The position numbers and the translations under genes are program-made. This document shows, one piece after another, positions 1 to 42,835 of a DNA stretch of 42,835 nucleotides. Below the pieces are notes generated by a model. It saw only the letters and a program-made list of their open reading frames with translations, did not search any database and was not told where the DNA came from. Within the stretch, counting starts at the first letter, position 1; each line of letters begins with the position of its first letter. Origin of the DNA: a virus; IMG/VR virus record IMGVR_UViG_3300042549_004752, positions 1 to 42,835 of that record. One strand, written 5' to 3'.

Positions 1-1
1 T

Positions 2-943
2 ACAGAAGGCGCTCGCACAGGCTTTACAGTAACTAACGCAGCTACAGGAACCGCTGTAACAGGCGCTACAGCAGTTGCAAAGGTTGTTATTGGCTCAACA
101 CCAGGTGTTGGCGCAGACTACGCTTGGGCAGTCACAACAGCTGTAACAGGGGAACGTCTAAACGCGGCACTTGATAACCACGTAATTGCAGAAGCTGAAT
201 GGAATAACTACCCATCATTTACACCAGGCGCAGGTAACTACAAGGTTACAGCTGCCACAGGTAACGGAACAACTGTTACCTACACGTCACAGAATGATCT
301 TGCTCCAGGGGACGTTGTAAACATTACAGGCCTAACAGCCTCAGCTTACAACCTATCAGCAGCAACAGTTGCTACAGCTAACGCGCTTAGCTTCACAATA
401 ACTGACGCAGCTAACGCTGGTGAAATTACAGGACAGTGGTACGGAAAAGTTGAATCAACAACAGCCCTTACAGCAGCTGATGGCGCTGGAATTGAGTACA
501 TCGTAGTACCTTCAGTACTTGGAGATACAACAGCAGTAGCCCTTGATAAGCTTAAGGATGCTGGTTACGAGACAGCTTCAATTACTACAGCTTCAGCAGC
601 ATCTAACGTCGGTAAAACTATTACAGCAGCAGCCCGTACAGCAGGTTCAGCAGTTATCTCACTTACTTGTGCAAGCCACGGCTTTGTTGCAGGTAACAAG
701 GTAACAGTTTCTGACATCTCTGGTGGCGATGGCGTAAATGGTGCTTGGACAGTTCTTGCTGTTACAAGCGCAAACGTATTCACAGTAACTGGAACAGCCA
801 CAACAGTTCAGGCTCTAACAAGTCTTGCTGGTGTTGTTTCTGGTGTTGCTGGAACAATCAAGACTCAGTCAGTTGCAGCTGGAACAGCTTCAGTGCTTTC
901 AACAGCTACAATCACAATCACACCGTTCGCAACAGCTTCATAA
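2..943 (+). CDS. Beta-rich virion protein, 3' fragment, with split PASTA-like domain
   Basis: This frame is open from the window edge to a TAA at 941-943 (313 codons); the 5' end lies outside. The protein is rich in Thr, Ala, Val and Gly, typical of phage tail or surface proteins. Two beta-modules with a GD/GNxVxVxxI...FTV pattern lie at about nt 247-432 and 640-800. A PASTA-like first half (VVPSVLGDTTAVALDKLK, from about nt 500) is followed by one beta-module. A PASTA-like ending (GTIKTQSVAAG near nt 850) then comes before the stop, as if a module had been inserted into one PASTA domain. PASTA domains bind peptidoglycan or muropeptides in bacterial proteins; a cell-wall binding role here is inference. 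The same beta-module occurs in the baseplate genes at 38569 and 40263. A strong hairpin terminator follows. Confidence 0.7.
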   Translation, partial: TEGARTGFTVTNAATGTAVTGATAVAKVVIGSTPGVGADYAWAVTTAVTGERLNAALDNHVIAEAEWNNYPSFTPGAGNYKVTAATGNGTTVTYTSQNDLAPGDVVNITGLTASAYNLSAATVATANALSFTITDAANAGEITGQWYGKVESTTALTAADGAGIEYIVVPSVLGDTTAVALDKLKDAGYETASITTASAASNVGKTITAAARTAGSAVISLTCASHGFVAGNKVTVSDISGGDGVNGAWTVLAVTSANVFTVTGTATTVQALTSLAGVVSGVAGTIKTQSVAAGTASVLSTATITITPFATAS

Positions 944-960
944 TCTCAACACAAACAGAA

Positions 961-990
961 AGCCCCCTGCGTATAGCAGGGGGCTTTTTG
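961..990. terminator. Bidirectional intrinsic terminator between convergent genes
   Basis: A perfect 10-bp stem (961-970 with 976-985) with a 5-nt loop is followed on the plus strand by TTTTTG and preceded by AAA on the other side. It lies between the plus-strand virion gene ending at 943 and the minus-strand endolysin ending at 1001, so it can serve both. Confidence 0.85.
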
Positions 991-1000
991 CTTTATATTT

Positions 1001-1513
1001 TTAGTTCTTTGGGAATTGTTTTAGAAAACTCTCATATCTAGCTCCATTTGTTTGATCTGGATATATTTTCCAGGAAGACCAATCTTTTCCACCGTTAGTC
1101 ATATGAAACGCTATCTCAGCGTTTGTAACTGGGTCAAAGAGGTCTACGTTAGACTCTAGGTTGAACTTATCCCGTCGGGCGTTCCCTAGGGTTCCAATCA
1201 TATTAATTTGAAAGACTCCGTATGAGTTGTCACCAGTGCCACTATTTCCGTTATGCGCTAATGGACGACCATTTGATTCTTTCATAGCAACTGCCCAAGC
1301 GGTCTTGAGAGCGTTTCCCTCAAAACCAACCGCTTTTAATAAATCCTTTAATTCTGCTTTGGTAAGAACCTTAGCTTCTTTAAATGAATCTAACGGGCTC
1401 ACAACTGTAACTACTTCTTCTTGAACTACTGGCTCCGCCATTGCTGGTGGGCAGTTTCCCAAAAAGATAAAAACAGTTGCTACTACTGCTGTACGTTTTC
1501 TGATATTAAGCAT
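1001..1513 (-). CDS. Secreted lysozyme-like endolysin
   Basis: This 170-aa protein is the predicted cell-wall hydrolase of the lysis system. Residues 1-26 form a signal peptide (KR near the N-terminus, hydrophobic AVVATVFIFLG, then AMA before EP), so it may be exported by Sec rather than depend only on a holin. Residues about 48-150 form a lysozyme/SLT-like domain with the candidate catalytic Glu79 in MKESNG and the motifs GTGDNSYGVFQINMIG. The ATG has a GAGGAG ribosome site about 8 nt upstream. The domain closely matches the one inside the tape measure protein (34438-34770). It is the only minus-strand gene in the window and has its own promoter and a leader hairpin. Whether it is a muramidase or a lytic transglycosylase cannot be decided by eye. 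Confidence 0.85.
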   Translation of the reverse strand: MLNIRKRTAVVATVFIFLGNCPPAMAEPVVQEEVVTVVSPLDSFKEAKVLTKAELKDLLKAVGFEGNALKTAWAVAMKESNGRPLAHNGNSGTGDNSYGVFQINMIGTLGNARRDKFNLESNVDLFDPVTNAEIAFHMTNGGKDWSSWKIYPDQTNGARYESFLKQFPKN

Positions 1514-1535
1514 TGCTGCTCCTCTCAGTAGGCAA

Positions 1536-1556
1536 AAGCCGCCTTGTGGGCGGCTT
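1536..1556 (-). terminator. Terminator-like hairpin in the endolysin leader
   Basis: Read on the minus strand, an 8-bp GC-rich stem with a 5-nt loop ends in TTTTGCC. It lies between the proposed promoter (1568-1598) and the ribosome site of the endolysin. It may be an attenuator, a 5' stabilising hairpin, or a block on antisense transcription. Confidence 0.5.
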
Positions 1557-1567
1557 CGTCATGAACA

Positions 1568-1598
1568 ACCATAACACAGGCGTTACAAAACGTGTCAA
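1568..1598 (-). promoter_or_regulatory. Predicted sigma70-type promoter for the endolysin
   Basis: On the minus strand a perfect TTGACA -35 box (1593-1598) and a TATGGT -10 box (1568-1573) preceded by TGT (extended -10) are separated by 19 bp. Transcription would start near 1561 and run into the leader hairpin at 1556-1536. The 19-bp spacer is long, but the extended -10 compensates. Confidence 0.5.
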
Positions 1599-1653
1599 GA
1601 CAAACTAAGGGTTAAATAATAAATTTAATTTAATATGACAAATCTAATAGTAA

Positions 1654-1965
1654 ATGCGTATATTGTATACCTCGGGGTTTACTACGGATAACACTATCGC
1701 GCTTGTATCTAATGTCTACACGATTGGCAAAACATTGACAGTATCAGACTGGGCAGCGCTTATTTCAGTTATAGTGGCCGTAGGCGGAACCACAGCTATT
1801 GGGATTAAGTGGACGATTAAACATTATCTTGCAGAACTAAAACCTAATGGCGGGTCTTCTATGCACGACGCGATTAACAAAATTGGCCTCGACATAACCG
1901 AAGTTAGAGTATCATTAGCAAGACTTGAGGGTCGATTTGACCAACATGTAGAAGAAGGCGAGTAG
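1654..1965 (+). CDS. Small membrane protein with cytoplasmic helix, lysis-associated
   Basis: This 103-aa protein has one clear membrane segment (about residues 33-55, WAALISVIVAVGGTTAIGIKW). An ELKPNGGSSM motif follows, then a charged helix (about 70-100) likely to form a coiled coil. Membrane-segment proteins with a PNGGSS(M/L)xDA motif are common beside holin and lysin genes in actinobacterial phages (established knowledge, recalled). It ends 1 nt before the holin-like gene, so the two are probably translated together. The start is uncertain: no ribosome site precedes ATG 1654, and a leaderless or internal start is possible. The exact role (second holin or holin regulator) is inferred from position. 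Confidence 0.65.
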   Translation: MRILYTSGFTTDNTIALVSNVYTIGKTLTVSDWAALISVIVAVGGTTAIGIKWTIKHYLAELKPNGGSSMHDAINKIGLDITEVRVSLARLEGRFDQHVEEGE

Positions 1966-1966
1966 C

Positions 1967-2257
1967 ATGAATAAAGCAATGATTGAATCCTACGTACGTA
2001 ACCTAGCAGGTCAGGTTATCGGCGCAGTTATGATTGTTATGCAGACAAGCGGAGCAGCAACACCTCTAGAGTTTGGTTCAAGCGAGTGGTTATTAGTCGC
2101 TAACGCTCTATGGGCGTCTCTAGTACCAGTAGCACTTCGCTACTTTAACAAGCTAGATCCAGCATTTGGACGAGTTGCAAACATTGGCCTTTCAGAGCTC
2201 ACAGGAGTTCTAAGCCGAGCTTCAGCCAAAAAACCAGCAAAAAAGAAATCTAAGTAA
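1967..2257 (+). CDS. Holin-like protein (r1t-type)
   Basis: This 96-aa protein has two hydrophobic segments (about residues 13-28 and 40-58) and a very basic C-terminus (KKPAKKKSK). The pattern ALWASLVPVALRYFNKLDPAFGR resembles the phage r1t-type holin family of Gram-positive phages. A holin would form membrane lesions that time lysis and let the endolysin reach the wall. The gene starts 1 nt after the preceding membrane-protein gene, is followed by a strong terminator, and faces away from the endolysin. The family assignment is by pattern only. Confidence 0.7.
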   Translation: MNKAMIESYVRNLAGQVIGAVMIVMQTSGAATPLEFGSSEWLLVANALWASLVPVALRYFNKLDPAFGRVANIGLSELTGVLSRASAKKPAKKKSK

Positions 2258-2267
2258 GTTCAGCAAG

Positions 2268-2292
2268 GGGGCGGAGATTTTCCGCCCCTTTT
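2268..2292 (+). terminator. Intrinsic terminator after the holin gene
   Basis: An 8-bp GC-rich stem (2268-2275 with 2281-2288), a 5-nt loop and a TTTT run lie 10 nt after the holin-like stop codon. Confidence 0.85.
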
Positions 2293-2296
2293 GCTG

Positions 2297-2302
2297 TACA
2301 CT
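2297..2302 (+). promoter_or_regulatory. -10-like box just upstream of a start codon (possible leaderless mRNA)
   Basis: TACACT lies 6 nt before ATG 2309, directly after a terminator, and there is no Shine-Dalgarno sequence. Transcription starting about 7 nt downstream of the box would give a leaderless mRNA. No convincing -35 box is visible. Confidence 0.35.
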
Positions 2303-2308
2303 TTTTAT

Positions 2309-2494
2309 ATGACTTGTTATAACTGTACTAACCCAGCTCTTTATTATGTAAACGACCCCACCGAATCTCCTGCGGCTTATTGCAACACGTGCTTGCCACC
2401 ATGGCTTAAAGTACGAGCAGACGAAGGTCACTTCCCTCTTCCAGTTGAAAAAAAATCATCGAAGAAGGCGTCTGATAAAGATGAGGATAAGTAA
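2309..2494 (+). CDS. Small zinc-ribbon-like protein
   Basis: This 61-aa protein has two CxxC pairs (CYNC near residue 3 and CNTC near residue 30), a spacing that fits a single zinc-binding ribbon. Its C-terminus is highly charged. ATG 2309 was chosen over an upstream TTG that falls inside the terminator tail. The end overlaps the next gene by 14 nt. The function is unknown; a small virion or DNA-associated zinc protein is possible. Confidence 0.6.
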   Translation: MTCYNCTNPALYYVNDPTESPAAYCNTCLPPWLKVRADEGHFPLPVEKKSSKKASDKDEDK

Positions 2495-2744
2495 GAAGCA
2501 AGCTGTTCAAGTTCATCCTGTTCCGCAAAGAGCAATGGACCCAAAAGGGCCATTCCCACGAGAACTATTTGATGAACCAGAAATAGTTTATAATTATGAA
2601 TCCGAGTACGCAGAGGACGGAGCTAACTTCCCGCTCGGCGCTACTGCTCAAAATGAGTTTAAACCACCTAAATATTTACGTTGTGCGCTTTGTTTAGCTA
2701 GAGTTATAGAAACAGAAACCGAGAATCATACCTGCGAGGATTGA
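2481..2744 (+). CDS. Hypothetical protein with C-terminal Cys/His motif
   Basis: This 87-aa protein starts at the ATG inside the end of the preceding zinc-ribbon gene (14-nt overlap). The acidic, proline-containing middle is followed by CALC...HTC near the C-terminus, a possible half zinc site. It overlaps the next ATG by one base, so it sits in a tightly coupled small-gene operon. No family is recognised. Confidence 0.55.
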   Translation: MRISKKQAVQVHPVPQRAMDPKGPFPRELFDEPEIVYNYESEYAEDGANFPLGATAQNEFKPPKYLRCALCLARVIETETENHTCED

Positions 2745-3286
2745 TGGCTAAAAAAGATCTTAAAGCAATAATGAACCAACGCCTTGCGGAAGCTGAGGCA
2801 GCTTTAAAACAGTCTAGTGAACGTAATCTAAATACTTTTAAAAGAAACACCTCTGATAACGATCCTGCAGCTCAGTCGTCGTCAAACCAGATAGATAAAA
2901 ACTGGTCAGTATCTATACCTAATGACGTTACAAATGTGGGCACAGAGGTGTACACCGCGCCCACAGCTAACCCTAAGCGTCCTAGAGCGTACACTGTGGG
3001 GTACAACAACAACACAAACACTATAGTAATTGTTATGCGCAGCGGTAAATGGTGGCAGTACAACGATGTGCCAGTTAATATCTGGCTAGGCCTTAAAAAT
3101 AGCGCATCAACTAATGACTATTTACCTATTATTGAGAACGCTTGTTCGTCTCATCACGAGGCTGACCTGGACGCTTTATCTGCGGGAACTAAAGAGCGCT
3201 TCAGTCATTCAGCGGCTACGGCTAGCCGCATACAACAAGGTGACCCTTACACACTTGACGAGACGTTGTTTGGCACAAAGGAGTAA
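2744..3286 (+). CDS. KTSC-like domain protein
   Basis: This 180-aa protein has an N-terminal charged helix (residues 1-35) and a polar linker. A domain at about 85-130 reads YTVGYNNNTNTIVIVMRSGKWWQYNDVP followed by IWLGLKNSAS. This fits the KTSC fold (beta-strands with aromatic residues, then VPxxIWxxLxxAxS), known from lysyl-tRNA synthetase C-termini and many phage proteins, where its role is unclear. ATG 2744 was preferred to the TTG 3 nt earlier. The start overlaps the previous stop. Confidence 0.6.
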   Translation: MAKKDLKAIMNQRLAEAEAALKQSSERNLNTFKRNTSDNDPAAQSSSNQIDKNWSVSIPNDVTNVGTEVYTAPTANPKRPRAYTVGYNNNTNTIVIVMRSGKWWQYNDVPVNIWLGLKNSASTNDYLPIIENACSSHHEADLDALSAGTKERFSHSAATASRIQQGDPYTLDETLFGTKE

Positions 3287-3288
3287 AT

Positions 3289-3579
3289 TTGAAATCATAC
3301 GGGCCCCTATACGTTGGAAAACTACGCTACTGGCATAAAAAAGTGCTACCTATTTTTGAAATAGGAACTACCCAAGAAACTGAAATGCCCTACAGAAAAG
3401 GTAAGTGCTTGGTGATGCGGGCTCCATTTACAGAACCAGGTTTTTATTTAGGCCTGTGGGTCGAGCGCCCTCAAATTGGCTGGGAAGATGAAGATAAGAT
3501 TGATAAGATACTATCTGACGCTATGAAAGCTAGAATTGCTTGGAAGCCAGAGGATGGATTATTTGATGAATCTTTTTAA
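3289..3579 (+). CDS. Hypothetical protein, TTG start
   Basis: This 96-aa protein starts at a TTG preceded by AAAGGAG at ideal spacing, 2 nt after the previous stop. It is rich in aromatic residues and has an acidic C-terminal third (GWEDEDKIDKILSD). No family is recognised. It belongs to the small-gene run before the terminase and its end overlaps the following gene by 14 nt. Confidence 0.55.
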   Translation: MKSYGPLYVGKLRYWHKKVLPIFEIGTTQETEMPYRKGKCLVMRAPFTEPGFYLGLWVERPQIGWEDEDKIDKILSDAMKARIAWKPEDGLFDESF

Positions 3580-3811
3580 AAAGAAAGAACCTTGGTTAAA
3601 GCCGTTTTCTGAAAAGGTTTCTAATAGAGTATCTAAGATCCCTACCGCAGAGCTTGAGCAGTGGGTTGATCAATCATTGTATGAGATCGGCCGTTGCATG
3701 ACCGCTTACTCAAAACAAAGAGAGCCTATGTTCTTAAATGAGGCTTTATTAGGGGCGGAAGCCTTGCATGCGGTTATAGATGAGTTAAACCGCCGAACAA
3801 CCCGCCATTAA
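3566..3811 (+). CDS. Small helical protein upstream of terminase
   Basis: This 81-aa, mostly helical protein contains the phrases ELEQWVDQSLYEIGR and GAEALHAVIDELNRR. ATG 3566 was chosen because GAGGA lies about 10 nt upstream; an in-frame ATG at 3554 is possible. Small helical proteins are common just before terminase genes in actinophages. It could be a small-terminase substitute, but no helix-turn-helix is visible and I do not claim it. Confidence 0.5.
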   Translation: MNLFKKKEPWLKPFSEKVSNRVSKIPTAELEQWVDQSLYEIGRCMTAYSKQREPMFLNEALLGAEALHAVIDELNRRTTRH

Positions 3812-3882
3812 ATCAATTTGTCGACAATTGTGCTAAGCTTCTCTTGCCTCTCTTCTCTCCCCCGTGATGGCAATCAAAAAGT

Positions 3883-3908
3883 CCTGGGTTTAAACGCCCA
3901 GGCTTTTT
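3883..3908 (+). terminator. Intrinsic terminator before the terminase gene
   Basis: A 6-bp stem (3883-3888 with 3897-3902) is followed by CTTTTTG. It separates the small-gene operon from the terminase and packaging operon. Confidence 0.7.
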
Positions 3909-3933
3909 GTTTTCACCTAGACTAGGGAACACA

Positions 3934-5505
3934 ATGGACACAGCAATGGATGAAGAAGAGTTTTTTCCTGATGAAGAAGAAGACCTTGCGCCCGAAGAAG
4001 AAATTGAAGAGCTTGATGAGCTCTCAAAAGAATTTGTTAACAAACTTGTAGATCGTTGTATCCAGTTTCAAACTGCGCTTGTAGGCCATGAGCTACACCC
4101 TTATCAAATGCCTCTAGCCCGCAGAGTTATTGAGTCTGTAATCATTAACGATGGTGAAGAAATTACCGCGCTTGCCGCACGTCAGTCAGGCAAGTCAGAA
4201 ACCATTGCCAACACAGTAGCCGCGCTAATGGTGCTACTCCCACGTTTAGCAAAGATGTACCCAGACCTATTAGGCAAGTTTGCTAATGGTGTGTGGATCG
4301 GTATGTTTGCTCCTGTTGAGGGTCAGGTAGAAACACTATTTGGTCGTACAGTAAACCGTCTTACATCAGAGCGCGCACTAGAGATCTTGGGTGATCCTGA
4401 AATTGACGACTCCCTAGGAAAAGTTCCAGGCGTTACACGGCAGATTAAACTTAAGAACTCTGGCTCATCTCTAATGATGATGACAGCTAACCCTCGCGCA
4501 AAGATTGAATCTAAATCTTTCCACCTTATCGTTATTGATGAGTGTCAAGAGGCGGATGACTTTGTAGTGTCAAAGTCCATCTCCCCAATGCTTGCGTACT
4601 ACTCAGGAACCATGGTTAAAACGGGTACCCCGACTACGCACAAGAATAATTTTTATCGTTCTATTCAGTTAAACAAACGTAGACAGACAGGCGCACGTTC
4701 TAAACAGAACCACTTTGAGTGGGACTGGCGAGATGTAGCTAAGGTTAACGAGAACTACGGTAAGTTTATTAAAAAAGAAATGCTTCGTGTAGGGGAGGAT
4801 TCCGATGAGTTCCAGATGTCGTACTCATGCAAATGGTTGTTGGAGCGCGGAATGTTCGTTACATCAACTATTATGGACGAGCTCGGCGACACCTCCCAAG
4901 AAACTGTTAAAGCCTGGCACCGAACACCTGTCGTTGTTGGAATCGACCCCGCACGAAAACTTGACTCAACTGTAGTTACTGTTGTGTGGGTAGATTGGGA
5001 TCGCCCAGATGAGTTTGGTTACTTTGACCACCGCGTTCTTAATTGGTTAGAGATCCAAGGTGACGATTGGGAAGATCAATATTTTCAAATTGTTCAGTTC
5101 TTAAGTAGTTACGATGTGCTAGGTGTTGGCGTAGACGCTAACGGTGTTGGTGACGCAGTAGCTCAACGACTTAAACTGCTTTTACCAAAATCTGAGGTTT
5201 ATTCAATTGGCAGTAGCCAACCCGAACAGTCAAAGCGGTGGAAGCACCTTAAGGCACTTATTGACCGACGTATGGTTGGGTGGCCTGCTCACGCAAAAAC
5301 TCGCCGCCTACGTACCTGGAAGCGGTTCTACCAGCAGATGACAGATCTAGAGACTAAGTTCCAGGGCCCTAATTTTTTAGCCAAAGCACCAGACGAAGCA
5401 CATGCTCATGATGACTACGCCGACTCTTTAGCTATTGCTGTGGCCTTAACCATGGATTTAACTATGCCATCAGTTGAGGTTTCGAGTTCACCGTTTTATA
5501 GATAG
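3934..5505 (+). CDS. terL: Terminase large subunit
   Basis: This 523-aa motor packages DNA into the prohead and cuts concatemers. The N-terminal ATPase shows a Walker A-like AARQSGKSET (about residues 82-91) and Walker B IVIDECQ with Asp202-Glu203. The C-terminal RNase-H-like nuclease shows GIDPARK (Asp338), GVDANG (Asp401) and HDDYADS (Asp493/494, Asp497). The first 35 residues are extremely acidic. ATG 3934 has TAGGG about 8 nt upstream; an upstream TTG in the terminator tail was rejected. No recognisable small subunit lies nearby. Confidence 0.93.
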   Translation: MDTAMDEEEFFPDEEEDLAPEEEIEELDELSKEFVNKLVDRCIQFQTALVGHELHPYQMPLARRVIESVIINDGEEITALAARQSGKSETIANTVAALMVLLPRLAKMYPDLLGKFANGVWIGMFAPVEGQVETLFGRTVNRLTSERALEILGDPEIDDSLGKVPGVTRQIKLKNSGSSLMMMTANPRAKIESKSFHLIVIDECQEADDFVVSKSISPMLAYYSGTMVKTGTPTTHKNNFYRSIQLNKRRQTGARSKQNHFEWDWRDVAKVNENYGKFIKKEMLRVGEDSDEFQMSYSCKWLLERGMFVTSTIMDELGDTSQETVKAWHRTPVVVGIDPARKLDSTVVTVVWVDWDRPDEFGYFDHRVLNWLEIQGDDWEDQYFQIVQFLSSYDVLGVGVDANGVGDAVAQRLKLLLPKSEVYSIGSSQPEQSKRWKHLKALIDRRMVGWPAHAKTRRLRTWKRFYQQMTDLETKFQGPNFLAKAPDEAHAHDDYADSLAIAVALTMDLTMPSVEVSSSPFYR

Positions 5506-5583
5506 TTATGACTTTAGCCTGATTTTGTCTTACTTACGTAGCACACTATTGACTGAGGTCCTCAAACCAATTTAGGAGTTTAT

Positions 5584-5982
5584 ATGTCAATCGCACCAGC
5601 CCCTCGCTTCCCTGAGAAGCACAGCCCTACATACGACCGTAAGATGGCAGGCGCTGTCCCAGGACAACGCGGCCCACTACGCTTTGAAGAAGGTATCGCG
5701 ACTGATACCGATGTTCCACAATCTTTTACAACAGGCGCAATGCACGGATATATGCCTGCACCTGGCCGTCCAAACCGTAATGCAAACGTATTTGAAAAGC
5801 TTCCAGAAGAAACAATGCGCGAGCGCGCACACGTTGGTTCTGCAGCTTGGGTAGAAGCTCCAAGCAGCTTAAATGATTTTTCTGCTGGCGCATTTGCTGA
5901 CCATGGCGATAACCGTTTTGAAGAGGTATTCCGTAATGGCGCTCATCAACAGGCTCTTAATCCTGCTGTAGTTCAAGACTAA
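5584..5982 (+). CDS. Hypothetical packaging or head-region protein
   Basis: This 132-aa protein is rich in Pro, Ala and Gly, has little predicted hydrophobic core and looks partly disordered. AGGAG lies 9 nt before the ATG. It sits between terminase and portal with another small gene. No family is recognised. A long hairpin without a U-tract follows it. A structural or assembly role is inferred from position only. Confidence 0.6.
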   Translation: MSIAPAPRFPEKHSPTYDRKMAGAVPGQRGPLRFEEGIATDTDVPQSFTTGAMHGYMPAPGRPNRNANVFEKLPEETMRERAHVGSAAWVEAPSSLNDFSAGAFADHGDNRFEEVFRNGAHQQALNPAVVQD

Positions 5983-5997
5983 TAAATTAAATAGCAA

Positions 5998-6036
5998 GCC
6001 GTTCCCCCTGCCCCTTACGTGGCGGCAGGGGGCGGC
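5998..6036 (+). other. Long GC-rich hairpin without U-tract
   Basis: A 9-bp perfect stem (6004-6012 with 6024-6032) is extended by a further 4 bp (5998-6001 with 6033-6036) across a 2-nt bulge. No T-run follows. It may be an RNA-processing or stability element, or a weak terminator, before the gene at 6058. Confidence 0.55.
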
Positions 6037-6057
6037 TACCTATCTAAAGGATTATAA

Positions 6058-6363
6058 ATGGCACTCATCTCAGGTAGAGAAGCAAAAGAAACCCCAACGC
6101 AGGTTGCTGCTAACCCTAAACTTTGGAACATGATTACTGCTCAAGCAGGGGCAAAGTTTTCTAAAAACTCTCCCGCTCGCGGCCACTGGATTCATGCTAA
6201 ATACAACCAAATGGGCGGTCAATACGTTAAATCTAAGAAAGATATAGACCCTAGGTTTCGTGACTACGCCCAAGAAAAACGTGACAAAGAAGAAGAGCAA
6301 AAGAAAAAGAAAATAACCAAGAAGGTCGGGCAAGGCAACATCCGAGGCGAACGCTTCATATAA
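6058..6363 (+). CDS. Small basic protein upstream of portal
   Basis: This 101-aa protein has a basic, Lys-rich C-terminal half (KRDKEEEQKKKKITKKVG), suggesting a charged helix or nucleic acid contact. It contains RGHWIHAKYNQMGGQYV in the middle. AAAGG is present upstream. No family is recognised. It probably belongs to the head/packaging operon. Confidence 0.6.
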   Translation: MALISGREAKETPTQVAANPKLWNMITAQAGAKFSKNSPARGHWIHAKYNQMGGQYVKSKKDIDPRFRDYAQEKRDKEEEQKKKKITKKVGQGNIRGERFI

Positions 6364-6365
6364 GC

Positions 6366-6389
6366 TGTCGATATGTTAATATATCGACA
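6366..6389. promoter_or_regulatory. 24-bp perfect AT-rich palindrome upstream of portal
   Basis: TGTCGATAT and its exact reverse complement are separated by 6 nt. The following bases (TTGAGTTTTA) are T-rich but not a clean U-tract. It may be a weak terminator or a protein-binding operator, just before the portal ribosome site. Confidence 0.45.
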
Positions 6390-6421
6390 TTGAGTTTTAC
6401 TTATTTTGAAAGAGGTGATTG

Positions 6422-8143
6422 GTGAGCGGTATTGATTTCTCGCCTCCGAGTTATCGCGCAGCCTCTTCTGACTTAACAATCTCTATCTCCCCACTGGGGC
6501 TTGTAGAGCTTGCAGATGAAGAGTTTGAAGTACACGGCCCTCGCTTAAACCGTTATTCCCTTAACTGGGCGATGTACCTTGGTCATCACTATTCATACCG
6601 CCGTCAAACAGGCGAAGCACAGATCATGCTCAACTATTACAGAGCATTTACAGACTTTTTAATTAACTTTACATTTGGTAAGGGCGTTAACTTTCGCTCA
6701 TCTAAATTAACAGAAGCTATTGTCCCTGACTTACTTGAACGCGTTTGGGAAGTAGATAACAACAAAGCTACAGTGCTTTGGGAGATTGGGCAGCAAGGCT
6801 CTGTTTCTGGAGATTGTTTTATCAAAGTAGCTTATGAAGAAGCTTGGGTTGATCCAGCTGGTAGAAACCACCCTGGCCGTGTACGCGTTCTCCCACTTAA
6901 CTCATCTTTTGCTTTTCCAGAGTTTCACCCCCATGACCGCGAACGCTTAATCCGTTTCAAGCTTAAGTATCGTTTCTGGGGAACATCATTAGAAGGAACA
7001 CGTCAAGTCTTTACTTACACAGAAATTTTGACAGACGACATCATTGAGGAATATATCAACGATGAGCTTATTGACTCTCGCCCTAACCCGCTTGGTACTA
7101 TCCCTGTTGTTCATATTCCAAACGTTCGTATATCTGGTTCTCCTTGGGGCCTATCAGACTGCAATGACATTATTAACATTAACCGTGCGTACAATGAAAC
7201 CGCTACAGATATTGCGGACATCGTTAACTACCACGCAGCGCCAGTTACGGTCATCATTGGAGCAAAGGCATCTCAGCTAGAAAAGGGTGCTAATAAAGTT
7301 TGGGGCGGGCTTCCAAAAGACGCTAAGGTAGAAAACCTTGAAGGCGGAGCTCAAGGCCTAAAAGGCGCCATGGACTTCATGGCTTTACTAAAGAAGTCTA
7401 TGCACGAGATGATTGGTGTTCCTGAAACCGCCCTTGGCCAAGCACAACCAATCTCTAACACCTCTGGCGTAGCGCTTTCTATTCAATTCCAGCCTTTGAT
7501 GAACCGTTACCATCAAAAGATTATTCAATATGCGCACGGCTTGGAAAGAGTTAATGAGTTAATCCTTGTAAGCCTTGCAGTCAAAGAGCCTGAAACATTT
7601 ATTTGGGATCCTAATTCCCACACGGTGCCTCTAAAGCCAGGCCAGGCAGCTCAATTAGATCCTAATGACCCATTAACTTTTCAAAACTATGTTTATTTTC
7701 CACAGCCACTGCCTCTAGATAAACTTATTGCACTTAACGAGATTCAAAGCAAGCTGTCTCTAGGCCTTGAATCTAAAGAAGGCGCCCTACGGGCACTTGG
7801 GGAAGAGTTCCCAGCGGCAAAACTTACAGAAATTCGTCAAGAACTTATTGAAGATGCTAAATCTGATGGCGCTCTTAAGTTGGTACAGACTCAAATTGAA
7901 AATGACATCATGATGTTAACTGGTATGCAGTCAGCACAGCTAGGGCCTGGCGGAGGCCCAGCTCAGCCTGTAGGCGGCGGAGGTCCTGAAGCAGGAGTTC
8001 CTCAGTCTGTATTACCTCCAGTAATTGACGACGCAACTATTGCCGCACAGATGGGCGACCAAGCCCTGCGCGGCAACCTCGTCACACAAGCTTATGGAAC
8101 CCAACTCCCACAGAGACGTGTTCCAGAAGGCTATGAAAAATAA
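6422..8143 (+). CDS. Portal protein
   Basis: This 573-aa protein forms the dodecameric channel at the head vertex through which DNA is packaged and ejected. The call rests on size, position between terminase and scaffold, and typical portal phrases: an N-terminal aromatic region with YLGHHYSYRR, then IPVVHIPNVRISGSPWGLSD, the helical stretch NDIININRAYNETATDIAD, and MHEMIGVPETALGQ...SGVALSIQFQPLM. GTG 6422 is preferred because AGAGGTGA is well spaced; TTG 6419 is the alternative. The C-terminus is Gly/Pro-rich. Confidence 0.9.
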   Translation: MSGIDFSPPSYRAASSDLTISISPLGLVELADEEFEVHGPRLNRYSLNWAMYLGHHYSYRRQTGEAQIMLNYYRAFTDFLINFTFGKGVNFRSSKLTEAIVPDLLERVWEVDNNKATVLWEIGQQGSVSGDCFIKVAYEEAWVDPAGRNHPGRVRVLPLNSSFAFPEFHPHDRERLIRFKLKYRFWGTSLEGTRQVFTYTEILTDDIIEEYINDELIDSRPNPLGTIPVVHIPNVRISGSPWGLSDCNDIININRAYNETATDIADIVNYHAAPVTVIIGAKASQLEKGANKVWGGLPKDAKVENLEGGAQGLKGAMDFMALLKKSMHEMIGVPETALGQAQPISNTSGVALSIQFQPLMNRYHQKIIQYAHGLERVNELILVSLAVKEPETFIWDPNSHTVPLKPGQAAQLDPNDPLTFQNYVYFPQPLPLDKLIALNEIQSKLSLGLESKEGALRALGEEFPAAKLTEIRQELIEDAKSDGALKLVQTQIENDIMMLTGMQSAQLGPGGGPAQPVGGGGPEAGVPQSVLPPVIDDATIAAQMGDQALRGNLVTQAYGTQLPQRRVPEGYEK

Positions 8144-8260
8144 AGGTGTTTAGCCTGTAATTTTTCATAGGGATAGAGAAAATAAACTCGTAATACAACG
8201 TTTGGTCACTCGTGCTCTTACTTCGGACAACGACCCCTAGGACATAAAGGATGTATAAAA

Positions 8261-9040
8261 ATGGAAAATGCAGAAACTATGGCGGCTGCTTTTGAAGCAG
8301 AAGCCAACACAGCTCCAGTTGTAAATGTGTCGGGCGTTGACGCGCCGACTGTTACTACTACAGATTCTACTAGTCTTAACAAGTTCTATACTGACGAAGA
8401 TCTAGCAAGAGTCCGACATCAAGAAAAGGATAAGCTCTACCCTCAAATTGAAAGTTTGAAGGAAGAACTTAATTCACTACGAAAAGAAAAAGAAGAAGAA
8501 GCAGCTCGTCGTAATGCAGATGCGCAAGCAGAGGCAGAACGAGCAAGAGTAGAGGCATTGTCGGAACTAGATTCCAAGTCATATGCAGATGCTCGATTGT
8601 CAGAGTTGCAGGAGCAGTTGGAGCGTGAGCGTACTGAACGCGAACGAGCCTTCGCTCTTCTGGAGCAAGAAAAGTTATATGCAGATTTACAATTTTATCG
8701 TACTCAAGTAATTGAAGAAGAACGTGACAATATCATTCCGCAGTTAGTTGATTTTATTCAGGGTAACACCCGCGAAGAGATCGCTGAAAGCGTAGAACGA
8801 TTGAAGGAACGTTCAGCAAGTATTCTTGAATCTGCGCAGTCTGCTATGCAGAACGCCAGAAAAGAAATGAAGGGAACGAGCATTTCTGCTCCTCCCGCTG
8901 GACCACTGGAAACTAATATGGAGCAACGTACCCTTACGCCACAAGAAATTGCGGCAATGCCGATGAACGAATACGCAAAATATAGAGAACGACTCATGAG
9001 CGACACCGCTCGTGGGAAGTCTCGCGGGCTGTTCGGTTAA
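8261..9040 (+). CDS. Capsid scaffolding protein
   Basis: This 259-aa protein has a long central coiled coil (about residues 45-175, rich in Glu, Arg, Lys, Leu), a disordered N-terminus and a basic C-terminus (RLMSDTARGKSRGLFG). It lies directly before the major capsid gene. Those are the hallmarks of phage scaffolds, which guide prohead assembly and leave before or during packaging. AAAGGA precedes the ATG. No prohead protease gene is visible nearby. Confidence 0.8.
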   Translation: MENAETMAAAFEAEANTAPVVNVSGVDAPTVTTTDSTSLNKFYTDEDLARVRHQEKDKLYPQIESLKEELNSLRKEKEEEAARRNADAQAEAERARVEALSELDSKSYADARLSELQEQLERERTERERAFALLEQEKLYADLQFYRTQVIEEERDNIIPQLVDFIQGNTREEIAESVERLKERSASILESAQSAMQNARKEMKGTSISAPPAGPLETNMEQRTLTPQEIAAMPMNEYAKYRERLMSDTARGKSRGLFG

Positions 9041-9075
9041 CCCCCAACCCAAAATCTAACAAGGAGTCAATTTAA

Positions 9076-10146
9076 ATGGCATCATCCATTACAGGTACTG
9101 GCAATTTAGCCGCTGCGCCTACCGCGTACTCAGGTACCAATACCCAACTGACACAAGCGATCCAGACAATCTGGTCTAAGGAAATTCTTTTCCAGGCCAT
9201 GCCAATCCTTCGCTTTGAGCAGTTTGCAGTTAAGAAGACAGAACTAGGCGTAGCGCCTGGTCTTCAGATTAACTTTATGCGTTATAACAACCTCGGCTTT
9301 GCGGGTTCACTCGTTGAAGGCGTTCGTATGCAAACTAACGCACTAACAGCCCAACAGTTCTCAATCACAGTGTCAGAGCATGGATATGCTCTTGCTGTTT
9401 CAGAACTACTTCTAAACGCTTCATTCGATGACGTAATGGCTTCAGCCTCACGTCTTCTAGGTCGTAACATGGCTATCTATCTAGATCAGCTTTCACGCGA
9501 CACACTATATGCAGCTACATCAACAATCTACGGTGAAGACCGCTCTAACCTCTCAGCAGTTAATAACTGGTATGCAGATGGTACAAAGGGTACAAGCCGC
9601 GCTTCTATGACAGGTGCCTTTAACTTGACACCAAAGACAGTCAAGGACGCAGTTGAGACACTTGCAACCAAGAACATCCCTCGCCTAGGTGAGACATATG
9701 TTGCTTTCATCCACCCACACCAAAGCCGTAAGCTTCGTGACAATCCAGAATTTATTGAAGTCACAAAGTACGCAGCTCCAGGTAACTTCATGCTTGGTGA
9801 GATTGGCCGTTTGTACGACACAGTATTCATTGAGACCACACAGGTTCTTAAGGTTGCTGGTGGTGCTGGCGCTGGCTACTCAGCTGATACAGCTGTTGCT
9901 AACCCAACAGTAACTGCTGGTGGAGGTTACACAACCCCTGCTACATTCACTGGCAACGGTGCATCTGATCGTTATTCAGCTATCTTCATTGGAGATAACG
10001 CATTCGGTCACGCAATCTCGCTCCCAGTTGAACTCCGCGATGGCGGTATTCTAGACTTCGGTCGTGAGCACGCACTTGCTTGGTACTCAATCTTTGGACT
10101 TGGTCTAATCACAGATCAGTCTGTAATCATTGCAGAAACCAACTAA
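9076..10146 (+). CDS. Major capsid protein, N4-gp56-like (HK97 fold)
   Basis: This 356-aa shell protein has a strong ribosome site (AAGGAG). It shows the N4-gp56 family pattern: AVSELLLNASFDDVM, then a long middle, FIHPHQSRKLRDNPEFIEVTK, and GEIGRLYDTVFIETT, with a late GDNAFGHAISLPVELRDG. Codon choice is strongly biased (CGT/CGC, AAG), as expected for the most abundant virion protein. It follows the scaffold and precedes a long hairpin. Confidence 0.9.
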   Translation: MASSITGTGNLAAAPTAYSGTNTQLTQAIQTIWSKEILFQAMPILRFEQFAVKKTELGVAPGLQINFMRYNNLGFAGSLVEGVRMQTNALTAQQFSITVSEHGYALAVSELLLNASFDDVMASASRLLGRNMAIYLDQLSRDTLYAATSTIYGEDRSNLSAVNNWYADGTKGTSRASMTGAFNLTPKTVKDAVETLATKNIPRLGETYVAFIHPHQSRKLRDNPEFIEVTKYAAPGNFMLGEIGRLYDTVFIETTQVLKVAGGAGAGYSADTAVANPTVTAGGGYTTPATFTGNGASDRYSAIFIGDNAFGHAISLPVELRDGGILDFGREHALAWYSIFGLGLITDQSVIIAETN

Positions 10147-10160
10147 TACAACTGAATAGT

Positions 10161-10213
10161 GATGGGGCGAGGATAAGCAAGGGCTGAAATTACGCCCGCA
10201 CTCTCGCCCCATC
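10161..10213 (+). other. Long two-part hairpin after the capsid gene
   Basis: An 11-bp perfect outer stem (10161-10171 with 10203-10213) encloses an inner GC-rich stem (10181-10184 with 10194-10197). No U-tract follows. It probably stabilises the capsid mRNA end or partially reduces downstream transcription. Confidence 0.6.
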
Positions 10214-10248
10214 ACACCCTTCCACAGTCACTAATTAGGAGAATATAA

Positions 10249-10611
10249 ATGGCTACAAAAAAGCCCACCGATGTAACTGGTCGCATGCGTGAGCAGCAAC
10301 TAGAAGATAATCTAGAAGTTATGCAGGAACGAGCAGCAGAGATGTCTATGGCATCAGCTAATGCCGCTGTACGACTTGAAACAGAAGTTATTGATGCAAC
10401 TAAGCCAGACCGTCAAACTATAATTGTTGATGAAGTAATCACCGTAGGTGAGTCAAATGACACAGTTGAAATTCGTGTTATTGAAACAATTGAAAACATG
10501 ACGCTTGGCGCAGGCAATAACTACAACTTCAAAGCTGGTCAAAAGTACAAAGTCACTAAACAAGTAGCTCAACACCTTAAGGAAAAAGGCTACCTCGCAG
10601 GCGTAATCTAA
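10249..10611 (+). CDS. Small head-associated protein
   Basis: This 120-aa protein has a charged helical N-terminal half. Its C-terminal domain (about residues 95-118, AGQKYKVTKQVAQHLKEKGYLAG) resembles short domains found in phage head or connector proteins. GGAG precedes the ATG, and it is bounded by the capsid hairpin and a terminator. Its exact role (decoration, adaptor) is unknown. Confidence 0.6.
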   Translation: MATKKPTDVTGRMREQQLEDNLEVMQERAAEMSMASANAAVRLETEVIDATKPDRQTIIVDEVITVGESNDTVEIRVIETIENMTLGAGNNYNFKAGQKYKVTKQVAQHLKEKGYLAGVI

Positions 10612-10629
10612 ATCAGTTAGACGCGGGGG

Positions 10630-10652
10630 GCGGGCTTTCGGGCCCGCTTCTT
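10630..10652 (+). terminator. Intrinsic terminator after the capsid operon
   Basis: A 6-bp GC stem (10630-10635 with 10642-10647) and 6-nt loop are followed by TTCTTCGTTT. The interrupted U-tract suggests moderate strength. Confidence 0.6.
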
Positions 10653-10714
10653 CGTTTATTAAGACTTTTTCTTTAAAAAGTGACACCATGTAACCTGAAA
10701 GGTAAGGATTAATA

Positions 10715-11773
10715 ATGGCCCTACTTGCAGACTTGGTAGCACGAGTTCGTACTGAATTAGGAGACTCTAAAAAGCAGTTTAGATTTACTGCAACAGGCAC
10801 AGGCTCTGAAAAGAGCTTCTATTTAAATGCAAAACCTGTTGAATTAACAGGGCTATATGTAACTGTAGCGGGCACGGCTATTGCGTACCCAGCTGGCTAT
10901 ACCCTTGAAAGTGGTATTGGCGTCATTCACTTTGTAACCGCCCCAGCCCTTAACGCTGCAATTGTAGTTGAAGGCATGTCTTCAAGATACTTCCTAGATA
11001 CCGAACTTGAAGAGTTCATTAACACGGCCGTTCTACAGCACACAGACAACCGTACAGACCAGTTTGGTACCCAAGTAACCCTAGCCTCTCTACCGCCTGT
11101 TGAAGAGTACCCTGTGGCCATTTTGTCGGCTATTGAGGGCCTATGGACACTCGCAACCGACGCCGCTTTTGACATTAACATCACTGCTCCAGATGGGGTT
11201 GTAATCCCACGCGCACAGCGCTATACCCAGTTAACTGGAATTATTACCCAACGTGTAGAGCAGTACAAGCAACTATGCGCCGCACTTAACATTGGTTTGT
11301 GGCGGTTGGAGATGGGCACTCTACGCAGAGTCTCACGAACAACTAACAAGCTAGTCCCTATCTACCTAGCTCAAGAAATTGATGATTCTCGCAAACCAGA
11401 GCGTATTTATATTAATAATGATTTGAAGGGGAGAACCCCACTACCCTCTTACGCGGGCACCTATGACATTATTCTTTATCAGGGTGATAACTGGTCGGGC
11501 ACATTTGATTTCCCATTTGATGTAACTAATTTAAATTTTAAAGCTCAAGTACGAACCTATCCAAATAGCCCAGCTATTTATGCAACATTTACAATTACTA
11601 AAACCAGCGCTGTTAACGGAACTATTCTATTAACTCTTCCATCAAGTGCTACTAAGTACATGCCTGTGCGAGCCTTTTGGGATCTACAAGCGACTATGGA
11701 TTCTGACCCCAACTTTGAGCAGACGTATGTTAGAGGCCAAATATTTACTCAACAACAAGTAACATTGGATTAA
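10715..11773 (+). CDS. Head-tail connector-like protein with C-terminal beta domain
   Basis: This 352-aa protein begins with MALLADLVARVRTELGDSKKQF, a typical N-terminus of phage head-tail connector or adaptor proteins. It continues with ELEEFINTAVLQHT and a helical region near residues 130-190. The C-terminal third (from about 250) is a separate beta domain (YDIILYQGDNWSGTF...NLNFKAQVRTYP) of a kind seen in phage baseplate or fibre-anchoring proteins. This fusion, directly before the fibre block, suggests it could join the neck to fibres or whiskers; that is inference. AAGG is present upstream. Confidence 0.6.
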   Translation: MALLADLVARVRTELGDSKKQFRFTATGTGSEKSFYLNAKPVELTGLYVTVAGTAIAYPAGYTLESGIGVIHFVTAPALNAAIVVEGMSSRYFLDTELEEFINTAVLQHTDNRTDQFGTQVTLASLPPVEEYPVAILSAIEGLWTLATDAAFDINITAPDGVVIPRAQRYTQLTGIITQRVEQYKQLCAALNIGLWRLEMGTLRRVSRTTNKLVPIYLAQEIDDSRKPERIYINNDLKGRTPLPSYAGTYDIILYQGDNWSGTFDFPFDVTNLNFKAQVRTYPNSPAIYATFTITKTSAVNGTILLTLPSSATKYMPVRAFWDLQATMDSDPNFEQTYVRGQIFTQQQVTLD

Positions 11774-11774
11774 T

Positions 11775-12071
11775 ATGACAATTCCTACTCACGTTCCAAT
11801 TGTCGTTACAGTTACGCCGCCAGCAGCACCATCAATAACTGTAAACGATATTGTAGTTAGCGGTATAAACTCCCCCGCAGTCGCGTATCATCATACGCAG
11901 GGAACTTCCTCAGCTACTTGGGTTATTACTCATAATCTGGGGTTTAAACCTAACGTTACCGTTCAGGACTCAGGCGGTTCAATCGTAGAAGGCGAAATTG
12001 CTTATACGAGCGTGAACTCCCTTACCGTTACTTTTACTGGCGCATTCAGCGGCAACGCGTATCTTTCTTAA
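11775..12071 (+). CDS. Short fibre-tip-like beta protein
   Basis: This 98-aa protein ends with TWVITHNLGFKPNVTVQDSG and SLTVTFTGAFSGNAYLS, a motif common at the C-terminal tips of phage fibres. The same ITHNLG motif ends the next gene's product. It starts 1 nt after the connector-like gene's stop, so translation is probably coupled. It probably forms a small fibre, whisker or fibre cap. Confidence 0.6.
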   Translation: MTIPTHVPIVVTVTPPAAPSITVNDIVVSGINSPAVAYHHTQGTSSATWVITHNLGFKPNVTVQDSGGSIVEGEIAYTSVNSLTVTFTGAFSGNAYLS

Positions 12072-12083
12072 AGGAGAAGGTAA

Positions 12084-13547
12084 ATGGCACGTAAGTTTTT
12101 AACCGCACTTGATTTAGGTAAGAACGAGCTTCAAAATGCTAGAGTTCAAAACCTAGCAACTGACCCAGCAAGTCCTGTCCTTGGTCAAATCTATTACAAC
12201 ACCGTATCTAATGAAATGCGTATCTATAACGGTACGATATTTGAAGCCATTGGTCTTAACGGTGTTACCGCAGATGCTGCGGAAATTAACATCCTTGACG
12301 GCGCTACCCTTACCACTACAGAGCTTAACTATGTAGACGGCGTAACCTCTGCAATCCAGACACAGATTGATACTAAATCTCCGTCAGCTAACCCAACTTT
12401 TACTGGCACAGTAACACTTGATACTGGCGTTAACATCGTCTTTGAAGGTGCAACAGCCAACGCATTTGAAGCCACCCTTACAGCTGGTGACCCAACAGCA
12501 GATCGAACAATCACTCTTCCAGACCTTACAACAACTCTTGTAGGTCAAGATACAACTGACACCCTTACTAACAAGACACTTACTAGCCCTGTTGTTTCAG
12601 GACTTACGCTTTCAGATGGGTCAATTGTTGTTGAAGGCGCTACCGCAGACGCCTACGAAACTACTCTTTCATTTGTAGACCCGACCGCAGATCGCACAAT
12701 CTATGTGCCAAATGCTGACGGTACTTTAGCTCGCGTTGAAAACAAGCTTCACGATTTTGCTGTAGCTACTGCTTCAGTAGATCTTAACAGCCAAAAGATT
12801 ACAAACCTTGCAACACCTACAGACCCAACAGATGCCGCTAACAAAGGCTACGTTGACGCAGCTGTTGTTGGTATTGATTGGAAAGCCTCTGTTCGTGTGG
12901 CAACAACAGCAGCTGTTACTTTAGCAACAGCTTTTGAAAACGGAGATATTCTTGACGGAGTAACTCTTGCCACAGGTAACCGCGTTCTTGTTAAAGACCA
13001 AGCGGATGGATCAGAGAACGGTATCTATACAGTAAACGCTTCTGGTGCCCCTACCCGAGCAACTGATGCCGATACCGCAGCTGAAATCACAGCTTCTTTT
13101 GCAGTATTTGTAGAAGAAGGCACTGTCAACGCAGACTCAGCGTGGACACTTACAAACAACGGAACAGTTACTGTTGGAACTACCGCTCTTGTCTTTACTC
13201 AGTTTACAGGTCTTGGCCAAATCACAGCTGGTGCTGGTTTAACTAAGGCAGCTAACACTCTTGACGTTGGTGCAGGCACTGGTATTACGGTTAATGCTAA
13301 CGATGTAGCAATTGACACAGCCGTAGTTGTTCGCAAGTACGCAGTTAGCTTAGGTGACGGATCAGCTACCTCTTACACAATCACACACAACTTAGGCACT
13401 CGCGATGTAACAGTTGCTCTCTACGAAGTTGCTTCACCATACGCTGAAGTAGTAGCAGATGTTGAACATACAACTACAAACACCATCACAGTTAAGTTCT
13501 CAGTGGCTCCTACAACTGATCAGTTCCGCGTAGTCGTACACGGGTAA
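12084..13547 (+). CDS. Tail fibre / whisker protein with repeated modules
   Basis: This 487-aa fibre protein is built from beta modules. Two copies of an FEGATAxAxET...DPTADRTI unit occur at about residues 115-155 and 180-215, along with AEINILDGATLTTTELNYVDG. A domain beginning HDFAVATASVDLNSQKITNL (about 230) with NKGYVDA, common in fibres, follows. The C-terminus has the ITHNLGTRDVTV tip motif. AAAGGAG precedes the ATG. The related gene at 14146 shares the repeat units. It is likely a trimeric adhesin or its shaft. Confidence 0.75.
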   Translation: MARKFLTALDLGKNELQNARVQNLATDPASPVLGQIYYNTVSNEMRIYNGTIFEAIGLNGVTADAAEINILDGATLTTTELNYVDGVTSAIQTQIDTKSPSANPTFTGTVTLDTGVNIVFEGATANAFEATLTAGDPTADRTITLPDLTTTLVGQDTTDTLTNKTLTSPVVSGLTLSDGSIVVEGATADAYETTLSFVDPTADRTIYVPNADGTLARVENKLHDFAVATASVDLNSQKITNLATPTDPTDAANKGYVDAAVVGIDWKASVRVATTAAVTLATAFENGDILDGVTLATGNRVLVKDQADGSENGIYTVNASGAPTRATDADTAAEITASFAVFVEEGTVNADSAWTLTNNGTVTVGTTALVFTQFTGLGQITAGAGLTKAANTLDVGAGTGITVNANDVAIDTAVVVRKYAVSLGDGSATSYTITHNLGTRDVTVALYEVASPYAEVVADVEHTTTNTITVKFSVAPTTDQFRVVVHG

Positions 13548-13550
13548 CCC

Positions 13551-14105
13551 ATGAGCCGTAAATCGCTCGTACCTGTAAACGTTCCTGCACTAGCTAGTGC
13601 TCCGAGCACGCCTACCCTGCGTGCTGGCGACCTTTACTTTAATACAACCGACTCAACGCTCTACAGTTACAACGGCACAACCTGGGCCGCTTCAGGTGGC
13701 GGCGGCGGTGGCGCTGGTGCCACTGCCAACTCATCCGCACCAGAGTCTCCAGTAGATGGGCAACTATGGTTTAACACGGTATCAATGCGTCTATCTGTTT
13801 ATTCTGCAGGAGCTGCTAACTGGATTGCGCTTGCTAACTTTGCAGACGCCCTTAGACAACATGTTCACGACACCGCGGTTGATGGTACTGGGCTAATTAT
13901 TTTTGTATTTGAAGATGCAGGGTTCTACGACTCAACATTTATAATTACAGCAGATGCTGGATTTTATGATACAAGTTCCTGGGCTAATAGTTACGACGGC
14001 GGAACCCCCTTAGATAATATATCTATAATAGATGCTGGGTTTTATGGTACAGATTCCTGGGATAGTGGTTACGACGGCGGAAGTCCAGTAGATAATTTTA
14101 ATTAA
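13551..14105 (+). CDS. Fibre-associated protein with YDGG repeats
   Basis: This 184-aa protein has an N-terminal fibre-like segment (LYFNTTDSTLYSYNGTTWAA), a Gly-rich hinge and a second similar segment (GQLWFNTVSMRLSVYSAGAA). Its C-terminal tail repeats DAGFYDxSxW...YDGG.P.DN twice fully and once partially. It starts 3 nt after the preceding stop. The acidic, aromatic tail repeat could be a ligand-binding or multimerisation element. The function is inferred from its neighbours. Confidence 0.6.
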   Translation: MSRKSLVPVNVPALASAPSTPTLRAGDLYFNTTDSTLYSYNGTTWAASGGGGGGAGATANSSAPESPVDGQLWFNTVSMRLSVYSAGAANWIALANFADALRQHVHDTAVDGTGLIIFVFEDAGFYDSTFIITADAGFYDTSSWANSYDGGTPLDNISIIDAGFYGTDSWDSGYDGGSPVDNFN

Positions 14106-14110
14106 TTATC

Positions 14111-14119
14111 TGATATAAT
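14111..14119 (+). promoter_or_regulatory. Extended -10 promoter before the large fibre gene
   Basis: TGATATAAT contains a consensus TATAAT (14114-14119) preceded by TGn. It lies in a short AT-rich gap 27 nt before ATG 14146. No good -35 box is visible, which is tolerated by extended -10 promoters. Confidence 0.45.
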
Positions 14120-14145
14120 AGAACAAGGTCTGGGAGGACATAGCT

Positions 14146-16650
14146 ATGGCAACAAGAATGCAACAGCGTAGGGGCACTGCGGCGCAGTGGATCTCTACTA
14201 ACAGTGGCAACGGTCCTATCCTAAACGCGGGCGAAATCGGGTACGAAACCGATACAAACAAATTTAAAATTGGTGATGGCACAAATCACTGGATCAACCT
14301 TGACTATTTTATTGATGCTAACTCAACAATAAATCCATCATTTGGTTCAAGCATTACATTTGAAGGCGCAACAGATAATGCTTTTGAAACTACGGTTTCG
14401 GTAACTGACCCTACAGCTGATCGTACAATCACACTTCCAGACGCAACTGGCACAGTAGCACTTACTTCAGATGTTACAACACACGCAGACCTTACAGTAG
14501 CTCATGGCGCAACTGGTGCGGTAGTTGGAACAACTAATACACAAACCCTTACTAACAAGACCCTTACATCACCAGTAATCAATACACCTACTGGAATTAC
14601 AAAGACAGACGTTGGTCTATCAAGTGTTGATAATACAACCGATGCTAATAAGCCAGTATCTACAGCAACACAAACAGCTCTTGATTTAAAAGCACCCCTA
14701 GCCTCACCGACCTTCACAGGTACTGTAACCCTGGACACTAATGTCAACCTTGTATTTGAAGGCGCAACAGCAGATGCTCACGAAACAACTTTAACAGTTG
14801 CTGACCCCACCGCTGATCGGACAATTACATTCCCAAATGCCACAGGAACAGTAGTTCTTGCTGACGGTGGCGGAAATGTAACGGTATCAGGAGACTTAAC
14901 TGTATCGGGAACAACAACTATTATTAATAGTACAGTGCTTGAAGTTCAGAATGAAGTTAAATTTGAAGGCTCCACAGCAAATGATTTTGAAACTAGCCTC
15001 AAAGTTGTAGACCCTACAGCAGATAGAGTTATTACATTTCCAGATGCTACTGGAACAGTTGCCATACTTGATACTACTCAAACATTGACTAATAAAACAA
15101 TTAACTTAAATTCAAATACATTAACTGGTACAAAATCTAACTTTAATGCGGCGATGTCAGACGCAGACTTTGCAACACTTGATGGCACAGAGACACTAAC
15201 AAATAAAACAATTAACTTAACTTCAAATACAGTAACCGCTACGCTTGCTCAATTAAATACAGCAGTGTCAGATGCTGATGTTGCTTCACTTGCTGGATCA
15301 GAAACGCTTACCAATAAAACTTTAACTTCTCCAAATGTTAACGAAGCAGTTGCTCTTTTAGCAACCTCTACAGAGTTAAACGTTCTTGATGGGATTACCG
15401 CATCCACAGCCGAACTAAACATTCTTGATGGCGTAACATCTTCAACCGCAGAACTAAACATTCTTGATGGAGTTACAGCAACTACAGCAGAGATAAATAA
15501 ACTTGCTGGAGTTACAGCAACTACAGCAGAGATAAATACTTTAGCTGGACTTACGTCTACCGCTGCAGAATTAAACATTCTTGATGGCGCTACTCTTAGC
15601 GTAACAGAACTTAACTATGTTGATGGTGTCACTTCATCTATTCAAACACAGCTAAACGGCAAGCAAGCAACTGTTGCTAATGTTTCAGATGTTGAAATTG
15701 GATACTTAGATGGTGTTACTTCAAGCATTCAAACACAGATGGATGCTAAAGCACCACTAGCCTCACCAACATTTACAGGTACTGTAACATTGCCTTCTGG
15801 CACTGTAACAAGCACAATGATTCTTGATGGCACAATTGCAAATGCAGATATTAATGCAGCAGCAGCAATTGACTGGACAAAACTTGGAATATCTTCAACA
15901 GTTTCTTCAACTGAAATTGGGTATGTAGATGGCGTAACTTCAGCTATTCAAACTCAGTTAGATGCAAAGTCACCTCTTGCATCACCTACTTTTACAGGAA
16001 CAGTAAACGCAGCAGAACTTATTCTTTCTGGAGATCTAACAGTTAACGGAACTACCACAACAATTAATTCAACTACACTAGCTGTGGATGATAAAAACAT
16101 AGTAATTGGCGATGTCACTACCCCCTCAGATGTAACTGCAGATGGTGGCGGTATTACCCTTAAAGGCGCAACAGACAAAACCTTTAACTGGGTAGATGCA
16201 ACAGACTCTTGGACTTCTTCAGAGCACATCAACCTTGCTTCAGGAAAAGACCTAAAGGTAAATGGAACTGCAGTTATTAGCTCAACTGCTGGTGGATTTA
16301 TATTTACTGATGGCACACAGACAAAAGAAGGAACTCCTTCTCGTACACCAATTATTCAAAAGACAGATTCTTACACACTATCAGCATTAACTGAAAGAGA
16401 TTCACTAATTGAAGTTGCAAAAGGATCTGCAGCAACAATTACAATTCCATTAAACTCAGCAGTAGCCTTCCCAGTTGGAACATCAATTGATATTCTTCAA
16501 ACTTCTACAGGACAAGTAACAATTGCAGGGTCTGTTGGAGTAACCATAAACTCAACACCAGGATTAAAACTTAGAACACAGTGGTCAACTGCAACTCTTT
16601 TCAAAAGAGCAGAAAACACCTGGGTTGTTTACGGCGATCTGACAGCGTAA
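14146..16650 (+). CDS. Large tail fibre with Mtd-like N-terminus
   Basis: This 834-aa protein begins with QQRRGTAAQWISTN and NAGEIGYETDTNKFKIGDG, the short N-terminal module found in the major tropism determinant and many phage fibres. Three FEGxTxxxxET...DPTADRxITxP units, several TLTNKT units and a tandem AELNILDGVT region (about residues 405-485) form a repetitive shaft. A different C-terminal domain (from about 725, TPIIQKTDSYTLSALTERDS) may be the tip. GGGAGG precedes the ATG. It is likely a host-recognition fibre. No reverse transcriptase or template repeat is present, so diversity-generating retroelement use is not supported. Confidence 0.75.
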   Translation: MATRMQQRRGTAAQWISTNSGNGPILNAGEIGYETDTNKFKIGDGTNHWINLDYFIDANSTINPSFGSSITFEGATDNAFETTVSVTDPTADRTITLPDATGTVALTSDVTTHADLTVAHGATGAVVGTTNTQTLTNKTLTSPVINTPTGITKTDVGLSSVDNTTDANKPVSTATQTALDLKAPLASPTFTGTVTLDTNVNLVFEGATADAHETTLTVADPTADRTITFPNATGTVVLADGGGNVTVSGDLTVSGTTTIINSTVLEVQNEVKFEGSTANDFETSLKVVDPTADRVITFPDATGTVAILDTTQTLTNKTINLNSNTLTGTKSNFNAAMSDADFATLDGTETLTNKTINLTSNTVTATLAQLNTAVSDADVASLAGSETLTNKTLTSPNVNEAVALLATSTELNVLDGITASTAELNILDGVTSSTAELNILDGVTATTAEINKLAGVTATTAEINTLAGLTSTAAELNILDGATLSVTELNYVDGVTSSIQTQLNGKQATVANVSDVEIGYLDGVTSSIQTQMDAKAPLASPTFTGTVTLPSGTVTSTMILDGTIANADINAAAAIDWTKLGISSTVSSTEIGYVDGVTSAIQTQLDAKSPLASPTFTGTVNAAELILSGDLTVNGTTTTINSTTLAVDDKNIVIGDVTTPSDVTADGGGITLKGATDKTFNWVDATDSWTSSEHINLASGKDLKVNGTAVISSTAGGFIFTDGTQTKEGTPSRTPIIQKTDSYTLSALTERDSLIEVAKGSAATITIPLNSAVAFPVGTSIDILQTSTGQVTIAGSVGVTINSTPGLKLRTQWSTATLFKRAENTWVVYGDLTA
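15469..15537 (+). repeat. Direct 30-bp repeat inside the fibre gene
   Basis: A 30-bp sequence at 15469-15498 recurs exactly at 15508-15537, offset by 39 bp (13 codons). It encodes part of a tandem TAEINxLAGVTAT unit. Such in-frame repeats can change shaft length by recombination or slippage. Confidence 0.8.
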
Positions 16651-16663
16651 TAGGGAAATATAA

Positions 16664-17551
16664 ATGGCTAAGAAGACGGGTAAACGTTCCGCGGCATCAA
16701 ACGACTTTTTAGAGCCATTGGCGCCAACAAGCGTATCTGCTACAAATGTTGGAACAGGCAGAGCGTTTAACAATGGCGCCGCAACAGTTACATTTTCTTT
16801 GCCTGAACTATCGCCTGCTGCTACATCATTTACTGTAACCTCATCACCTGGCGGATATACAGGAACTGGGTCATCTTCTCCAGTTACAGTCACAGGTTTG
16901 CAATCTAACACCGCCTACACATTTACCGCAACAGCTACTAATGCTGCGGGAACCTCTCAAGCATCTATAGCCTCATCTTCTATTACCGCAACAACAGTTC
17001 CTGCAACAATGTCTGCCCCAACTCCAACTGCTGGAGTTAACCAAAACTCTATTGCTTTCTCAGCACCAGCAACTGGTGGCAGCACCATTACTGGCTTTAC
17101 CGTAACAGGCAGCGATGGCACTACTGGAACAGGTGCTACCTCTCCAATTGTTATCAATGACACTGCAGGAACTTCTCAGACTTATACAATTACCGCAACA
17201 AACGCTAACGGCACAAGCATTGCTTCTGCTGCATCTGGATCTATTACTACGTTATCCCCATTCTTCCCGCCGTTCTTCCCGCCGTTCTTTCCATTCTTCC
17301 CACCATTCTTCCCACCATTCTTCCCATTCTTCCCGTTCTTCCCACCATTCTTCCCGCCATTCTTTCCATTCTTTCCATTCTTCCCACCATTCTTCCCACC
17401 ATTCTTCCCGTTCTTCCCACCATTCTTCCCACCATTCTTCCCACCGTACTTCCCACCATCAAACAATAAATTGTGCAGTGGCGCTGATCAGTTCTGGGGC
17501 AGTTGCTGGGGCGGCGAGTGCCTAGACTATTTAACTGGTCCGTCGTGCTAA
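16664..17551 (+). CDS. Fibronectin-III fibre protein with Phe-Pro repeat and Cys-rich tail
   Basis: This 295-aa protein starts with a basic N-terminus and has two Fn3-like domains (about residues 20-110 and 112-195, with GLQSNTAYTFTATATNAAGTS). These are followed by a 66-residue Phe/Pro repeat (200-265) and a 30-residue tail with four Cys (CSGADQFWGSC and CLDYLTGPSC). Fn3 domains in phages usually sit on virion surfaces and bind carbohydrate. The FFPP/FFP repeat would form an aromatic, polyproline-like rod; I know no family with this exact design. The gene lies at the end of the fibre block, directly before the accessory block with seven prolyl-4-hydroxylase-like enzymes. It may be a fibre or head-surface protein. 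Confidence 0.65.
   Translation: MAKKTGKRSAASNDFLEPLAPTSVSATNVGTGRAFNNGAATVTFSLPELSPAATSFTVTSSPGGYTGTGSSSPVTVTGLQSNTAYTFTATATNAAGTSQASIASSSITATTVPATMSAPTPTAGVNQNSIAFSAPATGGSTITGFTVTGSDGTTGTGATSPIVINDTAGTSQTYTITATNANGTSIASAASGSITTLSPFFPPFFPPFFPFFPPFFPPFFPFFPFFPPFFPPFFPFFPFFPPFFPPFFPFFPPFFPPFFPPYFPPSNNKLCSGADQFWGSCWGGECLDYLTGPSC
17261..17458 (+). repeat. Coding low-complexity (FFPP/FFP) repeat
   Basis: This 198-bp stretch encodes 18 units of FFPP or FFP (the last is YFPP), arranged as two FFPP then one or two FFP, repeated. DNA units are not identical: TTC/TTT and CCA/CCG vary, which argues for selection on the protein rather than very recent slippage. Confidence 0.9.
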
Positions 17552-17576
17552 TATATATACCGAAAGAGGGGAAATA

Positions 17577-18014
17577 ATGATTACAGATGAAAATATTAAA
17601 TATGTTTATGAAAGAGACAACGGTCAAGGTGCTCCATTAGTTTTTGTTATTGATGAAGAATGCTTGTATGATTTTGTCGTAACATCGTACGGCGTTGATT
17701 TGTTTACAAAAAATAAAGAAATTTTAGATATATCTTCTGATTATCCAGAGCATGATGGATCTACTCTTCAAATTATTAAAGAAAATGATGAAATTGAAAT
17801 ATATCAAACTAGTAAATACTTTGGTTCAATTTTATTAAGTAATCCAACCGTTGTTAGCGCACTTGATTATCCATATGGGCATCATGTTGTGTCTCCACAT
17901 GCAAAATTTGATGGAGAAAAATTTATGATTAAAAATACTACAGTTTATGCCCACTCTCTATTAACAGAATGGCATATAAAAAATCCAAATCACCCTAACT
18001 ACACAGCTCCATAA
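17577..18014 (+). CDS. Hypothetical protein at the start of the accessory block
   Basis: This 145-aa acidic protein contains EECLYDFVVTSYGVDLFTKN and YGHHVVSPHAKFDGEKFMIKN. AGAGGGG precedes the ATG. It is not recognised. It is clearly more AT-rich than the fibre genes before it and marks the left end of the accessory block. Confidence 0.6.
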   Translation: MITDENIKYVYERDNGQGAPLVFVIDEECLYDFVVTSYGVDLFTKNKEILDISSDYPEHDGSTLQIIKENDEIEIYQTSKYFGSILLSNPTVVSALDYPYGHHVVSPHAKFDGEKFMIKNTTVYAHSLLTEWHIKNPNHPNYTAP

Positions 18015-18021
18015 AAACGTT

Positions 18022-18051
18022 TTTACATTTATCTGATAGATATGATATATT
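18022..18051 (+). promoter_or_regulatory. Weak promoter candidate before the zinc protein gene
   Basis: TTTACA (18022-18027) and TATATT (18046-18051) are separated by 18 bp in a very AT-rich gap. AT-richness alone could produce this match, so confidence is low. Confidence 0.25.
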
Positions 18052-18072
18052 TAAAATAAAAGGAGTAGTTTG

Positions 18073-18306
18073 GTGTCAGAAAAAAGTGCATGGGAAAAAT
18101 ATAAAGAAAAAAATGGTGCGACCCCACTAGACATGTTAAATCCAAATACAAAACGTATACCAAAAGAAGATTCTGATAAAAGATTTAGCATTTGCAAGAC
18201 GTGCCCTGAATTAATTAAACTAACATCTCAATGTAAAAAATGTGGCTGTTTTATGAAAATAAAAACCACCCTTGAAATAGCTAAGTGTCCAATAGGTAAG
18301 TGGTAG
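18073..18306 (+). CDS. Small zinc-binding protein (CxxCP...CxxCGCFM...CP)
   Basis: This 77-aa protein carries CKTCPELIKLTSQCKKCGCFM then AKCPIGKW, giving six Cys arranged for one or two zinc sites. This pattern is widespread in T4-like cyanophages and other aquatic phages (recalled), but its function is unknown. The GTG start has AGGAG at 7-nt spacing; the TTG 3 nt earlier is less likely. It lies just before the oxygenase cluster promoter. Confidence 0.7.
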   Translation: MSEKSAWEKYKEKNGATPLDMLNPNTKRIPKEDSDKRFSICKTCPELIKLTSQCKKCGCFMKIKTTLEIAKCPIGKW

Positions 18307-18319
18307 CACTTGCTTTATT

Positions 18320-18349
18320 TTGTACTAAGTAGGCTGTTTGTGCTATGAT
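18320..18349 (+). promoter_or_regulatory. Predicted promoter of the oxygenase cluster
   Basis: TTGTAC (18320-18325) and TATGAT (18344-18349) are separated by 18 bp, and TGC before the -10 makes an extended -10. It lies 30 nt before ATG 18379 and is the best promoter match in the accessory block. Confidence 0.5.
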
Positions 18350-18378
18350 AAATTATAACTTTAAAAGACGGGGATCCT

Positions 18379-19092
18379 ATGGATATTTATAATGAAAATG
18401 AAAACCCTTGGTTTACAAAAGATAGGTCTGAGACGGTTTCAAATAGAGTTGCAAGGTTAATGCCTCAAAGCGATATTACTATTAGCAACCCAGGGCTGGG
18501 GTTAAATGTTTATCATAATACTTTTTCTTTAGATGACTCTAAAAGATACATAAACACGCTTGAGTCCAACCTGTCTACTGGTAACAAATATAAGTGGTCA
18601 GAGGCCCAAGTAACAAACTCTGACGTGCCAATCAAAAAGGCAAGAGACTGTGTAGATTTTAGATATAAACAAGAGAACCTAGGGCCAAGGGACGAGTCTA
18701 ATGCGGACTTAATTGACCTTCATGAAGAGATATATCAAAAGTTAAAACTGTGTATGGACGACTATGCCCACTACTGGGGCATAAATGTTACATATTATGA
18801 AGCATTTAACTTTGTAAAATATGAAGGTGAAGGCACTCACTTTAATATTCATGCCGATCACGGCCCTGCTTATAACTGTACCGTTTCTGCGGTAATCTAT
18901 ATTAATGATGATTACGAAGGCGGAGAGATTAAGTTTCCAAGATTAGATAACTTTGTGCATACTCCAAAGGTTGGGGATATAGCCATCTTTCCCTCAAACT
19001 ATATCTACGAACATGCCTCTTTACCAATGAAAACAGGAACAAAATATTGTGTTGTTGTTATGACAGATATAAACCTTTTGAGCCACAACTAA
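18379..19092 (+). CDS. 2OG-Fe(II) dioxygenase 1 (prolyl 4-hydroxylase-like)
   Basis: This 237-aa enzyme has a double-stranded beta-helix core. The iron ligands are His158-x-Asp160 (HADHG) and His212 (YEHASL), and Lys222 (TGTKY) is the likely 2-oxoglutarate anchor. The conserved YINDDYEGGEIKFP strand lies between them. Such enzymes couple 2-oxoglutarate and O2 to hydroxylation of a protein, sugar or small molecule. It is closely related to the next gene (shared RDCVDF, EAFNxxKYE and YNCTxS motifs), so the two look like a tandem duplication. It is the first gene after the predicted cluster promoter. The substrate is unknown. Confidence 0.88.
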   Translation: MDIYNENENPWFTKDRSETVSNRVARLMPQSDITISNPGLGLNVYHNTFSLDDSKRYINTLESNLSTGNKYKWSEAQVTNSDVPIKKARDCVDFRYKQENLGPRDESNADLIDLHEEIYQKLKLCMDDYAHYWGINVTYYEAFNFVKYEGEGTHFNIHADHGPAYNCTVSAVIYINDDYEGGEIKFPRLDNFVHTPKVGDIAIFPSNYIYEHASLPMKTGTKYCVVVMTDINLLSHN

Positions 19093-19105
19093 AATAGGAG
19101 AACAT

Positions 19106-19777
19106 ATGAATGCAGAAACTACAATATCAGCACCCTGGAGCAGCTACGAAGAGATTGGTCCAGGCATTTTTGTTTACCACGACGTTTTGCCAACAGAATT
19201 AGACATCATTAATAGGCTGGAACAAGTTTTAGGAAATGATAACCCCCACTATAGTTGGCAACCAGCCTACGTAGGGTATAGGCAAAGAATGCCAGAATAT
19301 AGAGACTGCGTTGACTTTAAATTTAAAAAAACAGATATTCAAAACGATAAATCTGAAGCATCCACTCAGCTACAGGGGATTTGGCAAGATTGTTATGATA
19401 GACAAAAGTTAGCAGTAGAGGATTATTGCAAACGTTTTAACATTAATAACTTAAGGTACTGGGAAGCCTTTAACTACATCAAGTACGAGCCTGGTCAGCA
19501 CTTTATGGAACACCATGACCACGGGTTCTCGTATAACTGTACTCTATCTTTAGTTGCTTATATTAATGATGACTTTGAAGGCGGAGAGCTATTCTTTAGG
19601 CTTCAAGGGCTAACTTATATCCCAAAGGCTGGGGATGTTGTGCTATTCCCGTCAAACTTTATGTACCCGCACCAAGCAAAGGTTGTTCACTCTGGAACAA
19701 AATACTCATTAGTAACAATGCTTGATTACAGCGAGAAGTACCATACCGCAGAAATGTATCAAGAAACTGGATCATAA
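19106..19777 (+). CDS. 2OG-Fe(II) dioxygenase 2 (prolyl 4-hydroxylase-like)
   Basis: This 223-aa protein has iron ligands His136-x-Asp138 (in EHHDHG) and His189 (YPHQA), with Lys199 as 2-oxoglutarate anchor. The core strand reads YINDDFEGGELFF. It is a close paralogue of the preceding enzyme. AGGAG is present before the ATG. The stop overlaps the next start codon by one base. All catalytic residues are retained, so it is predicted to be active. Confidence 0.88.
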   Translation: MNAETTISAPWSSYEEIGPGIFVYHDVLPTELDIINRLEQVLGNDNPHYSWQPAYVGYRQRMPEYRDCVDFKFKKTDIQNDKSEASTQLQGIWQDCYDRQKLAVEDYCKRFNINNLRYWEAFNYIKYEPGQHFMEHHDHGFSYNCTLSLVAYINDDFEGGELFFRLQGLTYIPKAGDVVLFPSNFMYPHQAKVVHSGTKYSLVTMLDYSEKYHTAEMYQETGS

Positions 19778-20499
19778 TGCCAATTATCACAGCTTATAAA
19801 AGAACACCAACGGCATTAAACATAGAGCCGATGTCTATTAAACGTGACTGGATGGATGAAACCCCTCAAGGCCATGCTTATAGGTGCCACCCAGTAACCT
19901 CTGCTAATGTTATTGGTTGGGCTATCTCTTTGCCAATAGATTTGAAGTTTATTTGGAATGGCGTAAATGATACAAGTAGCGATAACGTAACAATTTTAGA
20001 AGGTACAGAGTACGTTTACACGGGTAGAGGGCAGTCTACAATTAGTTTTAACACTGGGTTTATTCTAAGAACTGCTCAGGATGTAAGCGTGCTGACGATC
20101 ACCCCTCAAAACTATTTTAATGAAAACTTTGAAGTAGTATCCTCTTTAATATCAACTTCATTCTTAAATACTGATTTTCCATTAGCAATTAAATGTAGAA
20201 CACCTAACCAAGAAATCATTATTAAAGCAGGAACCCCAATAGCAACTATAATTCCTATATCTTTGACTTCCCTAAAAGATGAGTCAGTAGAAATTGTTAA
20301 TTTTGTTAATACTCAAGAATATAATGACGCTGTAAGTGCGTATGGAGCAGCAGCTCAAGAAGTAAATAAGCTTGGCGAATGGACGGATTGGTATAGAAAC
20401 GCAGTAAATGAAAAGGGGGAGTCAGTAGGAGCCCACGAAGTAAAAAACCTAAAACTTAGTGTTATTGACAATACAAGGTTTAATAATGAAAATAATTAA
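19777..20499 (+). CDS. Unknown protein, paralogue of the following gene (DUF6065-like pattern)
   Basis: This 240-aa protein reads YRCHPVTSANVIGWAISLP then FIWNG early, and later KAGTPIATIIPISL. This resembles the DUF6065-type phage/bacterial family as I remember it; the name needs a profile search. The next gene shows the same order of motifs (C-P...G-Y/W...P-x-D-I/L...AGTP-x-A-x-x-IP), so the two are probably diverged duplicates. It overlaps both neighbours and must be co-translated with the oxygenases. The function is unknown. Confidence 0.6.
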   Translation: MPIITAYKRTPTALNIEPMSIKRDWMDETPQGHAYRCHPVTSANVIGWAISLPIDLKFIWNGVNDTSSDNVTILEGTEYVYTGRGQSTISFNTGFILRTAQDVSVLTITPQNYFNENFEVVSSLISTSFLNTDFPLAIKCRTPNQEIIIKAGTPIATIIPISLTSLKDESVEIVNFVNTQEYNDAVSAYGAAAQEVNKLGEWTDWYRNAVNEKGESVGAHEVKNLKLSVIDNTRFNNENN

Positions 20500-21250
20500 T
20501 TTTATAAGTAATAAGCCTTGGCTTACTAAAGAGAGCGCATCAAAACCAGTTCCAATTTCAAAATTAATGCCGCAATGGTACAAAGATGCAGATAGATTTG
20601 CTAAGATGCCAACTGGGGAATACTACAAAGCGCCAAAGGAAGTTTGCCCGTTTCCCAAAGAAGGTACAACCAACGATTATGGAAAAATCCCTACATGGAA
20701 GGCTTGCCCCGCAATTCTTGATATTTTAACAACAGGCTATAGCTTGGTTACGCCTTGCGACATAGAGTTCTTCTTAGATGACGCTGGGCAGATTGATGTT
20801 AAAATTGAAGATCCAATGTATAAAGGGTTTGCAACTAGAAGGCCCCCTATGCCACAATTTTGGCATCCAGAGGGGTACTATAACTATCACTTTGCTTGGA
20901 TGCCCGATTGGGCAGTAAAAGTCCCAAATGGGTATAGTGTTTTATACGTGTCGCCTCTTAATCGTTATGATCTTCCAATTATGACAGTTTCTGGGATTAT
21001 TGATAACGACGAGGTTAACCTTCCTGGGTCATTTCCATTTTTTGTACAAGAGGGTTGGGCTGGGGTTTTACCAGCAGGAACCCCTTATGCTCAGCTGATC
21101 CCCTTTTTAAGGGAAGATTGGAAAGCTGAAACCACTATCCCTTCAACACAAACAATGATGAATAGCAATATAGAAAATAGTAAGAAATACCGTGTACCAG
21201 ATGGCGGGGTATATCAAAAAGAAGTCTGGACCAAGAGGGCCTACGAATAG
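20486..21250 (+). CDS. Unknown protein, paralogue of the preceding gene; type found in aquatic phages
   Basis: This 254-aa protein starts MKIINFISNKPWLTKE and carries LMPQWYKD, TWKACPAILDILTTGYSLVTP, FWHPEGYYNYHFAW and LPAGTPYAQLIPFLREDW. Similar proteins occur in T4-like cyanophages (recalled), without known function. ATG 20486 was chosen (14-nt overlap, AAGG upstream) over an upstream in-frame codon. It sits inside the oxygenase cluster, so a role in the same modification pathway is likely but unproven. Confidence 0.65.
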   Translation: MKIINFISNKPWLTKESASKPVPISKLMPQWYKDADRFAKMPTGEYYKAPKEVCPFPKEGTTNDYGKIPTWKACPAILDILTTGYSLVTPCDIEFFLDDAGQIDVKIEDPMYKGFATRRPPMPQFWHPEGYYNYHFAWMPDWAVKVPNGYSVLYVSPLNRYDLPIMTVSGIIDNDEVNLPGSFPFFVQEGWAGVLPAGTPYAQLIPFLREDWKAETTIPSTQTMMNSNIENSKKYRVPDGGVYQKEVWTKRAYE

Positions 21251-21254
21251 GAAA

Positions 21255-21263
21255 TGGTATAGT
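21255..21263 (+). promoter_or_regulatory. Extended -10 box 6 nt before a start codon
   Basis: TGGTATAGT ends 6 nt before ATG 21270 and no Shine-Dalgarno sequence is present. A transcript starting there would be leaderless or nearly so. Confidence 0.4.
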
Positions 21264-21269
21264 TAACAT

Positions 21270-21950
21270 ATGAAACAGAACAATGACTCATACACCGTAG
21301 TTAAACGAGCGCCGTCTATGACCCCATCTGGCTGGTTTGGAGATAGCAAAGACATGATTGTCGAGCTAGAGAACTTCATGACCCAAGAAGAGATAGAGTT
21401 TTTAGAGAAAGCTGCCAAATCTTTAACCATTTGGGATGTAACGCAAAGCCATACAAATGAGAATGGAACAGTTACCTATGACTCAGATTATTGGAAAGAT
21501 AGGGTTGCCACTCAACCAACCTTAGATAAAAATGATCCAAAGATATCTCCAGTTATTGCGGGGCTCTTCCAACGCCTAAGGCCAATTATTGAAGAGTTTT
21601 ATAAGGTAGAAGTTCGCCCAACTGGCACAACTATTGTTAAATGGCTTCCTGGGCAATTTCAAAAACCTCATGCGGATAAAGAACTTCACGAGGGCCCTGA
21701 CGCGGGAACCCCTAATGATTTTCCAAACTACGACTTATCAAGTTTGTTTTACCTAAACGACGACTATGAAGGCGGAGAGCTATACTTCCCCCTACAGGGC
21801 GTGCAGTTTAAGCCTAAAAAAGGTGCCGCTTACTTCTTCCCAGGGGATAAAAACTATATCCATGGGGTTACTGAAATCAAAAGCGGCTTAAGATTTACGT
21901 GCCCTTTCTTCTGGGAAATTACAGCGCATACAGGGGATAGAAAGCCGTAA
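21270..21950 (+). CDS. 2OG-Fe(II) dioxygenase 3
   Basis: This 226-aa protein has iron ligands His134-x-Asp136 (PHADKE) and His198 (YIHGV), with Arg208 as 2-oxoglutarate anchor and core strand YLNDDYEGGELYFP. It has more insertion between the HxD and the core than genes 1 and 2 and belongs to a different branch. It lacks a ribosome site and has a -10-like box immediately upstream. The substrate is unknown. Confidence 0.87.
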   Translation: MKQNNDSYTVVKRAPSMTPSGWFGDSKDMIVELENFMTQEEIEFLEKAAKSLTIWDVTQSHTNENGTVTYDSDYWKDRVATQPTLDKNDPKISPVIAGLFQRLRPIIEEFYKVEVRPTGTTIVKWLPGQFQKPHADKELHEGPDAGTPNDFPNYDLSSLFYLNDDYEGGELYFPLQGVQFKPKKGAAYFFPGDKNYIHGVTEIKSGLRFTCPFFWEITAHTGDRKP

Positions 21951-21958
21951 TGACGGGG

Positions 21959-21964
21959 TACAAT
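21959..21964 (+). promoter_or_regulatory. -10-like box 7 nt before a start codon
   Basis: TACAAT ends 7 nt before ATG 21972; the gap reads AAAACAT with no Shine-Dalgarno sequence. It is a candidate for leaderless transcription, though no -35 box is evident. Confidence 0.35.
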
Positions 21965-21971
21965 AAAACAT

Positions 21972-22745
21972 ATGAAATCAATTTACGATATCCCGCTTAA
22001 CTCGGCTGAGGGTTCTCCTGACTTCTTAAGTCAATTTAAGGGTAAAGTCACCCTACTGGCTAATACAACCGTAGGCTGTGGTAACGCTAATCAAATGGAA
22101 GTTCTCCAATGGCTTCAAGATAAGTACGGTGGAGATGATTTTCAAGTAGTTGCTATCCCTACCAATGACTACTGTGGCCCTGGCGTTACTAAAGGCAAGT
22201 GGTCGCAAGGTATCACCTGCGGTTTAGACTCACAAGAGTATGGCAAAGACGTTTATGGAACTACTTTTGCGTTCTCAGAGATGGTTGCATCAAATCCAAA
22301 TAAAAGTGCTAATGAGATGAGTGATCATAAGGGGGACGATTCTGTAAACGGATTAGGTCAACCAAGAAAAGAAACTCACGAACTATATAAAGAGATATCA
22401 GATCAAATGCTGGCGTATGCTGCAAAACAAAAAGAACTTGGCATTCCAGATAGAAACGGGTACCTATCTCCTTGGCTAAATCAACCTGTTGCTAATGGTG
22501 CAATGCAGGGCGGAAACTTTGAAAAGTATCTTATTGATAAAGATGGTTTTGTAGCAAATTGGTTCCAATGTACCGTTTTAAATTATGATATTGAAAAGAC
22601 CCTTAAAGAAGATTTAATAGCTAAAGGAACCCCTGCTGCTATGGGAGAAGGCAGAACTCCAGAAGTGTTTGAAGAAGAATATAACCTTGTTCAACAGGAA
22701 ATAGAAAAGTTAATTGCTGGAGATAAATCCCTTATAAATAACTAA
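21972..22745 (+). CDS. Glutathione-peroxidase-like thioredoxin-fold protein
   Basis: This 257-aa protein begins SIYDIPLNSAEG then FKGKVTLLANTTVGCGNANQ. This aligns with the glutathione peroxidase start (IYDF...GKVLLIVNVASxCG), with Cys36 in the peroxidatic position, followed by LQDKYGGDDFQVVAIPTNDY. Near residues 182-200 NFEKYLIDKDGFVANWF matches the family's late strand. Cys68, Cys83 and Cys200 are also present. It is longer than usual (about 160-180 aa), with an insertion at about 75-165 and a C-terminal helix. It may detoxify peroxide or supply redox support to the iron oxygenases around it; that is inference. Confidence 0.72.
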   Translation: MKSIYDIPLNSAEGSPDFLSQFKGKVTLLANTTVGCGNANQMEVLQWLQDKYGGDDFQVVAIPTNDYCGPGVTKGKWSQGITCGLDSQEYGKDVYGTTFAFSEMVASNPNKSANEMSDHKGDDSVNGLGQPRKETHELYKEISDQMLAYAAKQKELGIPDRNGYLSPWLNQPVANGAMQGGNFEKYLIDKDGFVANWFQCTVLNYDIEKTLKEDLIAKGTPAAMGEGRTPEVFEEEYNLVQQEIEKLIAGDKSLINN

Positions 22746-22761
22746 ATGGAGCACAAGTACA

Positions 22762-23517
22762 ATGAACCTAGCGAACAAAAAAAGACTAACAAAAGACATA
22801 GTTGTTTATGAGAACTTTATAAGCAAAGAAGATTGTAAAAAAATGATTCAAGCCCTAGATGCTCAAGCAGACAACGGGGCAATTTCTTGGATGCCTATTT
22901 CATTTTATGAATCATACTCTTCAGTATTGCCACAAGACAACGATAAAGAAGTGATTGACGCTGGGCTATCTCCAACTATATTCTCAGACATTGAAAAAAT
23001 AATGTACGAAGCAATTGCTTCAGTTCATGACTTAGACCCAAAGGTAATATCAAAAATTGGGTATCACACACAAAAATGGGAGCCAGGAGCATACGCAAGA
23101 ATTCACTCTGACAATACAGATGAGCATGGGAAGTCAGGCGCGTTTACAAGAAGCCGATACGCGGGTTTTCTATATCTTAATGACGATTTTAAAGGCGGGC
23201 TACTTAAATTCCCAAGTCAAAACATAGAAATTAAACCAGAAGTTGGACTGCTTGCCGTATTTGATGGCGGGTTTAACAACATGCACGAGGTATCCCTAAT
23301 AGAGAGTGGGGTACGGTACACCATCGGATCTTTCTGGGATGATAGAGAAGAGTCAGACTATCCGCAAGAGCTAAGAGATGCTTGGGCTGCAGAAATGAAA
23401 GAAACTAGAGCTCAACAAGAAATTGAACGAGCAGAGTGGCAAGAGTTGCTTAAGCAAGGTTGGAAACTAGACGCAGAGGGTAATAAATACAAAGTAAAGG
23501 AGACTACAAATGATTGA
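22762..23517 (+). CDS. 2OG-Fe(II) dioxygenase 4
   Basis: This 251-aa protein has iron ligands His115-x-Asp117 (RIHSDN) and His175 (NMHEV), with Arg185 as anchor and core strand YLNDDFKGGLLKFP. A charged helical extension of about 55 residues follows the domain (from about 195), unlike the other members. TGGAG is present upstream. It overlaps the next gene by 8 nt. Confidence 0.87.
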   Translation: MNLANKKRLTKDIVVYENFISKEDCKKMIQALDAQADNGAISWMPISFYESYSSVLPQDNDKEVIDAGLSPTIFSDIEKIMYEAIASVHDLDPKVISKIGYHTQKWEPGAYARIHSDNTDEHGKSGAFTRSRYAGFLYLNDDFKGGLLKFPSQNIEIKPEVGLLAVFDGGFNNMHEVSLIESGVRYTIGSFWDDREESDYPQELRDAWAAEMKETRAQQEIERAEWQELLKQGWKLDAEGNKYKVKETTND

Positions 23518-24169
23518 ATCTTTTAAACAACAGTTAATAGATAGCGGGTACGTAGTTACAGAGATTACCCCAGAACTATTTTCTGTTGAAAACTTTTTAT
23601 CACAAGATCAAATAGATACTTTTTGGGATATTATACATAGCACGCCTCAAAAAGATTGGGAAGTAGAGTACCACGCAAACTTAAAACACTTTTGCATGGA
23701 AAAATTTGGCAGAGATGACGTAGATAATCTGGTTGCTGAAGGTAAATTTGAAATTACTCAAAATTGGAAAGATAAAAACTTTAATATATTACATCATGAG
23801 ATCCAGGGGCTTTTATATGATGGTTTAAACTCAATGGTAATAAAAGCTGACCCAAAACTAGTTTTAAGCGGCTTTGCAACAATTCAAAGAATGCAACCAG
23901 GGGTAGAGCTAAAATCGCATACTGACCAAAAAACAGATCCATCTATAAAATACGCCACAATTGCATATATTAATGATAACTACGCAGACGGCGAGTTATT
24001 TTTTCCAAACCTTGATATCCAGCTAAAGCCTAAACCAGGAACTATGTTATTTTTTCCAGGTAATGAGGAGTATGAGCACGGGGTCAAGCCCGTAGGCGAA
24101 GGGTCAATAAGATATGTTCTTGTTGGTTTTATTAAAGAAAAAGATCACTATCAAAATAATAAATACTAA
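23510..24169 (+). CDS. 2OG-Fe(II) dioxygenase 5
   Basis: This 219-aa protein has iron ligands His137-x-Asp139 (SHTDQ) and His190 (YEHGV), with Arg201 as anchor. The core strand is YINDNYADGELFFP, a small deviation from NDDYEGGE. The start overlaps the previous gene, with AAGGAG inside it. Confidence 0.87.
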   Translation: MIESFKQQLIDSGYVVTEITPELFSVENFLSQDQIDTFWDIIHSTPQKDWEVEYHANLKHFCMEKFGRDDVDNLVAEGKFEITQNWKDKNFNILHHEIQGLLYDGLNSMVIKADPKLVLSGFATIQRMQPGVELKSHTDQKTDPSIKYATIAYINDNYADGELFFPNLDIQLKPKPGTMLFFPGNEEYEHGVKPVGEGSIRYVLVGFIKEKDHYQNNKY

Positions 24170-24179
24170 GGGGCACTAA

Positions 24180-24806
24180 ATGGATAGAGAAATACTTGAA
24201 GAAAAAGTTTACTATTACACAAACGTAATTGAAAACCCAAAAAAACTTGTTGATGCAATTGAACAAGACAATGAAAATCCTTGGGGCGAATGGATGGCGT
24301 GTAGTGGAGAGGCGTACGTCTATGGTACAGATAAAAGTATCTTTGCAGACCCGTCAGATATACAAAAAACTTATATTTACTCTACATTACAAAAAGCTTT
24401 TGATGATGTAGCAAGAGATTACGCAGCAGCTCACGGCATTACAGAGGACCCTAAACTATTTCCAATGTACCCAATTAAAAAATATAAGGCTGGTACATTT
24501 ATGGGAGCACACTTTGACCAACAAGAGGGCGATGACCGCCTTAAAGTATCTTTTGTTATGTACTTAAACGACGATTATGAAGGTGGAGAACTATCCTTTA
24601 CCATCGCTTCTCCAGGAGGAATACTAACAGAGGCAAGGCCTCCAGAAGATTTTGCAAAAGCCGAAAAAGGATTAAATTATACTTTTGCTATCAAACCAAA
24701 AGCTGGAAGCATTATTGTTTTCCCGCCATCTCCTCCGTATCACCACACTGCACATTTAGTAAAGAGTGGGGAAAAGCTCATGGTGCCACAACACTGGATT
24801 CATTAG
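24180..24806 (+). CDS. 2OG-Fe(II) dioxygenase 6
   Basis: This 208-aa protein has iron ligands His111-x-Asp113 (AHFDQ) and a distal His in YHHTAH (188, 189 or 192), with Lys199 as anchor and core strand YLNDDYEGGELSF. A loop of about 25 residues separates the core strand from the distal His. AAGGGG is present upstream. The next gene (SDR) starts 1 nt after its stop. Confidence 0.85.
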   Translation: MDREILEEKVYYYTNVIENPKKLVDAIEQDNENPWGEWMACSGEAYVYGTDKSIFADPSDIQKTYIYSTLQKAFDDVARDYAAAHGITEDPKLFPMYPIKKYKAGTFMGAHFDQQEGDDRLKVSFVMYLNDDYEGGELSFTIASPGGILTEARPPEDFAKAEKGLNYTFAIKPKAGSIIVFPPSPPYHHTAHLVKSGEKLMVPQHWIH

Positions 24807-24807
24807 C

Positions 24808-25476
24808 ATGAAAACAGCTATTGTAACTGGGGCAAGCAAGGGTGTTGGTTTAGCAACGGTTAAACGCTTATCTAAAAACGGGTACAAGGTCATCGCTGTT
24901 TCAAGAGACCTCTCTAAAGTATCTGAACTTGTATCTGACAACGTTGAGGTATACCGCCTAGATGTAACAGACTCTAAAGCAATAGAACTATTCTTTGAAA
25001 AATACAAAAATATAACCCTAGATCTTTTAGTTAACAACGCGGGTGGCGGTTCTGGCCCAACCCACATTATTAATGAAACCCCAGAAAACTTTAGAAAAGC
25101 CTATGATATAAACGTAACGGGCCCTATGTACCTATCTCAACTATTTGTACCCTGTATGAGAAGATCACAATCTCCAACAATTGTCTTTATTACCTCTTTT
25201 GGCGGTAAAGTGCCCTATCGCGGTGGGGGAAACTATACAAATGCCAAGAGGGGTGAGCGCGGTCTAATTGACACCATGAGGCTTGAGTTTCCTCAATTTG
25301 GCATTAAAATTACAGATATCTGCCCAGCTACCATCGATACCCAAGAGCAAAAACGAGACCACGCTTTAACTGCGGAGGATTTAGCAGAAGCCATTTACTG
25401 GGTAGGGTCGCTACCAAGCCACGTTAATATAAACGAAATTGAGATTTGTCACATCAACAGTAGCAAATATAACTAA
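24808..25476 (+). CDS. Short-chain dehydrogenase/reductase
   Basis: This 222-aa classical SDR has the nucleotide-binding TGASKGVG (residues 7-14), NNAG (76-79), Asn102, Ser130 (FITSF) and Tyr143-x3-Lys147 (YTNAK). It would oxidise or reduce an alcohol/ketone with NAD(P)H, on a substrate that cannot be read from sequence. It is translationally coupled to the preceding oxygenase, which suggests a shared pathway in which a hydroxylated product is oxidised further. An upstream in-frame start was rejected because the SDR fold begins at MKTAIVTG. Confidence 0.88.
   Translation: MKTAIVTGASKGVGLATVKRLSKNGYKVIAVSRDLSKVSELVSDNVEVYRLDVTDSKAIELFFEKYKNITLDLLVNNAGGGSGPTHIINETPENFRKAYDINVTGPMYLSQLFVPCMRRSQSPTIVFITSFGGKVPYRGGGNYTNAKRGERGLIDTMRLEFPQFGIKITDICPATIDTQEQKRDHALTAEDLAEAIYWVGSLPSHVNINEIEICHINSSKYN
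25468..25473 (+). promoter_or_regulatory. -10-like box 8 nt before a start codon
   Basis: TATAAC ends 8 nt before ATG 25482, inside the end of the SDR gene, with no Shine-Dalgarno sequence. This is weak evidence taken alone; it is listed because the same arrangement recurs in the window. Confidence 0.25.
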
Positions 25477-25481
25477 TCCAA

Positions 25482-26012
25482 ATGAAGTTAGTAAAGCACG
25501 CTGAAGGCGTATACGAAGTTGAGGGGATTTTAGACGAAGAGCTGAGAAGTACCCTTGTATCTGAGGCTCAACTAGATATTGATTGGGATACTACGCACGT
25601 AGGAAATACAGTTAAAGCTATTAGTGATGAGTCACTTGTTAAAATGAACAATCTGTATAAAAATATTGAAACATTTTTTACTAATATAGAGTCAATAGTC
25701 TATTCTCGTGATTTACGAAAACTAAAAGATTCAGAGTTTATGTGGCCGCACACAGACGGCGGAAACCCCGATGACCCAAGAACAATAGTTTTTGGTATTG
25801 CTATTTATTTAAATGACACCTTTACTGGGGGAGAGCTAATATATCCAGACCTTGGACTAAGCGTTACCCCAAGGCCAGGAAGCATGGTTATCCATAGTGC
25901 TCACCTTAAGCATCAAGTGTTTCCAGTTTTAGGGGGAGAACGGTACTCAATAACTACCTTTGTTTTTGGCAATAAATCTACTAAATTTGACCAAAGCGCT
26001 GTTGTTGCTTAA
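25482..26012 (+). CDS. 2OG-Fe(II) dioxygenase 7 (compact)
   Basis: This 176-aa protein is the shortest member. Its iron ligands are His90-x-Asp92 (PHTDG) and a distal His (144, or 141) in HLKHQV, with Arg154 as anchor. The core strand YLNDTFTGGELIYP deviates from NDDYEGGE. It lacks most of the N-terminal helical region of the other members but keeps all catalytic residues. It lies last in the cluster, after the SDR. Confidence 0.83.
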   Translation: MKLVKHAEGVYEVEGILDEELRSTLVSEAQLDIDWDTTHVGNTVKAISDESLVKMNNLYKNIETFFTNIESIVYSRDLRKLKDSEFMWPHTDGGNPDDPRTIVFGIAIYLNDTFTGGELIYPDLGLSVTPRPGSMVIHSAHLKHQVFPVLGGERYSITTFVFGNKSTKFDQSAVVA

Positions 26013-26039
26013 AGCCGCTTGAAATGCTAACGTAGCCGT

Positions 26040-26225
26040 ATGACTAAAGATAATGTAGTTACACTTATGATGGAATCAATCAATTCAGATAATAAACAGC
26101 TCTGCTTAGACATGGGAATGTCTGAAAAAGAGGCTAATAAAAACATAGAACAAAGCCAAATGAGCCTTGCTCTAATGATGGGCAATATCTACGATAAGCT
26201 TGTTGACGCTAAAATAATCGTTTAA
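26040..26225 (+). CDS. Small helical hypothetical protein
   Basis: This 61-aa, Met-rich, helical protein contains MGMSEKEANKNIEQSQMSLALMMGNIYDKL. It has no ribosome site at the ATG and a weak -10-like TAACGT 6 nt upstream. No family is recognised. It lies at the right end of the accessory block. Confidence 0.5.
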   Translation: MTKDNVVTLMMESINSDNKQLCLDMGMSEKEANKNIEQSQMSLALMMGNIYDKLVDAKIIV

Positions 26226-26230
26226 TGCGC

Positions 26231-26236
26231 TATAGT
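26231..26236 (+). promoter_or_regulatory. -10-like box 7 nt before a start codon
   Basis: TATAGT ends 7 nt before ATG 26244, with no Shine-Dalgarno sequence. A TTGACG at 26203-26208 is 22 bp upstream, which is too far for a normal spacer. Confidence 0.35.
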
Positions 26237-26243
26237 TGTTTAC

Positions 26244-26393
26244 ATGGGCAGAGACCATTTTTCTAAAACGTTTCACTCACCTTATTTTCAATCTAATTAC
26301 TATAAGGAAGAAACCCCTGGCGGAAAGTTTGAAACTAAAGTAGAGAATTGGCTTAAAAAAGTGTTCTTTCGTCCTAGAAAAGATACCAAATGA
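26244..26393 (+). CDS. Tiny basic aromatic protein
   Basis: This 49-aa reading frame encodes MGRDHFSKTFHSPYFQSNYY then a Lys/Arg-rich end (WLKKVFFRPRKDTK). Its TGA overlaps the next ATG (ATGA), a typical coupling signal, and TATAGT lies upstream. This supports a real gene despite its size. The function is unknown. Confidence 0.5.
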   Translation: MGRDHFSKTFHSPYFQSNYYKEETPGGKFETKVENWLKKVFFRPRKDTK

Positions 26394-26965
26394 GATCTTA
26401 TAGCCCAGGCGGTCGGTTTGACGCAGACTTTGAAACAGATGAGCTACTTATAGGTGTTGATACTGACCTTAAGAATCCAGTAGGCACATCCGCGCTTTGG
26501 TACATCTACGACCCAGTCAATACGGTCTTGGACCCTATCTACGATGTAGGTCAAGATATAACAGGCGGAGTAGGCGGAAAAGCCTGGACAGGGCCGTTTA
26601 CTATCCCTGTAGTTAGAGCTGTTATTGACCAAGGTGAAGCTCGTACCTCCGCGGTTGGTTTCTATAACGCTGACACCCTGCACTTAACTTTTAACATTGA
26701 AGATGTCCAGAAGTACGCCCCTAATATCATTATCCGTCCCGACACAAACAACCGCGACCGTATTGTCTGGCGCGGTCAGGTATATCGCCCATTCTCAATC
26801 CAAGAACGCGGTATCATTGCCGAGAGATTTACAATCCTGTCTGTTGACTGTATTCAGGTTATGCCTGAAGAAATGGTCAACGACGCTCAATTTTTCACCT
26901 CTGCATCTAGTACCGTTACTTATAGTGCAGGGTATTACGGCGATGGAACTTATGGAGGAGCTTAA
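26390..26965 (+). CDS. Neck or head-completion-type virion protein
   Basis: This 191-aa protein has mixed alpha/beta composition, with VGFYNADTLHLTFNIEDVQKY and RDRIVWRGQVYRPFSIQERGIIAERFTIL, and a GYYGDGTYGG C-terminus. Its style and the return to head/tail-type codon use fit a connector or head-completion protein. The position before the other neck genes supports this. No specific family is recognised. Confidence 0.5.
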   Translation: MRSYSPGGRFDADFETDELLIGVDTDLKNPVGTSALWYIYDPVNTVLDPIYDVGQDITGGVGGKAWTGPFTIPVVRAVIDQGEARTSAVGFYNADTLHLTFNIEDVQKYAPNIIIRPDTNNRDRIVWRGQVYRPFSIQERGIIAERFTILSVDCIQVMPEEMVNDAQFFTSASSTVTYSAGYYGDGTYGGA

Positions 26966-26967
26966 TT

Positions 26968-27429
26968 ATGCCCGTTGTTAAACCTACGGTTGGATCTAAT
27001 AGTTGGGGTACAACCCTTAACACCGCTATTGACACCTTAGACGCAGAAAAATCACCTATTGCTAACCCTACCTTCACAGGGGTTGTAACTAAGCCAATCT
27101 CAAACATTACTTCATATCAGAAGTTTGCTGTAGCTGCGGTTACTACACCCATTACAGCTGGTCTCTACACAGTTCCTGTAACTGACACCTTTGTTATCTT
27201 TAACTCAGCCTCAGCCATCTCTGTAACTTTACCAACCGCATCATCTTTTACAGGCCGTATGCTTCACTTTAAAACAATCAATACGGGCCCAGTTGCATCT
27301 GTTTCTTCAAACGTAGTTGCATTGGCAACTGTTACACCTGCTACAACCATCTTTTCTGCCAACACGGCGGGAAAGTGGACAATCCTAGTTAGTAACGGCA
27401 CTAACTGGGTAATCATGGCACAGAACTAA
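26968..27429 (+). CDS. Small fibre-like protein
   Basis: This 153-aa protein starts PVVKPTVGSNSWGTTLNTAIDTLDAEKSP, a module seen at the N-termini of phage fibres, followed by IANPTFTGVV as in the large fibres upstream (SPLASPTFTGTV). The C-terminal part (SVTLPTASSFTGRMLHFK, TILVSNGTNWVIM) is a beta domain common in virion surface proteins. A GGAGG ribosome site lies inside the previous gene. It is probably a short fibre or whisker. Confidence 0.65.
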   Translation: MPVVKPTVGSNSWGTTLNTAIDTLDAEKSPIANPTFTGVVTKPISNITSYQKFAVAAVTTPITAGLYTVPVTDTFVIFNSASAISVTLPTASSFTGRMLHFKTINTGPVASVSSNVVALATVTPATTIFSANTAGKWTILVSNGTNWVIMAQN

Positions 27430-27438
27430 GGAGACAGA

Positions 27439-27717
27439 ATGGCACTAGCAACAGCTCAAATTGCACTTAATGCAAGCACAGCTACCAAGATTAATACAGT
27501 TGGCGGAACTCCGTCTTCTCACTACAAGATTTATGTAAAAAATCTTGATGGCTCTATCAATGTATTTGTTGGACTTACAGGAGTAACAGCAGCTACAGGA
27601 CTTCGCCTTAATGCTGGAGAAACTACAATTATTGACCCAGTCATTGCTGGAACAGATCTATATGCAATAAGTGCTTCTGGAACACCTTCAGTATCAGTTA
27701 TGGCGGTTACGTTTTAA
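27439..27717 (+). CDS. Small beta-sandwich virion protein (possible head decoration)
   Basis: This 92-aa, wholly beta-type protein has the pattern YKIYVKNLDGSINVFVGLTG, LRLNAGETTII and DLYAISASG, found in small phage structural proteins. AAGGAG precedes the ATG. The stop overlaps the start of the next tiny gene. A decoration or fibre-cap role is inferred. Confidence 0.6.
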   Translation: MALATAQIALNASTATKINTVGGTPSSHYKIYVKNLDGSINVFVGLTGVTAATGLRLNAGETTIIDPVIAGTDLYAISASGTPSVSVMAVTF

Positions 27718-27884
27718 TGGCACCTAAGAAAAAGGCTTTCTGGGATAAAAAGGACCCAACTCCAGAAACTAGTAGTAAACTAAGCAAGAAGCAGAAGTCT
27801 TCTGCTAAAGCAAAGGCTAAGGCAGCAGGCCGCCCTTACCCTAACCTTGTCGACAACGCCGCGGCCTCCAGGAAGAAGAAATAA
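27717..27884 (+). CDS. Tiny lysine-rich protein 1
   Basis: This 55-aa protein starts MAPKKKAFWDKKDPTPE, has SAKAKAKAAGRPYPNLVDN in the middle and ends RKKK. It starts in a TAATG overlap with the previous stop. It is very basic, so DNA or RNA binding or charge neutralisation inside the virion is possible. No family is recognised. Confidence 0.6.
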   Translation: MAPKKKAFWDKKDPTPETSSKLSKKQKSSAKAKAKAAGRPYPNLVDNAAASRKKK

Positions 27885-27885
27885 T

Positions 27886-28065
27886 ATGTGTGCAGCATGT
27901 GGATGCGGTAAGAAAAAAGGCGAGCCAGGTTTTGGCAAGGGCCCAAAGAAGACTGCTAAGAAAGCAGCCGCTAAAGGAATGTCCCCAAAGCAGAAGAAGC
28001 TTGATGTAGATAAAGACGGGAAGCTAGAAGGCTCTGACTTCGCTGCCCTACGAAAGAAGAAGTAA
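27886..28065 (+). CDS. Tiny Cys/Lys-rich protein 2 with EF-hand-like loop
   Basis: This 59-aa protein starts MCAACGCGKKKG. After a basic stretch, residues 40-51 read DVDKDGKLEGSD, matching a calcium-binding EF-hand loop (Asp at 1, 3, 5; Gly at 6; Leu at 8; Asp at 12). The end is RKKK. It starts 1 nt after the previous stop. The N-terminal Cys cluster is repeated in the next gene. It may be a small metal-binding virion protein; the function is unknown. Confidence 0.6.
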   Translation: MCAACGCGKKKGEPGFGKGPKKTAKKAAAKGMSPKQKKLDVDKDGKLEGSDFAALRKKK

Positions 28066-28208
28066 TGTGCGCGACTTGCGGCTGTGGGCAACCAAAGAAC
28101 AAGCACGGGATGAAGACATTGCCAGCAGCGAACAAGAAGTTTGCTGCCAAAAAGGCTGTACCTGCAAAGGGTAAAAAAACCTCTATGGTAAAGAAGAAGG
28201 GCATGTAA
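28065..28208 (+). CDS. Tiny Cys/Lys-rich protein 3
   Basis: This 47-aa protein starts MCATCGCGQPKNKHG, paralogous to the N-terminus of the preceding protein, and ends in a Lys-rich tail (VKKKGM). Start and stop both use TAATG overlaps, placing it in one coupled translation chain. Confidence 0.6.
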   Translation: MCATCGCGQPKNKHGMKTLPAANKKFAAKKAVPAKGKKTSMVKKKGM

Positions 28209-28432
28209 TGGCACACGATGACAAAAAGTGGACCAAAGGCATGACCCCTACTCAAAAAGAGAAGTTTGAAACTGAAGATAGCAAGAACGACTCTAGATTA
28301 GCTAACAAAATTAAAGGCTATATGTCTACTGCTAAAACAGTGCGAAGTAAAGAAAAAGACGCTGCCGCTAAAGCCAAAGAAAAGCCAGCTGCTAAAAAGG
28401 CTGAAACTAAAAAGAAACCAAAAAAGAAGTAA
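28208..28432 (+). CDS. Small lysine-rich protein 4
   Basis: This 74-aa protein starts MAHDDKKWTKGMTPTQKEKFE and has a C-terminal half of Ala/Lys repeats (AAAKAKEKPAAKKAETKKK), resembling histone H1-like tails. The start overlaps the previous stop. An intrinsic terminator follows, closing this small-gene chain. A nucleic acid binding role is inferred from charge only. Confidence 0.6.
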   Translation: MAHDDKKWTKGMTPTQKEKFETEDSKNDSRLANKIKGYMSTAKTVRSKEKDAAAKAKEKPAAKKAETKKKPKKK

Positions 28433-28436
28433 GGTT

Positions 28437-28460
28437 AAGGCCCCGCAAGGGGCCTTTTTC
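28437..28460 (+). terminator. Intrinsic terminator after the tiny-gene chain
   Basis: An 8-bp stem (28437-28444 with 28449-28456) with a GCAA tetraloop is followed by a T-rich run. This is a strong terminator before the neck/tail operon. Confidence 0.88.
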
Positions 28461-28538
28461 TTTATACTTATGATAACCTCATGCGAGGTCAAAGCTATAC
28501 CTTGCGAAGTATGTTGCCCTACTCTTAGGAGACTTGCC

Positions 28539-28685
28539 ATGTCTAATGTAGACAAACCAGATGAAGTCGCATTTGCGCGAGCAATCGCCGAAAATCTTCC
28601 TTCGCATGACGACAAGACTAAACAACTGGCTGGCTTGGGTTTATCATACTTACTAGGTAGAGCAGTTAAATATGTCTCAAAATAA
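28539..28685 (+). CDS. Small hypothetical protein before neck genes
   Basis: This 48-aa protein reads MSNVDKPDEVAFARAIAENL then LAGLGLSYLLGRAVKYVSK. TAGGAG upstream supports ATG 28539; an in-frame ATG at 28470 just after the terminator would add a Cys-rich 23-residue extension and is less likely. It overlaps the next gene by 14 nt. It is not recognised. Confidence 0.5.
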   Translation: MSNVDKPDEVAFARAIAENLPSHDDKTKQLAGLGLSYLLGRAVKYVSK

Positions 28686-29001
28686 AAACGTAGACATCCT
28701 TGCTTCTGACGCAGCTTACGCGTTAATCCCCGTTCTTGAACAGAATCTTCGCCTTGCCGCAGATGCTGGCGGGTGGCCTGATGACATTATTAAAGAGCTC
28801 TCAGTAAAGTTTGATGAGGGCGCCCTTTCTGTTGCTTGGCCAGAGAACCTAGAACAGACTATTCAAGATTTAGAATATGGCTCTAAAGGCAACAGCCAGC
28901 CAGTACTTCGTGGTTTTATTTACCGAGCTGACTCTCATATTAAATCGGTACTAGCTAATCAAACAGTTGATTTGCTTATGCAGTACGAGGAGGTATTTTA
29001 A
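28672..29001 (+). CDS. Neck-region protein of unknown family
   Basis: This 109-aa, mostly helical protein contains AYALIPVLEQNLRLAADAGGWPDDIIKELSV and a C-terminal ADSHIKSVLANQTVDLLMQYEEVF. It is coupled at both ends. Its position directly before the tail-terminator-like gene suggests a head-tail joining or assembly factor. Confidence 0.5.
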   Translation: MSQNKNVDILASDAAYALIPVLEQNLRLAADAGGWPDDIIKELSVKFDEGALSVAWPENLEQTIQDLEYGSKGNSQPVLRGFIYRADSHIKSVLANQTVDLLMQYEEVF

Positions 29002-29624
29002 TGGGAAATCCATTTATTATTGCTGAAGACCTCGCTTTAAAAACTCACCTATCTGGGCTTACCGTATCTGATGAAAAAAGTGCTTCACGTCAAGTAAAGC
29101 TTTGGTTTGGGTACCCTGATGTAGAGGTACGCGCCCAGGAATTCCCATTTGTAACTATTGATTTAATTGATATTATACCCGCAAATGACCGCCAAACCTC
29201 TGGCTTTACCTACGATAGTGACTACAACGGAACAGTAGCGGTCAACTCAGATGGTGCTTACGGCTACGAGATTCCTATTGCTTATGACCTTATATATCAA
29301 ATTACATCTTACGCTCGTCATCCAAGGCACGATAGAGCAATTATGTTCCAGCTACTAAATAAGTTTCCATCAAAGTTCGGAAAGCTGCCAGTACCTAATC
29401 AACTTGGTACAGAAATTGGTTATCGCTCGATGTTCCTTGATGGATTTGTAAAACGAGATGCTGTGGAGGGGGAGACTGGAAACCGTCGCCTGCTTCGTAA
29501 CGTTCTATCAGTACGTGTAATAAGTGAGATGTCTCCTGATTTGGCGCTCTCTCGAACACCGTACGTAGAAGAAGTGTCTTTGGATACTACCTCGACTCCC
29601 CCTTCTGGATACACACTGGTATAA
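29001..29624 (+). CDS. Tail terminator / tail completion-like protein
   Basis: This 207-aa protein has EFPFVTIDLIDIIPANDRQTSG, IPIAYDLIYQITSYARHPRHDRAIMFQLLN and a C-terminal RRLLRNVLSVRVISEMSP. This organisation (beta-sheet with a helix after an ARH-type loop) and its place directly before the sheath fit tail terminator or completion proteins that cap the tail end. It starts in a TAATG overlap with the preceding gene. Confidence 0.65.
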   Translation: MGNPFIIAEDLALKTHLSGLTVSDEKSASRQVKLWFGYPDVEVRAQEFPFVTIDLIDIIPANDRQTSGFTYDSDYNGTVAVNSDGAYGYEIPIAYDLIYQITSYARHPRHDRAIMFQLLNKFPSKFGKLPVPNQLGTEIGYRSMFLDGFVKRDAVEGETGNRRLLRNVLSVRVISEMSPDLALSRTPYVEEVSLDTTSTPPSGYTLV

Positions 29625-29662
29625 CACATGTCACTTACGAAACAACTTAAGGAGATAATCTA

Positions 29663-31234
29663 ATGGCATTTTCACGCCCTGGGGTGTACGTCCAAGAGTC
29701 ACTAACCCCTATTCAACCTATCGATGGGCCAGACTCGAATTCAGTAGCAGCTTTTGTTGGTGCTAACGATCGAGGCCCTGTTACACCAACACTAGTTACA
29801 TCCTGGACTCAGTATGTAAATCTTTTTGGTTCTTGGAACTCAACGTTCTCAAATGATCTTCCAATTGCAGTTTATTTGTTCTTTATAAACGGCGGACGCC
29901 AAGCGTATATTCTACGCGTAGTTACTACCGATAACGCTACTGCAGGAAACAATGCGGCTGTTGCTACTAGAACGCTTCTAGATAGAGCTTCAACAGCTGT
30001 AAACACCCTTGTACTAAGTTCAAAAAACCCTGGTACCTGGGGTAACCGCATCAGCTATACTATTACAAACGCCCCAACTACAGGGTATTTTAATTTATCT
30101 GTCTATTACAACGCACCAGCAGCCCCAACAGATGCGTATATTGTTGAAAAATTTACAGATTTAAGCATGGTTACTACTGACACAAGATACGCTGTAAACG
30201 TAATCAACACCTCTTCAACATATATTACAGCAGCGCAGCCTGCAACACCTTCAGCAACCGCTGCTCCTAATAACAACCCAGCTGTTGCCTCAACCCCAGT
30301 TGCATTAGTAGGTGCTACAGACGGCCTTGCGCCAACAGCAACAATTCTTACAACTGCTCTTTCTTTGCTTGACCCAATTAATACATCTTTGATACTAAAC
30401 CTTCCAAACAAAACTGACGATACCACTATCAACGCTGCGCTCTCATACGCAGCCGCTCGCGGAGATGTGTTTGTTGTGATTGACCCAGTTCCTGGGGCTG
30501 TAGTTGGCCCAGTTGCAACTGCTGGAACACAGCTGTACGTAACAGCAACCTATGGAACAAGCACAACTGGATCTTACGGTGCTGTTTACTATCCACAGCT
30601 TGTAATTAGCGACCCAACAGTTGGTATTGGCGCCGCCACAGGTGTTACCCGTAATGCCGCTCCTGGTGGAGCAATTGCTGGTTTGTACGCATCTACTGAT
30701 GCCGCACGCGGAGTGTTTAAAGCACCTGCAGGCCTTCAAAGCAGAATTGCTGGAGCAGTATCAGTTACTGCTCTATCAAATACTGACTTAGATTCACTAA
30801 ACAGTGCGGCCGTTCCAGTAAACGCTATTAAATTCGTTCCTGGCTCAGGAATTGTAGTTATGGGAGCTCGTACGCTTAAGTCAGGTTACATAGATCGTTA
30901 TGTTTCTGTTCGTCGTACCCTTATCTACTTAAATAAGTCTCTTAGAGAGTTAAGCGAGTTTGCAGTGTTTGAACCAAACGACCCATCTTTATGGCGTCGA
31001 CTTAACTCTACGCTGTCCTCTTTCTTGACCAATTTTTGGGCTCAAGGCGGCCTTAACGGAGCAACCCCAGCACAGGCTTTCTATGTAAAAGTAGATAGCA
31101 CTAATAATTCACAGGCATCAATTGATAACGGAGATCTTACAATTGAAGTCGGTGTTTCCCTTCAGCGCCCAGCTGAATTCGTAATCATCAAAATAGGTCA
31201 GTTCAACGGTAGAACTACCGTTACTACTGCGTAA
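29663..31234 (+). CDS. Tail sheath protein
   Basis: This 523-aa protein is the contractile sheath. It starts with FSRPGVYVQES and AFVGANDRGPVTPTLVTSW and ends with the well-conserved C-terminal domain (LWRRLNSTLSSFLTNFWAQGG, DNGDLTIEVGVSLQRPAEFV). The middle is a Gly/Ala/Thr-rich insertion region likely exposed on the sheath surface. AAGGAG precedes the ATG. It shows that the virion is a myovirus. Confidence 0.95.
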   Translation: MAFSRPGVYVQESLTPIQPIDGPDSNSVAAFVGANDRGPVTPTLVTSWTQYVNLFGSWNSTFSNDLPIAVYLFFINGGRQAYILRVVTTDNATAGNNAAVATRTLLDRASTAVNTLVLSSKNPGTWGNRISYTITNAPTTGYFNLSVYYNAPAAPTDAYIVEKFTDLSMVTTDTRYAVNVINTSSTYITAAQPATPSATAAPNNNPAVASTPVALVGATDGLAPTATILTTALSLLDPINTSLILNLPNKTDDTTINAALSYAAARGDVFVVIDPVPGAVVGPVATAGTQLYVTATYGTSTTGSYGAVYYPQLVISDPTVGIGAATGVTRNAAPGGAIAGLYASTDAARGVFKAPAGLQSRIAGAVSVTALSNTDLDSLNSAAVPVNAIKFVPGSGIVVMGARTLKSGYIDRYVSVRRTLIYLNKSLRELSEFAVFEPNDPSLWRRLNSTLSSFLTNFWAQGGLNGATPAQAFYVKVDSTNNSQASIDNGDLTIEVGVSLQRPAEFVIIKIGQFNGRTTVTTA

Positions 31235-31249
31235 AGGAGATAAATAAAA

Positions 31250-31882
31250 ATGGCAGGCGATACAGCAATCAATAGATTTTCTACTTTAGCCACTGACCCG
31301 TTACGTTCGTTTCGGTTTCGCGCAGAGTTTTCAGCAGTTGATAGCACATTTAGCGATAAGCTAGTTACAACCTCAGGACTAACACCAAGCCTTACCACTA
31401 TGTCTACAGGTTTTATTGGTGGATTTACATCCATCAGCGGCCTTAACATCACAACACAGGCTATCCAGTATCGTGAGGGTGGTTATAACACCACTGTTCA
31501 CCAAGTACCTGGTATGACTACGTTCTCACCAATCACGCTACAGCGCGGTGTTCTTTATGGAAATGACCAAGGAATCACATGGATGCGTGGCTTATTTGCT
31601 GCAGTATCAGGTGATGGCATCCAAGCTGGAGCAACCAACGCAAAGGGTTTCCGCGTAAATATGAAAATTTACGTAATGGATCACCCAAACTCAGCAGCTG
31701 CTAACACGCCACGTATGGGATTTGATATCCGTAATGCGTGGATTACTCAGCTAAGCTATACCGACTTAAATGCTAATGATGGTGCTCTTCTATTTGAATC
31801 AATGAACTTGGTTCATGAAGGCCTATCTGTATTCTTTACAGATTCGTCATTTAGCCCAACAGATAGCCGTTCACTCTCTTAA
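31250..31882 (+). CDS. Tail tube protein (gp19-like)
   Basis: This 210-aa inner tail tube protein reads RFSTLATDPLRSFRFRAEF near the N-terminus, then GFTSISGLNITTQAIQYREGGYN...VPGMTTFSPITLQRG and WMRGLFAA, followed by IRNAWITQLSYTDLNANDGALLFESMNLVHEG. This is the standard T4 gp19-type tail tube pattern. AAAGGAG is present. It directly follows the sheath gene. Confidence 0.92.
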   Translation: MAGDTAINRFSTLATDPLRSFRFRAEFSAVDSTFSDKLVTTSGLTPSLTTMSTGFIGGFTSISGLNITTQAIQYREGGYNTTVHQVPGMTTFSPITLQRGVLYGNDQGITWMRGLFAAVSGDGIQAGATNAKGFRVNMKIYVMDHPNSAAANTPRMGFDIRNAWITQLSYTDLNANDGALLFESMNLVHEGLSVFFTDSSFSPTDSRSLS

Positions 31883-31904
31883 TCAAACAAAAGGAGCACA
31901 ATAA

Positions 31905-32696
31905 GTGTCAAACGTCATCACTGATGCGGAACTCGTATCACAATTCGCAAAAAAAGCTATGGAAGAGCCCGAGGCGGTTATTACGTCTCGGGCACCTTCC
32001 GAAACTTCTGTAGACCTTCCTGGCGGGTACATTAAAAACGGTACCGTCATTAAAACCGCAGAAGTAAGAGAACTAAACGGAGCTGATGAAGAAGCCATTG
32101 CAAAGGCAGGGTCTCGTGCTAAAGCTCTACACGTTCTCCTTCAAAGGGGGCTTGTAAAGCTAGGAACAGATGAAGTTACTAAAGAAGATTTAGATAATCT
32201 TTTATCTGGTGACCGAGACGCTATCTTGCTTGGTATTCGCAAGGTTACTTTTGGAGAAGAAATGCCTTTAAATGTTCGTTGCTTTACGTGCAACGAAGAT
32301 CAAGAAGTTGTATTAAATCTAACTAAAGACGTACCAGTCGTAAAACTAGAAGACCCTATTGAGGGCCGTGCTTGGTTTGTAAACACTAAAAACGGTCAGG
32401 TAGGCGTAGCCCTACCTACTGGATTAGTCCAGAAAAAGTTAATGGATAACGCGGATAAAACAGCTGCTGAAATCAATACCCTTCTTCTATCTGGTTGCGT
32501 TCTTTCTGTTAACGGCGTGCCGTCTATGGGAGCGCACACTGTGCTTTCTCTTGGAATGATTGACCGAAGCAAAATTGTTGATGAAATTATTGAAAAGAAC
32601 CCAGGCCCACGCCTTGGGGAGGTGAGCAAAGCCTGCAAGGCATGCGGTGAAGATATAAGTCTTCCGTTGAGCTTGCTTGATTTGTTTCGACTCTAG
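31905..32696 (+). CDS. T4 gp26-like baseplate/tail assembly protein with zinc ribbon
   Basis: This 263-aa protein starts at GTG with AAGGAG upstream. The core DRDAILLGIRKVTFGEEMPLNVRC, with CFTC (about residue 126) and a late CKAC pair, fits the T4 gp26-like baseplate family with a zinc ribbon. It ends LLDLFRL-stop. In the final seven codons the +1 frame is open and continues for 51 codons, so part of the translation may shift (see the next feature). In myoviruses this position, between tube and tape measure, holds the tail assembly chaperones. Confidence 0.7.
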   Translation: MSNVITDAELVSQFAKKAMEEPEAVITSRAPSETSVDLPGGYIKNGTVIKTAEVRELNGADEEAIAKAGSRAKALHVLLQRGLVKLGTDEVTKEDLDNLLSGDRDAILLGIRKVTFGEEMPLNVRCFTCNEDQEVVLNLTKDVPVVKLEDPIEGRAWFVNTKNGQVGVALPTGLVQKKLMDNADKTAAEINTLLLSGCVLSVNGVPSMGAHTVLSLGMIDRSKIVDEIIEKNPGPRLGEVSKACKACGEDISLPLSLLDLFRL

Positions 32697-32844
32697 ATTA
32701 AGTACATATGATGATCTGTTAAACCAATACGAGGTATTAACAAGATCATTTACAGGTTGGACGTTGACAGAGATTAAAACGCTTTCTTATAGAGAGCGTT
32801 TAAACTGGTTAGATAGAGCGATGCGGTATAACGGAAGGAAATAG
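32671..32844 (+). CDS. Start-codon-less +1 frame extension of the gp26-like gene (probable programmed frameshift)
   Basis: The +1 frame is open from 32671 to a TAG at 32842-32844, with no ATG until eight codons from the end. From 32689 it encodes 51 residues (DSRLSTYDDLLNQYEVLTR, then GWTLTEIKTLSYRERLNWLD) that look like a genuine helical domain with conserved RERxNWL. The zero frame reads UUG UUU CGA CUC UAG. A tRNA-Phe slip from UUU to UUC would give a 312-aa fusion (261 + 51). UUU_CG(N) is the kind of +1 site used for influenza PA-X. TTG 32677 is an alternative start, without a ribosome site. Confidence 0.65.
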   Translation, partial: ACLICFDSRLSTYDDLLNQYEVLTRSFTGWTLTEIKTLSYRERLNWLDRAMRYNGRK

Positions 32845-32846
32845 CA

Positions 32847-35165
32847 ATGGCTGATAGCAAAAGCGGTATGAACTTACCATCACGTACTAGCTTTGTTATT
32901 TCCGACCTTAAAACTGGCATCTCTGGTATGCGCCAAGAGACCTCTCTTTTAAATCAAGAGTGGTCAAGCCTTGTTCAAAAAATGGGAACTGGCGTAACCA
33001 AATTTAATAGTGTTGGTGAAAGGGGTCCTGGCGGCCTAGCTTCAACTAAAGTTGCCCCAGACCCAGTATTTAACAATTCTAACCCTAATTCTGGAAACCT
33101 AGTTGCTGCTGGGGCTGCTGGCGGCGGAAGCGGATCTAACAATAACAATAGATCTGTTGGCGGCGGAGACGCAGGCGGCGGCGGCGGCGGTGGGGGCGGA
33201 AATCTATTCAGAAACCTCTCTGAGTTTATTAGTAATAATAAAACTGGCTCCGCACTATATGGCATGGGAACCGCACTAGGGGCGGCTCAAGCTACATCTG
33301 ACATGGTTCAAGCGCAGCTATTAATGCAGCGTACCGCAGCTAACATGCCGCTTGACCCAGGCTTATCAATAAGAGATGAGTTTACTGGTTCAAGCTTTGG
33401 TGAAAAAGCTTCTCGTTACGAATACGCCCGCCGTAGTGCTACACAAATGGCAAAAATGGGCCAAGCTAACAGCAGTATGGATGCGTTTAATGCGATGACT
33501 GCTGCTCAAAGCTACGGTTTGACAGGTACTAATTACTTGCAAAACGCAAACAACCCTTCTAAGTTTGAAGGCAGTATTGCAGCACAAATAGCAAACACCT
33601 CTAATTTAACTCCAGGTATTGGCCTTGAAGGCATGACCCGTGCAGCTGGCGGAATGCAAAAAGGCCGCAATGTAAACATGCTTAAAGGTGTTGGAATACA
33701 GATCCGCGACTCTAATGGGAACATGAAGGGCCCAGAAGAGATTATTAATGATCTTTGGAAAAAGATTTGTCGTGACTACTCTGGCGCGTACGGCTCAGGA
33801 AAAACACCATCTGAGCGTGAGATACAAATAGGTTTTCAACAAGGAAACTCTATGGACCAGCTGGTTCAGAATATGTTTGGAGACGATCCTTTAATTTATA
33901 TGACTATTAAAAATGGTCTTATTTATAAAGCCAAAAGCGGTGGCGGCGCCATTACTAAAGAGGATGTAACTAAGTTTGGTATGACAACCGACGCAGTTAA
34001 CACTTTTGCAATGAAACAGGCGCTTGGCACAGAACAGCTTGGTTTAGTGTCTAAGTTTGGAGCTGGCGCGTACAACGTCACACAAACGGGGCTTAATTTT
34101 GTAACAGGCACTCTAAACGCAATAGATGCTGCGGCTGGGCCTGGAGCGGGACCATTAAAGGTACTTAACGGAATTGCTGCAGTTATGCAGACACTTGGCG
34201 GCGCTGCTGGTGGAGCTGGTTCAATGTTCATGAATTGGTTAATGAAAGCTGTTGGTCTTCAAGGCAGAGCAACAGGCGGATCAGTAGACGATAAACAACC
34301 GTACATTGTTGGTGAAAAAGGCCCAGAACTTTTTATTCCAAAAACTGATGGAGTAATTATTCCAAACGATTTAGGACCATTTCGCCACAAAGGCGGAGGC
34401 GTTCTAGCAAAAGGCCACAACCACGGCTGGGGTAAAGCACCTCTAGCTGAATCAGCAGTTAAAAACATACTCTCACAAGCTGGGTTTACTGGTCAAGCGC
34501 TTGAAGACGCTTTACAAATTGCTCAAGGCGAGTCTGGATATAACCCATTAGCGTTTAATGGAAACACTAGCACTGGTGACACTTCATATGGATTAATGCA
34601 AATTAACATGCTTGGAAATCTTGGGCCAGGCCGTCGTAAATGGTTTGGTCTTAAATCAGATGAAGATCTATACAATCCTTTAGTAAATGCTAAAGCAGCT
34701 TACGCACTATACAAGAGCAAAGGTTACAGGTTTGACAGAGACTGGGTAACTCAATCTAAAAAGCTTGCTAGCAAAGGAGTGCCAGGAGGAGATTCTAGTA
34801 GTACTTCCTCCTCATCTTCTTCTTCTTCTTCTTCTTCTTCTTCTTCATCGGCAGATACAGACAGCGCAGTTCTGGATGAAAAGGGCATTGCAGCAATTAC
34901 TCAGTACTTAGGTAAAGATGTTAGTGACTCTTATAAACAATATTTAAAAACTGGCGAAATTGGAAATATTAGCCTTGCAGGTCTTATGGGTGGCGGCGCT
35001 GCTGGAGCAGGCCTTGCTTCAACGCTTGGTAGCGCAATAACCAACAACTACGGCGGAGTTACATTTAATATGAACGTTCTAGGCGGGGACCCTAAAACTC
35101 TTGAAAGCACGTTTAAGGGCTGGTTTGAAAAGCTTAAAACAGGAGAAGGGGTGAGTAGTCAATAA
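32847..35165 (+). CDS. Tape measure protein with embedded lysozyme domain
   Basis: This 772-aa protein sets tail length. The N-terminus is followed by a disordered Asn/Gly-rich section with a poly-Gly run (about residues 100-120), helical regions, then hydrophobic segments (about 420-470, GPGAGPLKVLNGIAAVMQTLGGAAGG). A lysozyme domain (about 530-640, candidate catalytic Glu562 in QGESGYN, GDTSYGLMQINMLG) resembles the endolysin. A poly-Ser linker follows (about 650-668). It probably opens the cell wall during DNA entry. It is short for a tape measure. It starts 2 nt after the frameshift extension's stop. Confidence 0.88.
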   Translation: MADSKSGMNLPSRTSFVISDLKTGISGMRQETSLLNQEWSSLVQKMGTGVTKFNSVGERGPGGLASTKVAPDPVFNNSNPNSGNLVAAGAAGGGSGSNNNNRSVGGGDAGGGGGGGGGNLFRNLSEFISNNKTGSALYGMGTALGAAQATSDMVQAQLLMQRTAANMPLDPGLSIRDEFTGSSFGEKASRYEYARRSATQMAKMGQANSSMDAFNAMTAAQSYGLTGTNYLQNANNPSKFEGSIAAQIANTSNLTPGIGLEGMTRAAGGMQKGRNVNMLKGVGIQIRDSNGNMKGPEEIINDLWKKICRDYSGAYGSGKTPSEREIQIGFQQGNSMDQLVQNMFGDDPLIYMTIKNGLIYKAKSGGGAITKEDVTKFGMTTDAVNTFAMKQALGTEQLGLVSKFGAGAYNVTQTGLNFVTGTLNAIDAAAGPGAGPLKVLNGIAAVMQTLGGAAGGAGSMFMNWLMKAVGLQGRATGGSVDDKQPYIVGEKGPELFIPKTDGVIIPNDLGPFRHKGGGVLAKGHNHGWGKAPLAESAVKNILSQAGFTGQALEDALQIAQGESGYNPLAFNGNTSTGDTSYGLMQINMLGNLGPGRRKWFGLKSDEDLYNPLVNAKAAYALYKSKGYRFDRDWVTQSKKLASKGVPGGDSSSTSSSSSSSSSSSSSSSADTDSAVLDEKGIAAITQYLGKDVSDSYKQYLKTGEIGNISLAGLMGGGAAGAGLASTLGSAITNNYGGVTFNMNVLGGDPKTLESTFKGWFEKLKTGEGVSSQ

Positions 35166-36310
35166 TGTATTTAGCAAATATGATCCACGACGAAAGTTCG
35201 TACGTAGGAACAACCGCGGCCGCAACAGTTAATGTAACTTTGCAAAACGAAGCTAGACGTATTGCTTTAGGCCTTCCTAAAGGTGCCTTAATTGACCCAG
35301 CGTTAAATGACCGCCAATATGACGCTTACGTAGAAACTTATGCAAAACTCTTAGAAGCAACATCTAAAGAAGTAAACACAGCTTCAGGACCTGTAACAAA
35401 AAATGTTGGAGTCTCGCAGCCTACCGCTAATTACAAATGGAACCTGCCACCACACAAATGGAGTTTGCCTGTAAGGCCTACAACTATGGATCCCGAATTT
35501 GTAGGATCTAACGAATATGATTCTTTTCATGGCCTTCGTCGTGGGCGTATTTGGTTTTGGGCGGGTGTGCGCGACACTGCTGAATTAACTGCAGAAGGCC
35601 TTAGAAAGTTAGCAGGTGGAACAGCTGTAGAAGGCTCTTCCGATACTCCAAATACTCAAGTAGACAACGACTATGCTTTTCAATTTCTTTGGAACCCTAC
35701 GACCATTAGCACAAGCGTTGTACGAAACATGGAAATTACACCAAACCAAGCTGACACATTAAAAGTTGTTGCTGGCGCGTTTCCTGGACAAGAGACCGTA
35801 TCTTTAAACATAATGTTAGATAGAGTAAACGACTTTGCTTGTATTAAAGCTAGTGGACAACTGTTGGGCCTTAACTATGGTGTAAAAAATCCTAATGATC
35901 CAAACCTTTTTACATCTATTCAAGGGGATCGTATTAACGACTATACTGCGTTTTCTTCGTATTACACTGGTAATGGGTACCCTGTGCAATCGGCTAACCC
36001 TACTATTGCAGAAAAAATACAAAATTTAATGGATCAAGGCACAATGGCTGATTTAGAGTATTTGTTTAAAGCTATTAATGGCGGGTATCCATGGAAAAAC
36101 CTTTTAGGTAAGAAAACTGCAAACATTGGTTTCCTCATGCCAACCCTAATGGGTATTCAACTTGGGCCAACTCTTGACAGTTTAAACTATGTTGGTTGGA
36201 TTACCAACATTGGCATCAATCATACAGATTTTACTGAAAACATGATTCCAATTAGAACAACCGTCTCACTAAACATTGAATGTTTCTCTGGTTCAGGAAA
36301 TGAGGCGTAA
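35165..36310 (+). CDS. Baseplate/tail protein after the tape measure
   Basis: This 381-aa protein reads FLWNPTTISTSVVRNMEITPNQ, GQETVSLNIMLDRVNDF and YVGWITNIGINHTDFTENMIPIRTTVSLNI. The last phrase is typical of baseplate hub-proximal proteins that precede LysM-type gp53/gpX genes. It is coupled to the tape measure by a TAATG overlap. It probably links the tape measure end to the hub. Confidence 0.65.
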   Translation: MYLANMIHDESSYVGTTAAATVNVTLQNEARRIALGLPKGALIDPALNDRQYDAYVETYAKLLEATSKEVNTASGPVTKNVGVSQPTANYKWNLPPHKWSLPVRPTTMDPEFVGSNEYDSFHGLRRGRIWFWAGVRDTAELTAEGLRKLAGGTAVEGSSDTPNTQVDNDYAFQFLWNPTTISTSVVRNMEITPNQADTLKVVAGAFPGQETVSLNIMLDRVNDFACIKASGQLLGLNYGVKNPNDPNLFTSIQGDRINDYTAFSSYYTGNGYPVQSANPTIAEKIQNLMDQGTMADLEYLFKAINGGYPWKNLLGKKTANIGFLMPTLMGIQLGPTLDSLNYVGWITNIGINHTDFTENMIPIRTTVSLNIECFSGSGNEA

Positions 36311-36313
36311 CCT

Positions 36314-36595
36314 ATGGCTATTTATAAAGGATCTCGCTATGAGTATTCAACAATTGATTATGTGGCAACTAAAGCGCCTTACATAGAAAAACCACTTGTT
36401 CTTTACTCATTTTCTAGTTTAGGTTTAGTTAACTTTTGGGAACATGTTTATGTGCAAGGGGAGCGGCTAGACCAAATTTCTTATAAATATTATAAACGTT
36501 CTGAATACTGGTGGGTAATTCCAGAATACAACCCGCACATTGAAGATATTAATAATATAACCCCAGGCACTGTGTTGCGGATACCTAATGTTTAA
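36314..36595 (+). CDS. LysM-type tail protein X / gp53-like
   Basis: This 93-aa protein has a C-terminal half (VYVQGERLDQISYKYYKRSEYWWVIPEYN, then PGTVLRIPN) that is a LysM domain, as in P2 gpX and T4 gp53-type baseplate proteins. It may bind peptidoglycan or clamp baseplate parts. It overlaps the hub gene by 8 nt. Confidence 0.8.
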   Translation: MAIYKGSRYEYSTIDYVATKAPYIEKPLVLYSFSSLGLVNFWEHVYVQGERLDQISYKYYKRSEYWWVIPEYNPHIEDINNITPGTVLRIPNV

Positions 36596-37934
36596 ATTTA
36601 TATCTATTGAGTTTCCAGACGCTAAAGTGTCTCCAAAAACAATTTACAAAGCCACTATTACTCAAAAACGGTATCACCACGAAATTGCCGTAATTGAGTT
36701 TAAAGACTGGGGAGCTGAGTATGATTCAATATCTCCTGGATCGCCTGTAAGAATGGTAATTTCAAGCACTGGGGTAGGTAAAAGAAACTTTTATGGCTAT
36801 GTGCACCATCTAAGCGTCGATAGAACTCCAGGCAAAAACTTTACAGAAGTTACTATTGTTGGTGGGTCGTTTCCAATGAAACAAAGACGGCAACGAATAT
36901 ACAAAGAAACAACAGCTGATCAGATAATTAAAGAGATAGCGACTTCTTATAATATGGCCTGCTATGCGGTCGCTTACCCTCGTGTATTTCCCCAAGTTTC
37001 TCAGGCAGGACTATCCGACTGGGAATTTATGGTAAATCTTGCAAAACAATGCGGATACTCTTTAAGAACAGAGAACACAGAATTGTATTTTCAACCAATT
37101 CTTGAAGACTATACTAAATACAGAACAGAAGCACCTAAATTTGTATTACGGTCAGCGTCACACCCTGATGGGTCTAGCTTGTACTCGTTTACTCCAACAA
37201 TAAGTGAGTCTATGCCGTACGCAGAAGGAACAAAAGCAGCTATTGCAGTATCTGGCGTTGATGTTTTAGGCCAAGTTCCAATGTCTGTAACCCAGCAAGT
37301 TAGAAATAAAACAACTAGAACTAAAAAACAAATAGAATTCTTTGATTTGTTTGCTACAGATATTGTTGCTCAAACCCCAGAGGTAGCTAAATATGAAGCT
37401 GAAGCTGCCGAAAATAGAGCCCATTTTCCATATAGGGCAACTGCAGAGGTAATTGGTTCTCCTGAACTTCGACCAGATATGCCAATATATGTAGAAGGTG
37501 TTGGCGCCCCTTATTCTGGATACTGGATAGTTTTAGAAACAGAACATAAAATTATTGAAAAAAATAGAAATGTTTTTCAATATACAACTGTTTTGCATCT
37601 TGGAGCAGATTCTTTAGGCTCATCTGACGTATGGATAGATAGCAAAACTGTAAATTCTCCTTCAAAGTATCCAAAAAGAACTGTAATACCAAATGTAAAA
37701 CAAACAAAAGTTAAACCTGTAACAGCATTAAATACAAAAATGAAAGTAGGAGACGCTACAAATAAAGGTAGTTTTGGAACTATAGAAAACAGAGCCAATG
37801 TAAATAATAACGTCAGAGCAGGCGTTCCTAGCACTTGGGTTACCCTTACAAAATCATTAGATATATTAATACCTGTAGTTAAAAGGCCTGTGGCTATTGT
37901 AAACAAATTAGCTATAAAAAGAATGGAGGGGTAA
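36588..37934 (+). CDS. Baseplate hub protein (gpD / gp27-like)
   Basis: This 448-aa protein shows the hub pattern with an early VRMVISSTGVGKRNFYGYVHHLSV, then KETTADQIIKEIATSYNM, DWEFMVNLAKQCGYSL and a second tower-type domain ending PIYVEGVGAPYSGYWIVLETEH. This is the phage late-control gpD/T4 gp27/VgrG N-terminal family. The C-terminal 80 residues are basic and Asn-rich. It is followed directly by the OB-fold spike gene. Confidence 0.82.
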   Translation: MFKFISIEFPDAKVSPKTIYKATITQKRYHHEIAVIEFKDWGAEYDSISPGSPVRMVISSTGVGKRNFYGYVHHLSVDRTPGKNFTEVTIVGGSFPMKQRRQRIYKETTADQIIKEIATSYNMACYAVAYPRVFPQVSQAGLSDWEFMVNLAKQCGYSLRTENTELYFQPILEDYTKYRTEAPKFVLRSASHPDGSSLYSFTPTISESMPYAEGTKAAIAVSGVDVLGQVPMSVTQQVRNKTTRTKKQIEFFDLFATDIVAQTPEVAKYEAEAAENRAHFPYRATAEVIGSPELRPDMPIYVEGVGAPYSGYWIVLETEHKIIEKNRNVFQYTTVLHLGADSLGSSDVWIDSKTVNSPSKYPKRTVIPNVKQTKVKPVTALNTKMKVGDATNKGSFGTIENRANVNNNVRAGVPSTWVTLTKSLDILIPVVKRPVAIVNKLAIKRMEG

Positions 37935-38173
37935 TGGAAAAGCACTATGGGCTATATTTAGGGTTTTGCGTAGACAACCTTGACCCAGATAACAGAAACC
38001 GTATAACACTTAGAGTTCCTCAACTATTTGGAGAAACCGCGGTTACTACCTGGGCTTTGCCATGCTCTCCTGTAACTTCTAACGCAATTCCAGAAGTCAA
38101 CCAACCTGTGTGGGTTATGTTTGTTGCGGGAGATGCCAATTTTCCAGTATGGGTAGGAGTTTTAAATGACTAG
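37934..38173 (+). CDS. Minimal OB-fold spike protein (gp5/gpV-like)
   Basis: This 79-aa protein consists of a single OB-fold: YGLYLGFCVDNLDPDNRNRITLRVP then ALPCSP, VNQPVWVMFVAGDANFPVWVGVL. It matches the OB domain of gp5/VgrG/gpV spikes that seal the tube, but lacks the beta-helix needle that usually follows. A needle or tip may be encoded elsewhere. It is coupled to the hub before it and to the gp25-like gene after it (8-nt overlap). Confidence 0.8.
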   Translation: MEKHYGLYLGFCVDNLDPDNRNRITLRVPQLFGETAVTTWALPCSPVTSNAIPEVNQPVWVMFVAGDANFPVWVGVLND

Positions 38174-38576
38174 TAAAGCGATAGCGCTTCCGTTTTCAAT
38201 CAATGAAGTTGGCGGAATTAACTACGCAACAACTGAAGCCAAGATTTATCAAGATCGTGTGCTCCTTGCTGTAATGACTAACTTAAACGAACGAGTTATG
38301 AACCCAACTTTTGGAGGCAGCGTTGGAGGGTCCCTCTTCCAAAACATTAATGACGCTATGACTTTAATCCGACAATCAATTTCTTTGACGTTTAGCCGCT
38401 GGCTTGAGCCGCTAATTTTAGTATCTGTAAGCGGATACATAGATCCCATTGAGGCCAGATTAGTGTTAGAAGTTAATTATAAACTTCGTGATACTGACAA
38501 TGGGCAGAGTGTAACGATAAAAACTGCTATCCTAAGTAGGGCTGGCGATGTGCTGTTGGAGGTAAAAAATGACTGA
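38166..38576 (+). CDS. Baseplate wedge gp25-like protein
   Basis: This 136-aa protein reads LAVMTNLNERVMNPTFGGSV, SLTFSRWLEPLILVSVSG and ARLVLEVNYKLRDT. This is the gp25/gpW baseplate family, which starts sheath assembly at the wedge. The usual EPR-type motif appears here in variant form (NERVMNP and WLEP). It overlaps both neighbours. Confidence 0.85.
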   Translation: MTSKAIALPFSINEVGGINYATTEAKIYQDRVLLAVMTNLNERVMNPTFGGSVGGSLFQNINDAMTLIRQSISLTFSRWLEPLILVSVSGYIDPIEARLVLEVNYKLRDTDNGQSVTIKTAILSRAGDVLLEVKND

Positions 38577-40263
38577 AGTTAACTACGTACCGCAAATAGA
38601 TTACACTTCTAAAGATTATACGTCTATTAAAGAAGATCTGATAGATCTTATCCCTTCTTTTGTTCCTTCATGGACTAACAGAGACCCTGCAGACTTTGGT
38701 ATGGCTTTAATTGAGCTGTTCTCGTATATGGGCGACATTCTTAACTATTATATTGACCGATCTGCAAACGAAGCGTTTATTGGAACAGCTAGCCAGCGTG
38801 ATAGCGTCCTTCAAATCTCTCGTCTTTTAGGGTACAACCCAAGTGCAGCAACCGCAGCTACAGTTACTTTAACTTTTTACAACTCATCTGCTAGTACCAT
38901 AACTGTGCCTGTAAAAACTCAAGTAGCTACAACCCCATCCTCAAATGGATCGTTAACTCAAATTATTTTTGAAACTAACAGCGAAGTGACTGTGCCTGCA
39001 AAAGTTGGAACAGTTGATGGCAGCATTACCGTAACCGCTACTCAAGGGTATACAGTGACCTCTGAAGAGGTTGGAACTTCTACTGGAATTATTAATCAAG
39101 TCTGGAAAATTCAAACGTCTCCGTTGATTAAGGGATCAATGTCTGTGGTAGTCGGTAGTAAAAACTTTAGCGAAGTTCCTTATTTAATTGATTACAATAA
39201 TTATGACCCTGTATTTTCTGTATATACAAACGCATCTGGGTCTTCTTTTATTCTGTTTGGCGATAACATTAGCGGAATTGTTCCAGACCCAGGCGCGGTA
39301 ATCTATGCCACTTACCGTGTTGGCGGCGGCGTTGCTGGAAACGTAGCTGTTGGGGCAATTACTTCTATTCTTAACAGCACCTATGCTGGTTTAAGAGTTA
39401 ACAACTTAACCGCAGCAAGCGGAGGTTCAGAAGAAGAAACAACAGATTCAATTAGAGTAAACGCCCCATTAAGTTTAAAAGCTTTAAACAGAGCGGTCTC
39501 TTTAGCTGACTATTCAGCTTTAGCTACAGCTGCGGGCGTTGCTAAAGCAAATGCTGTTGCTGATGTATACACAAGCGTAACTATCTATTACGCCCCTTCT
39601 GCAGGAGACTTGGGAGTAGAGGTTGACGGCGTTACCCCATCTACCGTGTTTAATAACTTTAAAACTACTCTTACTTCATTTTTGACTGGAAAGGTACCAG
39701 CAAACACAACAATAACTTTCCAGCCACCAACTTACGTAGCTACTAACATAACCGCAACAATTACAGTACTTCCTCAATACAGGAGAACATTATTAGATAC
39801 TGCGGTAACTGCAGTTTTAACTGAACTATTAGCTTTTGATAACGTAGGCTTCCGAGACACAATTACGTTAACTGACGTTATAAGCGCTGCAACGTCTATT
39901 GAAGGAGTGGCTTTTATACAAGTTGAAAAACTTGTAAGAAACGATGCCGATTTAACATACACAATATCTAATAAAGCAGCATCTGGTACCGTGGCTACGC
40001 TAACTACTAGTGCTACACACGCCTTAACTCAAGGAAGTACCGTAAAGGTTACTGGCGTTGACAGCACGTTTAATGGCACGTTTGTTGTTAAGTCGGTAAC
40101 TTCTACAACGTTTACCTACGATCTAATCTCCGCAGTAGTTAGTAGCGTAGCCGCTTCAGGCGCCGTTACTAAACTAGTTACCGCCTCAGTAGTTTGCGCA
40201 CCTAATGAGATCCCAAAGCTTGGAACTTTATCTTTGACGTTCAATGGTGGAATTGATAACTAA
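38569..40263 (+). CDS. Baseplate wedge protein (gpJ / gp6-like) with extra C-terminal beta module
   Basis: This 564-aa protein starts DYTSKDYTSIKEDLIDLIPSFVP and has DPADFGMALIELFSYMGDILNYYIDR and VSLADYSALATAAGVAKANAV, classic for baseplate J/gp6 proteins that form the wedge ring. Residues about 465-535 form an additional beta module (ATLTTSATHALTQGSTVKVTGVDSTFNGTF) also seen in the first and last genes of the window. It is coupled to gp25 and to the next gene. Confidence 0.9.
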   Translation: MTEVNYVPQIDYTSKDYTSIKEDLIDLIPSFVPSWTNRDPADFGMALIELFSYMGDILNYYIDRSANEAFIGTASQRDSVLQISRLLGYNPSAATAATVTLTFYNSSASTITVPVKTQVATTPSSNGSLTQIIFETNSEVTVPAKVGTVDGSITVTATQGYTVTSEEVGTSTGIINQVWKIQTSPLIKGSMSVVVGSKNFSEVPYLIDYNNYDPVFSVYTNASGSSFILFGDNISGIVPDPGAVIYATYRVGGGVAGNVAVGAITSILNSTYAGLRVNNLTAASGGSEEETTDSIRVNAPLSLKALNRAVSLADYSALATAAGVAKANAVADVYTSVTIYYAPSAGDLGVEVDGVTPSTVFNNFKTTLTSFLTGKVPANTTITFQPPTYVATNITATITVLPQYRRTLLDTAVTAVLTELLAFDNVGFRDTITLTDVISAATSIEGVAFIQVEKLVRNDADLTYTISNKAASGTVATLTTSATHALTQGSTVKVTGVDSTFNGTFVVKSVTSTTFTYDLISAVVSSVAASGAVTKLVTASVVCAPNEIPKLGTLSLTFNGGIDN

Positions 40264-42835
40264 TGGCTCGGTACGGTATAAATTATTACGGCCTCTCTAC
40301 GTATGGTACTGAGACCGCTGTTGCGTATGCCGCAAATAACTTTACCGCTACTTCAGGGGCTATTGGCAGTCTAATAACTGATAAATCACCGTACGGATCA
40401 ATTACACTTAATTGGAATAGTCCTGCAGGTAACTGGTCAAAGATAAAATTAGTGCGAAACTCTTACGGATTTCCAGTAAGTGAGGTAGATGGCACACAAT
40501 TAGATATTAAAAATAATAATACGTTTGAGGCGTACAAAGAAAATGACCCTGGCTCAATTGGTTTTACTGACGAAAACCTTGCTAAAAATGCTTTTTATTA
40601 CTATTCTTTATTTGTTTTTGAACGCGTTAACTATAAATGGCTTCGAGTAGGAAATGCTATTGGCCTTTCTGTTGAAGACTACGGCTATGCCGACAACCTG
40701 TACAACTTTTTGCCAGAAATTTATAAAATTTCTAATTTAAATGAAGTGGCTGGCGAGTCTAGTAACCAGACCCTTTACAATTTCTTGTCTATTTTTGGGT
40801 TTGAGTTAAATAAATACCACACATTAACTAATTTATTAATTAACAGGCACGACACCTCTAAATTAAATGGATTACTTTTGCCATCCTTACTACAACAGTT
40901 TGGCCTTCAATACGAGCCAGAAATAGGATATCAACATGCTCGTATTTTGGCCCGTGATGTTGGTCAGTTGTACAAGTCAAAAGGCACAGTTGACGGATTA
41001 AGAGAGTTTTTAAAAGCGTTTACTGGGTGGGCTGTCCCTACCGTTGCTAACGTACCTAACCCAACAATCAATGGAATAACTGTTAGTAAAAACTTAATGC
41101 TTGATTATAACGACTCATCTTTTGAAGAGTCTGTAGGCCATTGGGCAAGCAGCGGATCGGCAAACCTCTACTGCCTTAAAGTTAAAGACGTTAAAACATT
41201 TGCTTTGACTAGTAACGTGGCAACCCTTGACATAGGAACCCACCAATACAACGTTGGAAATTATATTTTTGTTTCTGGAAGCTCCTTACCGTTGTTTAAC
41301 CAAAGTACTGCAGTTGCAATTACCGCAGTCACCGCAACTACAGTTTCTTTTTCGTTAACTGGCTCAAACCTTGCCTCTATGAACGCTTGGAATGCTTCAA
41401 CTGAAAGTTATCCACAAGTATCTCCGTCACCCGCCCCTTGGGATGAGCCAACAACTCCAGTTTTATATCCAAATAAACAACTTGGAATTATGGCTGTTAA
41501 AAATTCAAGTGTGACACAAGGGACTGTAACTTTAGCTTGTGGGGCAAGTGCCTCTATCATTAAAGGCATCCCTGTTACTGCAGGCACATTCTACTCATTT
41601 AGCATCTATACCGTTAATTCAACTACTACACGTAATGTTACTGTAGGTATTACTTGGTATGATCGATTTGGTGCTTCTATTTCTTCAGTTACTGGATCGG
41701 CTACCGCTAGTGGTACAGGAGCGTTTTCTGCTCGTGCAACAGTAATTAACAAAGAAGCGCCCGCTACAGCTTATTATGCTGTACCTACTATTTCTATTGC
41801 GGCTCTTGATGGGTCAGCTAGTAATGAGTATCAATACTTTGATTGTGCGCAATGGGAAGCTAGCGCAACAGCAACTGATTTTGATGAGGCTCGGCAACTC
41901 CATTTAACTTTAAAAGCGACACGAATTAATGAACTTTTAAATCCTCGTTTTGGGCTAAGTAGTGGAAGTTACGCTTCACCTACAGTAGCTCCTTGGGTTA
42001 TATCTGGGTCAGCCGCTACTGTAACAATTAATGAAGCCACTAAACAACCAGAAAATACTTCATGGCAAACGCTTTATAAAACTTTAACTTCTAGCGTGGC
42101 TAGAGTAGAAACTTTATACACAAACGATTTTAAAGTTGGCGACAAAGTATATGTATCTGGTGTTGGCACCTCATTTGATGGGGTTCAAACAGTAACCGCC
42201 GTTGGAGAATCTGCTTCATCTGGCGGAACAGTAACAACCCATTCTTATATAGAATATTCAGTTTCGGGCAGCCCAGCAAACGTTGCCCGCACCGCAGACG
42301 TTGACGGCGTTGTATGGTTAGCTGGTAATGCTTTAAACCTTGCAGCTACTGCGTCTGGTACCGTTAATGTTAAGTCTTGGGACTCCTCAACTAGCTCTCA
42401 CCTTATGCCAATTCATTATCCAGACACCTCATACACATTTAGCATCTACGCTCAAAGAGATACTAATAATGAGTCTGTTACCGTTTCCATTAAGTGGTAC
42501 ACCTCCGCGGCAACTCCTGTTTTAATTAGTACATCTACTAGTAGTGCTTTTACAATTACAGCCTCTGGAAATGATTGGAATAGGCCGTATATAACCGCCG
42601 TCGCGCCAACAACCGCCGCATATGCAGTTGTTAGTCTTGACTGGCAAGCGGCAAATGGTAGAACCCTTCGGTTAGATTCGGCTATGTTTGAAAACACCCC
42701 AATTGTGTCTTGGTACTTTGATGGCTCAAGCGGTTATGGGGGAGCTATTCCAGATTACGAATGGCAAGGCACAGCAAATGGCTCTCGCAGCCACTACTAC
42801 AAAAACAAGTTTGCTATCCAAGATAGAACTAGCAA
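40263..42835 (+). CDS. Tail protein I-like baseplate protein with carbohydrate-binding-like modules, 5' part
   Basis: This frame is open from an ATG overlapping the previous stop to the window edge (857 codons read). Residues about 145-260 (DNLYNFLPEIYK, LLPSLLQQFG, ARDVGQLYKSKGTVDGLREFLKAFTGW) fit phage tail protein I, which joins the wedge to fibres. After that come beta modules with a VSGVGTSFDGVQTV pattern and two jelly-roll-like domains (YSFSIYTVNSTTTRNVTVGITWYD and YTFSIYAQRDTNNESVTVSI), similar to carbohydrate-binding modules. It is therefore likely to be both a structural and a host-contact protein. The end is missing. Confidence 0.8.
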   Translation, partial: MARYGINYYGLSTYGTETAVAYAANNFTATSGAIGSLITDKSPYGSITLNWNSPAGNWSKIKLVRNSYGFPVSEVDGTQLDIKNNNTFEAYKENDPGSIGFTDENLAKNAFYYYSLFVFERVNYKWLRVGNAIGLSVEDYGYADNLYNFLPEIYKISNLNEVAGESSNQTLYNFLSIFGFELNKYHTLTNLLINRHDTSKLNGLLLPSLLQQFGLQYEPEIGYQHARILARDVGQLYKSKGTVDGLREFLKAFTGWAVPTVANVPNPTINGITVSKNLMLDYNDSSFEESVGHWASSGSANLYCLKVKDVKTFALTSNVATLDIGTHQYNVGNYIFVSGSSLPLFNQSTAVAITAVTATTVSFSLTGSNLASMNAWNASTESYPQVSPSPAPWDEPTTPVLYPNKQLGIMAVKNSSVTQGTVTLACGASASIIKGIPVTAGTFYSFSIYTVNSTTTRNVTVGITWYDRFGASISSVTGSATASGTGAFSARATVINKEAPATAYYAVPTISIAALDGSASNEYQYFDCAQWEASATATDFDEARQLHLTLKATRINELLNPRFGLSSGSYASPTVAPWVISGSAATVTINEATKQPENTSWQTLYKTLTSSVARVETLYTNDFKVGDKVYVSGVGTSFDGVQTVTAVGESASSGGTVTTHSYIEYSVSGSPANVARTADVDGVVWLAGNALNLAATASGTVNVKSWDSSTSSHLMPIHYPDTSYTFSIYAQRDTNNESVTVSIKWYTSAATPVLISTSTSSAFTITASGNDWNRPYITAVAPTTAAYAVVSLDWQAANGRTLRLDSAMFENTPIVSWYFDGSSGYGGAIPDYEWQGTANGSRSHYYKNKFAIQDRTS

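Follow-up and report, generated by a model that had tools for sequence, protein, structure and literature searches.

A conserved row of phage 2OG-Fe(II) oxygenases beside a proline/phenylalanine stalk gene, with a probable role in fibre hydroxylation

Prolyl hydroxylases of the P4H/PHD type, including CrP4H, human PHD2 and the enzymes of P. putida and B. anthracis, share a double-stranded beta-helix, an HxD...H iron triad and a K/R 2-oxoglutarate (2OG) anchor. They are the nearest solved structures to the phage enzymes described here, which have this fold and these residues in common with them but are only 15-20% identical to them and occur as five to nine different paralogues per operon. We know of no P4H substrate that is a repeat of Pro and Phe only. 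Giant viruses encode collagen-modifying enzymes, and the chlorella virus hydroxylase vCPH (5c5t) is likewise virus-encoded and structurally similar to our model of one phage enzyme, p2. The viral collagen hydroxylases are single enzymes for collagen Gly-X-Y, whereas here an array is found in tailed phages, and the stalk of the neighbouring FPP protein, made of F, P and Y only, has no Gly-X-Y triplets and is not collagen-like. In extensin-type hydroxyproline-rich glycoproteins, a repetitive Pro-rich stalk is modified by P4H into a stiff rod. FPP resembles extensin in its Pro-rich repetitive stalk, but it has Phe where extensin has Ser, Tyr and Lys, and it is a putative phage fibre rather than a cell wall protein; no glycosyltransferase was identified in the array.

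Among aquatic phages, 2OG-Fe(II) oxygenases are some of the commonest 'auxiliary' genes. Cyanophages and pelagiphages carry several copies per phage, from the same PHROG 61 and Pfam families as the array (PMC9602691; PMC3037559; PMC9599517), and S-SCSM1 has 24; what these enzymes do in viruses had, according to one of these studies, not been investigated (PMC9602691). Some cyanophage genes adjoin tail-fibre genes, as the array adjoins FPP, but most are scattered, with host-metabolism roles assumed, and they form no fixed-order six-enzyme array. The cyanophage regions examined showed no gene with a Pro/Phe repeat, and literature searches yielded nothing relevant on prolyl hydroxylases together with tail fibres or on oxygenases of Nanopelagicales phages.

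We analysed a window of 42,835 nucleotides, the viral record IMGVR_UViG_3300042549_004752, for which a preliminary description had claimed seven distinct 2OG-Fe(II) dioxygenases with retained active sites. All seven open reading frames were confirmed (Table 1). Every one scored above the Pfam gathering cut-off for PF13640 (2OG-FeII_Oxy_3; 31.6-46.5 bits against 27 bits), which places them all in the superfamily, and every one matched PHROG 61, '2OG-Fe(II) oxygenase' (E 1e-15 to 1e-27). The HxD...H triad and the K/R anchor are intact in all seven, as the description had it, and also in every full-length array-type relative (359 unique sequences). The genes of the array are co-directional, with intergenic gaps of -13 to +22 bases. 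That this is an array of seven genuine 2OG-Fe(II) oxygenases is, in our judgement, practically certain.

Table 1 Features of the FPP gene and the oxygenase array, in positions of the window.
Feature	Coordinates	Strand	Evidence or remarks
FPP protein, probable substrate	16664..17551	+	fn3 33.7 bits (Pfam cut-off 25); tandem repeat 17257-17459; composition; synteny
ORF X, 145 aa, no family match	17577..18014	+	kept in only some relatives
Cys-rich zinc-ribbon-like ORF, 78 aa	18070..18306	+	terminator-like site 18294-18315 follows
2OG-Fe(II) oxygenase p1	18379..19092	+	PF13640 41.7 bits; clade p1; dN/dS 0.04-0.05; single-Pro FPF stalk covariation
2OG-Fe(II) oxygenase p2, sister of p1	19106..19777	+	PF13640 46.5 bits; AF2 pLDDT 87, prolyl hydroxylase folds nearest
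U1, DUF6065 protein, 240 aa	19777..20499	+	PF19541 109 bits, cut-off 26.6
U2, PHROG 7084 protein, 254 aa from ATG, U1 paralogue	20486..21250	+	PHROG 7084 E 3e-32
2OG-Fe(II) oxygenase p3	21270..21950	+	PF13640 37.3 bits; clade p3
Glutathione-peroxidase-like (GPx-like), optional	21972..22745	+	PF00255 32.3 bits, cut-off 27, N-terminal 72 residues only
2OG-Fe(II) oxygenase p4	22762..23517	+	PF13640 31.6 bits; clade p4
2OG-Fe(II) oxygenase p5	23510..24169	+	PF13640 45 bits; clade p5
2OG-Fe(II) oxygenase p6	24180..24806	+	PF13640 44.8 bits; clade p6
Short-chain dehydrogenase/reductase (SDR), from ATG	24808..25476	+	PF00106 138 bits; PHROG 3142
2OG-Fe(II) oxygenase, position 7	25482..26012	+	PF13640 34.6 bits; long branch; dN/dS 0.26-0.59

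We examined 80 related loci, IMG/VR contigs selected by U2, and found the array in all of them, with five to nine enzymes per locus unless the contig was truncated; an assembly artefact is rejected because the same array stands on these 80 other contigs. Pairwise identity among the seven enzymes of the window is low, at about 24-41%, and the closest pair is formed by genes 1 and 2 (41% over 210 aa). In the phylogeny, positions p1 to p6 are six separate syntenic ortholog clades across phages, which rejects recent tandem duplication and bears out the view that the copies are not simply recent duplicates; they are old paralogues, with p1 and p2 as sisters. Purifying selection is strong on p1 to p5, U1, U2 and SDR. 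Intact active sites and low dN/dS together reject gene decay, as the description had argued from the catalytic residues, with the exception of position 7, where constraint is weaker. That gene is divergent in sequence and variably present among relatives, and it lies outside the conserved core. The array is carried by freshwater phages, whose hosts are probably actinobacteria.

Upstream of the array, after a tail-fibre gene, lies the gene for FPP, which has one or more N-terminal fn3-like domains, then a Pro/Phe stalk and then a Cys-rich tip. The stalk is a run of 67 residues built from (FPPF/FPF)n units and containing 35 F, 31 P and a single Y, with 12 PP pairs and six single prolines. Among relatives of FPP, the N-terminal domains and the Cys-rich, exchangeable tips vary widely and the Pro/Phe stalk is constant. 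Domains and gene position suggest that FPP is a fibre-like virion protein; no homologue with a proven place in the virion was found. The terminator-like site at 18294-18315 may separate the FPP gene from the array. Motif-level hints of S74-type and Hint domains, below Pfam cut-offs, were seen in the tips of FPP relatives.

The association of FPP with the array was observed from both sides. Of the 80 U2-selected loci, 65 have an FPP gene upstream of the array, and the remaining 15 are cut off upstream, their contigs beginning within 1.8 kb of the array. In a reverse search, loci were selected by repeat DNA alone: 45 of 57 had an oxygenase in the 4 kb downstream of the repeat, against 2 of 38 in the 4 kb upstream. 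Among 48 loci with a long repeat, 10 lacked an oxygenase within 4 kb. On six whole contigs selected by FPP, 26 of 44 oxygenases were located within 10 kb downstream of a repeat (random anchors would give 7.1, and none of 1,000 randomizations reached 26), and the other 18 were far from any repeat gene, with none near on contig G020. When 84,980 cellular species genomes were searched with the repeat DNA pattern, 27 matches were obtained, mostly single chance hits. Four contigs had a real repeat, and all three of these with downstream sequence (L212, L219 and L230) also had oxygenases there; none of the chance-match contigs did. A host origin of the repeat is rejected, as the real repeats are on metagenome-bin contigs that resemble binned phage DNA.

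We modelled one enzyme, p2, using AF2, and its structure-search matches were almost exclusively prolyl hydroxylases. The best was the EF-Tu complex of the P. putida P4H (4iw3; E 1e-10); TM scores over P4H/PHD folds ranged from 0.5 to 0.66, the upper value with PHD2, and the matches included the Chlamydomonas P4H with (Ser-Pro)5 (3gze) and, at rank 21, the viral collagen P4H (5c5t). A sequence search ranked the B. anthracis P4H first. The p2 model thus suggests that the array enzymes have a peptidyl-prolyl-hydroxylase fold.

Because a conserved row of enzymes stands directly behind a Pro/Phe stalk protein, stalk hydroxylation is probably their purpose. Comparative linkage and fold lead us to read the array, with some confidence, as an operon dedicated to hydroxylating the stalk of a phage fibre, with FPP as its substrate. 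The preliminary description had already proposed a dedicated modification pathway, which this supports, but it had not connected the neighbouring repeat gene. The array would be a post-translational maturation operon for FPP, in which the fn3 domains would hold the protein to the virion, the exchangeable tip would probably bind the host, and each oxygenase would probably hydroxylate a different Pro (or Phe) position of the repeat; candidates are the first or second Pro of PP and the single Pro of FPF. Much as in collagen or extensin, hydroxylation might hydrate and stiffen a Pro/Phe rod that would be insoluble without it. It is possible, although we would not put it at even chances, that such position-specific hydroxylases build a Pro/Phe-only 'hydroxy-FPP' stalk that represents an undescribed class of phage fibre.

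The linkage of an enzyme array to a simple Pro/Phe repeat provides a specific, testable substrate hypothesis, which would assign this large group of phage oxygenases a first concrete job. If it is true, structural proteins modified by hydroxylation would gain a new type, together with a set of enzymes that reads its repeat. Making a virion would then include a step dependent on oxygen, iron and 2OG, and many phage oxygenases would shift from 'host metabolism' to 'virion building'.

One enzyme, p1, also followed the stalk type. In 127 of 127 loci, with 91 distinct stalks, p1 accompanied stalks that had single prolines and was missing beside those that had none, single prolines being defined by a criterion refined after a first look at the data. 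The match reflects no more than four changes in the phylogeny, two of which fall on well supported branches (two to four independent changes), and it is therefore not significant alone. We tentatively suggest that p1 serves the single Pro of FPF and p2 the PP context, the hydroxylase make-up following the repeat code of a new fibre class. Such a multi-enzyme hydroxylation code would have no precedent on a viral structural protein, and it would be widespread in freshwater phages with probable actinobacterial hosts.

Other targets can be envisaged for these enzymes. They might modify host proteins, for example by prolyl hydroxylation of EF-Tu, or retune host metabolism, with FPP a mere neighbour. 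The EF-Tu-bound enzyme that best matches p2 fits this idea, as do published proposals that the 2OG oxygenases of phages act on the host, for instance on NtcA signalling through a modulation of 2-oxoglutarate (PMC3037559), yet we consider it unlikely: it leaves the one-sided linkage to the repeat unexplained and offers no reason for six specialised copies or for the match between enzyme 1 and repeat type. The repeat-gene linkage is equally unaccounted for if the product of the array is a modified nucleotide, a glycan or another small molecule, made for DNA hypermodification or as part of secondary metabolism and with U1, U2, SDR and the GPx-like protein assisting. This we regard as quite improbable, since the p2 structure search was topped by PHD/P4H folds and not by TET/JBP, and the array showed no further gene for hypermodification. 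Its appeal comes from weak, below-cut-off matches of two of the seven oxygenases to Tet_JBP, from cyanophage S-SCSM2R, in which oxygenases lie among glycosyltransferases, and from U2, whose halovirus homologues adjoin thymidylate synthase and whose AF2 model has dUTPase and dCTP deaminase as top Foldseek hits; this is a weak fold match, and the model reaches only pLDDT 70.

Within the virion, the oxygenases might act on the Cys-rich tip or the fn3 domains of FPP, or on another tail protein (for example that at 14146-16650), and not on the stalk. Such a target would suit the exchangeable tips and the cyanophages S-MbCM7 and S-H9-1, in which 2OG genes are beside short tail fibres without Pro repeats. 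We give it little credence, however, as tips and N-terminal domains differ from one associated protein to the next whereas the stalk is their constant feature, and enzyme 1 tracks stalk type.

If the array does hydroxylate the FPP stalk, U1 and U2 may take part in stalk maturation. The fold of U2 is possibly dUTPase-like, as its model suggests; a profile search of U2 against solved structures matched no dUTPase, no repeat or oxygenase annotation was listed near its halovirus homologues, and a literature search for DUF6065 gave nothing relevant. The preliminary description had counted the paired unknowns, SDR and the GPx-like protein as parts of the pathway. This applies unevenly across the 80 loci: U1 and U2 occur in nearly all of them, SDR in 40, of which several are truncated, and the GPx-like gene in 10. 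SDR and the GPx-like protein may be redox accessories.

All seven ORFs that the preliminary description had read, from the sequence alone, as distinct 2OG-Fe(II) dioxygenases were recovered; each scored above the Pfam cut-off for PF13640 and matched PHROG 61, and alignment showed that every copy keeps the H-x-D motif, the distal H and the K or R. The genes run head to tail with intergenic gaps of -13 to +22 bases, and U1 (DUF6065), U2 (PHROG 7084), a GPx-like protein and an SDR are interspersed among them. The 42,835-base IMG/VR record also encodes portal, terminase, tail sheath and baseplate proteins, and the phage is contractile-tailed. The preliminary description is thus confirmed and can be extended: the genes form a conserved, ordered array of putative hydroxylases, and the neighbouring FPP protein is their probable substrate.

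Features of the window and of compared loci (L) and contigs (G)
Feature	Source	Positions	Remarks
Tail-fibre-like protein	window	14146-16650	834 aa; upstream of FPP gene; Mtd_N domain, many LTNKT-type repeats
FPP protein	window	16664-17551	295 aa; close upstream of array; fn3 domain, Pro/Phe run, Cys-rich end
Oxygenase array	window	18379-26012	positions 1-7 in gene order
U1	window	19777-20499	DUF6065
U2	window	20486-21250	PHROG 7084
GPx-like protein	window	21972-22745	
SDR	window	24808-25476	
U2-type gene	L205	8896-9786	PHROG 7084
FPP protein, Hint-like end	L010	4799-6181	replaces Cys-rich tip
FPP protein, Hint-like end	L170	2132-4324	replaces Cys-rich tip
FPP protein, Hint-like end	L178	3040-5559	replaces Cys-rich tip
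FPP protein, Hint-like end	L180	4048-5253	replaces Cys-rich tip
Tandem FPP-repeat genes	L144	601-1647	directly before array
Tandem FPP-repeat genes	L128	3222-4265	directly before array
Second oxygenase set	G006	50096-52335	two oxygenases, GPx-like gene; no repeat protein nearby
ORF240-245	L299 (cyanophage S-SCSM1)	30681-35145	four tandem 2OG oxygenases adjoining short tail-fibre gene ORF245

We queried IMG/VR with U2, which gave 242 matching stretches, and fetched 80 of these loci. Several oxygenases were present in 80/80, typically six or seven per locus (2-9 when truncated loci are counted), and the places of U1 and U2 were constant. The SDR occurred in 40/80 and the GPx-like gene in 10/80, several loci being truncated. 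In a maximum-likelihood tree of 99 oxygenases, positions 1-6 formed separate clades, to each of which nearly every phage contributed a single gene, with gene order preserved; positions 1 and 2 were sister clades and position 7 was a long, variable branch. Across 359 unique sequences, catalytic residues were intact in every full-length array-type protein; the 14 sequences that deviated were ORFs truncated by a contig end, incompletely aligned sequences and a few distant homologues from outside the array. In comparisons with three or four relatives, dN/dS was 0.02-0.14 for positions 1-5, 0.09-0.23 for position 6, 0.26-0.59 for position 7 and 0.03-0.17 for U1, U2 and the SDR. Position clades, intact residues and dN/dS values together establish that the enzymes are old and separately maintained.

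The FPP stalk spans 67 residues, of which 35 are Phe, 31 Pro and one Tyr, arranged as FPPF and FPF units. An equivalent protein precedes the array in 65/80 loci, and the remaining 15 contigs have under 1.8 kb of sequence ahead of the array. Among relatives the stalk is constant in kind and the tips vary, being Cys-rich or, at the level of weak motif likeness, resembling the S74 chaperone motif or a Hint (hedgehog/intein-type) domain; among the four Hint-like ends tabulated, only that of L178 matched Pfam Hint_2, weakly and below threshold. Such a build is that of an adhesin or tail fibre, which would place the protein in the virion.

We then reversed the test, using the DNA pattern of the repeat alone as query and limiting 4-kb counts to loci with 4 kb of sequence. 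Additional loci emerged, many with quite different N-termini. An oxygenase lay within 4 kb downstream of the repeat in 45/57 loci (22/24 for runs of at least 60 residues) and within 4 kb upstream in 2/38. On six whole repeat-picked contigs, 26 of the 44 oxygenases lay within 10 kb downstream of the repeat, versus 7.1 for random ORF anchors, which reached that level in 0/1000 draws; for U2-picked contigs the figures were 57/71 and 14.3. Across 84,980 cellular genomes the pattern occurred on 27 contigs, nearly all chance matches; four carried the real repeat, and all three with downstream room carry oxygenases. The FPP-repeat contigs L212, L219, L229 and L230 lie within published metagenome-assembled bacterial genomes (Verrucomicrobiales, Gammaproteobacteria, Chitinophagaceae), with one bin shared by L219 and L229, and are probably phage contigs binned with bacteria. 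The second set on G006 indicates that some oxygenases of these phages have another context.

Stalks are of two kinds: some contain PP pairs only, (PPFF)n, and others combine them with single prolines (FPF). In the 127 loci that have both position 2 and position 3 (91 distinct stalks), and with the single-proline definition refined after a first look, position 1 was present in 111/111 loci with single prolines and absent from 16/16 without; position 5 showed a similar trend (75/81 versus 0/11). On the position-3 tree, stalk type and position 1 both change four times. Because there are only four changes, of which just two fall on branches with good support and one (L172) depends on a truncated stalk, this is a strong hint, not proof, of a stalk-type code that position 1 may read.

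Multiple 2OG genes are known in cyanophages and pelagiphages, where they were taken to serve host metabolism or DNA repair (PMC3037559, PMC9599517); S-SCSM1 has 24, and their functions in viruses were called uninvestigated (PMC9602691). We found no paper in the open-licence literature tying phage 2OG oxygenases to a fibre repeat. Position 2 was modelled with AF2 (pLDDT 87), and a search of all solved structures with the model matched Pseudomonas putida P4H with EF-Tu, human PHD2 with HIF peptides, Chlamydomonas P4H with a (Ser-Pro)5 peptide, a chlorella virus collagen hydroxylase and Bacillus anthracis P4H, the last also being the first match of positions 2 and 3 in sequence searches. Purely by analogy, the predicted fold of this one enzyme of seven favours hydroxylation of a polypeptide over oxidation of DNA or lipids.

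U1 and U2 belong to the core, since even G016, a minimal relative, retains a pair of U2-like genes alongside FPP and a single oxygenase. The U2 model (pLDDT 70) resembles dUTPase/dCTP deaminase (E 6e-4), and the U2 sequence, read directly, contains GxIDxD...AGTPxAQL, which is reminiscent of two dUTPase motifs; a profile search of solved structures did not confirm this likeness. Many tailed viruses of haloarchaea (HF1, HF2, HRTV-7) have distant U2 homologues, and the one in HRTV-7 is adjacent to thymidylate synthase. Of 24 large relatives, 13 encode the actinobacterial regulator WhiB, which points to putative actinobacterial hosts. U2 and oxygenase queries of the phage collection returned no isolate with this array. 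In S-SCSM1, ORF245 carries a long Arg/Pro/Gln/Phe repeat insertion that its neighbour ORF244 lacks, so this isolated phage may offer a parallel case.

Follow-up and report, generated by a model that had tools for sequence, protein, structure and literature searches.

A conserved UUU_C slip site and a probable +1 ribosomal frameshift in a phage tail assembly chaperone gene

Our analysis suggests that the gp26-like gene of a phage encodes two tail assembly chaperone isoforms of 263 and 312 amino acids, which most probably arise by +1 programmed ribosomal frameshifting (we put the probability at roughly 0.94). Since the extension stands in a constant +1 relation to the upstream gene, the sequence UUU_C is kept even in GC-rich loci and the extension has no conserved start codon of its own, we infer that the shift is a programmed +1 event carried out by the P-site tRNA-Phe. 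Such a UUU_C slip site, so far known mainly from influenza and plant viruses, is here found in a phage tail chaperone gene.

The window, i.e. the whole stretch of DNA that was analysed, is a virus record of 42,835 nt (IMGVR_UViG_3300042549_004752, positions 1 to 42,835) and belongs to a contractile-tailed phage, as indicated by its tail gene set of sheath, tube, gp26-like, tape-measure and baseplate genes (Table 1). The gp26-like gene sits between the tail tube and tape-measure genes, as expected of a tail assembly chaperone. Its zero-frame end (32670-32696) reads AGC TTG CTT GAT TTG TTT CGA CTC TAG, and from 32671 onward the +1 frame meets no stop codon until 32842-32844, which gives an extension of 49 codons beyond the zero-frame stop, or 52 when counted from F261. 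From the slip codon onward the +1 frame reads FDSRLSTYDDLLNQYEVLTRSFTGWTLTEIKTLSYRERLNWLDRAMRYNGRK, with UUC GAC as the expected post-slip reading at the site itself. Reading the sequence directly, we found the overlap and the extension at the positions given in a preliminary description of this DNA, and the ATG at 32847 confirms that the extension ends 2 nt before the tape measure. Diagnostic tryptic peptides for the window phage would be ACGEDISLPLSLLDLFDSR for the long form and ACGEDISLPLSLLDLFR for the short form. The tape-measure protein itself carries a transglycosylase/lysozyme-like domain.

Table 1. Features of the chaperone locus in the window
Feature	Position	Strand	Remarks
Sheath gene	29663-31234
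Tail tube protein gene	31250..31882	+	PF06841, E 1.9e-24
Short isoform: gp26-like protein, putative tail assembly chaperone, 263 aa	31905..32696	+	GTG start; PF12322
Synonymously invariant element CCAGGCCCACGCCTTGGGGAGGTGA	32601..32625	+	possible hairpin and internal Shine-Dalgarno
+1-frame extension	32671..32844	+	translated part: F261 (32686-32688 as UUC) onward
Predicted long isoform, 312 aa	31905-32687 joined to extension	+
Putative slip site UUG_UUU_CGA	32682..32690	+	E-site UUG, P-site UUU (32685-32687), A-site CGA
Zero-frame stop UAG	32694..32696	+	two codons past slip codon
Tape-measure protein gene, lytic transglycosylase domain	32847..35165	+	PF18896, PF01464; phrog_8892 tape measure

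The gp26-like protein matches PF12322, the family of T4 gp26 and gp51, with 38.5 bits against a curated cut-off of 24.5 (E 1.3e-9), and the same family is recovered in 23/23 aligned short forms. Structures were predicted separately for the short form and for the extension. The short form gave a confident model (pLDDT 86.6), which in a viral library matches T4-like baseplate hub assembly proteins with E down to 5e-21; Bacillus phage BCD7 is also among the fold matches. The top match in the PDB was the HK97 tail assembly chaperone 2ob9 (probability 0.96, TM 0.51 by target), but with an E of 0.23, and a sequence search of the PDB found no relative. Gene position and the PF12322 matches in relatives bear out the earlier assignment of the protein to the tail assembly chaperones, to which this HK97 match may add. 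For the extension three helices are predicted. Its resemblance to PF06528 (P2 GpE) is weak, at 14.6 bits and thus under the curated cut-off of 23; GpE corresponds to the C-terminal portion of the frameshift extension E' in P2. P2 E' and the window extension have a W..SE...S..E...W pattern in common, and a profile scan of the extension showed a conservation too low for a pattern.

Relatives were drawn from viral contigs, annotated phages and bacterial genomes, and a profile search over all of them placed the extension in the +1 frame in 184 of the 184 loci that hold both parts. These loci correspond to 106 distinct junctions, and because distinct homologous junctions in this number all lie in +1, chance can be excluded. 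The proposed direction of the frameshift therefore holds, and an extension in the zero frame, for which we looked as the opposite case, did not occur within the family. The variation of the extension by codon position likewise fits coding in the +1 frame. Among the fetched relatives, the profile search recognised no extension in six loci: L017 and L129 are one contig present twice, with a frame break in mid-gene, L157 lies at a contig end, L194 is an isolated remnant without neighbouring tail genes, L114 comes from a distant jumbo phage, and in L022 the extension is fused to the tape measure. In this last, near-identical relative (L022:3604-3830) a 20-bp deletion takes out the extension stop and the tape-measure start and puts the extension in frame with the tape measure, either as a variant or as an assembly error. 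The same frameshift arrangement was also found in tail modules within large Streptomyces and Terracoccus genome contigs (L190, L193, L195), which are probably prophages.

At the slip site itself, the codon UUU followed by the base C is present in 106/106 distinct junctions, where two junctions reading TTG TTT CGC TTT TAG were counted at the earlier TTT and thus as motif carriers. The preceding codon is UUG in 95 junctions, CUG in seven, UUA in three and ACC in one, and synonymous conservation analysis shows that UUG at this E-site position is conserved far above the codon-usage expectation. UUU is followed by CGN in 97 of the 106 junctions and by CAA, CAG, CCG or CUC in the other nine. The UUU_CGA of the window belongs by sequence to the UUU_CGN class; the zero-frame stop lies two or three codons past UUU in all junctions. 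The strongest argument for a constraint on the site beyond chance or protein coding is the retention of UUU in GC-rich genomes, as the codon is kept in actinobacterial loci of 61-68% GC with an own UUU frequency of only 0.03-0.19 among Phe codons. When the UUU frequencies among the Phe codons of the individual loci are multiplied, the result is ~1e-14 over 51 clusters and ~1e-7 over 12 clusters (60% identity), values which serve as a guide only, because the clusters share descent.

This comparison supports UUU_C as the slip codon and F261 as the fusion residue, both of which had been named in the preliminary description. A rare CGA codon as the conserved driver of the shift, in contrast, was rejected, since CGA follows UUU in only 17 of the 106 junctions and CGC, CGU or CAA serve in its place, with CGC or CGU in most relatives. 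Codon usage in the structural genes of the window, from which that of the host may differ, is 3.2 per thousand for CGA, 6.0 for CGC, 10.4 for CGU and 22.1 for CAA, and by this measure the latter three are not clearly slow codons. Judged from the junctions, the conserved feature is UUG_UUU_C and not the rare CGA.

One different reading of the locus is that the extension represents a separate small gene that starts independently, possibly at a non-ATG codon, for example coupled to the upstream stop. Annotators drew an own ORF in the Streptomyces phages LuckySocke, Alone3, GiJojo and BRock, and the window has a TTG in the +1 frame at 32677, which makes the earlier term “start-less” nearly but not entirely exact. 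However, this TTG is without an SD-like sequence, 29 of the 68 representatives have no ATG, GTG or TTG near the junction and only two have an ATG, and the ORF annotated in LuckySocke begins 84 nt into the extension and would therefore lose conserved residues. A proximal internal SD within 22 nt upstream is absent in 66 of the 68 representatives, and no start codon that is conserved within the family and preceded by a ribosome site was found. A separate gene also leaves the invariant UUU_C unexplained, and we consider it very unlikely. Slightly less probable still is that the +1 frame is reached by -2 slippage or by transcriptional slippage instead of a +1 shift at UUU. A shift by -2, as in phage Mu (PMC5009743), would open this frame too, but UUG UUU gives no -2 re-pairing, the site in the window has no run of more than three identical bases, and it is UUU_C alone that is invariant among the 106 junctions. 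A sequencing or assembly error in one continuous frame is refuted by the 184/184 loci with 106 distinct sequences from many metagenomes and isolate genomes, even though an indel may occur in any single contig, and its probability is negligible.

In the +1 frameshifting that we favour, the majority of ribosomes would terminate at the UAG of UUG UUU CGA CUC UAG, which yields the 263-aa gp26-like protein. In a minority, the P-site tRNA-Phe (anticodon GAA) on UUU would shift forward by one base to UUC, where it pairs better, and the slipped ribosomes would accept GAC and add 51 residues after F261. If the lambda gpG/gpGT pair is taken as a model, the short form may coat the tape measure, and the less abundant long form may additionally recruit the tail tube protein.

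Frameshifts in tail assembly chaperone genes comprise -1 shifts in lambda gpG/gpGT and P2 E/E+E', a -2 shift in Mu and +1 shifts in some others (PMC5009743). The lambda and P2 chaperone genes resemble the one described here in their position between tube and tape measure and in the short and long product per gene, but they rely on a -1 shift at a slippery heptamer and encode gpG or gpE, whereas here a PF12322 protein would be extended by a +1 shift at UUU_C. Vandenendeviridae and Andersonviridae also have a frameshifted chaperone gene preceding the tape measure, but with a -1 shift at GTTTTT and the extension in the other frame (PMC12846349). Parallels to the slip site come from RNA viruses: UUU_C slippage is established for influenza A PA-X, where tRNA-Phe re-pairs from UUU to UUC at UCC_UUU_CGU (PMC3498833), and UUU_CGN slippage has been proposed for plant amalgaviruses (PMC5052127). 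According to Firth et al. (PMC3498833), +1 sites that combine UUU_C with a limited choice of A- and E-site codons may form a general class. These viral sites and the phage site have in common the P-site UUU, a subsequent C, mostly as part of CGN, and a restricted preceding codon. In contrast to the phage gene, they are read by eukaryotic ribosomes, the E-site codon of influenza is UCC instead of UUG, and the phage family also includes CAA, CAG, CCG and CUC as following codons. Within the literature searched, the UUU_CGN motif was reported for eukaryotic viruses or genes only. A bacterial +1 frameshift with UUU as shift codon is described for FseA (msi172-msi171) of the rhizobial element ICEMlSymR7A (PMC5009743, PMC10359603); FseA is the transcription activator of a conjugative element and not a phage tail gene, and the likeness lies in the shift codon.

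Besides the slip site, we searched the surrounding sequence for stimulatory signals. A downstream stem or pseudoknot gave no signal (mean fold z about -0.8 on either side of the site), and the single match in an Rfam search was far under the gathering score. Upstream, codons 234-240 are nearly invariant at the nucleotide level in the 57 representatives of the freshwater clade, in the context listed in Table 1. The element includes a perfect internal Shine-Dalgarno sequence, GGAGGTGA, at 32618-32625, whose anti-SD match is stronger in computed energy than the SDs of seven gene starts tested. All 57 freshwater-clade representatives carry GGGGAGGTG, whose end lies exactly 60 nt upstream of the slip codon, and the 11 outgroup representatives lack it. 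As the outgroups nevertheless keep UUU_C, the element is dispensable for the shift in general. For the freshwater clade, a signal of two parts is conceivable but rather doubtful, in which UUG_UUU_CGN would be combined with a far-upstream element that stalls the following ribosomes, or sets their distance, some two footprints upstream of the slip site; the fixed 60-nt spacing may be a by-product of the conserved protein, and such a distal stimulator of bacterial +1 frameshifting was not found in the literature searched. A role of the distal SD as start signal for the extension was discarded, since the +1 frame is not open at that point. The neighbouring genes show no comparable cluster of synonymous conservation except at the end of the sheath gene, where the last codons (about 516-523; 31207-31234), just before the tube gene, are under unusually strong synonymous conservation in relatives.

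The PF12322 family also allows a comparison with T4, where gp26 is paralogous to gp51 (hhalign, E 1.8e-18). PF12322 spans gp26 almost to its end, but gp51 only over residues 1-201 of 249, and therefore gp51 has a C-terminal tail roughly as long as the extension. When aligned with gp51, the fused window protein matches across the junction with E ~1e-4, compared to 0.2 or worse for ten shuffled or reversed controls, and the similarity of the gp51 tail to the extension alone is not significant. Since gp51 is related to gp26 and ends in a similar tail, T4 seems to obtain the same chaperone pair from two separate genes and without a frameshift. In the annotation of Acinetobacter phage Stupor, gp26 and gp51 are listed as tape measure protein assembly chaperones, and Vladimirov et al. 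2022 reportedly deal with identifiable chaperone genes in T4-like phages.

Downstream frames that end similarly were also observed in Listeria phage LIS04, Streptococcus phage GXN1 and Pseudomonas phage Cassandra (L328, L329, L330), whose annotations show no fusion. Based on a single sequence each, the downstream frame is +1 and without UUU_C in LIS04, +1 with UUC UUU CGU in GXN1, where CCC CGA is also a possible site, and -1 after U_UUU_UUC in Cassandra; the shift sites are our own reading and thus putative. Weak similarity (E 0.8) marks the Cassandra gene as PF12322-like. Taken together, this suggests that one protein family provides the same chaperone pair by three routes: a +1 slip in the window, an apparent -1 shift at U_UUU_UUC in Cassandra and two genes in T4.

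The chaperone family offers about a hundred natural variants of a UUU_C site in one gene, read by bacterial ribosomes and including GC-rich hosts, and the roles of the E- and A-site codons are therefore directly testable. Members of the family are also present in the Streptomyces phages LuckySocke, pSt2308, GiJojo, BRock and Alone3 (L110, L111, L112, L113, L115). In these five records the extension is either omitted or drawn as a truncated separate ORF, and the annotations, which lack the fusion, could be corrected.
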